Shown in pieces: positions 1 through 64,000 of a stretch of DNA of 64,000 nucleotides (position 1 is the stretch's first letter; every line of letters begins with the position of its first letter). The position numbers and the translations under genes are program-made. Source of the stretch: Favolaschia claudopus (lineage: Eukaryota; Basidiomycota; Agaricomycetes; Agaricales; Mycenaceae); assembly GCA_037176885.1 (NCBI GenBank), contig JAWWNJ010000010.1:372001-436000 (forward strand), in the 5' to 3' direction. Below the pieces are notes generated by a model. The model was given only the letters and a program-made list of their open reading frames with translations, was not told where the DNA came from and ran no database searches.

Positions 1-1389
1 CGGAGTGAGTACGAGTGGTCCTTCCTCATCCTCTCGAGCCGAGAGTGGAGGACGGCACATCGCATGAAAAGAGATTAGGGGTGTTGGTACTGTTGTCGCC
101 TGCCTCTACGAGACAATGAGTACACGACGCAGAAAGCTGTTGAGATCACACCTGGGGAAGTAGAGGGCACAATGGGGGTCGGAATCAAATAATAAGGTCT
201 GGTTACTTGGATTCAGTGGGTACTGGTAGAACTTGATCCAGCGTACGCTCTTTTATATGAGGCACCGGGAGACGATGAGCTCGAGTACAAGGACAGTAGA
301 TGATTCCCCAAGCAGCACAAAGACACCTTGTACCTCAAGGTCGGTTTTCGGAATACTAAATGAATCTATGAATTTTGTGAAAAGTACTCGAGTCTTGTTT
401 AAACAAATAAGTCGACTAGAGACCTGGATCTCGCTGGTTTGAAGTGAGTCCCGATCGGTTTGAAGAGCATTTGAAGGGATATCTTGCTGAGTTAGTGGCA
501 TAAGAAGAGACCATGATGCGTGTAAGACACGCAGAAGGGGAACAAGTTGGAGGTGAGTGGCTCAAAACCGAGTCGCTTGTGAAACAAGCGACAAGGAAGA
601 TGACAAGAGTCCGACGGCTATCAAAGATTTCCGAGTCCGGCATCGCCGGACCGTCGCGTCATCGCCTTCATCTCCTCCCAACTCTCCTCCTCGCACAGGC
701 CATCTGCTAGGCTACCCTGGTGTTTCACACTGGGGTCGCATTTCTCTACCCGACGCTGCTGCTCTACTCTCATTCCTGGATTAGTTACTCCGGGTGTCTT
801 ATGCCTCTGACTCACTTATGTAGATCTCTTGACTTGAATGATCTGCGGGTCGTGCTCTCGTCATGACCTTGTTCCCAAACCATCCCAATTCCCAATCCGT
901 TCCTTCGACGCTTCACAACTTTACCTACGTTTGCGCTTGAATGATCTGCGCGCGCCGTCGTTTCGTGGCGACAGTTCTCCCACACATTTTTTTGGCAATC
1001 CATTTGTTCTTCAACCCTTCACAATTTTCTGCCTCGACTATCACCGACTCGTGTATGCCCTTGCCAATTTTGCGGGGTGGGCTGGGGTGGCTGGCTTTCC
1101 CTCCCACCACTTGCTCGGATTTTATTCCGACATTGTTTGTCCGATGTCCATTCTTCTATAGACTGCTCTTCACCCTATCGTCCACTTGACCATATCTGGA
1201 ACAAAGCCTCACCGAATCGGGCACATCCAACACCTCGTGCCTGTTTGCGATTTTAGGAACAATGTCAGAAAAACAAGGACTTCCACAATATTTAACGGCG
1301 CCAGTCACGCGTCCCAATCTCACCTTAGACTTTCAGCACTCCCCCAAATCGTTCTGACATTGCCCGCGTTTTACGCTGACAACGTATCT
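1..1389. other. no gene recognised
   Basis: Upstream flank of the first transposase gene. Only short unrelated open frames are present. The frame of the transposase first exon stays open back to 1186, but the residues before the Met at 1390 resemble nothing in the paralogue at 38 kb. I see no terminal inverted repeat or repeat here. Confidence 0.5.
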
Positions 1390-4300
1390 ATGCCTAAGAC
1401 CTTCACCTGTCGCAATTGCCCTTTCACGAATGGTGTCGACCACGAGGTTACCAAGGAAGAAAGAGACGAACATCGGCTTCTCGTGCTTCAGCATCACGCC
1501 ACTGCTGGTTCCCTCCCGCACTCAGCCACGCCTGCGGCTAGCGCGACTTTGCCTGCACCGCATTCTGCCCCAGAACCACGCCCACCAGACGAAAACAGTC
1601 TCGAACGCTTGGCAGACTTGGTGACGGCAATGGTGCTAACAGACGACGGCCCGACACCTCTCCAACAGCCTTCTAAGCTTTTCGACTCCCGGGAAGCCGT
1701 GCAGGAGATGCGCGCTCCAGACATTCCCGAGAAATTTCAGCCCATTCCTTTCGATGAAGCATCTCGTAGCGTGGCTACTCTCATTCAACGAGCAGCTACC
1801 GCAACTCCCCAAATGCTACCTTCGACGCGGAGAAGCACGAAAGGGAAGGAAACTCTAGACGAGATCGATAGTCGCGTGACTGGGGCAATCAATAGCCTGA
1901 CCGCTCCTCTTGCGCGGGGAACGGCTATGCTCAATACCCTGGCAACTGCATCGGAGACAGCTCAGTTTGCGACAGACACTTTCCGTGCGCTCAAACCGAA
2001 TGTAAATTTGAAAGAACAGAGGGAACACGTCGAATCAAATATTCGAATCTTGCAAAAGCACATTGACGTGCTATCTGCGAGAATTCGCACTGACGAACCC
2101 ATCTCAAACGGTAAGCAACCATCATACATTTAGAACTTTCATTGCTTATCCACTTCCTAGATCATGGCTTCTCTAATCCTCTCGCCTTCGCTGGTGTCGA
2201 GCCCATGCGATACAACGCTGGTGAGCCGTAGCTCGCTTGAACGCGAGTTGTCATTGATCCGCTTTCTAGAAAACGTTTTTTCGAGCCCTATCCGCGATTT
2301 AAATCTCGTCGCGCAGTTAGTGATTTTGCTCGCAGTCATCGGGAATGTCATTGTCGGCATTGCAACGAATCCGTGCAATTTTTTCATCGAAGGCATGAGC
2401 CTGGTCGTTCAGGCGACGATGATGCTGCATGCTCCTTCTGGTGCTTCCCACGATGCTGCCAAAGAGTTAACACTAAAATCCCTTCCTTCGAATCTTCACG
2501 CGGCCCTGGAACGCCTGAAAATCGATAGCACCACCACTGTGTATGCTGTATGTCCCTCGTGCAGCTTTACCCATGCACCAATGGAAGATAGGCTCACTGG
2601 AGAGACTACCTACCCTTCCATATGCGATAACAAGCTTGTCAAGAGCAAAGGGCTTGTCCCCTGCGGAGAAGCGTTGACAGAACGCCGGCACGACAAATTG
2701 CGACCCATCAAGCCCTTTGTCTTCCCTTCCTTCGAAGAGTATGTTGCGAAACTCATCTCGCATCCTGTGATCGAGGAGATGTGCGACAAAGCATGCGATG
2801 ACGCCTTTGCGTCCTTGGACAACAACGATCATGAATTTGTCACCAAGGTCTTTGAGGCCGAATTCCTGAAGACGTTTCCCGCCCCTGCGAATCAAGGCTC
2901 TCGCAAACAAACAATTTTCATCGACAGAGGAGAGCGGATGAGATTGGCTTTTGAAGTGCAGCTGGATTTTTTTAATCCACACGGAATGCGCGTGCGAGGG
3001 AACCACGATTCCATCGGCATCCTTTCCGCTGCTCTTCTCAACCTCGACGATGACATTCGCTACAAGCCAGAGTACATGTTCACCTGCATAATTCCGGGCC
3101 CACACGAGGTCGATGTTGAGGAAATTAATTACTTTTTGCGCCCTTTTATCGATGTTTTCGTTGAAAGTTGGGAGCGTGGCCTCAATATCGCTCCAACCGG
3201 GGGTTCGCCATCGGGTAGAGATGTTGACATAGCGGTTGTGTTGTCAGTTAATGACCTCCCTGCCGCCCGGAAAGTCTCTGGTATGGCAGGCCACAAATCG
3301 CATTTTTTTTGCACTGTGTGCAACCTCTATCACAAAACGAATATCAAAGATACGGACTACGAGAAGTGGGAATATCGGGACGTGGACGAATTGCGTGCTC
3401 AAGCCTTTGCTTGGCGGGACGCGGGAAAGTTGTCAAGACGTACCAAGTTATTCCAGGAGTCAGGTGTACGTTGGTCGGAGATGTGGCGTCTCCCATATTG
3501 GAATCCTACTCGAATGCTCGTCATTGATGTGATGCACTGCGTCTTGGAAGGCATCGTGCATTTGCATTGCCGCCGTATTCTGAAAATTGACGAGACTGTT
3601 GCGAAGGCGAAGGAGGTTCATGTCGCATTCGAATATCCATGGGTCAAGTACGTCCCGCCACCGGAAGATGCCCCGCCAGCAGTCAAGAAAAACGCTCTGA
3701 ACGAACACGAGGAACAACAAGTGCTCAAGATTCAGTCTGGGTTGCAACAGGCCATTGTTCCCGCCAACAGTGATACCCCTGGCACAAACGAAGAAGACCT
3801 CAGAAAGAAACTCACGGGCTGCAATGTCCCTGCGCTGCGCTTTGTCGTTTCGTCGCTCCATCTGCCGGTAGATCCCAAAGTCTCAACAAAAGCTCCCTAC
3901 GTTGATGCACTCATTACTTGGGTAAGGACATATCATTCTCGAGATCGAGATTTTCTTTCTCACTGTCCTTGAATAGCGTTTCACACAGCCGTTGACATGT
4001 CCCGAATTTGTCCCCAAGACCGTCAGCTCCCAACTGTTAGCATTCATTCAGAACGTCATTTCGTTAACGATTATCCCTGCCTGGATCAACTCGGTTCCGC
4101 ACAACTACGGAACTAACAATCCAGGAACAATGAAGGCCGATGAATGGCGTCTGCTCGCAACAATCTATATCCCAATCGCTCTCGTTTTGGCATGGGGGGA
4201 AGCAACATACGACGTCGAGAGACGTGCAGATCTGTTGGCCCACAGCATGGCTTTGTTTCAAGCCGTGTCACTGGTCATGCGTTATTCAGCTTCACGAGAT

Positions 4301-5097
4301 CGGGCCAACTCATACCGTGAACTCCTCAAAGAATGGGTAAACGGATTACACCTTCTTCCACATGCCGCCGACGACCACACAGCGCGGCCCAACATTCATG
4401 CTGCGTTCCACCTCTACGACTTTATCCTTCTCTTCGGACCTGTGGTTTCCTGGTGGTGCTTCCCGTTCGAGCGTCTGATAGGCCTTCTGCAGAAGATCAA
4501 CACTAACAGTCATGTTGGAGGGGAATTGGAGGCGACGATAACGCGATCTTTTTGGAAGGGGGCCAACCTTCGCAGAGAGCTTGCTCGTTCAGATTGTCCC
4601 GAATTCATCAAACAACTGAAGATCTTGTTTGATCGCACATTTTCCCCGCGCCACGATAGAAGTGTAGAATCGGTTCCAAACGAGAATGGAAATGACCGCG
4701 CTCATTATACGCACCAAGGAGTCAATTATTCGCGAGCCACCACACATCTGGGTAACAGCCTCGTTTTATATTATCCCTCTCCGGAAGCCTCGACGGCAAT
4801 CGCTGGAAGCATCCAACGTATCCAGACTGTGGGAGACCAAACAGTATTCCACATCCAACGACAAGAGCTTCTACCCCCCGGCGAGTCTGATCCATTTGCG
4901 CCTTTCATTCACTTCCCTGCCAAAACCTATTCGTCCACCATGCAGGAAGTGGTGGATCAGATACCCCCCCATTCTATTCTTTCTCATTGCGCAAGATTTG
5001 AGTTCTCCAGAAACCGTGCAGTGATACTGAATTTATCCAGAGTAAGTTGCTCTTCCCCCTCCGCACTCCCATGAGACTCACGAACTTGTAGCAATGA
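1390..5097 (+). CDS. Tnp2-like (CACTA/EnSpm) transposase, copy 1
   Basis: Predicted cut-and-paste DNA transposase of the Tnp2/CACTA type. Proposed exons are 1390-2110, 2161-2220, 2270-3921, 3977-5041 and 5092-5097; all phases agree and the last exon holds only Gln and the stop. The N-terminus has a CxxC pair (FTCRNCPF), then a low-complexity linker, a second zinc-ribbon-like CPSC segment, and the catalytic region. Landmarks shared with the copy at 38 kb are LDFFNP, the GP motif near the third exon centre, NDLPAARK, LPYWNPTR followed by D-x-MHC-x-LEG, and the FPFERxIGLLQ...INTN...GELEAT block typical of Tnp2. Met 1390 was chosen because it precedes the conserved CxxC by six residues, as in the paralogue. 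The 60-nt second exon has no counterpart in the paralogue. I found no terminal inverted repeats around this copy, so it may be the relic of an older element or a stand-alone gene. The frame looks intact. Confidence 0.8.
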
Positions 5098-5338
5098 ACT
5101 TGGACCTTGTGAATGTCGTGCACTTGGATTATGAGTGCTCCTGTCGCCGTTTTCTTTGCATGTAGGTAGATAGAATTGATGCTTGATACAAAAGAAACGA
5201 ACCACCACGCCAGACGTTTGAAAGCAGCAGTATACAGTAGTATTAATGCAGAAGAGTAACAAAGGTCTTATAGTCGCCCAAGTCGGCACAACAGGGCCAT
5301 TACGTGATTCACCAGCGCCACTTTGTTTTTTGCTTTGG

Positions 5339-5450
5339 ACCACCATCCTCTTGCAGGCGATTTTCGCCTACGACAGGCTTTTGGGCTCAGCTGCTTTCGC
5401 AACTCATTGGCGTATACGCCGGTGACTTTCTTGCTGTTTCTGTCGTTGTA
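5339..5450 (+). repeat. palindrome-bearing repeat, copy 1
   Basis: This stretch resembles 6604-6720. Both copies share an inverted repeat GGCGA-TTT-TCGCC followed about 60-75 bp later by the 12-bp palindrome GGCGTATACGCC and then GGTGACTT. Both copies are in the same orientation. Sequence between the palindromes is less conserved than the palindromes. Confidence 0.6.
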
Positions 5451-6603
5451 TGACCCACAGAGACGCCAATATCTGGCACTCATCGACTTGCCTCCGCCCA
5501 CATCATACGACAAATTGGACTTGCCCCAACACCTGGCTTACTTATGGATGCTATCTTAGCCACAGGTTGTTTCTGGATCCACCGAGGTGCGCAACTTTCC
5601 ATAGTACCAGCTTCTCGCTCCTGACGCATCCTCATCCAGACTGAGGGTGAAAATCTATTTCCAGTCTCCTACGCATCATCTAAATACCTACACCGACGAT
5701 AGTTGAGGTACGCTTAGTGTCTCTACAGCAACCATCCGTGCTCATTTTACGCCAACTCTAAAAGCCGATGATGTGACGACTACAACTGGCTCCGTCCGCT
5801 CGAATCCTCCTCTGGATCGTAGCTGTTATGCAACCCAATGACCCTTATCGTGGCTCTCTGATCGTTGTAGCCAACAATGGGGCAGTTACCTGACGCTCAT
5901 CGTGCACCCCATCGTGCATCTGGCGTTCCGTCGTCCTCCGTCGTCTCCAACGACTGCTCCTTCATCTTGCTTCCCAACTCGCCATCCCCCTTCCTGAATG
6001 CTTTGACTGGCTCTCCCGTTCACGGTCCTGCTTTTTTCATCGACACAAACCCCCATTGCCAAGGGAGGCTGGTCGCCATTCAATCCCGCCACAGCCACAT
6101 CCGCCATCCTCGTTGACTGTGACCGTAGGTGAAGCTTAGCGGCGTGGGGAGGAGTTGAATGGACGGTTTGTGCATTAGCTCCTCTATTTCTGTGCTGGCT
6201 CATCTCAGATTCATGCCGCAGGGTGGTTGGGAGCGACATGAGCTTCTCTACAGGGCTACGTTTCCACCAGACTCCCGTGCCTATATGGTCTACCTTCATT
6301 ACTTATACCATACTGCATGCTGCTTGATGGACACGATCTGGGGCGAGCCGCGAGATTTCCACCAAAATCTTGTGTCTACATCGTCTTCACTCACCTTTTA
6401 TAGTATGTACCCTCTACTAGTCGGAATGTGTATATAGCTAGAGACAATGCACAATGAAATAGATTAGAGTTATCTACGAAACAGAACTGGTGCCGCGCGC
6501 ACGCGCAGGCAGCTTAGCACTTGTCCAAAAATCAAGTGAATACTACTGAATAGACGCCCGAAAAGGAAATTTTTCCGCCTACGCGTGACATCGACTGTTG
6601 TCT

Positions 6604-6720
6604 ACTGGCCATCCTCTTGCGGGCGATTTTCGCCTGCAACAGGCTTATTCGATTGATTGACCGCAACTAAATTCCAACAACTCACTGGCGTATACGCCGG
6701 TGACTTGCTTGCTCTACTCT
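6604..6720 (+). repeat. palindrome-bearing repeat, copy 2
   Basis: Diverged direct repeat of 5339-5450. It keeps GGCGATTTTCGCC and GGCGTATACGCC in the same order and orientation, with different spacer sequence. Confidence 0.6.
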
Positions 6721-9547
6721 TCTATTGTTTTGCCACCGAGAAGGATCTCTATGGACTTCGAGCTCCTCAACCAAATCCCTCTCCGTGATGTCTCTGTGTA
6801 CTCCAGAATGCCACCATGTCTCACTCAGAAGCTAGTTGGGTCCGTGACCGTTCTCAATATCAAATCCTCAGTTCTAATATTCACTACGAGGGTAGATGTC
6901 CACTCCGATATCTATTAACTCGCCTCAATGTCAGTTTGGGTCTTGAACAATGATATCCGGAGTCTGGGCGGAATGTCAACAACCGGACTTTGTTTCGAGT
7001 GCTTTGGGTCAGTGACTGCTCACGATATCAAGTTTCCCTTTCTGACACTCATTTTGGGGGTAGATTGTACATCTCGGTGTCTGGCTCCATCTTCCGCATC
7101 TCAGTTTGGTTCGAACGACCGGAACGAATATGCAGGTCAGTAGACATAAGAGCCGACAGGGGAATTTTTGACTAACTTCTGGTCACTCAGGAATCTGCAC
7201 ATGTATCTTTCCTCAAGAAAATACGGCGTCTTGAGCCAAGGATATGGGGTGAGTTTGCATTGAATCCATGAGCACACGTGCGACTCACAAGAAGGAAAGA
7301 GATGCTATCAGAACTGTGTCGATTTTTCAAACAACAAGAGTTCAAGAAAGACGATAGTCGAAGCTTCTACAGCATCGAATAGCTCTACGACAGTGAGTCT
7401 CCCAATATCAAAACACTCGAAACTTCTCTAAACCTCATTAAGCATGACCGTCGGTGCATCTCTGGCTGCTGCTGCTGTCAAAGCCCACCGCGCGTCACTA
7501 GCCCTGAATCAACCAGTTTATACGACACGCAGACATCCAATGTTCCCGTACGCGCGAGCCCGACCGCTTCGAAAAAGCGAATTCCCGTTTCCGTTCTGAG
7601 TATTTGCGTTCCATTTTCAAACCATCCTATGGCCTTGGCGTCTGCGCCGTCTGAATCATCCTCAGCATCGCCTTCATACTCAGGCTTGCGCGATGATGTA
7701 CGATATATGTCTTGCAAGTCGGGAGTAGCGGCGGCTACGGCGCGGTTTCTCGCCATGAAGGAGACGTTGGTGCCTTTGGCTACCATGGGCGTCATCGTCG
7801 GGTCTGCTGGGCGGTTAATTTGCACTTTCGCTCAGGAAAATCCATAATGTCAGAAGGATACACGAGCTGGGTGAACTGGAGACCGGTGCCATCTGCAGCC
7901 GTGGGGTGCGTGAATGTACCCCAGTGGCATAACGGAACGTGAGCGCCACTGCCTATGAACTTCTTCGAGGGCAGAAGATATGGAGGGGTTGGATGAGCCG
8001 GAAGGGAATGAGGATTCACAGACGTCGGCTGTGCTTGCATTGTGAGGCTATCCGACTAACATTCCTTTTCTGTAAACTCATTCAACGCACAGCGACAATT
8101 ATTGGCTACCCTGGCCCTCACTTACGGCGAGAGCGAAGCTGGTATCAAATTGTTCCCATGCATTCATTAGCTTCCATGGCATCTTATACCGCTCTCGTTT
8201 GCGAATACCAAATCGGATTGCCTGGTTCCGTCGGCGGTTTAAACTAGCTGTGAGACCTCGAAGATTTCATTTGTCGAGCCAAGCTGGATTTCTCGTAGAA
8301 GTGCCGTTAGAAGCCTGCTTCCGCTGTTGCAAGTTCACCCGGTGTACCGCATACCCCTGACGTCGGCTTGCTTCTCTGGTCATCAGGCTGAGCGATGGTC
8401 GGTTGGTATGTCGGAATATCCTTCTTCGTCGCGACCGCGCCCAATCACGTTCAGGGCGGTCGAGAAGGCTCGAAGTTCTTGATAGAGCTGACGTGAGTAG
8501 TAAAGCCATCGATGCAGAATTTCACTTACGCTGTCTTTGCCGGATTAGATATGTCGTATCGCTTCTGCCGCCGATATCCAAGCAGCGTGATCAATGATGA
8601 AGAGGCCACGGAGCGTGGGACGCTAAAACTTTCCCCTTCGATGCGACCGTATGCATCGATGGACCACTCGCGACCATGCTCTGCCGCCGTTGGCGGTTTC
8701 AGCTCCCCAGTAGCAGACAGCTATCAGAAAGAAACGGTGTCTGCTACAACGGTTGCACTACCTCCACCTGCGCTGCGGATACGACCGCCAATGGCCCCCA
8801 GTACGAGAGTGATGAGAAGAAGCCGCAGCCTAGTCTAGAGTCGCATCCCCGCGCTCTTCACCATATACCCCACCCACGGTCAACCGAGCTTGCGATTTTG
8901 ATCGTCATGGGGGGCAGAGATAGCGCAGACGGAGATAGGGATAGAGGCGGGAACGAGCACGAGTCGAGGAGCTCGGGATCGCGGTAGTTGGCAGCGCAGC
9001 GGTGGCGGTGACGGCGTCGATGAGAGGCCGTCGATGCGTCGATAGCAGCTGCTGCTGCTGGTGAGGGAGCGGGCGAAGGGGAGGTGCGGGGGAATGGCAT
9101 CGTCGATAGGGATGGAGTGAAGGGGTGGTGGACTGGCATCGAAGTCGAGCGGGCTAGAAAGTAGACGTGTCAAATCTTCCCTGTATGCTTTCGACGCATC
9201 ACCTTCACGGTCTCCGCTACCTCACCCCTCTCCATCGCTCTCAGGCCCAAGCTGAAGGTCACGCTCGACGGCGAGTGTGCATCTGACACGGTGGTGGTGA
9301 AGAAATCCACCAACGACGACGGTGTGAGTAGACAAAAATGCAGAGCTCGTGGGGATGGTGACGAGGAGCACTGGTAGGCGAGCGTCGATGTGTCGAAGTC
9401 GCAGCGACGGCGGGCGAAGATAAAGGCAACGGGCGGGCGAAGGTGCGGGACGGCATCGTCGATGGAGATGATGACGGTAAATGGCCGCATCATTTCTACC
9501 GTTCTTCTCATCCCACCTCCTCCTCTCCTCCTTCACCCCAACCTGAA

Positions 9548-10254
9548 TCAGTCAACATACGTCGGCGGACAATCCTTCCCCCTCCCCGCCCCCATCCCCA
9601 TCCCATCATCCTTCTCATTCGTATACACCACCGCCCCTTCCCTACTCCTCCTCCCCCTCGCCTCCAACCGTGCCACGCGTTCGCGAAGAGCGGTCGTTTC
9701 CGTTTCGAGCGAGGTGAGGCGCCAGGCGAGGGCGGCGGATTCGTTTCCTGTTTCGTTGGGGAGTTGTGTGAATGTCGAGCAGGGTTTAGGCTTGAATGGG
9801 TTCGAGGAAAACGAAGAGGAGCGCGTGCGTATGCAGAAGAACACCCCGCCGAGAACGACGAGCGAGGCGGCAATGCTGGCACCGACGGAGGCGGCTATAG
9901 CTACGGCGGTGCCGTTGCTGGTGCTGATGTCGCTGGAGACGCCGATGATGGTGGCAGTGGGGTCGGACTCGGACGCTGATGCGCTGGGCCGAGCGGATGT
10001 TGTTAAGAAATTGGATGGGGAGGCAGATGAGAATGAGACAGCGGAAGAGGAGATTGAGGAGGCGTTAACGAAGCCAGAGGATAGAGAAATTGGGGTCTGC
10101 GAATGCAAAAGCATAAGTGGGCACTGTCAGCTACCTGCATACTAGCCAGGGAGTCGTCTGCACTCGACACATTCTTTTCCTTGCCGTCCTCCACAGCCTC
10201 GCACCTCCAAATGCCTGCATCTGTCGAGGGCCGGTGAAGCAGCAAAGACAGCAA
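9548..10254 (-). CDS. single-pass membrane protein, Ser/Thr-rich (partial)
   Basis: On the minus strand a Ser/Thr-rich stretch (...SSISSSAVSFSS...) leads into a hydrophobic membrane segment of about 22 residues (VAIAASVGASIAASLVVLGG). A basic cytoplasmic start, a heptad-like segment (WRLTSLETETTALRERVARLEA) and the C-terminus CPPTYVD follow. This is the usual layout of mucin-like membrane proteins of mushrooms. A GT..AG intron at about 10134-10097 joins in phase to an upstream exon reaching Met 10254. That exon has no signal peptide, so the true 5' end probably lies further upstream, perhaps including the open frame at 10487-10693. No function can be assigned. Confidence 0.55.
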
Positions 10255-11138
10255 CGGAAGTGCGTCCAGCTTAACTCGATCCCTCTAGCTTGGAATCACT
10301 TGTCTATGTGACGCCGACAGCCGTGCTGGGAGGTCGATGACGGAAGGTATGAAACGCCGCACATCGGCAGGACGGCGGTGTAGTCCGTTGTAGGAGGGTA
10401 GAATCGGTACGGGAGGTGCATGAGTTTACAAGGGAACGGAAGGGGTGCGGATGAGTGCGATGCCAGATTGAAACACGGGAAGCGATTTAATCAAAACAAC
10501 AGTACCAAATGCAAGTCGGGAACCCGGTGCCACTGCCTTGCTCGATATCTAAGTTAACTCGAGCAGAAAACACCATCGTACCTTGTGGGTCAATTGTGGT
10601 TCGATTCATTGAACCCTGAAAAACCTCTGTGCCGTCACGCCGGTTACGTGCGCTAACTTCAATTCGTAGAAAGCTCGGATGAGAAGGCCACATACCGATT
10701 CAATCTTCTCATAATCTGCACTCAGGCAGCCAGGCTATCGAGTCCTCGCCAGCTCATCAGTAACACTAGGCTTGCGGGCTCAAGTGCGAATCGTCGAGAG
10801 TTCGAATTCCTTTTGAACGGTCTGGCGCGCGCCAAATGTGGCTCTCAGAACGCGGAAGAACTTACGGATGAAGCGACTCACCGAATGATCATCTGTTCTG
10901 TGCCCTAGTGTGACCCGCGTCGGATTCAGTCCGAAGACACCCGGATATTCGCGCTTAGCCTACGTTTCTCGTTAGTGGGCCAGAAGAAACTGTGTACACA
11001 TCTTGCATACTCGTCTTCAATGATAGTTCTCGATGAAGTCCAAGGGCGGGGATCGTGACTTCCCGTTCCGAATGCGGAAGGTCACGATCCCTCTCTTCTC
11101 TAGCTCATCTTACCTCTATACTTGGCCTCCTCCATCCT
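10255..11138. other. no clear gene
   Basis: It may contain 5' exons of the membrane protein encoded on the minus strand at 9548-10254 (open frame 10693-10487), but I could not join them. Nothing else is recognisable. Confidence 0.35.
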
Positions 11139-11842
11139 ATGCCTCGTAGACCGCGCTCTCGTCCATCTGCTGCTAGCCGCTGGGCCGCCATTCGCGCACC
11201 CGGGACCAACTCTATAGCCACAGTCTGTTTTTCAATTGGCTGACGAAACTCGTCTGTACCGTCGTTTACAGGCGAATTCGCATTCCTATCGGTCATTTGT
11301 CACCGGCCCTAGCCCTTACTCTCAAGATGCAAACGGTTTCGTCTATCTTCATTCGCGAATTGCGTATAGCGATATTGCGCAATTCCAGCGCGGTCATATT
11401 ACCTTCGACGAGCTCTCGATCCGTTTCGAAATCAAGCTGGGCCATACCAATAATTTGCGGCGGCGGTTCAAGGAATACAAGAAGTGTACCGACGGATATC
11501 TGTTCTTCTGGCATTGTGCGTATACAACAACAAGCCGAATGTTACTTGGTGAGATCATTTAATCTCGAAACGACTGTCAACTGACCTTTCGGCGTCGCAG
11601 AACGGCTAGTTCACCTCTCGCTCATTCAGCTTGGCGCCAGAATCAGCCGCTATCGCTGCTTCGGATGTGGTAAACGCCACCGCGAGTATTATAGTTTTCA
11701 TGTTGTCAAAGGTTTCGTTGGATTGAGACACTTGACGGAATTTTGGTTGGGAGCTCTCGGGGAAGTTGCTTCGCAAAAGTTAGTCGTCTTTCTTGTTGTT
11801 CCCCGAGCAACACTAACTTTACCTTGCAGAGTTCTTTTCTAA
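11139..11842 (+). CDS. T5orf172 / GIY-YIG-like domain protein
   Basis: Four exons: 11139-11222, 11272-11548, 11601-11778 and 11830-11842 (phases 0, 1 and 2). A basic, Arg-rich N-terminus precedes GFVYLHSR, then IKLGHTNNLRRRFKEYKKC and ERLVHLSLIQLGARISRYRCFGC with HREYYSF, and ends SQKVLF. The order GxVY...KLGxTxNLxRR...ER..H is the pattern of T5orf172 (GIY-YIG superfamily) proteins common in Agaricomycetes. The family is assumed to bind or cut DNA; its function in fungi is not known. The protein is about 183 residues and seems complete. Met 11139 was chosen because it gives an exon that splices in phase 0 into the conserved domain. Confidence 0.75.
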
Positions 11843-12224
11843 TCGAATAGCATTCTCGTATGTAGCTACATACAAAACATAGCATAGCGCAGACGTTGGA
11901 GACAGTCCAGTAGTAGGCTTGAACAAACGGGGGGGCAAAGCAGTAAGTTTCTTGGAAGAAACCATGAATCAGCTACATGCTCACACTCTTCCCAGTATGG
12001 AACGCGCACAAAGGCAAGCTGCAGAGTCGGGAGACACGGTGCGTGTGTCCACGATGATATATTACTGAAACAGCTACTCTACTCTGCAAAGCAGCTTTGT
12101 AGGGGCATAGCGTGCTGCCCACGAACTGTATTACGATTACACACTGTTCTTAACATCAGCCAATACACTTCTTTCTTTGCTCGCTTCACTTTCGGTTATA
12201 AGGTTACTTTCAGAATCATTCTGG

Positions 12225-12850
12225 TTACTTACTTGTCAAGTCCACGACTTCGCGTAGTCCAAGGCTCACTGGCAGAGATGTTTGTGGACAAACTCCAGAC
12301 CATCTGCGAACCGTCGGCGGACGAGCAGTCGATGGTCTACGGACGAGAAGCCGCTCGTCGCACGACGGTCGCACGACGGTCGCGCGATAATGTTTCGACC
12401 CAGCCGACACAATTGGTTTCGACTTTAGTTTCGTCTCGCACGAAATAAAAGTCTATAGAAAATATTTCGCTTCTATTTCGAGCCGACCTAAATACAAGCC
12501 GATGCCTTGTATTTCGGCTTATGTTTCGTGCCGGCCGATACTTAACCGATGCCTAATGTGCCGAATTCTCTTTCGGCTTAACCTATTCTCAACCCGAAAC
12601 AAAATATTTCGTACTTATCTTTCGACCCGCACGGCACAAAAGACGAAGAATTGTCTTTCGGCTAACTTTCGGCTGAGACGAAACAAAGCCGATTTCTATT
12701 GTTTCGCCTTGCCTATCGAGCGGCACGACAACTAAGTCTAAATATTGCGCATCGGCTTATGTTTCAACTCAGTCTATTGGTAAGTCGACACAAATTGTTT
12801 CGGTATGTAGATCGGCTCAGTCGAAAGTTCGTTTTTTTCGGTGTGAGTGG
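12225..12850. repeat. decayed short-motif repeat tract (TTTCG / CGGCT rich)
   Basis: About 600 bp in which TTTCG, CGGCT and their complements recur every few tens of bases. The 5' part has two copies of GCACGACGGTC and two of CGGACGAG. There is no consistent reading frame. It resembles a diverged tandem array or the remains of a repeat-rich transposon end. Confidence 0.5.
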
Positions 12851-12903
12851 TATCTTTTCAATAACATTATTACTAATTTAATTCACACCGACATTACATA
12901 ATA

Positions 12904-14192
12904 TTATTCCGAATGCTCTAAGTCAGAGTCGGTGTCCAGCAAACCATACGGGGCCAAATCGTTCAAGAACGGTGACTCGGCACCATTGGGTGGCGGAGTC
13001 ATATTCGAAGCATCACAATGTGCTATAACGAAATTATACAACATTTCGTTCGTCCTAGGCATCAATTCCACGTTTAATACTCTAACCAATCGAACGGAAT
13101 AGGCACTCACTCGTCTGGATGCGTTACGCTTCCCCAATGAGGCGCCCCCTCGATTATTTCAAGGCTCGCGTCAACGTTTGCTGAGTGAAAAAGATCCAGA
13201 AGCTCTTCTGCGTAGATCTTCGGATAAACCACGTCTGCAGTGCAATGCACTAGCAATACCGGACACCGAATCCGCTCCAGCGTCTCGACAGTGTACACAG
13301 GCTGATTATCCAGGAACTTGAGCGTCAAAACCTCAATCCAGTGCAGATTCACGCCGGTCCAGTTCTCTTCTGCCTTTTGGACAGAATAATCTCGAATACT
13401 GGAATTATTTGGTGAGACAGAACCGATAAGAAAGCGGGTTCACTAACGCCCTCACAAGCGGAATGTCGATGTTGCTGTACGCGAGTTGCAATGTACCGTA
13501 TATTGCATCGTCAGCCGCCTTTTTATCGGCTTCACTGGCATCGGGTTGGCGAGCTTGGATCCAGTATCGAGCGATCTCTCGACGACCTTGCATACCTTCT
13601 ATGGGCTTCGACGAACTGTGATCCGGGAAAGCTTTTCAAGAATAATCTAGCATGCGCACCTCAACCTGTGGACCAGGAGACATCATGAAGATCGATAGAA
13701 TCCTTTCAGGAGCTGCAACGGCCATTTGCAGCGCGATAGATCCCCCAGTGGCGATTCCGGCGACATGGCAAGTATCAATCTTCAATGTATTCTGTTCCGC
13801 ACAAAGCAACTAAATACACGATACCGAAAGGAATTCAAACAGACGCACCATGAGCTTCAGCACATCATCTGCTACAATCTCGCTGCCGTATGAATCATCC
13901 ACCGTCGCCGAAGTCCATCCATGCCCTCGCAAATCCATCGAAACGAGGTTGAATCTTCGTAACTCGGGGTTGGCATAATATACTAGAAAATAGAGTGAGC
14001 TAAATTGAGACGAAGTCTCGCAAGAATTGGTGGCTTACGATGGAATATCACTGAAGCCGTATACACAGGGTGAATCAGGACGATAGTTGGTATGGCTTGC
14101 ATTATCGCTGAAGCCGACGTCTCGGTGGGGGTAGCGATGTTATAGTAGAATGAGCCACGTCCAGAGGAGGTTTCAAGCTCGATACGTGGCAT
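12904..14192 (-). CDS. alpha/beta-hydrolase-like protein, nucleophile missing
   Basis: Minus-strand gene beginning at Met 14192. Introns at about 14038-13983 and 13848-13792, one near 13450-13397, and a last one removing about 13110-13063 join in frame. Recognisable parts are IVLIHPVYTAS (oxyanion region), LVSMDLRGHGWTSA, HVAGIATGGSIALQMAVAAPERI (nucleophile elbow), PVLLVHCTADVVYP (acid region) and IIEGAPHWGSVTHPDE (His region). The elbow, normally GxSxG, reads GIATG here, so the catalytic Ser is replaced by Ala. The intron between SPGPQ and EGMQGRREIARYW (about 13680-13620) could not be placed in a consistent phase. That may be a frameshift or an unusual splice site. The C-terminus is an acidic tail ending at 12904. 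Confidence 0.65.
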
Positions 14193-14896
14193 GGCGAGTG
14201 GAGGGCGGTGGGTACGGCAAAGGTGCGGACAAGACGGGTTTAGCCCTGAACGGCGCTGAGCCCCCTCTACAGCTCCGATTGTGGCGCGGGGGTCATAAAG
14301 ATTGCCGCCGCTTCAAGTTGTCGATCGATATCCAGCACTGCAATGAATGTGGCCAAGAGGCAATTAATTATAAGGTTGCTATGCGCCGGGTCTACGGATC
14401 ATCCAACTCTGCGTGGTGTATCGTACAATTGGCGCCCGATCCATCGATTCAAGGTGAGTCGATTGTTCAAATTAAACAAATATTTGGACCCACAGGGTTC
14501 GATAGTCTTCAGCCTGCTCCTCAATGAGAATGCTCGCCAAATTTTCACCCGCCGAGTCGTTGGTGAGTTCAACAGTGCAACGAGAGGGATCAAGGGCAGA
14601 TCGGAACGAAACTGATTCAAGTTGCCGAGCATCGGACGATGTGTCGCCAAGAGCTGTACCTTTTGTTGAAGCGTTTATTTTTTTCACGGAAATTCACTAC
14701 ATACTCGCGACGTATCGGGTCTATCTTCGAAACGGTTGCATGCGGAAAGATTGGACTTGACTATGCCAAGCTTTTGATGCGGCGAACCCGCCCAAAGCGC
14801 CTCCCACGGTGACAGAGGCGCGGGAAATATTCTGTCAAGTCGAGTCACAGCATCAGTCACCTTCACGCACTTGCGAGCAACCACGATGAGCACCAA
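14193..14896. other. no clear gene
   Basis: Several overlapping open frames on both strands, none with recognisable motifs. Confidence 0.4.
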
Positions 14897-15240
14897 ATGA
14901 GCACGGAGGCAGATGTGCCTTTCGAACGGCTTTCCGAGATCTTTCTGTACTGTCGTCCACGCTATGGTCGAGTTCGCCCCGATCCACAAATGGCACCCTC
15001 TCTTCACGTCCAAATCTACTTGAAATCTACCGTCGATGGCTCCAGAGCGCAGCGCTTGCCACACGGCCCACACCTTGCCTATGGAATTCTATCTTTCTCA
15101 ATTTTCTCGAGAATCCGAACATACAGCCCTACAAACTCTATTTGAATGTGAGCCCCGACTGTCGATTCAGCTCACCACGTCTCTCGCAGAACTCTGGTTC
15201 AGCCGTTCCGAGGGAACCAATTTTCACCGCGTGATCGTCA
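14897..15240 (+). pseudogene. possible F-box fragment
   Basis: A frame starting at 14897 has VPFERLSEIFLYC near its start. This resembles the first helix of fungal F-box domains (LPxELLSEIFLxC). The expected continuation is not in one frame; a second frame at 15036 continues with weakly similar text (LSIQLTTSLAELWFS). I read it as a truncated or frameshifted F-box remnant. The similarity is short. Confidence 0.3.
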
Positions 15241-16464
15241 GGACACAGGGCGCTTGCATAATGTCAATGATATCAGTTCTACACTGCCTGCGGTACACCA
15301 GGAGTCTCGTGTCCAGCCTGGTTGCTGTACTGTATCCTGCGATCTGTCACGGGCTTGGATCTGTTACAAACCTGTTCTATAAGAGCCTTATACTTAGTAC
15401 CTGATTTACGCCTATCCCAAAAAGCTTCCGCCGCAGCGACATTTTGCAGGTCACCAGTTTCCCATTGTCTAACTCGAAGGGCTCGTGGCGCTTATATTGT
15501 TGTCAGTGCCGCTCAAAAGTCCCAGAAGACAGCCTACAAAGTGCTCCGCCTTCTTTGCTCTCATTCCTCCAGTGCCAGTGGTAAGTTTTACCCGAGTTTC
15601 ATTGTTCTCAGGCTGGCTGGCTGGCAGTGGCTGCGTTTTCAAAGCTGTATCTTCCATCCCAGATGTCTTGCCGGACCAATTGCGTCCGGTTCGAAAACGG
15701 GCGCATCCAATCCCCGCGTTCAACACTGCAAAAATGGCTGAAATCACTTCATTCCATCTTCCGCCAGAGTCCACTGATATCGCTGCACAGGCATCTGTTT
15801 GGCCGATGCCTCAACTCTTCCCGGTCAATTCGTAGGCGCTATTGACCCGACACGTCAGCTTCGAACCAATTTTGTGGAAGAACAGAGTGCCACAGCTTCG
15901 TATCGATCTTTTGCCTCGAATCGATGATATTATCTTGTTCGTGCTGTATACAGTTTACAGCCAAGCCCGAGTATCCCATATACTCGCTCTTCACACTGTT
16001 GAGACTGCCAGCGCTGCTGCGTTTCGGCTAGCAGTCGCCATCGTCAATATCTTTCGGAATCAATAATCGGCCAACCCCCCAGACTCTCACGGATAAGCAG
16101 CGCAACGTCCAACCCACATTCTCCATGGCATTGGCAATGCCACATCGAGGCACTGCTCCCACTGGTGAAATAAATAGCTCCACGGACATCCATCACGACA
16201 ATCTCGATAGATTATGATGATGATGCATCTTTGTATTTGTTCCGTCGTTGTTGTCTGCTTTCATCGTTGTTGTCTGCTTTCATGCTCTTGTATTTTTCAC
16301 CCGCAGACGAGGCACTGGCACAGTATAAGATGCTGTACCTCAGGCTCTGGCATTTCGCGCTCTTCCATCCCGTCCACTTGCCGGGAAAGTGGTGGGTGTC
16401 CCAGTATCTTTGGTTCGCGGACTAGCGGAATTCCACTAACGTCGACTATGCGCATTTTTAGGCG
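15241..16464. other. no clear gene
   Basis: Open frames of up to about 139 codons exist on both strands but show no family features and no clear exon chain. Confidence 0.4.
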
Positions 16465-17734
16465 ATGATATCTTTCCTTCAAGCCACCATCTCAGGGCTG
16501 GTCTCAATCTTTATTCTCTTCCCCGGTGAGTAAGTCTTGTGCGCATTGTGATGCCCCGGTTCTAATCCGAGAATCTGGGTGTAGCCAGTTGTGTTTCCGC
16601 GCCCGTCCCCGTTCAATCAGTTCAAACCGCTGTGACTTTATGGCAGATCAATGGAGGAAGACTTCTAGGGGCCCAGGTTACCCTCCCACTGGAGCCACTG
16701 GGAACTCTCGCTGACGGTTCAGCCACTACCTATCTTTACCAAGCCCTCAACGCCCACTTCATCACAACAACCAACTCATTCGGCTTTACAACACAAACAA
16801 TCCCGATACCCAGTGAGTTATTTTTAGTGCTAAGAATACAATCCTCCGTCAACTGAATCTTTGTATTCTTATCTTTTAGCTCCTCGCACAGTCATAGCCT
16901 CTGCTTCGGGATGGTACGAGTCATTGGAATCTGGCCGTGGGATATCCTGTGGTCTTGTTAATTCAACCTTCGGACAATGTTTCGACCTGTCCAACGGTAC
17001 AACGAAGGCAGCCACTGCCTCAGGGAAACCGATTGCTGAAGTGATTGCGATTGCGAGTCCGACCCCGACTTCTACGAGTATCGAATCTGTCTCAAGTTCT
17101 TCAGGACCGACGACGTCTGTAGGGCTTGAATTAGCGCGTAAGTTGAGCGCTCAAATTAAGAGCAATTATATCTGATTCAAGATACCATTTTACAGCTCCC
17201 ACAGCGTCTCCCTCGTCAAGTCCCAGCCACTCCTCGACTCGGAAGGGAGTTATCGCAGGAGGAATCATAGCAGCTTTCTTAGTCGTGTTTCTCGGTATCG
17301 CCGCGTGCCTACTCCTTCGACGTCGCCGGCTTCAGCAGCAACGGTACCAAGACGAATTCGCTGCCCGTGGATACAACCACACTCCCACTTCTTCTGGCCA
17401 ACCCCGGGCCAGGTCCAGCGAACCAGTTACAGCATTCGAAACCTTTTCAGCCGGGCCAAGGTCAGAAAAAGCACAAATTGCCGCTCAGTACCACCGGAGG
17501 GATGAGTCGAGTGGGGGTAGTAGCAGTAGCAGCAGTCAATCTTCCTCCAGCCCCTCGGCTGCACATTCACCGCAGCCTTCCCATTCATCGGCTCATATCC
17601 CGACAGAGGAATTGGTTCGAATATTAGCCGAGAGGATGCAGAGTGCAGATGATATTCGTTCCGCTACCGCTGCCGCGGGACACGACGTGGCACCTCCGGC
17701 GTATCCTACTACGCCGCGGTTTCGTGGCAACTAG
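16465..17734 (+). CDS. mucin-like single-pass membrane protein
   Basis: Four exons: 16465-16525, 16585-16812, 16880-17137 and 17196-17734, each junction in phase 1. The N-terminus (MISFLQATISGLVSIFILF) is a signal peptide. An ectodomain of about 160 residues follows, with two conserved-looking Cys (RGISCGL, FGQCFDL), and then a Ser/Thr/Pro-rich stalk. Next come a membrane segment (VIAGGIIAAFLVVFLGIAACLLL) and RRRR as stop-transfer. The cytoplasmic tail has a Ser-rich tract and ends with VAPPAYPTTPRF. This layout is widespread in Agaricomycete genomes; the function is unknown. The gene looks intact. Confidence 0.8.
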
Positions 17735-20700
17735 CTCAATTTTGCGTGTGGAAAGGTGAAAGAAAAGGTGAAACAGAAGTTTTCATTTGTTGTATGTATC
17801 TTCTTGAACTTTTGTAACTTGGACTTACCTTGATTCGGGGACTGTATTGACGCGCATTATAGAACGATCAATGCATACTTTGTAAAGTCAAACGCGTAAA
17901 CGGTGGACGCGAAAGGCGACCCATGCGAGAAACGTGATCGCGATTGATGATCAATCATGATGGAACAGATTCAACACTTCAACCGAATCAACGTTATCCA
18001 CAGTTGCGGTACAATTTTCCCTCAAATTTTGAATTCCTCTCCAACCTTCCGCCAATAGCATGACTGGCCGGAATTACCCGACCATATTTGCCCACTACTT
18101 ACATCACATAAAGACAGAAAAATTCCCGAGCGCGTTTTTGTCGATTATTCGCTTCAACAACTGAAAGCACCAGAGTGGAGGAGGATGATGATGCGTTAAA
18201 GAGTTGGGGAGGTCGGTTGAAATGTAGGTGAGCAAGGGTTGCAATTTTAACGGTCCAAGTGCGTTAACTTATTCAGACAGTCGTTCGATCGTTCTGTCCC
18301 TTGTAAGACGTTCATAGACCGAGGCGCATATTTGAGGTTGGCGTTGAAGACAAGGAGTGCTCGGCCGAACCCTGCCGAACCGTAGCGGAACCGAAGCAAC
18401 GTGACCAGTTCCCACGTTTGTCCCTTGACCTCGACCAGTCTGAGTGACCACAGCGACGGCTTGGCGACGGCGACGACTGGCGGGCTTTAGTCTTCTCGTT
18501 CACGCCAAGCCCTCGTTGCTATCCAGCATGATGTCCACCGTCTACGCCCATAGCCTCAAGCCACTCCTACTGTCTAACTAAATCGACGCTCCAGCCACTC
18601 TCATCCGATACGTCAAGCGACCTGCACGAGTCCTTTCTGGACGCGTTTGACGCTGCGCTAGACCCTCGATAGAGTCGATACGAACCTATGCATGCCCTGG
18701 CGGCTGTCTCTCGATGGATAGGCATAAGGCGACTCTCCCCCGACCAATAGGAAGGCTCCCAGGTCGTCTCTTTAGCAGAATGAAGGTATGTGCTCCCTCG
18801 TCCTCGTCTCCCGTCGTACACGGTGCTGAAATAGTTTCTTTGTCGTCCTCGAAGGTGCATTCGTGCCCAAGAGAGCTTCTACAATACAGCACGGTTCGCC
18901 GCTTTGACGGCGTCTATGCTGCCCGCGGAATGCCTTCCCTCGCTGCTTCCCTGGCTGAAGGTCACAGTAGAAGTAGGAGGTGGAAACGTCTGCTATTCTG
19001 TGCGCTCTGGACGCCTATGTAGGCAAGTGCGATCTTGGATTCCGTTTTCACGAAAGCTCGCTTACCCTGTTTTGAAAGTCCCCTTTTATCATCCGTCGTT
19101 CCACATCCAAGCCCGCGCCCTCGTGGACCGTACGCCTCAGCCCGCCGCTCACGCCTGCCCGCCGAACGAACGCCGGCTTCGCTGTGAGTACGTGCACACT
19201 TTCTGGCCGGTGGTGGGGCGTAGACCGCCCGTGCATGCGTGTAGGTACGCTACTCCCGCTCCATCGTTTCTTTCATATTCTTCCGCTAGCGTGACGAGTT
19301 CTTACTGTTTCTCCGCCCAGTATATTCGAGGGTATCTGTGGCGACGGTGGTGGGGCCTATGGGGATCACTCAGTCAGAGAAGGAATGCAAAACCGAAGGA
19401 TGCAAAGAAGGAGGTACAATAAGTAAAAGGAAGACAAGCGGCGGTGTCCGCCGTACGTTCTCCTTCTCTCTTCCGTGGTACGATAGCGGGGGTACTGACT
19501 TTCTCTTCAGACATTGAGAGGTATGTACCTTCGTATCCCCCAAATTCGCAAGGCCTCTTGTCAAGGTGGGCCTTTTGGTCTCGTCTTCATCGTCCCCGTC
19601 CCCGTGGGCTTCGCTCATGCTGATGAGCTCTACCTTCAGCCGCACCCGTTTTGGCTATACAACCGCCTCCTCTGTCCGCGTCAGCCCCGGTGTCGTCTGC
19701 TGGTGTTGTCATCGATGCGGGATCGTTAGAGCTGAAGGCGGTGGAGAGGAAAGTGGTGCGGTGGAGGAAGGGGATGGGGAAGGTATGGGGGATGGATGGA
19801 TACGCGATCGTGTGTGGGTTTTCTGTGGCAGTTAACGCTCGGGAGGGAGCAGGTCAGTCAGTCTTGTCTTTGCTGTGTCTGTCGTGTGTGCGCTGACCGA
19901 CATATAAGTCTAGGCGTCCGACTATCTCAGCGCCGTAGCGGATTGTCAAGGTCTTCCGCCGCTATCGTATTGCTTGTCTTTAGCATCGCGGTAGCTGCGC
20001 CTCGTCGACACAGCCCCTGTGATGCGCATCGGCCACTGCGCATCTCTGGAGCTTCGTGGTCTGCATTCGAGTCTCCCGCTGCCGTCGCCCGCGTTCCATG
20101 CAGCCCCCGCTCTGACGTCCATGCGCTTCACCGGCGTCGCTACCCACTCTGCCTGCATCGTCGGAATCCTGGGATTGCTTGGCTTTCGACGATGGCCCCG
20201 CTGAATGGCTTCCGTGGTGTCGACTTCGGATTCCGATCTTGCGTGATCGGAGATGGGGTGTAGCTGGAACCGCACCTTGCAGGCTTGAGGGAAAGCGCGC
20301 TCACTCGTCTATCACCCGATATCGCGGTATCGCTAGACGACGCGTCGGGGCTGGATCAAGGGCACAGCATCCTGGGTCAATGATTCCCAGACATTTCGGG
20401 AGTGGGACTGGGGGGACTGGGTGACCTCCGTCGAACCTTGCCGGTGTTTTTTGGAGCGAGCTCGCGTCCCTCGCTACCTTTTTTCCGGGAGTCGCAACTC
20501 GTATCTGTGCCTCGATATCTTGCATATTTCTCTGACTTTTCTCCCCCAACTCGCAAGCACAACCTTACCTCCCACCCGTTGCTCATCCCCTCCTTTGGGT
20601 ACTCGACACGCCGCTGCTTCGTCCGTGCTGCCTCGCCGGGGGCATTTCGTTTCCGTCTCCTTCCTGTTTAGGAAATTATTTTGATTTTTTTATTTGGTCT

Positions 20701-20859
20701 TGTTGAATGACCAAGGCACTCGACCTATCCCTTGCGTTCTTCTGAGGCTTTTTCCCGTCGGTGCTCAGTTTATGTTGTCTTGAACCCTTACATGATTTCG
20801 ACGTAGAATTCCCGGTACAATGCGACAAACTCAATTCTCCCGCGACAGTGACGTTCTCC
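17735..20859. other. no clear gene
   Basis: About 3.1 kb with overlapping open frames on both strands, mostly GC-rich shadows. No exon chain or known domain was recognised. Confidence 0.45.
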
Positions 20860-21493
20860 AGACTCCCGTCTTCTCCCGTTCACTGGCAATGTTCTATGCT
20901 ACTAGTACTTACCTTATATCGTTCGATCGAGATTATTATATTCATTATCGAGACATTCCAAGGCACCTCAATCCTTGTCTCTGGTGCCACTCCAGGGGAG
21001 GATAAAGGTGCTGATTGGGCTCTGCAGATGGAATTCACGCTCGACGGGAACACAACAAGGACACCTTTTCATCGTGAACCCAATTATATCACGAAACCGC
21101 AAAGGGGACCGTGCCGTGTAATCTTCCTTCCTTCCTTCCGCATTTCACCTACTTCTCGGCGGCAAAATTGGAGGCGGGAAATCATACCCTTGTTGGAAAA
21201 TTGTCTCCGTGGCGGGTACAGAGCCATTCACCGCGTCTGTCTCCACACTGGCAGTACAAAATCTTGGCTCGATTAAGGGCTCTCAGCAAACTCACCCTCT
21301 CCCAACATTTCAACCCCTTCGCCATCAAAATCAAAATGGGGAGGATTCCCATGTTCAACAATCGACTTCGAGGGATGCGGTCGGTGAAGCGACGGAAACA
21401 CTGGAAACGCGCATGAGAGAGTTACAGTCCCAAATGGGATTGTTAACAAGGGAAATGCAGACTCAGATTTCGCCTCCGTCATACCGGGACTGA
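20860..21493 (+). pseudogene. remnant of a membrane-protein gene
   Basis: A frame with FQGTSILVSGATPGEDKG and MEFTLDGN, then a second frame with AAKLEAGNHTLVGKLS, then a third with a heptad-like stretch and the C-terminus TQISPPSYRD. In this order they follow the usual ectodomain-to-tail text of mucin-like membrane proteins. At least two frame changes are needed (near 21108 and 21200) and the membrane segment is not visible. I read it as a decayed relative of the gene at 16465. Confidence 0.5.
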
Positions 21494-21653
21494 TATGTAA
21501 ACTCCGAGCTCAAACATTTTTTGGTTTGTTCGGATAGATGAAATAGATATTAGATACCGTCGATAAGAAGCGGAAAAGCCAAGATCTAGAGGAGAATATC
21601 TATGCTACCGTGATTTTCCAAGTGAGATCTATAACTCCTCAAGCTTGTTTCGA

Positions 21654-23282
21654 CTACTCGTCATCCACCGGATCCCACATGTACTCCAGATTTTCAAGCT
21701 CGTCCAGCTGCTCCTCCACCACGGAATCCAGCTCCCTAACAAACCCCTGAATACCGAACACATCCAGCTCGAACAACTCAACATCATCCACCCGCGAACG
21801 CGCGAATTGCAACAGCACTTTGTCGTCGAACTTCAGCATACTGTGTGCCATGAGGCCGGAAAGACGGGGCACGAGGGACGGTGTGTCGGGTCTGCGGGTA
21901 AGCGCGACAAGAAGGGAGTCGCCGAGCAGAACCTGGCTTGCTCCGTTATGAAGAACGGGGATGTCGGAGATGGCGAGGTGCTCGAGAAACGACAAGTGGT
22001 TCAAACATTCGAGTAGTTGGTCCTGTTCGATGACGACGTTCCAGAGATGAAGGATTTGTAGATGCGTACTGAATCCCGAACGCATGGCGAGATGAATGAA
22101 TTGCGTATGGGGCCAATGAAGGAGAGCCGATTCTGGACTGTACGCATTGGTATTCATGTCTAGTCGGCTGAGGGAAGGCAGTGTGAGGCTGTCGAACACT
22201 CTCCCGGAAGCCGTTTGGGAGTGGGAAGGGGAGTATGCGTAAACGAGATGAAGCATGAAGGTAGAAAGCGGGGATATGATTTCGCGCAGCGTTGGGGTCC
22301 CACTCAGTGCTCCCTCCACACCCATGAGACGGAGTTGGAATTCCGCCGAGGCGGGGAGACGGGGCAAAGCGAGAAGCGAGATCAAGGTGTCCAAGTTAAG
22401 GCATGGTTCATCACAGCGCAAGACGCTCAACTGCTGTAGCGGAAGCTGAGTGAGGTCGAGCCCGTTGTTGGGTGTGCAAACGACTTCGACAACCTGGAGA
22501 CGGGGCGCGTCGTGGAAGATGTCGAGGGTTCCCGGGGTGAAAATCCCCCTCAGCGAGAGGAATTCAAGACGAGGAAGCCTTCCAGTCGCAGCGGAGAGGC
22601 CTCGAAGATCAAGCACCAGCTGGCAGAATGAAGCTGATTGCCATCTTTCTGAGTGCTGAGCGAGGAGCTTGAGAATGCTCGTGGGGAAGCTAGGAGAAGT
22701 AGCCTGACCACAATAAACGGAGATCAAAAGGGAAGATAATCCACCCCTATCGAGTACCTGTGGCAACACGAGCAGGACCTTGTCGAAAATTTCAGATGTC
22801 TCCCATAATCTAGCATCCAGTGCGATTTCCTTCCATAAAGTAGGAGTTCCCATTGCAACAGTGTGCCATGAGCTGCTGACTTGTGATACGGTGTACAGCG
22901 GAGAATGGGCGAGATGCTTTAATGCTTCTCCAGCTGATGGTGACTCCTCCATCATGTCGTGCTCGTATCTGCACTCCGAATCCGAGAAAGAGAATATCTC
23001 GGCGAGAACTTCGGCGGGAACGCGCCGAATGGGATGAACGGACGAGAGATATTCGTTACGACGTTGTGTAAGTTGAATCCAGTCATTTTCGAATTCGCAA
23101 AGCACGTCTTTCAGCCGAGTCATCTCAGCTTCGTAGCGCAGGATGTCGGCCGATAGAGCATCTATGGCGGGGCGAGGGTCACCTTCACGGCTCCTATCAG
23201 CAAATGAGACATAGTATGTATCAATTTTACCTTGTGCCCATGCTTGTAGATGCAACTGTGAGCGAACAAAAACGGCAGCCAT
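21654..23282 (-). CDS. F-box / leucine-rich-repeat-like protein
   Basis: Single open frame of 542 codons. A heptad-rich N-terminal part (residues about 40-80) is followed by the F-box HPIRRVPAEVLAEIFSFSDSE and SSWHTVAMGTPTLWKEI. Degenerate leucine-rich segments follow (LEFLSLRGIF, LSVLRCDEPC, LQILHLWNVV). The C-terminus is acidic (MWDPVDDE). F-box proteins of this type act as substrate adaptors in SCF ubiquitin ligases. This is a large expanded family in mushrooms and the substrate is unknown. A 37-nt GT..AG stretch near residue 20 could be an intron, but removing it would shift the frame, so I kept the unspliced model. Confidence 0.85.
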   Translation of the reverse strand: MAAVFVRSQLHLQAWAQGKIDTYYVSFADRSREGDPRPAIDALSADILRYEAEMTRLKDVLCEFENDWIQLTQRRNEYLSSVHPIRRVPAEVLAEIFSFSDSECRYEHDMMEESPSAGEALKHLAHSPLYTVSQVSSSWHTVAMGTPTLWKEIALDARLWETSEIFDKVLLVLPQVLDRGGLSSLLISVYCGQATSPSFPTSILKLLAQHSERWQSASFCQLVLDLRGLSAATGRLPRLEFLSLRGIFTPGTLDIFHDAPRLQVVEVVCTPNNGLDLTQLPLQQLSVLRCDEPCLNLDTLISLLALPRLPASAEFQLRLMGVEGALSGTPTLREIISPLSTFMLHLVYAYSPSHSQTASGRVFDSLTLPSLSRLDMNTNAYSPESALLHWPHTQFIHLAMRSGFSTHLQILHLWNVVIEQDQLLECLNHLSFLEHLAISDIPVLHNGASQVLLGDSLLVALTRRPDTPSLVPRLSGLMAHSMLKFDDKVLLQFARSRVDDVELFELDVFGIQGFVRELDSVVEEQLDELENLEYMWDPVDDE

Positions 23283-25438
23283 GGTGGTTTGGGAAGAGTG
23301 ACGATCACGAAATCATCAGATCAGTAACACCTGTTACCGTCACATTTGGGGGTTGATAATCCGATCAGCTGGGTCGTTATTTGCCCACAGCCACATGTTA
23401 TTTGCCACTTTCGCATCATTTTCTCCTCTTCACTGGCTTGCGGGTGTCTCAAGTACTCAAAAATTCCTGGAGGTCCACTATGAACATGCAACTCTAACTC
23501 TATCAAGTTAATTCCCTGGAAGCGGAGTTTTACATGGCTAGACAGGAAAATGGCAAGTAACACGGGCGCTTGGCTAATAACATGATGCCATCAATTGCCG
23601 CTCCTTTGTCTCCTTCGCCGTCTCTTGGTCGCGCTCCGGGCGCAATCTCTGCTCAGCTTAGACTGTCCATCGTGCTAGAACTATCTCTGGCTCTTTCAAG
23701 GCTGCTTTGAAGCACAACCTCTATATGTCAAGACCAGTCTGGACTGAGGACTCAGACTCAGCTCCTTTGTTCTCCGACATGAAAACACGAGCGGCCAAAA
23801 GGCTCGAAAGATTTGGGCATCGCGCTCACCACCATGCCGGCGACCTAGAACACAGGACAGAGAGGAATTGCACTCAGAGCTTCTGTTTCAAACACTTGGA
23901 AGGAATTTATTTCGAATTCATTGATTTCGGGACCACCAACTATTCTCTTGACTGTGTAATTCCTCTGGTGTGTGTCCTGTTTCCATTGTACCATTGCTAA
24001 CCATGATAACCGGCTCTTAACATGCCAGATATTCAAGATTGAAGAGCCAGCACACATAGGTATGCATTTGACTTGACGTTTCAATTTCGCTCGGGGGTTA
24101 CTAGTCGCCGCCCTTCCGGATCCCCGCGGCCCCCGTTGCGCATCAAAGGCGACTTACTTTTGTCAGTAACGGCCACAGCGCTCAGCTCAGTTGAGCCGGC
24201 GCTGCTGGTTTGTGTTCTTTCGGTTTTACGCTCTGGGCCTCATACACAACTCTCATAGACCGTTTTTGTTGGCTAGCTGTTATCTTGGTATTTACTTACC
24301 CTAGATCGGATCATGTATCTGCTTGTTCCAATGAATGACCACTAGTGACCACTACTACAATATTCAAATTCCGTTATAATCCTCGAATCATTTCACGGTT
24401 CATTGCCGAATCTCGACGTGTCAAGAATGGTTTCGAATGGATTGTCTTGGAAGCATGCAAGTCTGAATAAACCTACCAATGCAGGAGAAGTCTCCTTGAG
24501 CATCGAGAAATCCCTCCTTTCTCTCCCTTCTTTCTTTCTTTTTTCGTGTTTTTCTGTCACGAGACCCAGTACATTCAAAAAAAAACCCATTTGGGCTTTG
24601 CCGGGGTCTGCCCACGGATCACGACCATTTGATTACCGTCTTGGGGTTCCATTGTTCCACCCGTTCGTTTTTCCCCGTCGATGACTACGCCAGCGGCCAA
24701 ACCACAACAAATGGACCGCACTCAGTTCCGACCGAGCAAAAATAAAAAAAAAGGACACACCAAGTCGGTGAATGAATTCTACGTGCGAATAAGTAATCCA
24801 GCGTTGAGCCCCCTTCTTGTATGAGTCGTATCTTCTAAATTATTCCGTCAAAAGCTCTTCGTTATTCAATATCCGTTTTCATTCCGGATCTCGTGGTTCC
24901 CGTCCCCACTTCCTCCCCAACCAAAACAAAAAGACAATACCCATGAATGTGCGCGGAATCGAACACATCCCACGGAATTCTTCTTTAGTAAACAAAGTTG
25001 GTGGGATGGAAGCCCACCTCACAGACGATACCATTCACTTGACTCAGTGAAATCAGGAGCGACAAAGGTGAGAGACACTCAAATTGACAAGTAGGATACA
25101 AGTTCTCTACCTGAAAGACATTACTTGCATCCGAACAGAATTCATTCAGGTAGACGGTAAGTTGGTCAGGGATTTTGGAATGAAATCTTGAATTCAAGGC
25201 ATCAGATCTCTCCGTTGGGAGTCGACCCATGGATACTACGCGAATTCGGATTTTAACCTCTCACGACCAAAGGTTCAAGTTGAGGCGTTCGCCGCAACAC
25301 ATGTACAGGAGAGAGAAGGTACCTAACTGATTCGCATTATTCGAGTATTCCTCGAGTGTTTCATTATATTTGCATCTACATCTCGCAGGCGCAAATAAGC
25401 ATTTTGTTCAAACTCTGTTCGCACCAAAAAAAACCACC
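23283..25438. other. no clear gene
   Basis: No convincing coding sequence. It forms the left flank of the giant transposon. Confidence 0.45.
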
Positions 25439-25441
25439 TAT
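25439..25441. repeat. target-site duplication, left (TAT)
   Basis: Three bases directly before the left terminus, identical to those directly after the right terminus. Three bases alone match by chance about once in 64, but they adjoin exact ends of a long inverted repeat and have the length expected for CACTA elements. Confidence 0.7.
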
Positions 25442-25907
25442 CACACCGCGGGAGCGCGCAAAAAAGGCTCCCCACAGTTAGATTTTAATTTAAGATATTG
25501 AGGTACAAAAAAAGTTCCTAATATAGTACTTTGATATCAAAGATAAAAGGCTCCCCAAAAGTTCCCCCGATTAGTCCGAAACTTAGATGCAAAACAGGCT
25601 TGATCATTTTTTGAGATAAAAAGGTGTGACTTAAGCGGCTCATTTCCGCGCAACTTACGTCGGGTATCAGGGTGCCTGATTTTTCCTTCTTATCACACAT
25701 AATAAAGAGTCGTTTTTGAGCCTGATTATTACCTATAAGAAGCTGGGAATTAGGGCCCAAGATATGGCAAATATCAAGGCTGAGTAAAAGTGAGCCTGAT
25801 ATTTGCCATATTAGGCTCCCGTTTACCCGTCGTCCGATCATCCACCGACGCGTCGTCCGCTCATCGGACGCTCATCGTCGCGGTACCAGCAATAAGATGA
25901 ATTTGTT
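25442..25907 (+). repeat. left terminal inverted repeat
   Basis: About 466 bp, near-identical in reverse complement to 42640-43116. It contains an internal imperfect hairpin (about 25757-25812, arms around the sequence AATATCAGG...GATATTTGCC). The inner end has several copies of a GGACGA/TCGTCC-type unit (about 25827-25880). It also holds a long open frame on the minus strand, 25841-25518, which reads outward. Confidence 0.9.
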
Positions 25908-26005
25908 GTAATGTTTGATACATCGTCGCAGTAATGGTAGCGTACGAAAGAACTAGTCAACTATGTGAATGTACAACAGTATTTACTTTACAGCTACGGA
26001 AAACA

Positions 26006-29000
26006 TCAAGGCAATGCCCCAGTGTCCAAAAAGTCGGCACAAATAGCATCAAGATTCTTGGAGGCTCGTAAGGCGGCGTTGTATCCACGGATCCGCTTAG
26101 CCCAGCGCGCGTTGTTGAGCAGCTGCGCTGTATTTTTCCGAAATTCTCCCAAGATTTCCTGAAACCAATTCTCGCAGTCCTGCGTCCACCAACCAACGTT
26201 CAGCTCAGAGTTGAAGAATGCGCCCGCCTGTGGCCACCATGAAACGCGCTTTTCTTGGTGTCCGCTTGGGTCAATATGATTCAACTGGTCTGGAGATGAT
26301 ATTAGCTAGATAGAAGACTAGACAAAATAAAGAAACTTACTCATCTTGATCGAGTACACCCCCAAAATGAGGTCCTCTTCGGCGCTCGTCAAACGGTGGT
26401 AGAAGACGGACGTCTCTCCTTTCTTGAGATGCTCCTCGGCGGTCTCGACGTCGACATCTTCGGCCGTGAGTTCCAGACGGGAATCCTGGATGACCAGACG
26501 TGCCAGACGTGCAATGACACCTCCCGCTTGAAGAGCGAGTCGACCGCGAGGAGAAAGGAGAAACTTCTCCAGCAAACATATGTACCTACGCCAATCGTGC
26601 CTATCCGGTACGTATTCTTCTGGGCGAACGCCGTGGCTGGCGCAGCGCCGCAGCTGTGGTTGGTATGAAGAGGGCACAAAACCCGCATGCTTGACAACGA
26701 TATTGAATGGAGCCCCAAGAGCATGCAGCTGTGCGATGATTTCAGGCCAGCTGGCGCATTGAAGGCGAACGAGCTGCATTGCCGTGGCTGCGCTGTAAAC
26801 TACGATCATGCGCGAGCTTTCACGATGGGGTTTGAGAAGATATGCAGTCGAGAGGTGGCTCGGTACGCCATTTCTGTTGATGACCTCGACGGTAATGCCT
26901 GAATTTTTACGTATCTCCTGGACGGCATCGTCGTCGCGGAGATCGAACAGACGGGCAGGCATATCCCGCAGTTTCCTTGTCTTCAATACCGAGTGCACCA
27001 GCGCCAGGACGGCATGACCCAGTGTATCCGCCTTCTGAGTCTTGTCTCCCAAGAAGCGGGCAGTATGGTCAGCGCGCGCCTGCTCGTCGGGTGAAAACGT
27101 GATATCTGCCGCGTTCACGAAGCCAAGACGAGACTCCAGGGTATTCTTGACCGTGAAAGCGATGATTTCGCGGTTCAGATGGCCATACACGTCGCCTTCC
27201 TCATCTTCTTCGTAATACGCATCGACATGCTGGAGCGTGGAAGATGCCTCGGCAATGTTGCCATCGGTCGATTGGACTGCAGAGGAGGGGGCTGAAGCGG
27301 ATGGTGGAGCGGATGAGACTGAGGCGGGTGGGGGAGCGGATGAGGGAGCGGATGAGACTGGGGCGGATGAGGAAGTGGCTGAGACTGGAGCGGATGGAGG
27401 AGTAGATGAGACTGGAGCCGATGAGGGGGTGGAGGGTCCCGCAGGGGTCTTGGGGTCCGCCCAGCCGCCCATGTAGTCGTCGTCGTCGTCATCGTACTCG
27501 CCGTTGTCAGGTACGTCGGCCTTGAGGTCAAGAGGCTTGCAGAGGTCCCATTCATTTTTGACTGGGTCGAAACGACGTTGGGATGCTGCAAATTCGTCCC
27601 ATTCGTCTTCGACTTCACTTCGTATCAGCGCCTTTCGGACCCAGAAGCCACTGACTTCCTCCCACATGAAGACTCGCGCGCCTTTCTTGGATGAAGGGCA
27701 CTGTTGCTTTTTTGAAGCGTCAAGACGGGAGGTATATTTCTGCCGATCTTTATCTGACGCTGCCGCTATGATTTTCGCATTCCGTTCCTCCCGTCGGGCG
27801 AAGAATTCAGCATAGCCCTGTCCCTCTTTCTGGCCGCTGTAAAGTTCGACGGGCGGGAGCTGAGGTTCGGGCTCGATAGTTGCCAAGTAGTCGGGGTTGG
27901 GAAGAACGCCCCATCTACGGAAGGTCGACTTGATGTAGACGTATTCTGTCATTTTGACGGGAGAGGGAGGGAGATTGGCCAATGAGCTGACGTCGCTCTG
28001 AACATAGGCGGCGATATGGCGCATGAATCATTCTCCAACCAGGAAGCCCTGTTGGTGGCGGACTGACCGTCTTCGCCCAAGAAAAAGTAGACGGGGACGT
28101 GGATTTTGGTCTCGCCGTTGAGCAGTAGCGAAAACAACCACCCGAGTTCCTGCACCATGCCCTCTGAAGTGTCAACGATCATCCCCGCAGGGGATTGTAG
28201 TACAAGCTCGACAGCTTCATCCAACGAGTCCATCATTCGGTACTGAAGCCGCACCGTTTTTCTGAGTTCAGACCGCCAGGTGTCGCGTTGGGGAGAACCA
28301 TCGAGAAGGAGAAAGTGCAGCGCGACGGACGCAAACAAGGGCATGAATGCGTCGCGGGAGGAAGAAACAGCCCTGACGAGCTCGCTTTGGTCGAGGTAGG
28401 AGGAAGTATAACCAAGTCGGGTCGGCCGAGGGGCTTTGGGGCAATACCGCCGAGGTTGTACTTTGCTAGCTTGCAAGGATAACGAGTCGAGCACGGACAT
28501 CAGTAAATTCTCCAAATCCGTCCATTTTTTTATGATAGCGGGGGTCAGTGCCCAACGTGTTTCCTCGCCATGAACCTGCGATGACATCGGCAGCGAACGT
28601 ATCGACACGTCAAGGACATGCAGCAACGCGCCGCCATACGTCGGGTGGAGGGGCGTGCACGCAAGGTAACATGAGGTGGGGTGGGTCCATGTCGTCGTGT
28701 ATAGAACCCCATCCGGACGCGAGGGGGAGCGAGGAGGCATGCCAAGGAGAGCGTTGCGATGGGCATTGAAGACCAAGAAGACGCCCATGTGATTGCGTAC
28801 GATGCCATGAAAGTGGGCGGTGGGCTGGAATTTATGAGTTAGTATCGATATAGAGCTGGCAATCCGAGAAAGAATACTTACAGTAAGCGTGTCTTTCTCT
28901 TCTTTGGAGAGTATTCCCAGAGGAACGAGACGATAGGGCCCATTGTGAAATTCCCGCTGTGATCCAAGATCGGAGGCGAACAAGGACGACGAAGATGACG

Positions 29001-29235
29001 ATGAAGACGACTCTGCAGGGACAGGCTTTGAGAATGAGGAACCGGGCGGCAAACGCCTCGGTTCCTGTTGCCCGCGCTCGCGAGAGTTGGTGGTGGTCGG
29101 GTAGAAAGGAGGGACCGAAGAGGACGACGACGAGAAAGCAGCATCAGGGCCTGGCGGCAAACACCTTGGCTCTGAAGATGAGGGATCGGGCGGCAAACGC
29201 CTCGATCCCTGTTGTGTGCGTCCGCGAGAGGTCAT
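26006..29235 (-). CDS. 999-residue transposon-borne protein, function unknown
   Basis: Four exons (29235-28882, 28824-28068, 27945-26341, 26289-26006) add up to exactly 3000 nt. The first part has repeated RRLPP units, each encoded by one of the hairpins, within a Ser/Pro-rich region. The middle carries GQKEGQGYAEFFARREERNA, GARVFMWEEV and ASQRRFDPVKNEWDLC. An acidic and Ala/Pro/Ser repeat region follows (PSSAPVSS units), then a globular part (LVRLQCASWPEIIAQLHALGAPFNIV). The end has VSWWPQAGAFFNSELNVGWWTQDCENWF. From memory, proteins with this motif order are frequent unannotated proteins in Agaricomycete genomes. No enzyme signature was recognised. The second intron (122 nt, donor GTCAGT, 28067-27946) is the least certain junction: without it the frame ends at 27949, where the stop overlaps an ATG at 27952. 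Met 29235 follows a CT-rich leader and a (CCA)n tract. Confidence 0.7.
29037..29066. repeat. covarying hairpin 1 (in coding exon)
   Basis: Centre GGCG-GCAAA-CGCC-T at 29045-29058 with perfect 8-bp arms AGGAACCG / CGGTTCCT. It lies in the first exon of the 999-residue gene and encodes RRLPP on the minus strand. Confidence 0.9.
29145..29174. repeat. covarying hairpin 2 (in coding exon)
   Basis: Centre GGCG-GCAAA-CACC-T at 29153-29166 (one C/A mismatch inside). Arms CAGGGCCT / TGGCTCTG give six Watson-Crick pairs and one G-T pair. It encodes RCLPP in the same exon as hairpins 1 and 3. Confidence 0.8.
29181..29210. repeat. covarying hairpin 3 (in coding exon)
   Basis: Centre GGCG-GCAAA-CGCC-T at 29189-29202 with perfect 8-bp arms AGGGATCG / CGATCCCT, unlike the arms of hairpin 1. 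It encodes SRRLPPD. Confidence 0.9.
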
Positions 29236-29402
29236 GGTGGTGGTGGTGGTAGTGGTGGTGGTGGTAAAGAGGAATAGAGTTTTTCGAAGACATCGTTGAA
29301 GATGTCTTCGAAAAAGAGAGTTTGATGTGACATTGATGCGCTCGTCACGCATCCATCGTCACACCTCCCGCCTCCTCCTCGCCATCAAGTCCCACCCATG
29401 TC

Positions 29403-29432
29403 GTGCTGCGAGGCGTTTGCCGCCCGCAGTGC
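29403..29432. repeat. covarying hairpin 4
   Basis: Centre in the opposite orientation (A-GGCG-TTTGC-CGCC, 29411-29424). Arms include CTGCG / CGCAG plus two G-T pairs and one further pair. Confidence 0.85.
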
Positions 29433-29551
29433 CCTGAGCCCCGACTCTCTCGATGCCAGCCACCACCTATATGCCATATGATGGCGTCTCTCGCCATATC
29501 TACCGTTGACAAGTCGCCATCGTCCGTCGGATCCAAGTACTGCTCTTGTTG

Positions 29552-29579
29552 TGCTGCGAGGCGTCTGCCGCCCGCAGTG
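29552..29579. repeat. covarying hairpin 5
   Basis: Centre A-GGCG-TCTGC-CGCC at 29559-29572, arms CTGCG / CGCAG plus two G-T pairs. It is part of the same duplicated block as hairpin 4, so the two are not independent. Confidence 0.85.
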
Positions 29580-29732
29580 ACCCGAGCCGCGGCTCCTTCG
29601 ATGTTTGCCATTGACTAGACTCTGTGTCTTAGCTCCCTTGGCATCATCGTCGCTGTTACCGTTGCCGTCGCCGTCGCCGTTTGCATCGTTGATCATTCTC
29701 TTCCAAGATATAGTCTCAATTCATTCGTGCTG

Positions 29733-29756
29733 CTATCAGGCGTCTGCCGCTGGTAG
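29733..29756. repeat. covarying hairpin 6
   Basis: Centre A-GGCG-TCTGC-CGCT at 29738-29751, its first centre pair being G-T. Arms CTATC / GGTAG give four Watson-Crick pairs and one T-G pair. Confidence 0.75.
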
Positions 29757-29861
29757 AACAGTACTGTTGAGGACTGTATTCGAATATAACTCACAACTAT
29801 CCATGCACGCATCGGGGGAGAAGGATTCAAGAAACGCTTCATTGCAATTACAAGTCACTAA

Positions 29862-32048
29862 TTACACCACCATGCGATCAGTCGCTGCTACGAACAAAGC
29901 AAACACCTCCTCAGACACTTCCAACTCCTTCAGCTGTTTCGGGGTCTGTGACGCGAGCCAAGCGCTGTCGTACAAGCACCTCGGAAGATTTTTTGGAGCA
30001 GGTCTGCTGCCTTTCTCCTGGCTCCGTTCGCGAGGAGCAGACTTGGTCCCGTTGGAGAGCTCCTCGAAACGCCGTGTCTGTATGTCCACTATATTCAAGT
30101 ACTTCGAAATGCTCTCTTCGCGCCAGACACACAGCTTAATTTTGAATGCCTTGACCTTCTGGCCCTGGATGGCCTTGGACACCTGTTCCTCCTCAGACAT
30201 ACCCGCAGCCTGAAGATAATCAAGCAGCTTGAGCAGTCGGATCCAGGTAGCAAGATCGCCGTCGTTCTCCGCCTCTTTCAAGGCGATCACTGCCTCCACA
30301 GTGGTACGACGATGCATGTATTTCTGGCAACAATAATTAGCGAGCGCATGTGTCAAACAGAAGCACAAACTCTCTGCTGTGCGTTGAGGGTCTTGGCCGC
30401 CATGCGACGGATGTATAGCATGACCTTCCCGCGCGCGACTGCCTCCTGTTTCGTCTCAAGACGGTTGGCGTTTGTATCCCATCTGGGCTGAAAAAGCTTC
30501 CAATCCGCACGATATCGCTCCAGCTGCTCCCTCACGACAAACTCCAAAAACTCTTCCTGAATCTCACCTTTGCTAACATATCTGCGCCCTTCCTCATCTT
30601 CCGCGACCGCTGCCTTCACAAGCCTTTCCATCTGCACGACATTCCACGCTGTGTTCAAGTAGCCGGCACCGAAGTCCCACTGCCAATGCTCCAGCGTCGC
30701 CGTGTCATCGGCTGCGAAATCTTCGACCTCTTTCTCGGTCGCCGGAATATGGAAGATGAAGTCGTTGCTTTGCTCGACTTTAAACAAGCGATAAGTCGTC
30801 TGACGCATCAAAGCCTACGATCTCGGTGAGTTCATTTTCCAATTCAGCGTTCTTTGCTTACATGTGCTATGTTGATAAGCTCCTTCGTCTTAGGCTGAAC
30901 CGCCTTTTTCAAGGCCTTGCGGGGCTTGGGGGCCTTCCTCTTTGTGGGAGTTACGGCAACTTGCGCGTTGGTTTTTTGGGTAAGCGTCAACAATCCCAGC
31001 ATATCCGACATATCCTCATCGTCCATATTCAGCTTAGCAGCCACTCTTTTCACAACCGGATGGTCCATCAGACCAGACAGTTCCGCCGGTTGACTATCGG
31101 AGGGAAGCGGATTGGGACTGTCCGCTGGAAGGGGAGCAGGATCGAGCGGGAGATTAAGCGTTGCAGGCTTCCCCGTCCCAAACAGCTCGTTGCTGACGCG
31201 TCCGCGACGTCTCGGCGTCGGCTTGGGCTTGTCGCGCACTGCAGCCTTGAGCTGCAAGCGAAGCTGCAAGACTTCGTCGTCTTGCTTATGGACCTGTGTG
31301 CGAAGCTGGCCTAGCTCGGCGTCGCGTGCGTTCTAGGCGACGCGTCAGAACATTCTCAGGTCAACGGCAATGAAAATACGTACGATCGCCTGTTGAAGAT
31401 TGTACGTCTGGGTAGAAGCTTCAACGGCCTGATTCTGAGCAGCACGAACTTGTTCGATCTGTACAACCACATATCAATATGGTATCTCGCCCGTGATACA
31501 AGGGAACGCACCAATTCGCTGAGTTGCTGCTGGTCATAGATGATTTGATCATGCAAGTCACCTTCTTCAGAATTCATCTTCTCCATGTGCGTACGAGCTT
31601 CGGCGATCTGTGCGTGCAGCTGCTGGACTTCGGCTTGGCGATCCTGGAGAGCTTTCTGTGCTGCGAGGAGGTGTGCGCGAAGAAGATCGTTGTCCTGCTG
31701 AGCGGCGCGAGTGTCTTGATAAGCTGCGCGACTGCGTGCGCGATGAGCGCTCGCATTATCTCTGTGATACTGCTCATTGTTGCGTGCCTGGTTCAGGTTC
31801 AGCATAGAAGACAGGTTCAGCATGGAAGACAGCAGCAGAACATTTCGCGCGTACCTCGTCAAGCGCCTGTTGCTCAGGGCCTGCAACGGCCTTTTTCTTA
31901 CTGGGACCTTCCGCGTTGGCGCTGAGCGGAACTTTCAAGCGCGGCTAGAAAGAAGTCAATCAATATTCAGCAGCAGAGCTGTAACACAAGCAGCGCATAC
32001 GGGAGCTGTGTATGGCTCGTCCATTGGTGCGTCCCCTTCGTTGTTCAT
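29862..32048 (-). CDS. 621-residue coiled-coil protein, function unknown
   Basis: Seven exons (32048-32001, 31944-31855, 31787-31512, 31458-31384, 31332-30862, 30814-30371, 30323-29862). Every exon is a whole number of codons, so all introns are phase 0. The start is acidic (MNNEGDAPMDEP). A long coiled coil follows (about residues 45-180: LLRAHLLAAQKALQDRQAEVQQLHAQIAEARTHME and on). Then come a basic patch (PTPRRRGR), a Pro-rich linker and a second basic patch (TPTKRKAPKPRKALKKA). The C-terminal half is helical (LMRQTTYRLFKVEQSNDF, LEHWQWDFGAGYLNTAWN). From memory this C-terminal text belongs to a family common and unannotated in mushrooms. The basic patches allow nucleic-acid binding, but that is inference. 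A hairpin lies 19 bp upstream of the start codon. Confidence 0.75.
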
Positions 32049-32066
32049 AGTGGAATCGTGCTCACT

Positions 32067-32090
32067 GTTCCCGCGGCAGACGCGTGGAGC
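32067..32090. repeat. covarying hairpin 15 (upstream of the 621-residue gene)
   Basis: Centre CGCG-GCAGA-CGCG-T at 32072-32085, with arms GTTCC / GGAGC (four Watson-Crick pairs and one T-G). The outer centre pair is C-G here instead of G-C, so a whole pair has been swapped while loop and bulged T are kept. It lies 19 bp before the start codon at 32048. Confidence 0.75.
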
Positions 32091-32789
32091 AGAAGATGAG
32101 AGTAGGGAGTGATCAAGATGGGGCGGCGGGTGGGGAGAGGGCCTTAATATATATTTATTTTGGACTCATTGTTTCTCAATGGAGAACGAGCGAAGACAGA
32201 GGACAAAGCCTCAATAGAAGGGAACCCAAATTGGGACGCCATAGGTACCTTTTCGGACCGAATGTAAAATTTACTCTCTACTGTCTCAACCAGGTATTTT
32301 AGGGCAACGAACGACTCTGTACAGTGTCAATGTATGTATGTACCTAGAAACAATGATAACTGTGTCCGAAAATCACAAAAGAATTGTAAACCTGAGTGTT
32401 TCTGCTTGTCGGCCGATGAAGACGGATGGTCGGCCGACGGCTTCGATATCTCGGATATCTCACATGAATCGGTCGTCAAAAGCAAGAAAAACCAAGAGAC
32501 AAATGTATTGGGGTTGACTAGGTAGGTACACTACAAGGATAGCCAATAGATAGAAAATATTGTACCAGTGAGCAGGATAAACTATTCGTTGGCAAGTTGA
32601 TCTGTAAAGGATCCGCATCGCAAGACGATAACGGCGGCGGCGGTAAATCACCGAGCCGGGACACGAGGTGGGGCATGCATGTGCGTCGACGTTATGGTCA
32701 AGAAATTGATTCAGAAACACATGGTCAAGAAATTTTGATTCAGGTCATTCGCAAACACATTGTACATGAGATTAGACTACGGCCAGATG
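32091..32789. other. intergenic, no gene seen
   Basis: About 700 bp, relatively AT-rich, between the head of the 621-residue gene and the tail of the 241-residue gene. Short open frames only. Confidence 0.45.
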
Positions 32790-33628
32790 CTAACGCGTCG
32801 GAGGGAAAGGTTGGAGTGCCCTCTTGCTCGTGCGCTGGTCAGATGTTAGAGGGAAAGTTTGGGAGAAAACGGCCAGTACACGTACGGGGTGTAAGTCGTT
32901 CACCGCTTCAACAACTTTTTTTTCCTTCTCCGCTTTCGACAATTTTGCAGCTGACGCCTTGCAAACGCCTATCAAGATTTTCTCAATAGGCCAGCGTCCG
33001 ACAAAATTGTCGACCTCGGGGAACTTCTTCACAACCTATGATAGATTAGACCCGTTCCACGGGACAGACTTAGACTGGCGGCAGGGAGCTTACCATGTCC
33101 ACAACCTTCTTCTTGACATTTTGGTCCTGCTTGCTCACCGAGATGCCGGGCTCGAAGTTCTGGGCGACCAGCGCCGCGACAAATTTCTGAAAAGAAAAGA
33201 GAAATTAGAATAGAAGTGAATGAGATAAACCAACAATGTACCTCGAACTTCGCAATGAACTCGGGCTTCCACCCAGTAAGGATCGGGAAGTCGGTGTCCG
33301 AGACGCGCGAAGGGCCCCCCTGCGGCCATTTGACTTTTGAGAGGGTTAATTCCTCGTATCCTGAGCTGCTGTCGCTTGGGGGGCTAGGCGGCGGCTCCGA
33401 CAGAGGGCTGGGCGGCGGCTCTGAAAAGGCGACAGCCTTCTTGGGTGCCTGGGGCTTGGGTGGAGGTGGCTTTCTTTTAGGGAGTTGCGGAGGAGGACCA
33501 AATCTGTCCAGGTCCTCGTGCATAAGGAGGGTTGGGAAGGTAGGCGCCACAAAATCCGTATGCGCGAGAGGCACGATGAGAGGCTGAGGAGGCTCAGCTA
33601 CTTTCGCGATGAAATTTGGGTTGGCCAT
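32790..33628 (-). CDS. about 241-residue proline-rich transposon-borne protein
   Basis: Exons 33628-33242, 33186-33094 and 33035-32790 join in phase 0. The N-terminal half is Pro-rich and low in complexity (KRKPPPPKPQAPKK, then SEPPPSPLSEPPPSPPSD). The second half is helical and basic-acidic mixed (KFVAALVAQNFEPGISVSKQDQNVKKKVVDM, WPIEKILIGVCKASAAKLSKAEKEKKVVEAV). A further 51-nt GT..AG segment with a CTAAC branch site in the last exon could also be spliced without changing frame, giving 224 residues. It has no recognised domain. It is oriented head to head with the propeller gene, 203 bp away. Confidence 0.65.
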
Positions 33629-33831
33629 GAGTGCGGAGTAGAAGGGGTGCGGAGTAGAAGGGGTGCGGAGTAGAAGGGGCGCGGTGAAGCGAGTACCAGC
33701 CTTGGATGAGGTAAGTCATCAGGCGGTATCCCCGTTGGATTGGGGCGCAATTGTTCTCGATTCGTACGTGCAGGCCTTCTGTGTTTATTGTAGTCAGTGG
33801 TAGAATTATTATAAAAGAAGCTGCGCTCACC
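33629..33831. promoter_or_regulatory. bidirectional promoter region
   Basis: 203 bp between two divergent start codons (33628 minus, 33832 plus). It contains a short tandem repeat of about 13 bp near 33635-33685 (GGAGTAGAAGGGG units). The two genes probably share control elements; this rests on arrangement only. Confidence 0.45.
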
Positions 33832-35273
33832 ATGGACCCCGCAAAAATGGACCGTCATCCAGCAAATAAGAAAATCGATTATCGCTTCCAAGGCAAGCTC
33901 ACCGGCTACTCTGGCGCCATCCTCGCCATCAGCGTGCGTGAGGACGGCAAATTTGTAGCGGGTGGAGGTCAGGTCACCTTCGCATCCTCCTGCTCCTGAC
34001 GCTAACTGTGAATCGTTCTTAGGCACCGGTGGGGTCAATGTATGGGAGTTGGCGACGGGGCGCAGCATCGCGCAGGTCCCAGCAATCCCCGACGTCCGTG
34101 GAGCAACAACGGTCGTTCGCTGGATCAAGAGCGACGACGACGTCTTTGAAGCCCTGGTCTGCGGTACACAAGGAGGCTACGTGTTTTGCTTGAAGCAAGA
34201 AGAAGTTGTACGCTCTCGCCTGCTTTACGATGTGATTCTTCTGCTGAAGCTTTGTTTCAGGACGGGGAAACCCGCTTTACAGAGGTGTGGTGTCGGCAAA
34301 TGAACGACCCGGCTGAGATCACAGGAGTGGCTTTCGACGGCGCGACCAATCGCCTTGCTCTCTGCCATCGCGGTGGGGTCTTGCAGATATATAAGCTGAC
34401 CCATAAGCTCGGATTGAAGCATTTTTATTGTGGGACGATCCCCAGCTGCTCTCCCGGCGCCATCATCTTTGGGGAGATGCACGGGAACGAGCGCGAAATT
34501 CTTGTCTTCGGAGTGCACTGTGGCCTTGTGTGAGTTTTTTTTTCGACATCTATCGAGACGATACAACACTTACCAACTTTAAGGTACTCTTTCCGCGGTT
34601 CGCACCTCTCCACCGCTGCGGAGGCAGAAAGTCTCGGTTGTCGAATGTACGCTTGGGTTATATTTCCGTCGTGGAAGTCGCTGATTATCGTGCACATTTC
34701 AGCGGTGGGGTCGCAGTAGACCATAGCAAGAATGTTATCTGTGTCGACGATCCATCCTGCGGCGTCCGTGTCTATCATCTCAGTGATCTATCCGTCGTCA
34801 ACACGTTGCGTGTCCCTGTCGAGAAGCGACCTCGTATTCGTCAGGTGGCGCTGGCAGATTCCGGTCGCGTTGTCGTGAGCGGCAGCGACCACGGTGTCGT
34901 ATACGTGCATGCACGTCGCAACAGTAAGCCGCTCGCCAAACTGCGCGTGGATCCCAGCGACTACGTTCAGACCGTCGCAGTGAGTACTTATTTCTCTTTG
35001 CTTCTCTCTACTCTTGAGATTCCGTCTCATAAGCTGCAGGCGGCGGACATAGACGGGGTGCCAACCATATTCGCGGCGAAATCGTCCCCCACGACAGGCG
35101 CCAATGATATCGTCGTCTACCGCCAGACGATGAAAAGCTCTCTGCGGTTTGCATCGCGCGTCGGCGGACTGTGCGCCTCTATTTTTTGGTACATCGTGGT
35201 GTTTGCGGCGATGGCGTACGTATACGACAGAGTGGGGGAGCAGTTGTTTTTGGAGTACTTCGGGGGTATGTAG
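33832..35273 (+). CDS. beta-propeller (WD40-like) protein with C-terminal membrane segment
   Basis: Exons 33832-33967, 34023-34207, 34261-34529, 34628-34979 and 35040-35273; phases agree and the total is 392 codons with stop. Blade-like units include GAILAISVREDGKFVAGGG followed by GGVNVWELATGR, ITGVAFDGATNRLALCHRGGVLQIY, and RQVALADSGRVVVSGSDHGVVYVH. A single membrane segment (LCASIFWYIVVFAAMAYVY) lies near the C-terminus. From memory, propeller proteins ending in one membrane helix form a large unnamed family in Agaricomycetes. The fourth intron uses a late acceptor (34627): an earlier one at 34583 has a better branch site but gives a stop. The stop codon lies within the first unit of an exact 68-bp tandem duplication. 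Confidence 0.7.
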
Positions 35274-35378
35274 TACATGTAGTCGAATAGAATGAACAAG
35301 AGTGGCCAAAGTTGTTTTTGGAGTACTTCGGGGGTATGTAGTACATGTAGTCGAATAGAATGAACAAGAGTGGCCAAA
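35243..35378 (+). repeat. exact 68-bp tandem duplication
   Basis: 35243-35310 and 35311-35378 read identically. The first unit contains the last codons and stop of the propeller gene; the second is in its 3' region. The exact match suggests a recent event. Confidence 0.9.
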
Positions 35379-35389
35379 GTGCCCCATCC

Positions 35390-35413
35390 TCCTCAACGGC
35401 AAACGTCTAAGGA
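35390..35413. repeat. covarying hairpin 7 (weak)
   Basis: Centre AACG-GCAAA-CGTC-T at 35395-35408; the outer centre pair and the first arm pair are A/C mismatches. Arms TCCT / AGGA follow. This is the least regular copy. Confidence 0.6.
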
Positions 35414-35450
35414 AGGAGAGTCGCAGCTGAGAAGTTTCCATACCCGACCC

Positions 35451-35472
35451 TCTCGACGGCAAACGTCTGAGA
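35451..35472. repeat. covarying hairpin 8
   Basis: Centre GACG-GCAAA-CGTC-T at 35455-35468, arms TCTC / GAGA, all paired. Confidence 0.8.
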
Positions 35473-35473
35473 T

Positions 35474-36032
35474 AGTGCAGGGAAACGGCCATACTGTCGC
35501 AGCCCGAATTCGGCCGTCACATAGGTGACCGTGACGTGACACTTTGGGCGGGTGCGTCTTAATTCAGTTTCTCTGATTATGTTTTTTTTTCGCTGTTCGT
35601 CATCGGGACATAGAAAGAGAGTCTAGATACTAACTAATTCACACTGCATCGTCAAGAAAATCATTACAATTTGTATTTTAGATACACGATGTATTATCAC
35701 ATGAATAATTTAACGGTTTTCTCGAAAATTGAATCTTCATAGCGCTATAAATGCAAGTGAGCAAACGAGAAGAAAAAGGAAAGCAAGGTATAGAACGTAC
35801 TGGACGACAAGACGTGGGTTGAGGAGGAACATCCATCGCAGACGCCGCCTGTGCGTAACCGTGGGGGCATATGCTCGCCAGCCTAAAGCCATGCGAACAG
35901 ACGGCGAAGCGCTTGAAGCTATGAGCGCAGACAGCGGTGCGCTTGAAGCCGTGAGCGCAGACAGCGGCGCGCTTGAAGCCGTGAGGACAATGAGCCTACA
36001 AGTACTTGAGTACGAGAGATGGTGTATGATAT
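35474..36032. other. intergenic / possible extra exon
   Basis: On the minus strand a 30-bp unit is repeated about three times with more diverged flanking units (about 35890-35995), coding for AHGFKRxAVC-like ten-residue repeats with regularly spaced Cys and His. A GT..AG segment with weak donor GTCCGT (about 36042-35991) could splice this onto the Ser/Thr-rich gene. Otherwise it is 3' non-coding sequence. Confidence 0.4.
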
Positions 36033-36737
36033 TCATTGGGTACGGACCTGAGGATGCGATTCTTGGGGCCAGCGGGTACGCTTCTTTGGTCTGCAGGCGC
36101 GCGACTGTGTTGCTTGAGTAGAGGCAGAAGGCTTCGAGGAAGTAAAAGGTCGAGATGCAGTAGACTGGGATTCAGACGGTTGCCGGGAAATCGCCGCAGA
36201 GCTGGTGGATGTCGTCGAGGCAGATCTTGAGTAGGCAGATCGAGAGGCAGGGAGACGGGAAGTAGAAGGTCGGGATGTCGTAGAGTGCTCAGATGTTTTT
36301 GCACGCGAAGAAGGGCCTGAGGCGGCCTGACATACACAAGATTAGGAAGAAGAGAAACGGGCAGTCGATTAAGACGTACCTCAGAAAGCTGGATGTTTTC
36401 AAGCTCGGATACGAGACGTTGAAGTTCTTCCGCAGTTGGAGGAATCCACACGTTAGCGGGAGACCATTGCTCGACGACAGACGACTAAAAAATGCATTAA
36501 ACCGGATAGCAGAGAGCAAGGACGGAGCATGCAAACCTTCAAAGCCTCCTCACGAAGTTCTGAAAGAAACAGCGTGGACTCTCGCATGAGAAGCAACGGA
36601 CTCTCAGCGCCCATAGATTTTGCGCGTCTCCTCTGATAAGCTGACTGATACGGGTCGCTCAGGAGTTTTGGCGTGCTGGGGAGGGATATTGGGCTACCAA
36701 GGCGCATAGTCGAATGAGGGTGTCGAATAGAGGACAC
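36033..36737 (-). CDS. Ser/Thr-rich transposon-borne protein, about 199 residues
   Basis: Exons 36737 (or Met 36707) to 36537, 36484-36380 and 36326-36033, all phase 0. The first two exons encode a helical region (LLLMRESTLFLSELREEALK, TAEELQRLVSELENIQLSE). The third is almost entirely Ser/Thr/Arg/Pro (TTSRPSTSRLPASRSAYSRS) and ends with a basic motif, RPKKRTRWP. No domain was recognised. An additional 3' exon with Cys/His ten-residue repeats is possible. Three hairpins lie upstream. Confidence 0.55.
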
Positions 36738-36912
36738 TTGGGAAATTGGAGCGATTTAAAGAAGAAAGAAGCTTAGCCCGGGCACCCAGGAAGACAATAA
36801 GCGCAAGACAAAAGACCAAGAGACAAAAAGCTGCGAGGGGTGAGGCGGTAGCGAGCATCGAAGTCGGCAAGATCCAAAGGGTAGAATGTGGAGAATAATC
36901 CGCAGATATGAG

Positions 36913-36938
36913 GCTCACGACGGCAGACGTCTGTGAGC
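36913..36938. repeat. covarying hairpin 9
   Basis: Centre GACG-GCAGA-CGTC-T at 36919-36932, arms GCTCAC / GTGAGC, perfect 6 bp. Confidence 0.85.
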
Positions 36939-37026
36939 GAAGGTACCTTGAAAGGTATGCATTGACGAGGACGCATGGTGATTGAAGGACGAGCGAAGAG
37001 GAAGTGATGGCGGGCGGGAAGTACCA

Positions 37027-37054
37027 GCCTCGCGACGGCAGACGTCTGTGAGGC
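37027..37054. repeat. covarying hairpin 10
   Basis: Centre GACG-GCAGA-CGTC-T at 37034-37047, arms GCCTCGC / GTGAGGC (six Watson-Crick pairs and one G-T). Confidence 0.85.
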
Positions 37055-37060
37055 ACTATA

Positions 37061-37090
37061 GAGCTCGCGACGGCAGACGTCTGTGAGCTC
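37061..37090. repeat. covarying hairpin 11
   Basis: Centre GACG-GCAGA-CGTC-T at 37069-37082, arms GAGCTCGC / GTGAGCTC (seven Watson-Crick pairs and one G-T). Confidence 0.85.
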
Positions 37091-37253
37091 GCCAGTGGTA
37101 GTGGTGGACTTGGGAGAAATATCGAGAAGTGCCGGGCCGGTGCAGTGCCGGGCCGGTGGACGATGACTCAGACGATGCTGTGCAGCGGACTCCAAATTTG
37201 GCAAGTCCGCCCTCTTCCCGTCTCCCTCACCGACCTCGTCCAGCGCATACTAA

Positions 37254-37283
37254 TGGGTGTCAGACGTCTGCCGTCGACACCCA
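37254..37283. repeat. covarying hairpin 12
   Basis: Opposite orientation: A-GACG-TCTGC-CGTC at 37262-37275, arms TGGGTGTC / GACACCCA, perfect 8 bp and unrelated to the arms of other copies. Confidence 0.9.
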
Positions 37284-37300
37284 AGGTGCTGCGTACGCTC

Positions 37301-37324
37301 CTGCAAGACGTTTGCCGTCTGCAG
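37301..37324. repeat. covarying hairpin 13
   Basis: A-GACG-TTTGC-CGTC at 37306-37319, arms CTGCA / TGCAG, perfect 5 bp. Confidence 0.85.
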
Positions 37325-37539
37325 AGCATTCTGCGCTCATCGTCCCCGTGCGTCGTCCGCGTACGTCGTCCGCGCGCGTTATCTGCGCATCGTCGGTACC
37401 TCTTCGCTTCATGGCTTATTGTTCTTTGCCGCATGCCCGTCCACGCCTTTCGATCGCCCTGGTCTAATTGTCTACCGGGCTATTGTCTGCAGCTCATAAA
37501 ATCTCAGCTGAACTTGCTCTCTCGCCCATTTTCGAAAAC

Positions 37540-38016
37540 ATGAATTGTTGCTGCGGGAACCACCACCACCACTACCAATCTTGCTCCCGCTCGTCCTCTC
37601 AGGCAGCGTCGCAACAATCTAGCAGAACCTACAAATCCGGCTCTACTACCTCGTGTAAGTTTCAATCTAAGTATCTATTCCTGAATATTGATCTTTCTCT
37701 CCCCAGATCCGCTCCTCTGTCGCAATTGCGATATCTGTCCCATCTGCAGCCTTCCGCAGACTGAAGCTCCGGTTGTCGCTCCCGCTCCCGCTCCTGCGCC
37801 CGTGGATGCCAATGATGGTGAGTATCTTCTTCACTCGACGCTTGGTCCCATTCTTATTATTCACTCAGGACACCTTTTGCCTCGGCTCTCCCCCCAATTT
37901 CTTTTCACGCTTTTCCTTCTCCAGGCACACCTCAGTGGCAACTGGCTTCACCTGCTCGCGTACATTGTAGTCCTTGTTACGTTCGCAATGTAATTCGGGG
38001 ATACGGAGCACAATAG
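37540..38016 (+). CDS. 105-residue Cys-rich protein
   Basis: Three exons (37540-37654, 37707-37817, 37925-38016), all junctions phase 1, 318 nt in total. The protein starts MNCCCGNHHHHYQSC. A Ser-rich stretch follows, then CRNCDICPICSLPQ (four Cys in CxxC spacing), an Ala-Pro repeat, and HCSPCYVRNVIRGYG. The Cys/His pattern suggests one or two zinc-binding knuckles. It is too short for the ORF tools and is visible only after splicing. No family was recognised. It lies just upstream of the transposase on the same strand, so a regulatory or accessory role in transposition is possible but only inferred. Confidence 0.6.
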
Positions 38017-38137
38017 ATGTAGCGCCTTGTTCTTTTTGATAACGGCGATTTCCTCTAAAGAAGTTTCTTGTCACTATATAAGATTGAATCATCCGACGTC
38101 CGCTCCCCACTCCCTCCATTTTCCCCCAACTGCCTCA

Positions 38138-38163
38138 TTCGCCAGGCGTTTGCCGCCGACGAA
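38138..38163. repeat. covarying hairpin 14 (abuts transposase start codon)
   Basis: A-GGCG-TTTGC-CGCC at 38144-38157, arms TTCGCC / GACGAA with one C/A mismatch. Its last base is directly before the ATG at 38164, so in the transposase mRNA it would sit in the 5' leader against the start codon. Confidence 0.75.
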
Positions 38164-41100
38164 ATGCGAGCTGTGCGAGTTCCCACATATACATGCAGTA
38201 ATTGCCCCTTGAATGACCATCGCACTCATCAGCCCTTGAAGGTCAACCGGGTGATACACAATGCAGACATTGCTGCTCATTGGGAAAGACAAGCTGCTTC
38301 CCCTGCTGTCGAGCACGCTGCCGATCTCTCTGGTGATCTCGTTGACAGTCTCGCGAATCTGGCGATAGACGAGGACATGTCCATGCCGGATGCGGAGGCA
38401 CCGGTGGCTGACGCAGCGACCCAGTCGTCGGAGGCTGCGGCGGCGGAGGCTGCGGCGGCTGAATTGGAAAGGTTTGCCAGCCTTCTCACTGGCTTGATTG
38501 TCGTGGACGATGGTGCTCCTCCCGACAATCAAATCCACTCAAAACTCTTCAGCTCTCGCGAGGACTTTCAGTCTGACGTACCTGAGGTTCCTATCGCTTT
38601 CACCCCCATACCGGCCTCGGAAGCGTTGGAGAGCTTGAAAACGGCCGCTCAGTCCCACCTCCGCCCAACTGCAATGCAGGTTCGGCAGAATGATGAGGCT
38701 CTTTTGCGGGAGATGCTGCAGCGAACACGTGAAGCACGATCAGAACTCGACTTCCAACGCGCTTTGGAGGCCGACACTGAAACGGTCGCTTCGCTAACGA
38801 GCGCCCTCGGGGTCGCAACTTCGGTCGTAATCGAGGCAGGCAGGCTCCTTAAAAGTTTTAAGCCCAAGAGCAAGCCGACGCGCAAGTCTCCGAGGAAACC
38901 ATCCCCCAGTGCTAGTTTCGATGCACTGCTGCAGAGCGTGACCGAAGAATCGAGAGCCTTGGACGTGCTCATCGATGTTGTCGGTCCCCTTCTTCCTCCA
39001 TCATCGGATGAAGTTCTTCATGATGCTGGTATGTCGTTTTAATCCTACTCTTATGTTTCCTAACTGAACAATTATTTAGCGCATCATTTCGAGGATCCTA
39101 TCGCCAAGTACAGCCTCGTCGCACAACTCTCGATTCTCCTTGCAGTAATATGTCACATCGTCATTGGCATCAGCACCGTATCTACGGATTTCATCGTCGC
39201 TTTCGTCAATATCATAATCCAGTCCACGATGTCGATATGTTCGCCGGGAAAGAAGCAGGCCAGTACGACCCAAGAACATGTTCTCAAGCAACTTCCTACG
39301 TCCTTGGAAGCAGCACTCCGGAGATTCAAGATTGACCCTGCCACCACTATCATCGCTATCTGTCCATCTTGCCATCACGCGCACGACCCAGTAGAGAACC
39401 GGCTTACAGACGAACCCTCGTACCCCGAAATGTGTCAAGGCTGGATATATCCTGACCGGGGCCCGCGCACTGCGTGCGGAGCTCCTCTCCTCGAGTTGCG
39501 TCAAGGAAAAATGCGGCCCATCAAGCCCTTTGTATTCACCTCCTTTGTGGACTACATCGCGGCGATGCTATCTGACGCAGACGTGGAACGAATGTGCGAG
39601 GCAGCTTGCGACGATGCCTTGGCGGCGGTTCGTGACGCCCTCTCAAAGGACCCCAACGCGCCCGTCTCGGAAGAGCGAGTCAACAACGTATTCGAGGCTG
39701 CGTTTCTTCGCAGCTTTCCGGGCCCTGTTCCTGACAAGCTGTTCATACAACGGGATGGTCGGCTGCGACTCGCCTTTCAGGTGATGCTGGACTTCTTCAA
39801 TCCGGATGGGACGAGGAAACGGGGCAATCACAACTCAATCGGCATTCTGGCCGTCGTCAATCTCAATCTCAGCGAGGATATCCGCTACCGCCCAGAGTTC
39901 ATGTGGCTGAGCATCATTCTGGGACCTAGCGAGCCCAATCACGACCAGATCGATAACTACTTCCGCCCTCTCATCGACAAGTTTGTCTTGGGATGGGAGC
40001 GGGGCTTCCGCCTTTCACGTACCGCTCTCCATAGCTCTGGTCGCAGTGTCGACATAGCAATCGTAATGAACGTCAATGATCTTCCCGCTACACGAAAAGC
40101 CCAGGGTATGGCAGCTGCCACCTCACACGACTACTGTTCAGTCTGCGACTGCCACGGTATCAAAACGATGTATAACACGGACTTTAACGTTTGGAGGCGA
40201 CGCGACGTCGCGACTCTACGAGCTCAAGCATATGCGTGGCGAGATGCTCCGTCGAAAGCTGCTCGCGATGCGATCTTCACCCGGTATGGTGTGCGGTGGT
40301 CAGAGTTCTGGCGTCTCCCTTATTGGGACCCCACTCGGATGGCCGTCGTCGACTCGATGCATTGTATATTCGAAGGCCTCGTCCATCACCATTGTCGTCG
40401 GGTACTGCGAATCGATTCCAAATTAGCTAAGCGTAAAGAGACCATGGGTGCCGCCTTCGAGTACGACTGGCCGGAGTACGATACCGCGAAATGTCCTCGT
40501 GTGGCCTTTTTGAAAAATGAGAAGAGGGAGCTACCCATGATACGCACCATCCAGCACAAACTCGTTCAACCGATTCTCGAAGAAGACGACGACGACGACG
40601 ACGACCCTGGTATGGACGAAGCGGACGACGAAGATGTGGTAATGCCCGATGCACCCGATCCAAAGTTTGTACCAGCTCTGTCGGATGAGCAGATGCACAA
40701 GCATTTGATGAAAAACAACCACCAGCCGCTTCGGTGGGTCGTCTTTTCACTTGGGCTAGACATGGCGAACACCGGGTCGAAAAAACTTTGCTGCGACAAA
40801 CTTCTGGCTTGGGTAAGTATATATTTTCCATCTGCATAACTGATACTGACTGTGACTGTCCTTAGCGTCGCACCATGCCTGCCAGCAGCGGCACATACAT
40901 TCCCCGCTCTATAAACCTCGCAAATATCCACTTCATCCAGCATGTCATCGCTAAGACCGACACGCCAGGGTGGGTCGGTTCGGTTCCAAGCACTTATGGT
41001 GACAGCAATGCGGGCACGATCAAGGCCGCTGAATGGCGGATCCTCGCCACCATCTATATACCGCTCGCCCTCATTCTCATATGGGGCGATTTCGACCCGT

Positions 41101-41939
41101 CAGAGCAGTCGCTTCGATTGCTTGAGATCCTGGACCATTCAATGGCGCTGTTCTCGGCTGTTATCATCGTTTGTCGGTACACGATGACGCGTCAACGTGC
41201 AAGCACCTACCGTAACCTCCTCAAGAGATGGGTCGACGGCCTTGAGACTATTCATCCCCACACTCGCTCCCATGCTATGCGACCTAATGTGCACATGGCC
41301 TTTCACATATATGACTTCCTCCTTCTTTTTGGTCCTGTTATCTCATGGTGGACCTTTCCCTTCGAACGCGTCATTGGATTTCTTGAGAGAATCAACACCA
41401 ACAATCATATCGGTGGAGAACTTGAAGCCACGCTATCCAGATCTTTCATGCGCGGAGCCAGCATACGCCGATGGTTGCGCCGACCCAGCTGTCCGGCAGT
41501 CTTCCAAGAGCTGAAGGTTCTCTTCGAGAAGTCTTTTCCAGCATACAATGCTCCCTCCGATTCCCCTCCGCTCGCGTCAGACGGCGAGCGTGCCCTCTAC
41601 AAACGAAACGGCGTCACGTTCGCCCGTGCAAGCACGCACCGAGGCAATAGTCTCGTTTTCTATTACCCGCGCAACTCCCGTCAGGCCATCCCCGGGAGTA
41701 TCCAACGAATTCTGTCTGTCGGAGAAGAGGTAAAATTCGAGATCCGCCGTCAAGCACCAATGGAAAAGGGGATGCGCGACCCCTTCGCGCGTTATCGACC
41801 TTTGTTTCCGGCATATACCTATTCTTCTAAGATGAGCGACATTTTCGATGTAGTCCCGCTTTACGACGTAACTGCTCATTACGCTCGGTATAATTTCACG
41901 GATGGTCGTTGTGCCGTTTTAGATCTTTCTACTAGCTAG
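38164..41939 (+). CDS. Tnp2-like (CACTA/EnSpm) transposase of the giant element
   Basis: Exons 38164-39028, 39080-40812 and 40866-41939. The N-terminus (MRAVRVPTYTCSNCPL) matches the CxxC start of copy 1. A linker with acidic and Ala-rich stretches follows, then the catalytic part: CPSCHHAHDP, LDFFNPDGTRKRGNHNSIG, GPSEPNHDQIDNYFRPLIDKF, NDLPATRKAQGM, CSVCDCHG, LPYWDPTRMAVVDSMHCIFEG, an acidic insert (EEDDDDDDDPG), and FPFERVIGFLERINTNNHIGGELEATLSRSF. These are the usual Tnp2 landmarks with the expected Asp residues. Predicted activity is excision and insertion of the element by its terminal inverted repeats, with 3-bp duplications. All three exons are open and similar in structure to the copy at 1.4 kb. 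Met 38164 was chosen by alignment with copy 1. Confidence 0.85.
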
Positions 41940-42639
41940 TTTACTTGATACATACATGATTTTATTCGATTTCATTTTTCCTTGTAACCGCCAGCTTGAT
42001 GAGCCCACGCGTCCGACTGTATAAACCCGAGGTATAGTCCAGCTGAAAATCTGACTTGACTCACGAATCACGCAGGACTGCAAGATAAAACCCAATTTAT
42101 TGCGGCTATGTACGAAAACGGTATGTATGTACACATTTCGTTTCGACTTAATTGCTGACTTGGGTCTACGATAGTTACACTACTAGGCTTAACAAACAGC
42201 TGAAGAATCTCAAAGCAAGTATCTACAAATCGTGAGTGCGTCAGAATTCACAAGAAATCCAAGCAACTCACCTAAAAATCGGCTGTGCGGTATCGTACAG
42301 GGCGTCTTCGACTTCACGACAAACATCATCAATGCCCCAACTCCAGAAGAACTCGCGGTGCGAATGTCCACACCAGCAAGCAAACGACCCCACGGCCAGC
42401 CCACGCGAACGAAGACGAGCGTGAATCAGGGCCTCTACAAAACAAATCCGTTAAACGAACGAAAGAAAAAATTCGACTCACCCGTCAGCTTCACGCAGGA
42501 CGTCGGCCAATGGGGCTGCTGATGCAGTCGTCGTCCATTCGTTTGTGTAAGTATGTATCGGATGCGAGCCGGGATCGAGATGCGTGCTGGACGCGATTGA
42601 AGTCAGTGGTATAGGGGATCGATGCAGATTAAATTGTGA
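41940..42639. other. internal 3' region of the element
   Basis: 700 bp between the transposase stop and the right inverted repeat. Short open frames only; no gene seen. Confidence 0.45.
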
Positions 42640-43116
42640 AACAAATTCATGTTTTCTTTGACTTATTGCTGGTACCGCGACGATGAGCGGACGATCGAGC
42701 GGACGACCGTCGGTGGACGATCGGACGACGGGTAAACGGGGGCCTAATATGGCAAATATCAGGCCCACTTTTACTCAGCCTTGATATTTGCCGTATCTTG
42801 GGCCCTAATTCCCAGCTTCTTATAGGTAATAATCAGGCTCAAAAACGACTCTTTATTATGTGTGATAAGAAGGAAAAATCAGGCACCCTGATACCCGACG
42901 TAAGTTGCGCGGAAATGAGCCGCTTAAGTCACACCTTTTTATCTCAAAAAATGATCAAGCCTGTTTTGCATCTAAGTTTCGGACTAATCGGGGGAACTTT
43001 TGGGGAGCCTTTTATCTCTGATATCAAAGTACTATATTAGGAACTTTTTTTGTACCTCAATATCTTAAATTAAAATCTAACTGTGGGGAGCCTTTTTTGC
43101 GCGCTCCCGCGGTGTG
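42640..43116 (-). repeat. right terminal inverted repeat
   Basis: Reverse complement of 25442-25907, with about a dozen differences and one small indel near the inner end. Contains the same internal hairpin, the GGACGAYCG-type units (about 42685-42730) and an outward-reading open frame (42798-43040) that differs from the left one at one residue. Confidence 0.9.
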
Positions 43117-43119
43117 TAT
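43117..43119. repeat. target-site duplication, right (TAT)
   Basis: Same three bases as on the left side of the element. Confidence 0.7.
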
Positions 43120-43233
43120 AGTTCAACTTTGATGAGTTAAGATCTCCGATAACGCCGATTCCGCGCCGAACATCCGAATCTGATAACTCCGTGCCTCTCC
43201 CAAGCCTCCCAAGCCTCTCCCTCCACGCTGATC

Positions 43234-46168
43234 ATGTCGGTTCATCCAGCCCTGCATATCGACTGCCTCAAGCGACTTCCTCCTTCGAAACGGGTGAAAA
43301 ACACGCTCAGCTTGCCCACATGCTTCTGACTCGGCCTCAAGCTCTTAGCAGATGCTGCAATGTCAGATCACCGAACGCTGAAAGATCTGCAGCTCGTTCG
43401 GATGCATGTCCTCGCGGCACCCCAAAGTCAACGCAAATTGATGCTTCCGGTGCTCTACTTCAACATCAATCCCTCGGAAGTCCCCGACATGGACGTCTTC
43501 GATGTTGAAACTGAATCCCAGGCAAATGCAGTTGCCGCCGCGCACGGCTGCATCGAGCGAGCGATAGACGCTATTAGGTCGCTCTACGCTCTGGATCTAC
43601 CGGCAGGCATTGGGATCGATTTGTGGCCACGCGTCTGGCCCTGGTTCCGATTCCTATTTCTCTATCAACACCAGAATCCGACTGGCAACTCCGCGATCGA
43701 TCAGAGATTCTGCGTTGATTTCTTAATGTTGGCGGGAGGTTTGGCGGACCATAAGGAGACTTCGGATCTCATTACAGCGACGCCTTGCTTCTGGTTCATG
43801 CTGGGGCGTACCTGGCATTGCGTTCCCGCGATTCCAGATCCACACCGCCGCATACTTGCGTTCAATGAACTACGCTACTTCATCGTGAACAAGAAGTTGT
43901 TGGAATCGACGAATCTGGAGGAGCTCCTTGATGGAGCTGGCGGTACCTGGTCCGACTTGGCTCATCTGGTTGTTCTTTTATGGGCGATATACTGTGCAAA
44001 AATTCACCGCAGTTTACAGGGGTTTTGCAAACAACTTACATCTTTGGCAGCAACTTTATTTGCTTGCATCTCTAGGTTGGTTACATCTGCTATCTTGGTT
44101 GCATCTCGCTTACATCTCGAAGTTGGTTGCATCTCACCGAAGGCTTGGCATAAAGGAGGTAAAACGATCGGCCATCTGATTTTGATCCCACTTAGTTCGG
44201 CTTGTTAAACAGTAATTTCGGGGCAAGTTTGAGAGTCTGTGAAAGGGCCTGCAGAAATTCAGGGAAGTAAAAATCCTTGAAACTACCATTTGGAATAAAT
44301 TCTGAGGAATTCTGTAGGGACAAGGCAGCAGAAACTCTGTCTCTGCACCAAGATCAACATACGAATCAGTGTGACTCTAAATCGAGGTAATTGTACTTTC
44401 CTTTCGGAGAATATAACTTTCTAACACTTCCTTCACTGTCCTCTGTTTGATTTCTGCCTTCAGAATTTGTTTAGAATCGTTTGAAAGTACAATGTTAGCT
44501 GGCCCGTGCGTTCGCCGAATCTGCCAGGATGCCGTCAGTGTCGGCATGTAAGCGCGATCATCGGCGAAACAGAGGCCTGTAGATCTACGAGTAATTTGCG
44601 AAAAAGATCACGGTTTGGTAATTGATCCCATGTCCAGAAAGATGTGCCCACCAATAAAGTTGTAACCAACCTGGGAACATAGTTGTAAGTTGCAGCCACA
44701 AGGTTGTAAGTTGCAGGGAAAAGTTGTAAGTAACTGTAGGTTGCGAGCAAAAACCCTGTTTTCAGCTGAGTTGTAATCACTGATAATTTTTGCACAGTAT
44801 ATGTGCCATATTCTTTCTATGGACGTACTGACTCCCAAAAACGAAAACGTTATGGACAGTAGCGAAATCTACTTCTTCCACTCTGGGATAATGTTCCTGA
44901 TCCTCGTCGATCCGACTCTCGAAGATCCTCAAAAGCAATCTCCAACTCTGAGCCACCTCGGGGAAGCGCTCCTCTCGCACGGCATCTTGTCTGTGCTCAG
45001 AAACGGCATGCTGGCGTTGATCAAAACAGCCGAGTCATCCGCCGTCCCCGCTCTCTACGCCTGCTTCAATGTGTTGACGGTCTTCTTCGTCACCAACTCG
45101 GGCTGCGCAAAGCTTCCAGAAGCGATAACCGACGGCCTCCTCACCACCCTCATTCTCTGCGCCCGGTCTCACTTTGGGCAGGACGTGCATGGACAACTGG
45201 GGATCTATTTCAAGCAGTTGCTATCGGCGGCAGCGATTGATTATCGGGTGCTTTCCGCGCTCGATGCCTTTTGGCCCGACATAGATCAACTCACTGATGA
45301 TCCCGCGTTTAAGCCCTCTGGGCTGGTGCACGAATCGTGGAAAGCGTTCCGGTCACTGGTCGACGAACGGTTGCAATTGCTCCACGAGTTTCACAGATCA
45401 AATACCTCATTTCGCGCTTGCGATAATCTCGATGTGAGGCTCGCGTTCACTTCGTCCGCATACAATGTTAATAAACTGTTCAGTGCTACAGCCTGGGTAC
45501 GAAACATGAATTTCGACGATGTTCCGGATGCCGCAGTTCCTATTATTGCTCCCCTGCTTGCCAAATTGCAGATTGGCGCGACGGGGGACATCGTGAAGCT
45601 TGCGATTCTTGCGGAACATTGCTGCTGAGTAAGTTAGTTGAAACCCACTTACCTATTGTCGAAATTGAATTTTGTAATCATAGGCGAGAGAAATAATAAT
45701 AATTTCAATGCCCAGCAGCGATCGTTTCTCCGCGTCCTCGTGCACCACGACTACCAGAAAGAAAGATTCACCTTGCAACTCAAGCAAGTGGTCTTCAAGG
45801 CAAAGTTACCACATACAGAATTTGTCACATTATACGACTAAACCCAAGGCGCAGTCGAAATTGATATCAAAGCTGCTAGAAGGATAATGTTCTCGTCCCC
45901 TGAATGGCTGAGCATCTCATCACGAGCAGCTGCGAGTCACGGCCGGATGGGGATCGATGTGGTTTACCTCGGCCGATCTGCTGGCTCGACGTGTCTGGTC
46001 GTTCCTTTGCGATCGAGCTCTTCTGTAATTCATGATAAGTTGGCAATGTTGGCTAATGAGCTGCCTTCCGGGTTGCCTCTGGATACCGAGTGGGACCCTC
46101 ATGCCGTTGCTGACGAAATTGAATCCATTCTCCGACACGATGGCGCGAACGTAGTAGAGATCCGTTGA
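43234..46168 (+). pseudogene. MYND zinc-finger protein, disrupted
   Basis: Paralogue of the intact gene at 50527. It starts MSVHPALHIDCLKRLPPSKR (43234-43293), splices to LLADAAMSDHRTLKDLQLVR, and follows the paralogue closely (WPWFRFLFLYQHQNP, CFWFMLGRTWHCVPAI). The text is broken after LAHLVVLLWA by an 816-bp insert (43987-44802) and resumes with VMDSSEIYFF...FLILVDPTLEDP. The MYND finger is intact after splicing (CSGCRSSYYCSPACQ...HREAC). In the last exon the codon after TLYD is TAA at 45840-45842, where the paralogue has TAT, although the frame beyond it is conserved to EIR at 46168. So there are two independent disabling changes. Confidence 0.85.
43987..44802. mobile_element. MITE-like insertion in the MYND pseudogene
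   Basis: The ends are an inverted repeat, ATATACTGTGCAAAAATT, at 43987-44004 and in reverse complement at 44785-44802. The inverted similarity continues inward in degenerate form through repeated AACTTACAACT / GGTTGGTTACA units for about 130 bp. There is no coding capacity for a transposase, so it is non-autonomous. The target duplication is unclear; TA is possible because both sides read TATA. Confidence 0.75.
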
Positions 46169-48061
46169 ATATACTTGTTTCACTTTTTATTACCTTGTGC
46201 ATTGCGCCTCAGGAGTAACAAGCCCACAAACTACGATCAGCATTCCTGCTCAGCGAATGAGATTCATCGAGACTCCAATAATCAATTGAGACTTATTAGA
46301 GAGTTCAAATTTGGGTCGATGATTGAACGAACGTCCGTCATGCGAGGCTGAGAGCTGAAGTGAAGCTATTTTTGCTCCGCAAACAAAAGAATGTAGTGCA
46401 GTGAACAGGAAACAAAACAGCAGATGTTGAAGATCTTGAGGCACATGGCCACTGGCCAGTGATGGAGAAGCAAAGCAGAAACGGATCAATCCGTCATCAG
46501 TGATTGTTGCCCACGAACACGTGCGGTCACAGCTTGTCTCCTCCCTCCATCTCGTCGATTTGCCGCTGATCGTAAACAAGCATGAACTCGCGATGAGACT
46601 GGTCTTAGCTGATGATCAACGCTGTATCACCTAGTCCCTGCTTGCTGAAGTCAAATTCTGTCATAAGTATCTCTCGTTCGCAGTTCGCGGTAGGTACATC
46701 TTGTGTACATTGGCAGCAAATTTTTCGGCTTGCCACCCTCTTGCTCCCATCAACGCTATTGGAGGTCTCGCTGTGCTCAGGGATTTACCTACTAGTACTG
46801 CGATTTACATGATGCTCTTTCCCCCCGACCTTACTCCGAATTTCTTGATCTCGTCTGCCGAGTTCTCGTTTCGGCTCGAATTCGCCGCTTGCTTTCTTCC
46901 TCTATGGGCCTCTAACTAGGACACAGACCTAAAACATGAAGATACACGAATCTCTTCTGGGATTCGACTGCTATTGGCAACAATGGAGCACCACGATCGT
47001 CATTTCTATCCTCACATATACGGAATGCAAAATCATTGTCATTGTTGTATGTGGGATGAACGCGCTGGTAAGCCCCACTTTTGATTCCGACGAGCCCCAC
47101 ATTTACGTCCGATCCAAGCCTCAGATTCTAAGCATTGTATGGAGACACACGAACGAAGAACGGCGGATCAGGATGTTATCAATGGTGGCAAAAATACCAG
47201 GTATGTTCTGCTGCCGGCTTTTTCGACCTTGAAAAACAAAACTCACAACTACCAAGGTTAGCCCATCGCTTTCCCCTTGATAACTGATTCATTCTGCGCG
47301 CTTTCTGTCCTTTCTCGTTCCATCGACTCGGCGGCGATCAGTCCCAGCTCGAGGCACTCCTCGACAGCGGCGTCGGTCAGAATTCAAGTGTCATACCTTC
47401 GTGATGCTCCGTCCATCAGCAAGTATTTATTTTCAACCAACAATTCAAACGACCTTTAATGTTACATTGCTCCTAGACTCCTAGCGGCCCTCCAGATCTG
47501 ACTATGTCTTGGGGAGTTTTCCACCCAAAGGCACGCGGTCGATGTACGGAAGTTGGTCGCAGTGTCCAGTTCAGACGCAAAAGTTGAGCACCTGCGACAA
47601 ATTTATTTATCTGTCGCTTTACGGTGCTTCCCTTCTAATACTCACTTCGTTCAACGGTTGTTACTGAGGTTCCAGAATCTTCTCACTACTTGTTGAGGAG
47701 GACTTATTCTGCGTGATTGGACCCCGTTTCAAGCAAAAATCTCTCCATGCCGCAGTATGGAGCGCCACCAACTGAAGGCTTTCAATTCTGACGCGTTCCT
47801 CGAATCATTTGCCCGCTTCCCCGCGTCTGAATTTACGGGAACAAGGTACGTTGTCCCGCCCTGTCACGCCACACGAATATATTCTGTGGACACTCTTGCT
47901 GCCTCCAATTGACTTAGTTCTGTGCAACAAATCGTAATAATGTGCCGCTTTCTAGGGTCTCCTTACAAACGATTGAATGCGCTTCTGTCATCTCATCTTA
48001 CCTGCGTTGACTTCCAATGATACTTATAGCCCCTGGAGCTCTTCGTGAAAGAGTGAATATC
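46169..48061. other. no clear gene
   Basis: 1.9 kb of mixed sequence with a few hydrophobic open frames (46612-46919, 46936-47232) that may be remnants of a membrane-protein gene. No exon chain could be built. Confidence 0.4.
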
Positions 48062-50217
48062 ATGTCCAACCGCTCATCGGTGTGTCCCTCCTTCCCTCTG
48101 CCGTTCACTTACTCTAACTCTACATCACAGCCCCCATCTTCGACCCAGATTCTCGTCATCGGAGGCGGCCCAGCTGGCTCATACGCCGCGACGGCGCTCG
48201 TTAGAGGTACCATTTTTGCATGTAGTTCAAATTCAAAGCTCACAACTGTCACAGAGGGTTTCGAAGTTCATCTCCTCGAGAAAGATCCCTTTCCTCGATA
48301 TCACATCGGCGAGAGTCTCCTTCCATCTTGGAGCTCGTTCCTCTCGTTCATCGGCGCCGCAGAGAAGGTGGCAAACTTTGGATTTACTCCCAAGGTTGTT
48401 TTCGTTCCTTTGTCTGTACTATTCTTATTCTTTGCGACACACTAATTAAACCCTCGTTAGGTCGGTGCGGCGTTGAAGCTCAACCAAGAGAAGCGAGAAG
48501 GATGTAAGCGTGCCTGTCTTCTCTCACTCAATTGTTTGATTCTCAAAAATTCGGTGTAGATCTCGGTTTCGGTCAAGTCACTGCCTGGAATGTGGTGAGT
48601 ATTCGTAATGAATTTATCTCAGGTTCTTTGCGGGTATATATATATTCATCTTGCACGCAGATTCGCTCCGAGTTCGACGACCTCCTGCTCAAACACGCCT
48701 CCTTATGCGCAGTCGTTGTCCATGAAGGCTTCTCCGTCCAGCAAATCCTCTTCTCCGCCGACCATCCATCTCAGCCCATTGCGGCGGAATGGAAAACCCG
48801 AGACGGTTCCACAGGGCGTATCAATTTTGACTGGCTCGTCGACGCGTCCGGGCGAAACGGAATCATGTCAACGAAATACCTGCACAATCGCAAGTTCAAT
48901 AGTATCTTGAGGAATAGAGCTGTTTGGGGGTATTGGAAGGGAGCGCGGGTGTATGCGAAAGGGACGGATCATGAGAATGCGCCCTGGTTTGAGGCGCTCA
49001 CTGGTGAGAATTCGAACCTCGACTTTTTCTCTCGTTCCACCGATAACGATTCATTTCTTGTGTTTGTCTCAGATGAATCCGGATGGGCTTGGTTCATCCC
49101 CTTGCACAACGGTACCGTTTCGGTCGGGATCGTAATCTCGGAGGAATCGCACCTCAAGAAGAAAGCTGCGATGCCATCATCTGATGAAGGCTCGGGCGAA
49201 ACGTACTATCTTTCTCAGTTGAAGCTCACTCCCGGGCTTGTTGATCTTCTGGGAGAAGCCAAGTTCTTGGGGGAGTTGAAGATGGCTTCGGACTATAGTT
49301 ATTCGGCGCTCCAATATGGCGGAAATAATTATCGGATTGTCGGGGATGCGGGAGGTGAGCGAACACATTGAGTCTCTGTACGAATCTGAAACTAATATTC
49401 ATCCGAACTTGACGCTTAGCTTTTGTAAGGTCTTTCTCGTGATGAATGCCTTTATACTGTTCAAGTTACTTGGAACCTGCAGATCGATCCCTTGTTCTCC
49501 TCTGGTGTTCACCTAGCATTCTCGTCTGCATTGAGTGCGGCTGCCACCATCGCCGCCTCAATTCGCGGACACTGCACGGAAGCCGAAGCGATTACATTTC
49601 ATGATTTAAAAACCAGCACCTCGTATACTCGGTTCGTCGCTCCTACCATACATTCGTACAGCACTGAATCCTGATCCATTCCACTAGTTTTATGCTCGCG
49701 GTTCTGGGCGTATACAAACAGATCAAGGCTCAAGAGAGCAACGTACTTTCCGACGTTGGTGAAGATAACTTCGACCGCGCCTTTGAATTTCTTCGTCCAG
49801 GTGAACACAATTTATCCTTCATCATTTTAAAAAAACTAACTCCTCCTTTCCTGCATTATAGTCGTCTTGGGAGGCGCAGACACTGATTCCTCCGTCACTG
49901 AAGACATGGTGCAAACCACCATTGATTTCTTCTCGCACGTCCTCGGCACCACCAACCCCGATATGCACGAATCCGTCGCTCAGCGAGTTAATACCTCGCT
50001 TATGGCGCCGGACGGGCCGATAATGGGCAAGGAGGCAGTAGCGGCAGTTGCTGGGGTTGATAAGGAGGCGAAAGAGGTGCTGTGGCAGATCAATTCGAAG
50101 AGGGGGCTGGATGTGTTGTATGATTGGGAGAAGGACTTTCGGAAGGAGAAGCTGGGTGGGTTTTGCGTTGTGCTGGAGAGGGGAGGGTTGGGCCTGCAGA
50201 GAGAGACAGATTTATAG
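48062..50217 (+). CDS. flavin-dependent halogenase
   Basis: Ten exons: 48062-48079, 48131-48206, 48255-48394, 48461-48503, 48560-48594, 48661-49354, 49420-49424, 49483-49631, 49688-49800 and 49862-50217. They total 1629 nt, 542 residues. The N-terminus has the FAD-binding GGGPAGS and HLLEKDPFPRYHIGESLLPS. The middle has the halogenase hallmark WxWxIP as SGWAWFIPLHNG. Next comes GDAGAFIDPLFSSGVHLAFSSA, typical of FAD-dependent halogenases. The family uses reduced flavin, oxygen and halide to make hypohalous acid for chlorinating or brominating aromatic or phenolic substrates; a separate flavin reductase is needed. No polyketide or terpene synthase lies in the window, so the substrate is unknown. 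One exon is only 5 nt long and supplies part of GAF. Met 48062 gives a 6-residue first exon; the intron after it does not alter frame, so the junction is likely but not forced. Confidence 0.85.
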
Positions 50218-50526
50218 AGGTTTAATGTCTGTATGTACTATCAGAATGCTTGTATTTTTTCTTCTTTTCTCGTGAATAGGAATAACGGTTTCAGATGCAA
50301 AACGAAAGCAGCGATTAAGTAATCTCATTCATCGACTTTTGCTTTTCAGTTCCACTTGTTCCTCCCAGGCTTGACAGCTAGATTGAAAGCCCTGCTTTGC
50401 TATTCATTTTCGTTGGCGCGTTTACAATCGCTGTGAATTCTTTGGATCAACATCGAGTTGATGCCTGATGGCCAATCTGATGGCTCGACCCTTTCTTCCT
50501 CTACCCTCATCATCGGCGAAATCGCC

Positions 50527-52601
50527 ATGCATCCTGCGCTGCACATTGACAATATCAAGCGACTCCCGGCCTCCAAACGGGTAACACCTGAATCTGACAC
50601 TGAAGATAGCTCTAACTGTCATTCAAGTCTCTGTGCAATGCCGCCGTATCTGGCACCCGTACCCTAGAGAATTTGAAGCTCGTTCGGACGACTGTACTCA
50701 CATCAACACCAGCCGAACGCCTATTGATCCTCCCAGTTCTTTATTTCAACCTCAATCCCACGGAAATCCCCGCCTTCGATGTTTTTGACTCCGAAAGCAA
50801 ATCCCAGGCGACTCTCCTTGCCGCACACTACACCATCGGTAGGGCGGTATACTCTATCGAGGCGCTCTATACACTGGAACTACCGGAGGGAATCGGAGTT
50901 GATTTGTGGCCGCGCATCTGGCCCTGGCTTCGCTTCCTTTACTTTCATCAGCACCGGAATCCGAATCATGACTCCACGGCCGAGCAGAGTTTTTTTCTTG
51001 ACTTTCTGCTGTTTGTAGGAAAATTAGCCGACGAGACGGCGAGCTCTGATCTCATAGTTTCGACACCTTGGTTTTGGTTTATGTTGGGCCGAACTTGGCA
51101 CCATGTCCCCGCAGTTTCAGATCTTCAAAAACGCATGCTCGCTTTCAATGAGCTGCGTCACTTCCTGCTGGACAAAAAATTGACCGATCCCGCTAATATG
51201 GAGGAGTTCGTGGATGGGGCCGGCGGAACTCTATACGACATTGCGTATCTGGTGGTTATCTACATCAACGCCGTGATACTCGACGAGGACTCCGTCATGG
51301 ATGTCAACCACATCCAGTTCCTTCAATCCGTGTTGACCTTTGTAGGCATAATCGATCCCACCCTTGACGATCCTCGGGATGCACCTGCCACTCTGGGACG
51401 ATTTGGGGAAGCGCTCCTCTCGAACGATATCCTAGCCGCACTCACACACGCTTTGTTGTCGTTGATCAAAACTTCGACACCTTCCACAGCCTCCGCTCTC
51501 CGCGCTTGCTTCAATCTGCTCACGACCTTCTTTATCAGCACCTCCGGTTCTGCGCGACTTGCAGAAACCGTAAAAGGCGGTTTCTTCGTCGCTCTCATTC
51601 ACTGCGCTCGTTCTCGATTTGCCAGGGATCTACAGATGCACCTGAAGTTGTATCTTGACGGAATATTATCAGCAGCAGCGATTGACCACCGGCTACTTTC
51701 TGCAGTAGAGTCCCTTTGGCACAGCATCGACACACTCACAGATAGTCCGGCCTTCAAACCCTCAGGGGTCATTCATGAATCATGGATGGCATTTCGTTCT
51801 CTGGTCAACGAACGCTTGGGAGTGTTTCGTGAATTCAAAGAGACTGCCTCCTCAATGCGAGCTTGCGATAATCTTGACGTGAGGCTCCTTGTTCTCTCAT
51901 CAAAGCCAAGCTGACATGCACTCAAGTGCTTCACCATGGACGCAAAGGAGGAATTTCGACGTTGTTCTGGTTGTCAGAGTTTCTATTATTGCTCTTCCGA
52001 ATGCCAAGTCGTAGATTGGAGGAATGGCGGACACCGCGAGGCGTGTAACTCGTACGGAACGCTGCTATTAGGTACATCAAATTTTATCCACCCCGTAGCT
52101 ATTTAGGCTGAGTTCAATTCCTCAGGCGAGAAAAACAAAGATAACTACAACGCCCGCCAGCGATCCTTCCTCCGATTCCTCGTGCACCACCACTACCAAC
52201 AACACAAATTCGTGTTACACTTCAAACAAACTCTCTTCATGGCCACATACCCGGACCAAGCATTGGTCACAATATACGACTATAGCGAGGGCGCTGTGAA
52301 CGTCGACATCAAATCCGCTCGGAGGATGGAAATTCTCTTTGGATCAGAATGGGATGATATTGTGGCGCGTGCAGCTACCAGTCGCGGGCGGATCGGTGTT
52401 GATGTTGTGATCATTGGTGCACCAACGGGGTCAAGATGTTTGGTGGTTCCTCTGCGATCGAGTGCGTCGGTTGTGCGGGAAAGAATGACAGAGTTGGCTG
52501 GGACACTGCCGGCGCCTAGGCAGTGGGATCCCAAGATCATTTCGGGTAAGGTGGAGGCGATTCTCCTGGGAGACGGCGCAAATGTTGTAGAGAATCATTG
52601 A
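50527..52601 (+). CDS. MYND zinc-finger protein, intact paralogue
   Basis: Exons 50527-50580, 50628-51878, 51927-52071 and 52126-52601; 641 residues. The N-terminal 430 residues are helical, with WPRIWPWLRFLYFHQHRNP and FWFMLGRTWHHVPAV, a layout common in Agaricomycete MYND proteins. The zinc finger spans the third exon: Cys residues of RACDNLDC, then CSGCQSFYYCSSECQ, with HREAC closing the second site. The C-terminal part (LVTIYDYSEGAVNVDIKSARR, GDGANVVENH) is conserved with the pseudogene. MYND fingers usually mediate protein-protein contacts; the specific role is unknown. An upstream in-frame Met at 50458 exists, but 50527 matches the paralogue start. Confidence 0.8.
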
Positions 52602-52770
52602 TTCAGCAAGTCGAACTCAATCCCATGGTTTTCGGCCAATTGTCGCCCGTGTCAGGTGCAATTTACTACGCTGATCAATCGAATGCATTTCATGTGGAAA
52701 ATGAAAACAGAAACTAAATCCTACTCCTACGACAAGACTTCAGATATCCAACTCGACCTACAATGCAAGC

Positions 52771-53721
52771 TCAAATCACTGATGAGAATAGCGATCGAGA
52801 ATCCAAACGCACCGAATCAATCGCTGCATTGACAGCCGGCAAATACTTGTCTGTAATGAACGCAGCGATATCCCGAGGACCCTGAGCCCTACACGGACCG
52901 TTGCAAGTGGCAGCTCTGATGTGCGCAGAAACAAGCGAGTTCAGCGCATAGAACGTCGCACGCGGTTTGAGGGTCAACATCGCCGACGCTTCATCGAGGT
53001 ATTCAAAGATCCAAGCACGCGGATGAACGCGATGAGGAAGACCCGTCGCAATGGGCTCATACTGTTGAGTGTACGCAGCACACTGGTTACACTTGAGCCA
53101 ACAGTATTCGGCGCTCGAGCAGGGAAGCATGCGACCTGTGGAGGCAGCCGCCACTCCGCATGCATGGTGATATTTCAACAAGGCTTGGAAATGGCCGGCG
53201 GAGAGGTGTTTGAGCTGGGGTTTCGATTTAGTGTCACCGAGGACGGCGAATAGATCGGTTTTCAGCGCTTGTTTCGCCGCGGCTTGCGCGACATCACGCC
53301 AACCACGATAACATGCGATGGCGAAGACGCCGATGCAGTGCGTCTCGATGTAGGTATGGATATGCTTTTGGAGCAGAGGGGTGAGGAACTGCATGTCATA
53401 TTTACCGAGGATGAGTTCAACGAAGGTGTCGAGCTCCTCGAGCCCATCGAAGGCGACCAGCGTGTCTGCGCCTGGGTACCACATTCTGAGAAAGCGGTCA
53501 AAGATATGGCTTGATTCGTCGATGGGTAAAAGCGGTGTCTCTGCTTCGGTGTCTGCATGCGGGAGCGAGAAGAGCTGCCGGAAAAATGGGCTTGCACAAA
53601 CGAGGACTGCGCGGTAGACGCGGAAAGCGACACCGTCAGAAGTGCGGAGGATGGTGTCTGCGCTGGGATCGTTGAATGGCGGGGAAGGCATGAATGAGGT
53701 GATACTCTGAGAGGAGGACAT
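52771..53721 (-). CDS. BTB/POZ domain protein
   Basis: Single open frame of 316 codons. Near the start it reads PSADTILRTSDGVAFRVYRAVLVCASPFFRQLFSLP, the BTB/POZ dimerisation core, then ILGKYDMQFLTPLLQKHIHTYIE. The C-terminal half has Cys residues (CWLKCNQCAAY, CNGPC) that might bind metal. Proteins of this size and layout are a large family in mushrooms. BTB proteins often serve as adaptors for Cul3 ubiquitin ligases; this is family knowledge, not shown here. The start codon lies 135 bp from the foldback element. Confidence 0.85.
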   Translation of the reverse strand: MSSSQSITSFMPSPPFNDPSADTILRTSDGVAFRVYRAVLVCASPFFRQLFSLPHADTEAETPLLPIDESSHIFDRFLRMWYPGADTLVAFDGLEELDTFVELILGKYDMQFLTPLLQKHIHTYIETHCIGVFAIACYRGWRDVAQAAAKQALKTDLFAVLGDTKSKPQLKHLSAGHFQALLKYHHACGVAAASTGRMLPCSSAEYCWLKCNQCAAYTQQYEPIATGLPHRVHPRAWIFEYLDEASAMLTLKPRATFYALNSLVSAHIRAATCNGPCRAQGPRDIAAFITDKYLPAVNAAIDSVRLDSRSLFSSVI

Positions 53722-53855
53722 GCTCGTCGCTTGGTGTGAATCCGTCGTGCAAGAGGTCGGTGGAATCGAAGGGTCCTCGAGGATGCGGCGTGGACATCGT
53801 ATATAAGTAGATGGGCGTTTAATTTGACGAGTTTGTTTGCCATCGTCCTACCTTA

Positions 53856-54367
53856 GCAGCGTTCAGGTTCGAACCTGGACACTCGGAGTGTAAACGTCCG
53901 TTCGAACCGTTTCCACCCATATATGGTAGTACAGTTCGAGCGAATACCTGAACCATGGTTCGAACGGTTCAAACCATCAGCTGAACCGTTTGAACCGTGG
54001 CCATGGTTAGAACCGTTCGAACCAAAAAAGTCGAAGTTAAACGAACTGTTTGAACCGAAAGAGTTCAAGTGAGCTGAACTGTTTGAACCGTTTGAACCGT
54101 TCGAACCAAAAAAGTCGAAGGCAGACTAACCGTTTGAACCAAATTTGTTTAAGTTCACTGAACCGTTTGAACCAAAATTGTTGAGTCTGCATGAACCGTT
54201 CACGAACCGTTCGAACCGTTTGAACCAAAAAAGTTGAACACAAAAAAGGTTGAAACACCTAAAAAAAATGGGTTAGATCTATTCAGAACTCCTTAGAAAG
54301 CTTTTAAAGACCTCCACGTAGATCTAGGGAGCTGATTTGATTCAAATAAATAGACGAGAGAGAAACA
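53856..54367 (+). repeat. left inverted repeat of foldback element
   Basis: Built from many diverged 10-20-bp units of the type GAACCGTTTGAACCGTTCGAACC and spacers, plus a unique inner part (AGATCTAGGGAGCTGATTTGATTC). GGTTCGAACC matches the pol III B-box consensus core. Confidence 0.85.
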
Positions 54368-54498
54368 CTTGCTCACCGGAAGCATACTTATATCAGGAGT
54401 ACAAGCCTGCTGGAGTGAAAGGCTAATGGACAAGCCTCCTTGACAGTTTTCCGTCCATTGTACTCGGTAGCCAGAATGGGGAAAGTACAAAAAACAAA

Positions 54499-55293
54499 TT
54501 GAAAAGGGAGCGAAAAGGGAAAATTCAAGGGAAACAGAGGAGAATCCTTGTCTTGTCTGGGTCCTCAAGTACTTACTGCTACTTGAGTGGTAGCAAATCA
54601 GGAGTCTTTAAGTTTGAAGACTGCCTATGCTTCACATCAGTTTTTGTTAGAGTTGTCTCTGACTCTTGTGGCCTTCAGCAAGAGAACGTTGCCAGAGCGT
54701 GTCCTAACAGTTTTGTGTTACTCATTGCTCACCACCTCATTCAGCTGAGGAACCGACGTGAAGTTACAATTGCATCGCACGCACACACAGCTTTGATGGA
54801 CTCACCTCAGAGCCTCTACTCACCTTCATCAGGAAAAACTCTCCGGACCGTAGCTGCCCGCTTAGGTATATTGCTTGCTGTAGTGCCTGTAGTCAATGTA
54901 GCTCAAGTGGGATCTATGTGGATCATGTCGCTTCCTAGCAAAGTTCTGTACTGCGCAACATCACATTGTTGGTCTATGTATGCTCCGTGGCCGGCCTTCC
55001 CTCAAGCTTCAAGTATCAAGGCTCAAGATACATTCAAGTCACTTCTCTCGGCCGTTCAAGAGCATCAGGCCCTCGTTCAAGTTCACCCTGTTCAAGCTCT
55101 GCCACTTCAAAATCTCGACCGCGAACCTCAACTTACCGATCTGAATGCCACACCCCCGTCAAGCTCGTGCTCTCAAAATTTGTTGCTAACGTTTGTTGGT
55201 GGATGTGGGTATGGTGGAGGGCATGAGAAGCGGATTTCATGTCTTCATTCCCTGCTGCGGTACGTTCCCTCATTTCATATGTCCCATCGCTAA
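54499..55293 (+). CDS. hypothetical open frame inside foldback element
   Basis: 264 codons, Ser-rich, with a weakly hydrophobic stretch (LGILLAVVPVVNVAQVGSMWIM). It has no catalytic motif. Its distal half coincides with a TCAAG-repeat stretch, which makes it more likely a chance open frame than a gene. Confidence 0.25.
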   Translation: MKRERKGKIQGKQRRILVLSGSSSTYCYLSGSKSGVFKFEDCLCFTSVFVRVVSDSCGLQQENVARACPNSFVLLIAHHLIQLRNRREVTIASHAHTALMDSPQSLYSPSSGKTLRTVAARLGILLAVVPVVNVAQVGSMWIMSLPSKVLYCATSHCWSMYAPWPAFPQASSIKAQDTFKSLLSAVQEHQALVQVHPVQALPLQNLDREPQLTDLNATPPSSSCSQNLLLTFVGGCGYGGGHEKRISCLHSLLRYVPSFHMSHR

Positions 55294-56718
55294 CGCACAG
55301 TGTCTTGCTCGCGCATAGGAATCAATACCTCTTCCCTTCTGGTTTCGGCGAGGGCGCCTCTGGTGTAGTAAGTGATTAATGCCACCTATCTGTACTGCAT
55401 CTCACCAATTTGACCTCACAGTTGGTCACACCAGTTTTTCACATCCGCTGTCGATCTCTGCAAGGCACGCATACACCTGCGACACATTTCACAAGGGTAA
55501 GTATGAGATTGATATGACACTAGTCTCTTGTAAACAGACGCTACAACATTATGGTCCTCGTACCTGCGGTATGTTGTAGTCTGTCAAAAAGGTCCATCGG
55601 CCGATCGTTGCCCGACCTTATTATATAATCACAAATTTCTTGGGACTCTTTTTGCAACACTTAACGCGTCTTTGGTAGAGATTTGTTTTGGAAACACCTA
55701 GTGGACTCCTCCTTAACAGTTGTGTCAGCCAACACTAAGCAAAATATGGGCGCAAAGGTGAGATTGAAAAAATCGCTGACAAATCCTGACAAATCATAGA
55801 TTTTTCCCTCGACCCCATCCCAAAGCAAATTTCATATTCTGAGTAGACAGAGCTTTATAAGGCATGTATATAGTTAATTTGCCCAGCTAAAGTTTACCCT
55901 CAATAAATGTGCGGCGATGCGGGAGGCAGCACAGTGTGTGGGAATAAATTCAAACTCCGATGATTGGTAATAAGGTCGAGCAGCTGTCACAGTGACGCGG
56001 TTACTAACAGACTAATATGACACACAATCCGTAGCTCGACCTCGAGTGACTCATGTATTATTTACACTGTGGCATAATATCATCTCCGAGTCGTTCACTA
56101 TCTATCGGTATTGGCCGATGGGTTCTATGGTGCGCTATATTGTACTACGTTGAATTTATCACTACGAAGCTACACCGCGATGTCGACTGCCACTATGACT
56201 ACATCAACTACAGAGCAAGATATATTTCTGAGTGGCTCCTACAGTGAGCTATATAATGGGGGGGTAAACGACAGGACTATGCTGACTACATCAGCTATGT
56301 CGGTCGATGTATGCGGTGTGTTTTTTCCTGATGAAGTTGACTCTGTTCCGAATTCGACGATTCACAACGCACATCTACAGCAATAGGCAGCCTTTCTTGA
56401 TTCATTATTTTGATATTACTTACTCACTTTCACTGCCTCGTAGTTGTATTTATTCTGTATGTTTCCTAAATCAATTCCCTGCGCGTTTGCAACGAGTCCC
56501 CTGCTTAACTGGACTTGCCCGACGAAATCCAACAATGACTATAAGACTCCCATGAGTGGCGAGGAATTAAATACAACAGAAGTGATTACTACCAGCTACC
56601 TGTGTGCATATCAAGGTGTATAATGGACAGAGTCTGGGTTTGGGGGCATAGCACAGTTTTCGATTGAATCTTCACGATTGAAGTTATTCAGACTCTCAAC
56701 AATGTTGCAACAGCTACG

Positions 56719-57228
56719 TGTTCTCTCTCTTCTATTTAGTTGAATCAAATCAGCTCCCTAGATCTAGGTGGAGGTCTTTAAAAGCTTTCTAGGGAGTTCT
56801 GAATAGATCTAACCCATTTTTTAGGTGTTTCAAACTTTTTTTGTGTTCAACTTTTTTGGTTCAAACGGTTCGAACGGTTCGTGGACGGTTCATGCAGACT
56901 CAACAATTTTGGTTCAAACGGTTCAGTGAACTTAAACAAATTTGGTTCAAACGGTTAGTCTGCCTTCGACTTTTTTGGTTCGAACGGTTCAAACGGTTCA
57001 AACAGTTCAGCTCACTTGAACTCTTTCGGTTCAAACAGTTCGTTTAACTTCGACTTTTTTGGTTCGAACGGTTCTAACCATGGCCACGGTTCAAACGGTT
57101 CAGCTGATGGTTTGAACCGTTCGAACCATGGTTCAGGTATTCGCTCGAACTGTACTACCATATATGGGTGGAAACGGTTCGAACGGACGTTTACACTCCG
57201 AGTGTCTCGGTTCGAACTTGAACGCTGC
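56719..57228 (-). repeat. right inverted repeat of foldback element
   Basis: Reverse complement of 53856-54367 with small differences, including the inner unique part. Confidence 0.85.
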
Positions 57229-57239
57229 GGTTGCTGCAT

Positions 57240-58190
57240 CGTCGAAGTTTGTGTGTGAAGATTCCCAGCGTTCTCGTGAGAAGGAGCGGCGAACAAGTTC
57301 GAGCGCAATGGGCGTGCGAGGCCGAGGGATGCAGTCATAATGCGAAGTCAATTGTATGGAGATACCGAAGCGCTGGAGAATAGCAAGGCGGACAAGCAGT
57401 TGCGAAGGAGAGTCAGCCTATTTGTCGCAAACCGGCGGAGATTAAATTCCAGGATACGACCTGGGTGACGGAAGGAATAGAAAGGAGCCGAAGTGTATAG
57501 AAATCAAGCGAGAGCTTAGTAAGGGCCATGCCATAGAGCAGCGAAACGTATCTTGGAACCAACCAGGAAAAGCTGTCAGCACTTAACGAATATAGGGATG
57601 GGTACGCACCTCTCACCGCCCTGGTTATCAACTTTGTTGTCTTCTCTCTCGTCCCCCCAAGTCCAGTACCTTCCCACCAGCTCCCTATCACCAGCTTCGC
57701 AGCTCGAGCCTCAGCGCGGAAACGCCGGAAAGTCGTATTCGTTCGCGATCCAGGCTCACAGGAGCAAATGTAGGTAGCCCGAAGACATAGACCACGGTGA
57801 TACACGCCGGTCGACGGTATCCCAGCAGAATTCACGCTCAGCGCTCGACATTGGAGGAGACAGGAGGAAAGACAAAATGGTGGATGGCGAGGCACGTGTT
57901 CGTGGCATATCATCAATGATCTCGGAACGCCGCCTACTCTCGTTGCTTTCGACCGTCACCATCGTTTTAACCGCCGCCTCGCTGTGCCGCATCCAACTTC
58001 CAAGCCCTTCCAGAATGCCCCCGCCATCTCGGCCCATATGCTCCGCACCAAGACACTCAGTGTCTTGTTGACCGCGCGATCCTGATCGATTGGGATTTAG
58101 CATTCCCTCGAGCCGCCATTCGGATTCCGAGTCATTTCATGCAGACATTTCAAAAATTCCTTCCTAGTTGTACAACGGTGAGTGTTGGAA
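57240..58190. repeat. diverged dispersed repeat (copy A)
   Basis: 57720-57870 resembles 61636-61775 and 57888-57975 resembles 63027-63112, all in the same orientation. Overlapping open frames on both strands (up to 167 codons) show no family features. It is probably decayed repeat or gene-duplicate DNA. Confidence 0.45.
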
Positions 58191-58401
58191 TCATGTGGAT
58201 GCACCCAGCTTGTTAAACATTCCTGTTGCTAGGAGCTTAACTCGGTGACCGTCTCCTGCTCCCAGGACTCGCACTTCGATGCCTTCTAATTGGCCAAGCC
58301 TGTTATCGACTTGATCCTGGATTCCTGAGATGAGTACTTCTCCTTTGACGTGAGAAACGTTCCCACCTCTTCCGCTACGTCGACAGGACCATCGCCTCTC
58401 A

Positions 58402-61291
58402 ATGTCCCGCTCACGTTCTTGCACCTCGCTCGGCGAGTCTTCGATGCGTTTGATATGGCAAAATGCACTTGCTCAGTACAAGGAAGAAACTGGCGTAGAC
58501 CTGAAGAACGAACTCTCAGCGCGATTCCACGAGTTTCCCGAGTCCGACTCTGACGAAGAGCTTGCGGAATTCACAGATCGCCTCGTATCTCACTCTGAAG
58601 TCTCCGCGGGCTGGAGAAAGACACAAAGCACACTTAACAGTACATTGAAGCTCATCTTATTATTCAACAATGGTATCTCGGAGCTAGCCGCCACTGTGGT
58701 ACGATAAGTATCGAGGAAAAAGTGACACACCCTCAAATTCTCTCTAGGGCATACCGGGAGGCAAAGCAATATTTCTCGCTGTCGGAATTTCATTTGAGGC
58801 AAGCGAAGTCTCGAAGATTTGCCCTGGCTGAGACTCAAGATTATTCGAGGCCGTAAAACATCACCAGGAGCGACTTGACGTCCTCCTCGATCTCCTATTC
58901 AAATTCGACCAAATTTTCCGTCGTCTTCATATTCGCCAAAACACGGAACACTCTACCGAGTGGAACCCGTTATATGACCCGGTGGTTATCACGAGAATCT
59001 GCGCAGAATTTCTGCGGGTTCTTGCGATTGCGAAAAGAGTGTGTTCAGGTACTTGATTGCCAACTTTTGTGCTTGAGTTCTCGCAATTAAATCTCATATT
59101 CTAGCCCGGGGTAATGCGATGAGACGCTTCCGGAACGGACTGTTTAACTTTCGGGAAGCTTTGCTAGGAAATGAAGATATCTCGTCCGCCGCAAATGCGC
59201 TTGACAATTTGACGCGGATGGAGAGTCAAATGGTGGTAACACAAACATTTGCCTTGGTAGCGAAGAACAGGGATGCCTTACGGGATGTTCGAATTGATAT
59301 TCAGTGTTTGCGGAGTGCGTTTGAAGTCATCCAGGCCAAAGTTGTCGAAGGTACATACGTAAAGATTGGCTCCGTGGTCTGCTAACCTCTAATAATGTCT
59401 AACAGTTCTATCTCCCAATCTTCACCAAATATCTCCATCGACCGCGGAATCTCAGCATTCTGTAGTCGTGGAGGAGGCAATGCACACCATCGTCTTGGTA
59501 CTGCGGCGTTTTTGTCAGTCGGTGGAAGGGGGTCAGATGAAAGCCTTCTTCATTGTATTCTATGTCTGGTTCGCCCTGGTCTCCTCAAGAACAGACGGTA
59601 GTGATATGTTGTCTCGAATTCGTGAAGCACTGTTTGTTGCTGTCTCATTCCTTGCTCTTGGACAGCACATATTGGGTCAAAATGATACCATCCTTCTGCA
59701 TGACCTGCTGGGGGATCGTAGGATCATTCACACATCGATGTGGCTCAATCATTCGGTGCGTGACCTGAAGACATGATCATTCTTACCCGTTGACTTCCTT
59801 TCGCGTAGCGATTTGTCGAAGAATTGAGCGGGTTTTTCGAAGGCAATATTGCAGTGCTCCGCCTCATTAAATTCAATCGATATCGTCTCCGGGACTCAGA
59901 ATATTCCCTTCATCAACCTGGTTCTGCGATTCGCGCGGGGACCACACTGTTCATGGCGGCGGTTCGGTATCAGACCAATGCCGCACAACTTTACTGTCCG
60001 TGGTGCTCGACCAGAGTTCCTCCCGCTGTTGGATGGAATCTGAAGTCGTCGTTTGACTGGTGAGTTTTGAATGCATTTGTACGAATGTGGGACGCTTATT
60101 TTTACAAGTAATAATCCTGATTGCAGAAGAACTTTTTCTGCGTCCTCATCCAATATGGCGGTGCCAAATGATTCTATTGGTCCACTGGGTTCCGCTCACA
60201 AATCACCCCTGCCCATAAAACGATCGTGGCGCATAGCAATGCCTCGTCCGGTGCATATCTGGGACCGACCTTCATCAATTGCAACGCCAGTGCCGCGCGC
60301 ACAGACAGCTCCTCCATACGCCCTTGCTCGTAATGAAGTAACCGATGAGGTCGAGAGTGATGACGCGTACGGTTACTTCAAGTTTATCCATGTCACACTA
60401 GCGAAAAAAGCACCACACGGGTCCACAGACTTGCAGGTCCACGTCCCCACCGATTTCCCTTTTACCAAATTCTTGTTTTCGCGCAAAGCAAGATCGAAGC
60501 CCAGATTCACGCGGGCTCCTTCGTTCGAAGAGGCGCAAGTGGCATTATGTGTGGACCCGGACAAGAAAACTATCACCGTTCAGTCACTCACACAACCATT
60601 GCTCAAGGTCCAGCAGTATGTTCACTTCCCTTTAACGCCTAATCCTTTGCACCTCCACCATGCTATGGACGGGATAGCTCTTTTTCACGCCTTTTTACAA
60701 TGCACCAACACTTTCAATCCCATCTGGGGTATATCGCTCGAAATGCACCGCATGAAGGGCCAGTACCCGACGTGGGAGCCGGAAGGAAACTTGATCAGCG
60801 ATGGCTCGGTCTGCATTCAATCAGACAGAAGCATTAGCTATGGATTCAAGATCAACAGCTCGTTTCCCCAGGACCTCTTCTTATCTATATTCTATTTCGA
60901 TCCGGAAGCGTTCACAATTCACGTGTGTAGAGTGCTCTTTCATTTTGCCTGTTTTCTTGCTCACTGCGGATGCATACAGCCGGTGTATCAACGACAGCAA
61001 TTTCAGAAGGCACCAATTAAATCTCATGATTCGTCTTTAATTGCCCCGCATGGCAGCAATTGCAAGTGGGAATTCGGACTGAGACCGGGGCATAGTTCGA
61101 GCTCTGGGTTCCTGAGGTTTTTTTTGACACCTCATTTCCTTGACTTGCGGTGGATGTCGCAAAGAGTTGAGCCTTTCGCGTCGAATTTCGTGAGCATTGG
61201 GCAATGGAGGACCCCTAAAGAGGCGTTCCAGAACGTGCCGACGTGGGACGTGTTGACGCTACTGGTAACCGTTACGGGAAGTGAGAATTAG
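58402..61291 (+). CDS. Goodbye-domain protein with C-terminal ubiquitin-like segment
   Basis: Exons 58402-58698, 58748-58798, 58850-59048, 59105-59350, 59406-59755, 59809-60059 and 60109-61291. All phases fit and the total is 859 codons with stop; a 57-nt GT..AG segment at about 60925-60981 may also be spliced out, leaving 839 residues. The first 200 residues (RLIWQNALAQYKEETGVDL, then IPGGKAIFLAVGISFEAVK) match the Goodbye domain found at the N-terminus of fungal STAND proteins. About residue 380 on (DTILLHDLLGDRR...SAIRAGTTLFMAAVRY) resembles the ubiquitin-like domain that often follows. A CxxC...CxxxxC zinc-binding pattern (YCPWCSTRV, CNNPDCRR) comes next. I see no NACHT P-loop, so this is not a full STAND receptor. 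The C-terminal 390 residues were not recognised. The second intron has a GC donor. An alternative start is Met 58444. Confidence 0.7.
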
Positions 61292-62219
61292 GTCTAGTCT
61301 TGCATGATACCTGTGTCTGTATGCGTAGTAAACCACAGTTGGAGACCCCGAATAAAGGGAGCAGCGGACAACCAAGTGAAATAAACATGGAAGGCAGCGA
61401 TGAGGATCCGGAAGGGAAGGAGAAAGATGTGTAGTAGGCGGCGGAGTTCGAATACCTCCTCGCGGAGAGAACAGCGCCGAGTCGGCTTTGAGATACGATA
61501 TCGGTCAGCATATGAGTAGCGGAATCAGACGATCGTTTTGCAGATATAAGTCAATACGCACATCAAGTCGTCCTTGTCCAAGCTTTCCTTGCCTCTCGTT
61601 CCCCGAGCTTCAAGCACCGCGAGCCGGACTACTAAAACTTTCGAAAGTCGGATTCGTTCGCGCCGCTGGCTGCCAAGAACAAGGGCACGTCCAAAATCAT
61701 GGCAGTCGACACCGCTGACAATATCGCAGTGGAATTCGAGGTCAGCGCTCAGCACTGGAGGAGGCAAGAGGGCTTGAAGTGGGGGCGAGGTTGGCATCAG
61801 GAAATTGGCAGCCGCCGGATTCAGGCGGGTCCGAGCTGATGATGATCACGCGTCACAATCGGCAGATGATGAGATGATGCGACTGTATCTGCCTGTTGTC
61901 AGGCTGATCCGGCCTGACGATGTCGTCGCGCGTCTGGCAAATCGCTTGTCAATATTGTGTCAGCAGAGGAAATTTCCTATGCCCTCAAAATTTACGTTGT
62001 ATTCAGATTTGTTGCTCTTTAACATCCTTTTCCAAGGACCACAACACTGTGCGCAAATGTGCGTCTCTTACTAAGATTCTTACGTGCAAAGAACGCGTCG
62101 CGTTGACGCGTCACTCAATGCACGTGATGGGTCCGTGCGCATCATTGACGGGAATGTTGGACATTTGATGGGCTTCGTCTCCATCCTATCCTTTCCCTCT
62201 CACCATCACCTTCCCCCCT
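61292..62219. repeat. diverged dispersed repeat (copy B) and flanking DNA
   Basis: 61636-61775 resembles 57720-57870. Short open frames on both strands; no gene recognised. Confidence 0.45.
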
Positions 62220-62590
62220 CCACCGTCAACGAGGACCGTCAAGCCAGCGTCCGCTCTTCAACTTCCAAGTACCTGCAACTCCAGTGTCCGCCACCCTCAA
62301 GTCATCTCAACATTGACAAACCTCTTGACTCGAGCAAGACACGCAAGTCCATTACTTCAAGCAAAGCTCTGTTCAGCAAGACTTCAAGGGTCTCGAGTGT
62401 GGCAAGATATCAATTCAAGAAAAACATCAACTCAAGAAGGCATCGCAAGCTACGCAAGTCTCTCGCGCGTCATCCAAGTCACTCAAGGAGTCAAGTCAAG
62501 ACCCCGCAAACCATTCAAAAAGTCCACAAAGCCATTCAAAGTCCACTGAATCAACGCGCAAGTCGTGCCTAGCGCCTTCAAGGCTCAAGC
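62220..62590 (+). repeat. TCAAG-rich degenerate tandem tract
   Basis: TCAAG/CAAGTC recurs at irregular 8-20-bp spacing across about 350 bp. A similar tract lies inside the foldback element (about 55005-55090). It leaves a 162-codon frame open, but the protein is low-complexity Ser/Lys text. Confidence 0.6.
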
Positions 62591-63026
62591 TCTCAATATT
62601 GGCAAGTCGGGTGGTGGTATCTGGTGCGTCATCCCTTTTCTGTGTCGTTGTCCATCCTCTTTCCTAGTTCCCCCCTCCCTCCGTCTCCGTCTGCACCGTT
62701 TGTAGTAGATACTTGAACAATATAACACTTTCTTTTAACTCTGCGTTGTGATAATAAGCCCCGTGGGCAGGAAAGGGAGCAAATGCGAGGAGCAGCAGGG
62801 GAAAGGGCTTGCTTTGAGCCTAACACACAATGCTGACAAGAGTCTGACGCGCAACTGGCGAAGTAACTGAGTGGCGAACTGGTAGTCGCCAGCGCGCATC
62901 AGGTTGCCATCAGCAGTACTTGATCTGATGCTGCGGATGGGAGATCATCCGGCCAGACCCGCGCGGATCCGGGATCCGCAAATTCCCTGATGGGGGAGAG
63001 GCGAAGAGAAAATACGCGATGTCGAA

Positions 63027-63112
63027 GCACGTGCTTGTGGGACATCATCAATGATCTAGGAACGCCGCTCGTGTCTTCGCTTTCTTTCCCACCACCACCA
63101 TCGTTTGAGGAA
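63027..63112 (+). repeat. diverged dispersed repeat (copy C)
   Basis: Matches 57888-57975 around the string CATCATCAATGATCT and CCATCGTTT, same orientation. Confidence 0.6.
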
Positions 63113-63125
63113 TGACGAAAAGGGT

Positions 63126-63713
63126 GTGAGTGGGACTCGGGAAAAGCTCGGAAAAAGCCCTACAGTGGGACTCGGAAGCTCGGATGAGGAGATTTGAGCT
63201 TCAACAGTGGGACTCGGCATTCCGGCACATCAGCACATTTGATTTGGATCAATAGCACGAAATTAACTTGAAAATACGGCCCCGACGCTTTAAAATAATG
63301 TCTGGCTCCACGCAGTGGGCCTCCGCGGCGAGCGGTAGCACCACGCAGTGGGCCCAGCGGCGAGCGAAAGCCCCACGCAGTGGGCCTAGCGGCGAGCGTC
63401 AAGGGGGGTCCGCGGGGGTCTCCCCCGCGCTACATGAATGAAATTCTGAGTATAAACAGCAAAATAAAACGAAAATACCTAGTTAAACTTCTCAGAAATG
63501 CCGTCAGGCCAAAGGAGGGGGGTCTGGGGGGAACAATGTTCCCCCCAGTAATTATTTTGCCCTACAATAACTCAGAAACACTTGGAAAAACAATTGCGGC
63601 TCAAAATGCCGAATTTTGATGAATCGATCAAATAATGATCGCCAGCTGATAGCAGCTGATGCGACAGACATCAACAGTGGGACTCGCTTAAATAGCCGAG
63701 TCCCACTCCCACT
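63126..63713. mobile_element. small MITE-like element
   Basis: Begins with GAGTGGGACTCGG and ends with its reverse complement near 63690-63707; further copies of CAGTGGGACTCGG lie at about 63163, 63203 and 63672. It encloses a tandem repeat, a GC-rich inverted repeat around 63407-63430 and the perfect palindrome GGGGGGAACATGTTCCCCCC-like around 63527-63548 (with one extra central base pair). No transposase is encoded. Confidence 0.55.
63303..63400 (+). repeat. tandem repeat, about 31 bp, three units
   Basis: Three units of the form CCACGCAGTGGGCC followed by CGGCGAGCG, inside the MITE-like element. Confidence 0.8.
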
Positions 63714-64000
63714 GTTCTTGTATATACTCCCATCGTTTTCTTCACCGTCTCCCTATGCCTTCGTCCTGCTCAAATAACCGGTTCCCCACGTCTCTGCAGT
63801 CGAGTCAACGGACGCGTATCCTGAGGCCTTGCTGACAGAAAGGAAGGTTGCGTTCGATGCTCGATCCCCACAGCGATGCTGTCTAGGAGCGCCCAATGAG
63901 TCTTTTTTATTCGTCTTCCTGCTTGTTTTGCGTTCCATCAATATTGACTCAGATTCTGGGAGCGGGACCCCTATTCTTGTCAGGCTGTCGTGCGTGAATT
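63714..64000. other. no gene seen
   Basis: Terminal 290 bp with only a short minus-strand open frame. Confidence 0.4.

What the first reader, a model, noticed from the sequence alone, without database searches (positions are those of the whole stretch)
29037..38163. Family of fifteen hairpins with constant loop and covarying arms
Fourteen sites match AGRCGTYTGCC (one with a mismatch) and a fifteenth is a variant at 32067-32090; all lie between 29.0 and 38.2 kb. A motif of that length with two twofold positions would be expected about 0.1 times by chance in 64 kb. Each site reads arm-GRCG-GCARA-CGYC-T-arm'. Arms differ between copies but stay complementary: AGGAACCG/CGGTTCCT, AGGGATCG/CGATCCCT, TGGGTGTC/GACACCCA, GCTCAC/GTGAGC, CTGCA/TGCAG, CTGCG/CGCAG, GTTCC/GGAGC. 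The centre itself covaries: A-T in GACG/CGTC, G-C in GGCG/CGCC, and a swapped outer pair in CGCG/CGCG. Selection or copying therefore seems to act on the fold (cruciform, single-stranded DNA or RNA) and on the 5-nt loop and bulge. A GNR(N)A-like pentaloop such as GCARA recalls protein-bound RNA hairpins like phage boxB; that parallel is inference.
Basis: partly seen in the sequence, partly recalled or inferred. Interest (0 to 1): 0.93.

Follow-up and report, generated by a model that had tools for sequence, protein, structure and literature searches.

The report
Swappable-loop hairpins at transposon promoters
A mushroom's jumping genes carry, beside their promoters and start codons, a set of tiny hairpins whose loop is fixed within one transposon family and different in the next, which looks like a private lock-and-key code for controlling each family's own genes.

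Summary
In detail: 13 exact sites, one with a mismatch, one variant. All 15 lie inside a 17,675-bp CACTA/EnSpm DNA transposon (25442-43116) of Favolaschia claudopus with ~450-bp inverted repeats and TAT target duplications. Covariation is real: in 22 distinct hairpins 93.6% of cells pair (66.3% shuffled, 0/500) and 9 of 10 pairs change on both sides; orthologous sites show compensation, so this is not block duplication. Related transposons in the same genome lack this hairpin but carry their own at matching places: UYUGC (I), UUGUA (II), AUACAC (III), GCCUAC (IV), UAGAU (V), tentatively UUUCA (VI). Sites point away from promoter centres, and the transposase-gene hairpin ends 0-11 nt before the ATG in five of six leaders examined. 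Best reading: family-specific RNA hairpins in the leaders of the element's transcripts, bound by an element-encoded protein. RNA rather than DNA action is likely, not proven; the binder is unidentified. Eight literature searches listed no such report; CACTA subterminal repeats are the closest known thing.

The parts
25442..43116 (+). CACTA/EnSpm DNA transposon holding all 15 hairpins (17,675 bp); ends CACACCGCGG...CCGCGGTGTG; TSD TAT at 25439-25441 and 43117-43119
25442..25896 (+). left terminal inverted repeat (about 450 bp, 98% identical to the right one)
42662..43116 (-). right terminal inverted repeat
26006..29235 (-). gene A (deposited as a 1,022-aa hypothetical protein, P0007, on a record of this contig's length); its first exon contains three hairpins in frame (RRLPPDP, RCLPPGP, RRLPPGS)
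   Evidence: no Pfam domain
29862..32048 (-). gene B (several exons, unknown function), ATG at 32048
   Evidence: codon-periodic change between copies; homologous exons in sister families
33029..33630 (-). gene C, unknown, no hairpin
33835..35273 (+). gene D, sub-threshold beta-propeller similarity and a hydrophobic C-terminus, no hairpin in its leader
35996..36484 (-). putative gene E: longest open run of one frame 132-162 aa in four element copies
37540..37993 (+). putative gene F (small, spliced; position conserved)
   Evidence: reading frames only; weak
38164..41939 (+). gene G, tnp2 (Transposase_21) transposase; ATG 38164
   Evidence: E 2.5e-9, above Pfam cut-off
29037..29066 (-). hairpin aggaaccg-A-GGCG-TTTGC-CGCC-cggttcct, gene A first exon
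29145..29174 (-). hairpin (GGTG/CGCC, U-G wobble in sense), gene A first exon
29181..29210 (-). hairpin agggatcg/cgatccct, gene A first exon
29403..29432 (+). hairpin ctgcg/cgcag, no gene identified downstream
29551..29580 (+). hairpin ctgcg/cgcag, no gene identified downstream
29730..29759 (+). hairpin ctatc/ggtag, no gene identified downstream
32064..32093 (-). variant hairpin CGCG/CGCG, 16 nt before the gene B ATG; TATA-like box upstream
35387..35416 (-). hairpin GACG/CGTT (G-U wobble; AACG/CGTT in copy C58)
35447..35476 (-). hairpin atctc/gagag
36911..36940 (-). hairpin gctcac/gtgagc, upstream of putative gene E (GATG/CATC in C47, with C instead of the bulged A)
37026..37055 (-). hairpin cctcac/gcgagg, upstream of putative gene E
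37061..37090 (-). hairpin gagctcac/gcgagctc, innermost leftward site of the divergent promoter axis
37254..37283 (+). hairpin tgggtgtc/gacaccca, innermost rightward site
37298..37327 (+). hairpin ctgca/tgcag
38136..38163 (+). hairpin ending at the base before the transposase ATG; TATATAAG at 38075; GGCG/CGCC here, GACG/CGTC in sister elements

Best explanation
The 15 sites are RNA hairpins in transcripts of a CACTA transposon. Transcription starts inside promoter regions, two of them divergent (around 29.3 and 37.2 kb), and hairpins lie near the 5' ends of the transcripts with the loop strand in sense. In RNA each reads: variable lower stem, bulged A, stem GRCG/CGYC, loop UYUGC. A protein, most likely encoded by the transposon itself, recognises loop, bulge and upper stem and needs the lower stem only as a stem; binding to many copies coordinates expression of the element's genes. 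Where the hairpin touches the start codon (transposase), it can block or license translation, as phage coat-protein operators do. Copies in the divergent direction without a known gene suggest that the nascent RNA, not only the mRNA, is read, as with TAR or boxB. Related families changed loop and bulge together, which keeps each family's regulator off its relatives' transcripts. SHOWN: structure, covariation, concentration in elements, orientation away from the axis, adjacency to ATGs, different loops in different families. INFERRED: action as RNA, a protein partner encoded by the element, the regulatory effect.
For: Covariation. Strand polarity: ordered along the DNA, sites switch once from leftward to rightward at each axis: window A axis 6 of 6, F axis 5 of 5; L029 5 of 5; L030 6 of 6 between transposase and gene D; L034 4 of 4; L032 4 of 4; L036 3 of 3; tentative family VI 2 of 2. 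My arithmetic without L030, allowing any axis position: about 1e-4. Innermost divergent spacing 120-223 bp in all ten axes measured. Position: the transposase hairpin (outer stem) ends 0 nt (window), 1 nt (L035), 3 nt (L036), 11 nt (L030, L031) or 38 nt (L029, variant loop) before the ATG; the gene B hairpin ends 16 nt before its ATG. TATA[AT]A lies within 93 nt upstream of these two window sites and of none of the other 42 of 44 sites tested. G-U exceeds A-C in the loop-side stem 13:2 over six families (p 0.007), 36:12 over all stem cells (p 0.0007). Loop swap: families at 56-58%, 51%, 48% and 42-43% transposase identity carry UUGUA, AUACAC, GCCUAC and UAGAU. Protein side line: gene A homologues repeat the encoded peptide with complementary codon arms; of 19 matches in seven proteins 17 could be scored: S-D 3, S-G 2 (a G-U wobble), P-G 12, P-D 0 (would be A-C), Fisher p 0.015; without the six from F. 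claudopus itself 2, 1, 8, 0, p 0.055.
Against: No transcript data were available; start sites are inferred. In family I the lower arms show no strand bias (G-U 6, A-C 6 in window sites; distinct states 6 against 9), and predicted RNA stability does not differ between strands (p 0.13; in family I the antisense is slightly more stable). The G-U count is partly biased, because families III-VI were first found by scans that allow G-U but not A-C; the counts also mix related sites. Shuffled-arm tests are not significant for families III-VI taken alone (2-4 sites each). Five of 15 sites have no identified gene downstream in sense, and E and F are only putative. Genes C and D have no hairpin. Three sites lie in coding sequence. 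One UUGUA match per locus in L030 and L031 (3874, 6143) is no hairpin, points against the polarity rule and was left out. No binder was identified: gene A has no Pfam domain and its predicted structure was unusable (mean pLDDT 34). I did not find near-start hairpins for families III, IV and VI in the leaders printed.
Confidence: 0.55

Rival explanations
1. DNA-level operators: an element-encoded DNA-binding protein (a TNPA analogue) binds the sites as double-stranded palindromes or extruded cruciforms flanking divergent promoters and represses or activates them.
For: Clusters sit symmetrically around promoter-like axes, including sides without a known gene; in family III the two flanks of the axis are inverted copies with identical hairpins; A-C in sense, which is G-T in antisense, is as common as G-U in family I lower arms; CACTA elements elsewhere use family-specific repeats bound by an element protein (PMC2613891, passages read).
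Against: A duplex-binding protein gives no reason for arms of unrelated sequence to stay complementary; strict polarity away from the axis; abutment to start codons; G-U excess in the loop-side stem.
Confidence: 0.25
2. The hairpins act on RNA without an element-encoded protein: a host RNA-binding protein, the ribosome or the RNA-silencing machinery reads them.
For: Same structural evidence; no recognisable RNA-binding domain among the 10 frames of the element scanned with Pfam.
Against: The loop differs between transposon families in one host genome, which a single host factor would not ask for; stems of 8-13 bp look too short for dicing (recalled, not tested).
Confidence: 0.12
3. Small palindromic mobile repeats, or a few duplicated blocks, without function.
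For: Some sites are clear duplicates (29416/29564; 29049/29193; 36923/37038/37073).
Against: Sites are at conserved places in diverged copies, with compensatory changes; arms are unrelated between groups; 6 of 6 fetched off-element matches have no arms; 87 of the first 100 listed of 181 genome matches of the 14-nt motif lie in nine family I copies; homologous places in other families carry other loops.
Confidence: 0.05
4. Transposase recognition sites for excision and insertion.
For: Repeated family-specific motifs are typical of CACTA ends.
Against: No site lies within 3,595 bp of the left or 4,953 bp of the right end, so none in the inverted repeats.
Confidence: 0.03

Closest known systems
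CACTA subterminal repeats bound by TNPA/TNP1-like proteins (En/Spm, Tam1, soybean Tgmt*; PMC2613891, passages read)
   Same: Repeated motif, direct and inverted, able to form stem-loops (Tgmt*: 12 in the right and 2 in the left border), diverging between families together with the protein presumed to bind it.
   Different: There the repeat, which forms the stem, is the shared part and lies next to the ends (within 159 and 732 bp in Tgmt*). Here the loop is constant, stems vary with compensation, and sites lie at internal promoters and start codons, at least 3.6 kb from the ends.
Phage coat-protein translational operators (MS2, PP7; recalled)
   Same: Short hairpin with a 5' bulged A, short upper stem and specific loop beside a start codon.
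   Different: Those serve one message; here 15 per element, several genes, divergent directions; binder unknown.
TAR and boxB (recalled)
   Same: Bulged or looped hairpins near the 5' ends of nascent transcripts, where a self-encoded protein acts on transcription.
   Different: No known partner here; many copies; loop exchanged between sister elements.
Iron-responsive element (recalled)
   Same: A hairpin regulon with a 5' bulge and constant loop over variable stems.
   Different: Loop and bulge differ; no Rfam match in the window; found concentrated in transposons.

Membership tests
CACTA/EnSpm DNA transposon | tnp2-type transposase | tested here: met
   PF02992 E 2.5e-9, above the curated cut-off
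CACTA/EnSpm DNA transposon | 5'-CAC...GTG-3' termini in inverted repeats | tested here: met
CACTA/EnSpm DNA transposon | 3-bp target-site duplication | tested here: met
   window TAT; C7 and C18 ACA, C47 ATT, read from the ends printed; the right ends of C58 and C20 were not in the printed stretches
CACTA/EnSpm DNA transposon | catalytic DDE residues intact | not tested
   -
CACTA subterminal TNPA-type repeats | located next to the terminal inverted repeats | tested here: not met
   nearest sites 3,595 and 4,953 bp from the ends
CACTA subterminal TNPA-type repeats | constant linear motif, flanks unconstrained | tested here: not met
   arms covary, 93.6% paired against 66.3% shuffled
CACTA subterminal TNPA-type repeats | bound by an element-encoded protein | not testable with these tools
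   -
Structured RNA element | compensatory base-pair changes beyond controls | tested here: met
   family I; family II weaker (p about 0.005); families III-VI too few sites
Structured RNA element | transcribed | not testable with these tools
   RNA-seq was made for this strain (PMC10905254) but is not held here
Structured RNA element | strand asymmetry (G-U tolerated, A-C not) | tested here: inconclusive
   loop-side stem 13:2 over six families, but family I lower arms 6:6
Any Rfam family | match at gathering score | tested here: not met
   0 matches in 64 kb
   sense-strand loop is UYUGC relative to genes A, B and G; sense is inferred from genes, not RNA

The most novel reading that the evidence does not exclude
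Eukaryotic DNA transposons use an RNA hairpin code. Each CACTA family marks the leaders of its own transcripts, in both directions from its promoters, with many copies of one hairpin whose loop and bulge are private to the family. An element-encoded RNA-binding protein reads it, controls the element's genes together, and has co-diversified with the loop so that sister families in one nucleus do not cross-regulate.
Probability: 0.38. Interest if true: 0.92.

Novelty: new variant of a known kind. Interest (0 to 1): 0.8.

Why it matters
If right, it adds RNA-level, family-specific self-recognition to cut-and-paste transposons, which are thought to tell self from non-self through DNA ends and repeats. 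At least five parallel loop solutions in one genome (a sixth tentative), on homologous promoters, would form a natural experiment in how RNA-protein specificity is rewired, and a possible source of orthogonal RNA tags for laboratory use. It also gives an assay for why many related transposons can coexist without cross-talk.

Tried and rejected
Rfam gave nothing and ARAGORN no tRNA. Pfam gave nothing for gene A and C frames and only sub-threshold matches for one B and one D frame; E, F and one B exon were not scanned. Recurrent-loop scans found no convincing hairpin family in L037 (33% family, 3.6 kb), and only a two-copy candidate in the 49% family of the window's left end, close to chance by my own estimate (one similar chance pair in L037) and kept as tentative because of its divergent placement. 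A relative of that family (L038) had no such hairpin. Two of four small stretches chosen by coordinate for more family I copies (L047, L048) contained no site; I cannot tell absence from a misplaced stretch. Of 14 transposase copies at 82-100% identity hairpins were seen in nine; C84 and C153 are those two misses; C100, C126 and C228 were not examined. Energy comparison of the two strands did not discriminate. A plus-strand ORF at 29581-30213 was considered as the gene behind the three plus-strand sites and rejected because it is not open in sister copies. Left out of the covariation alignment as decayed or chance: a family I-like site in C7, C18 and C20 (GACG/CATT) and one in C18 (TGTC/GGTG), and one in L046/L049 (CCTGC loop). 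The site sets were chosen by me: one search dropped the length-changed orthologues of 29049 (C47) and 35399 (C7, C18, C47); one search took representative copies and left out the L030 match at 3874.

Papers: eight searches listed no report of such hairpins; I judged by titles and starts of abstracts, and searches listed only a part of their hits (20 of 242, 12 of 14, 10 of 246). Seen beyond listings: passages of PMC12730594 and PMC2613891, abstract and outline and the first of two parts of the text of PMC10905254. MS2, PP7, TAR, boxB and IRE are from recall.
Full report
WHAT THE REGION IS. The window is G000:C10:372001-436000 of a 264.6-Mb, 460-contig assembly. Gene A of the window matches deposited Favolaschia claudopus proteins whose record lengths equal contigs C10, C17 and C7, and the published assembly is 265 Mb in 461 contigs (PMC10905254). 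All fifteen sites lie within one DNA transposon, 25442-43116. It has ~450-bp inverted repeats, 98% identical, ends CACACCGCGG and TAT duplications, and a Transposase_21 (tnp2) protein, so it is a CACTA/EnSpm element. Codon-periodic divergence between copies and homologous exons in sister families outline genes A, B and C (leftward), D and the transposase G (rightward). A putative E (leftward) keeps one long open frame in four copies; a putative F (rightward) rests on frames only.

The count of 15 is right. On the covariation alignment of 22 distinct hairpins, 9 of 10 pairs change on both sides and none of 500 shuffles reaches any of the five measures. For the 15 window sites, lower arms pair in 81 of 90 cells against 42.5 expected from re-dealt arms (0 of 20,000). 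Comparison of orthologues shows compensatory double changes at 38149 and 36923, and at the orthologue of 35399 in copy C58. A scan of the copies prints 15 sites in C7, 16 in C18, 13 in C20, 13 in C47, 14 in C58 and 5 in C17, against 15 in the window, mostly at corresponding places; two kinds of these look decayed or chance. The 14-nt core AGRCGTYTGCCGYC occurs 181 times in the genome against 23 for the reversed control; of the 100 places listed, 87 lie in nine copies of this family and 13 are scattered. Six of six off-element matches of the 13-nt core that were fetched have no arms and no similarity to the element.

SISTER FAMILIES CARRY OTHER LOOPS. The transposase has 78 scored matches in the genome, a lower bound, falling into groups. 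In the group at 82-100% identity the UYUGC hairpin (family I) was seen in nine of 14 copies; two short stretches missed it and three copies were not examined. Three elements at 56-58% (L029, L030, L031) lack it but hold eight copies each of CGTTGTACG, nearly all in hairpins YGRCG-UUGUA-CGYCR with a variable bulge, found first as the most repeated 9-mer and independently by a structure scan. The 51% family (L034; same in L039) has AUACAC in four copies; the 48% family (L032, L040-L042) GCCUAC in three to four; the 42-43% family (L035, L036, L043-L045) UAGAU in three. The window's own left end belongs to a 49% family with a tentative UUUCA pair at about 0.58 and 0.72 kb. The paper reports 86.8% of BUSCO genes as duplicated, so near-identical copies may be alleles and are not counted as independent.

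PLACEMENT AND POLARITY. Sites flank promoter-like centres, leftward ones to the left and rightward ones to the right, with 120-223 bp between the innermost pair in ten axes measured. Two centres occur in the window element, near 29.3 kb and 37.2 kb. The exception is one UUGUA match inside gene D of L030 and L031 that is no hairpin and was left out. Single sites sit at gene B (16 nt before the ATG) and at the transposase gene, where the hairpin ends at the base before the ATG. In L035 and L036 its outer stem ends 1 and 3 nt before the ATG, in L030 and L031 11 nt, in L029 38 nt. TATA-like boxes lie upstream of the two single sites in the window; AAGTCC lies within 93 nt upstream of 11 of 44 loops, some of them shared by neighbouring sites, and downstream of none. 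Ten of the 15 window sites precede or open a gene in sense (A 3, B 1, E 3, F 2, G 1); E and F are putative; five have no gene.

RNA OR DNA. For RNA: polarity, ATG adjacency, and G-U over A-C in the loop-side stem (13:2, p 0.007; all cells 36:12, p 0.0007). Against or neutral: family I lower arms show no such bias (6:6), folding energies of the two strands do not differ (p 0.13; in family I the antisense is slightly more stable), the G-U counts are partly biased by how families III-VI were found, and no RNA data are at hand. A side line comes from proteins: gene A homologues of Roridomyces and Mycena repeat the hairpin-encoded peptide. Of 19 repeats matched in seven proteins, two of them from F. 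claudopus, 17 could be scored: S-D 3, P-G 12, S-G 2 (a G-U wobble), P-D 0 (would be A-C), p 0.015; without F. claudopus 2, 8, 1 and 0, p 0.055. This suggests, weakly, that the hairpin is older than the genus; the DNA of those species was not available.

HOW IT MOST LIKELY WORKS. A self-encoded protein binding these hairpins in the leaders of the element's own transcripts is the reading that best accounts for the constant loop, variable but paired stems, presence at several of the genes, divergent polarity and different loops in sister families. Which protein, and whether it acts on transcription or translation, is open. The rival with most weight is DNA-level binding by a TNPA-like protein.

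COMPARISON. Soybean CACTA elements have subterminal repeats able to form stem-loops, diverging between families with their presumed binding protein (PMC2613891, passages). Here location, the constant part and the compensation differ, so membership in that class is not met, though the logic of a private address may be the same. I call it a new variant of a known kind because self-encoded proteins binding family-specific repeats are known in CACTA elements, and hairpin operators are known elsewhere; their combination at DNA-transposon promoters was in none of the listings of the eight searches.

Noticed in passing
window 1-4000, transposase at 2254-3933; hairpins near 576 (-) and 720 (+): A second CACTA transposase (about 44-49% identical) in the window, with a divergent pair of hairpins of loop TTTCA upstream; tentative sixth hairpin family.
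   Followed up: partly
29280-29315: A 15-bp-arm palindrome (TTTTTCGAAGACATC...GATGTCTTCGAAAAA) near the centre of the gene A promoter axis, kept with small changes in sister copies.
   Followed up: no
44 hairpin sites in six families: AAGTCC lies 14-69 nt upstream of 11 of 44 loops and downstream of none; possibly a start-site element, though in L034 it is partly in the arm.
   Followed up: partly
L029:1060-1250; L030 about 8690-8890: In the 56-58% families three copies of a different, longer hairpin (GAACGCGGTGCTACGCACTGTACGTTC) lie just upstream of the gene A match, where family I has its three coding hairpins.
   Followed up: no
54006-54173 and 56911-57078: Two arrays of 84-bp repeats with units (GGTTCAAAC) in opposite orientation, about 2.9 kb apart: perhaps the ends of another element.
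   Followed up: no
37192-37201: A CCAAATTTGG palindrome in the F/E promoter axis, kept in C47; L029 (family II) and L035/L036 (family V) have GTGTCAC repeats in that place instead.
   Followed up: no
35242-35377: A perfect 68-bp tandem duplication at the 3' end of gene D.
   Followed up: no
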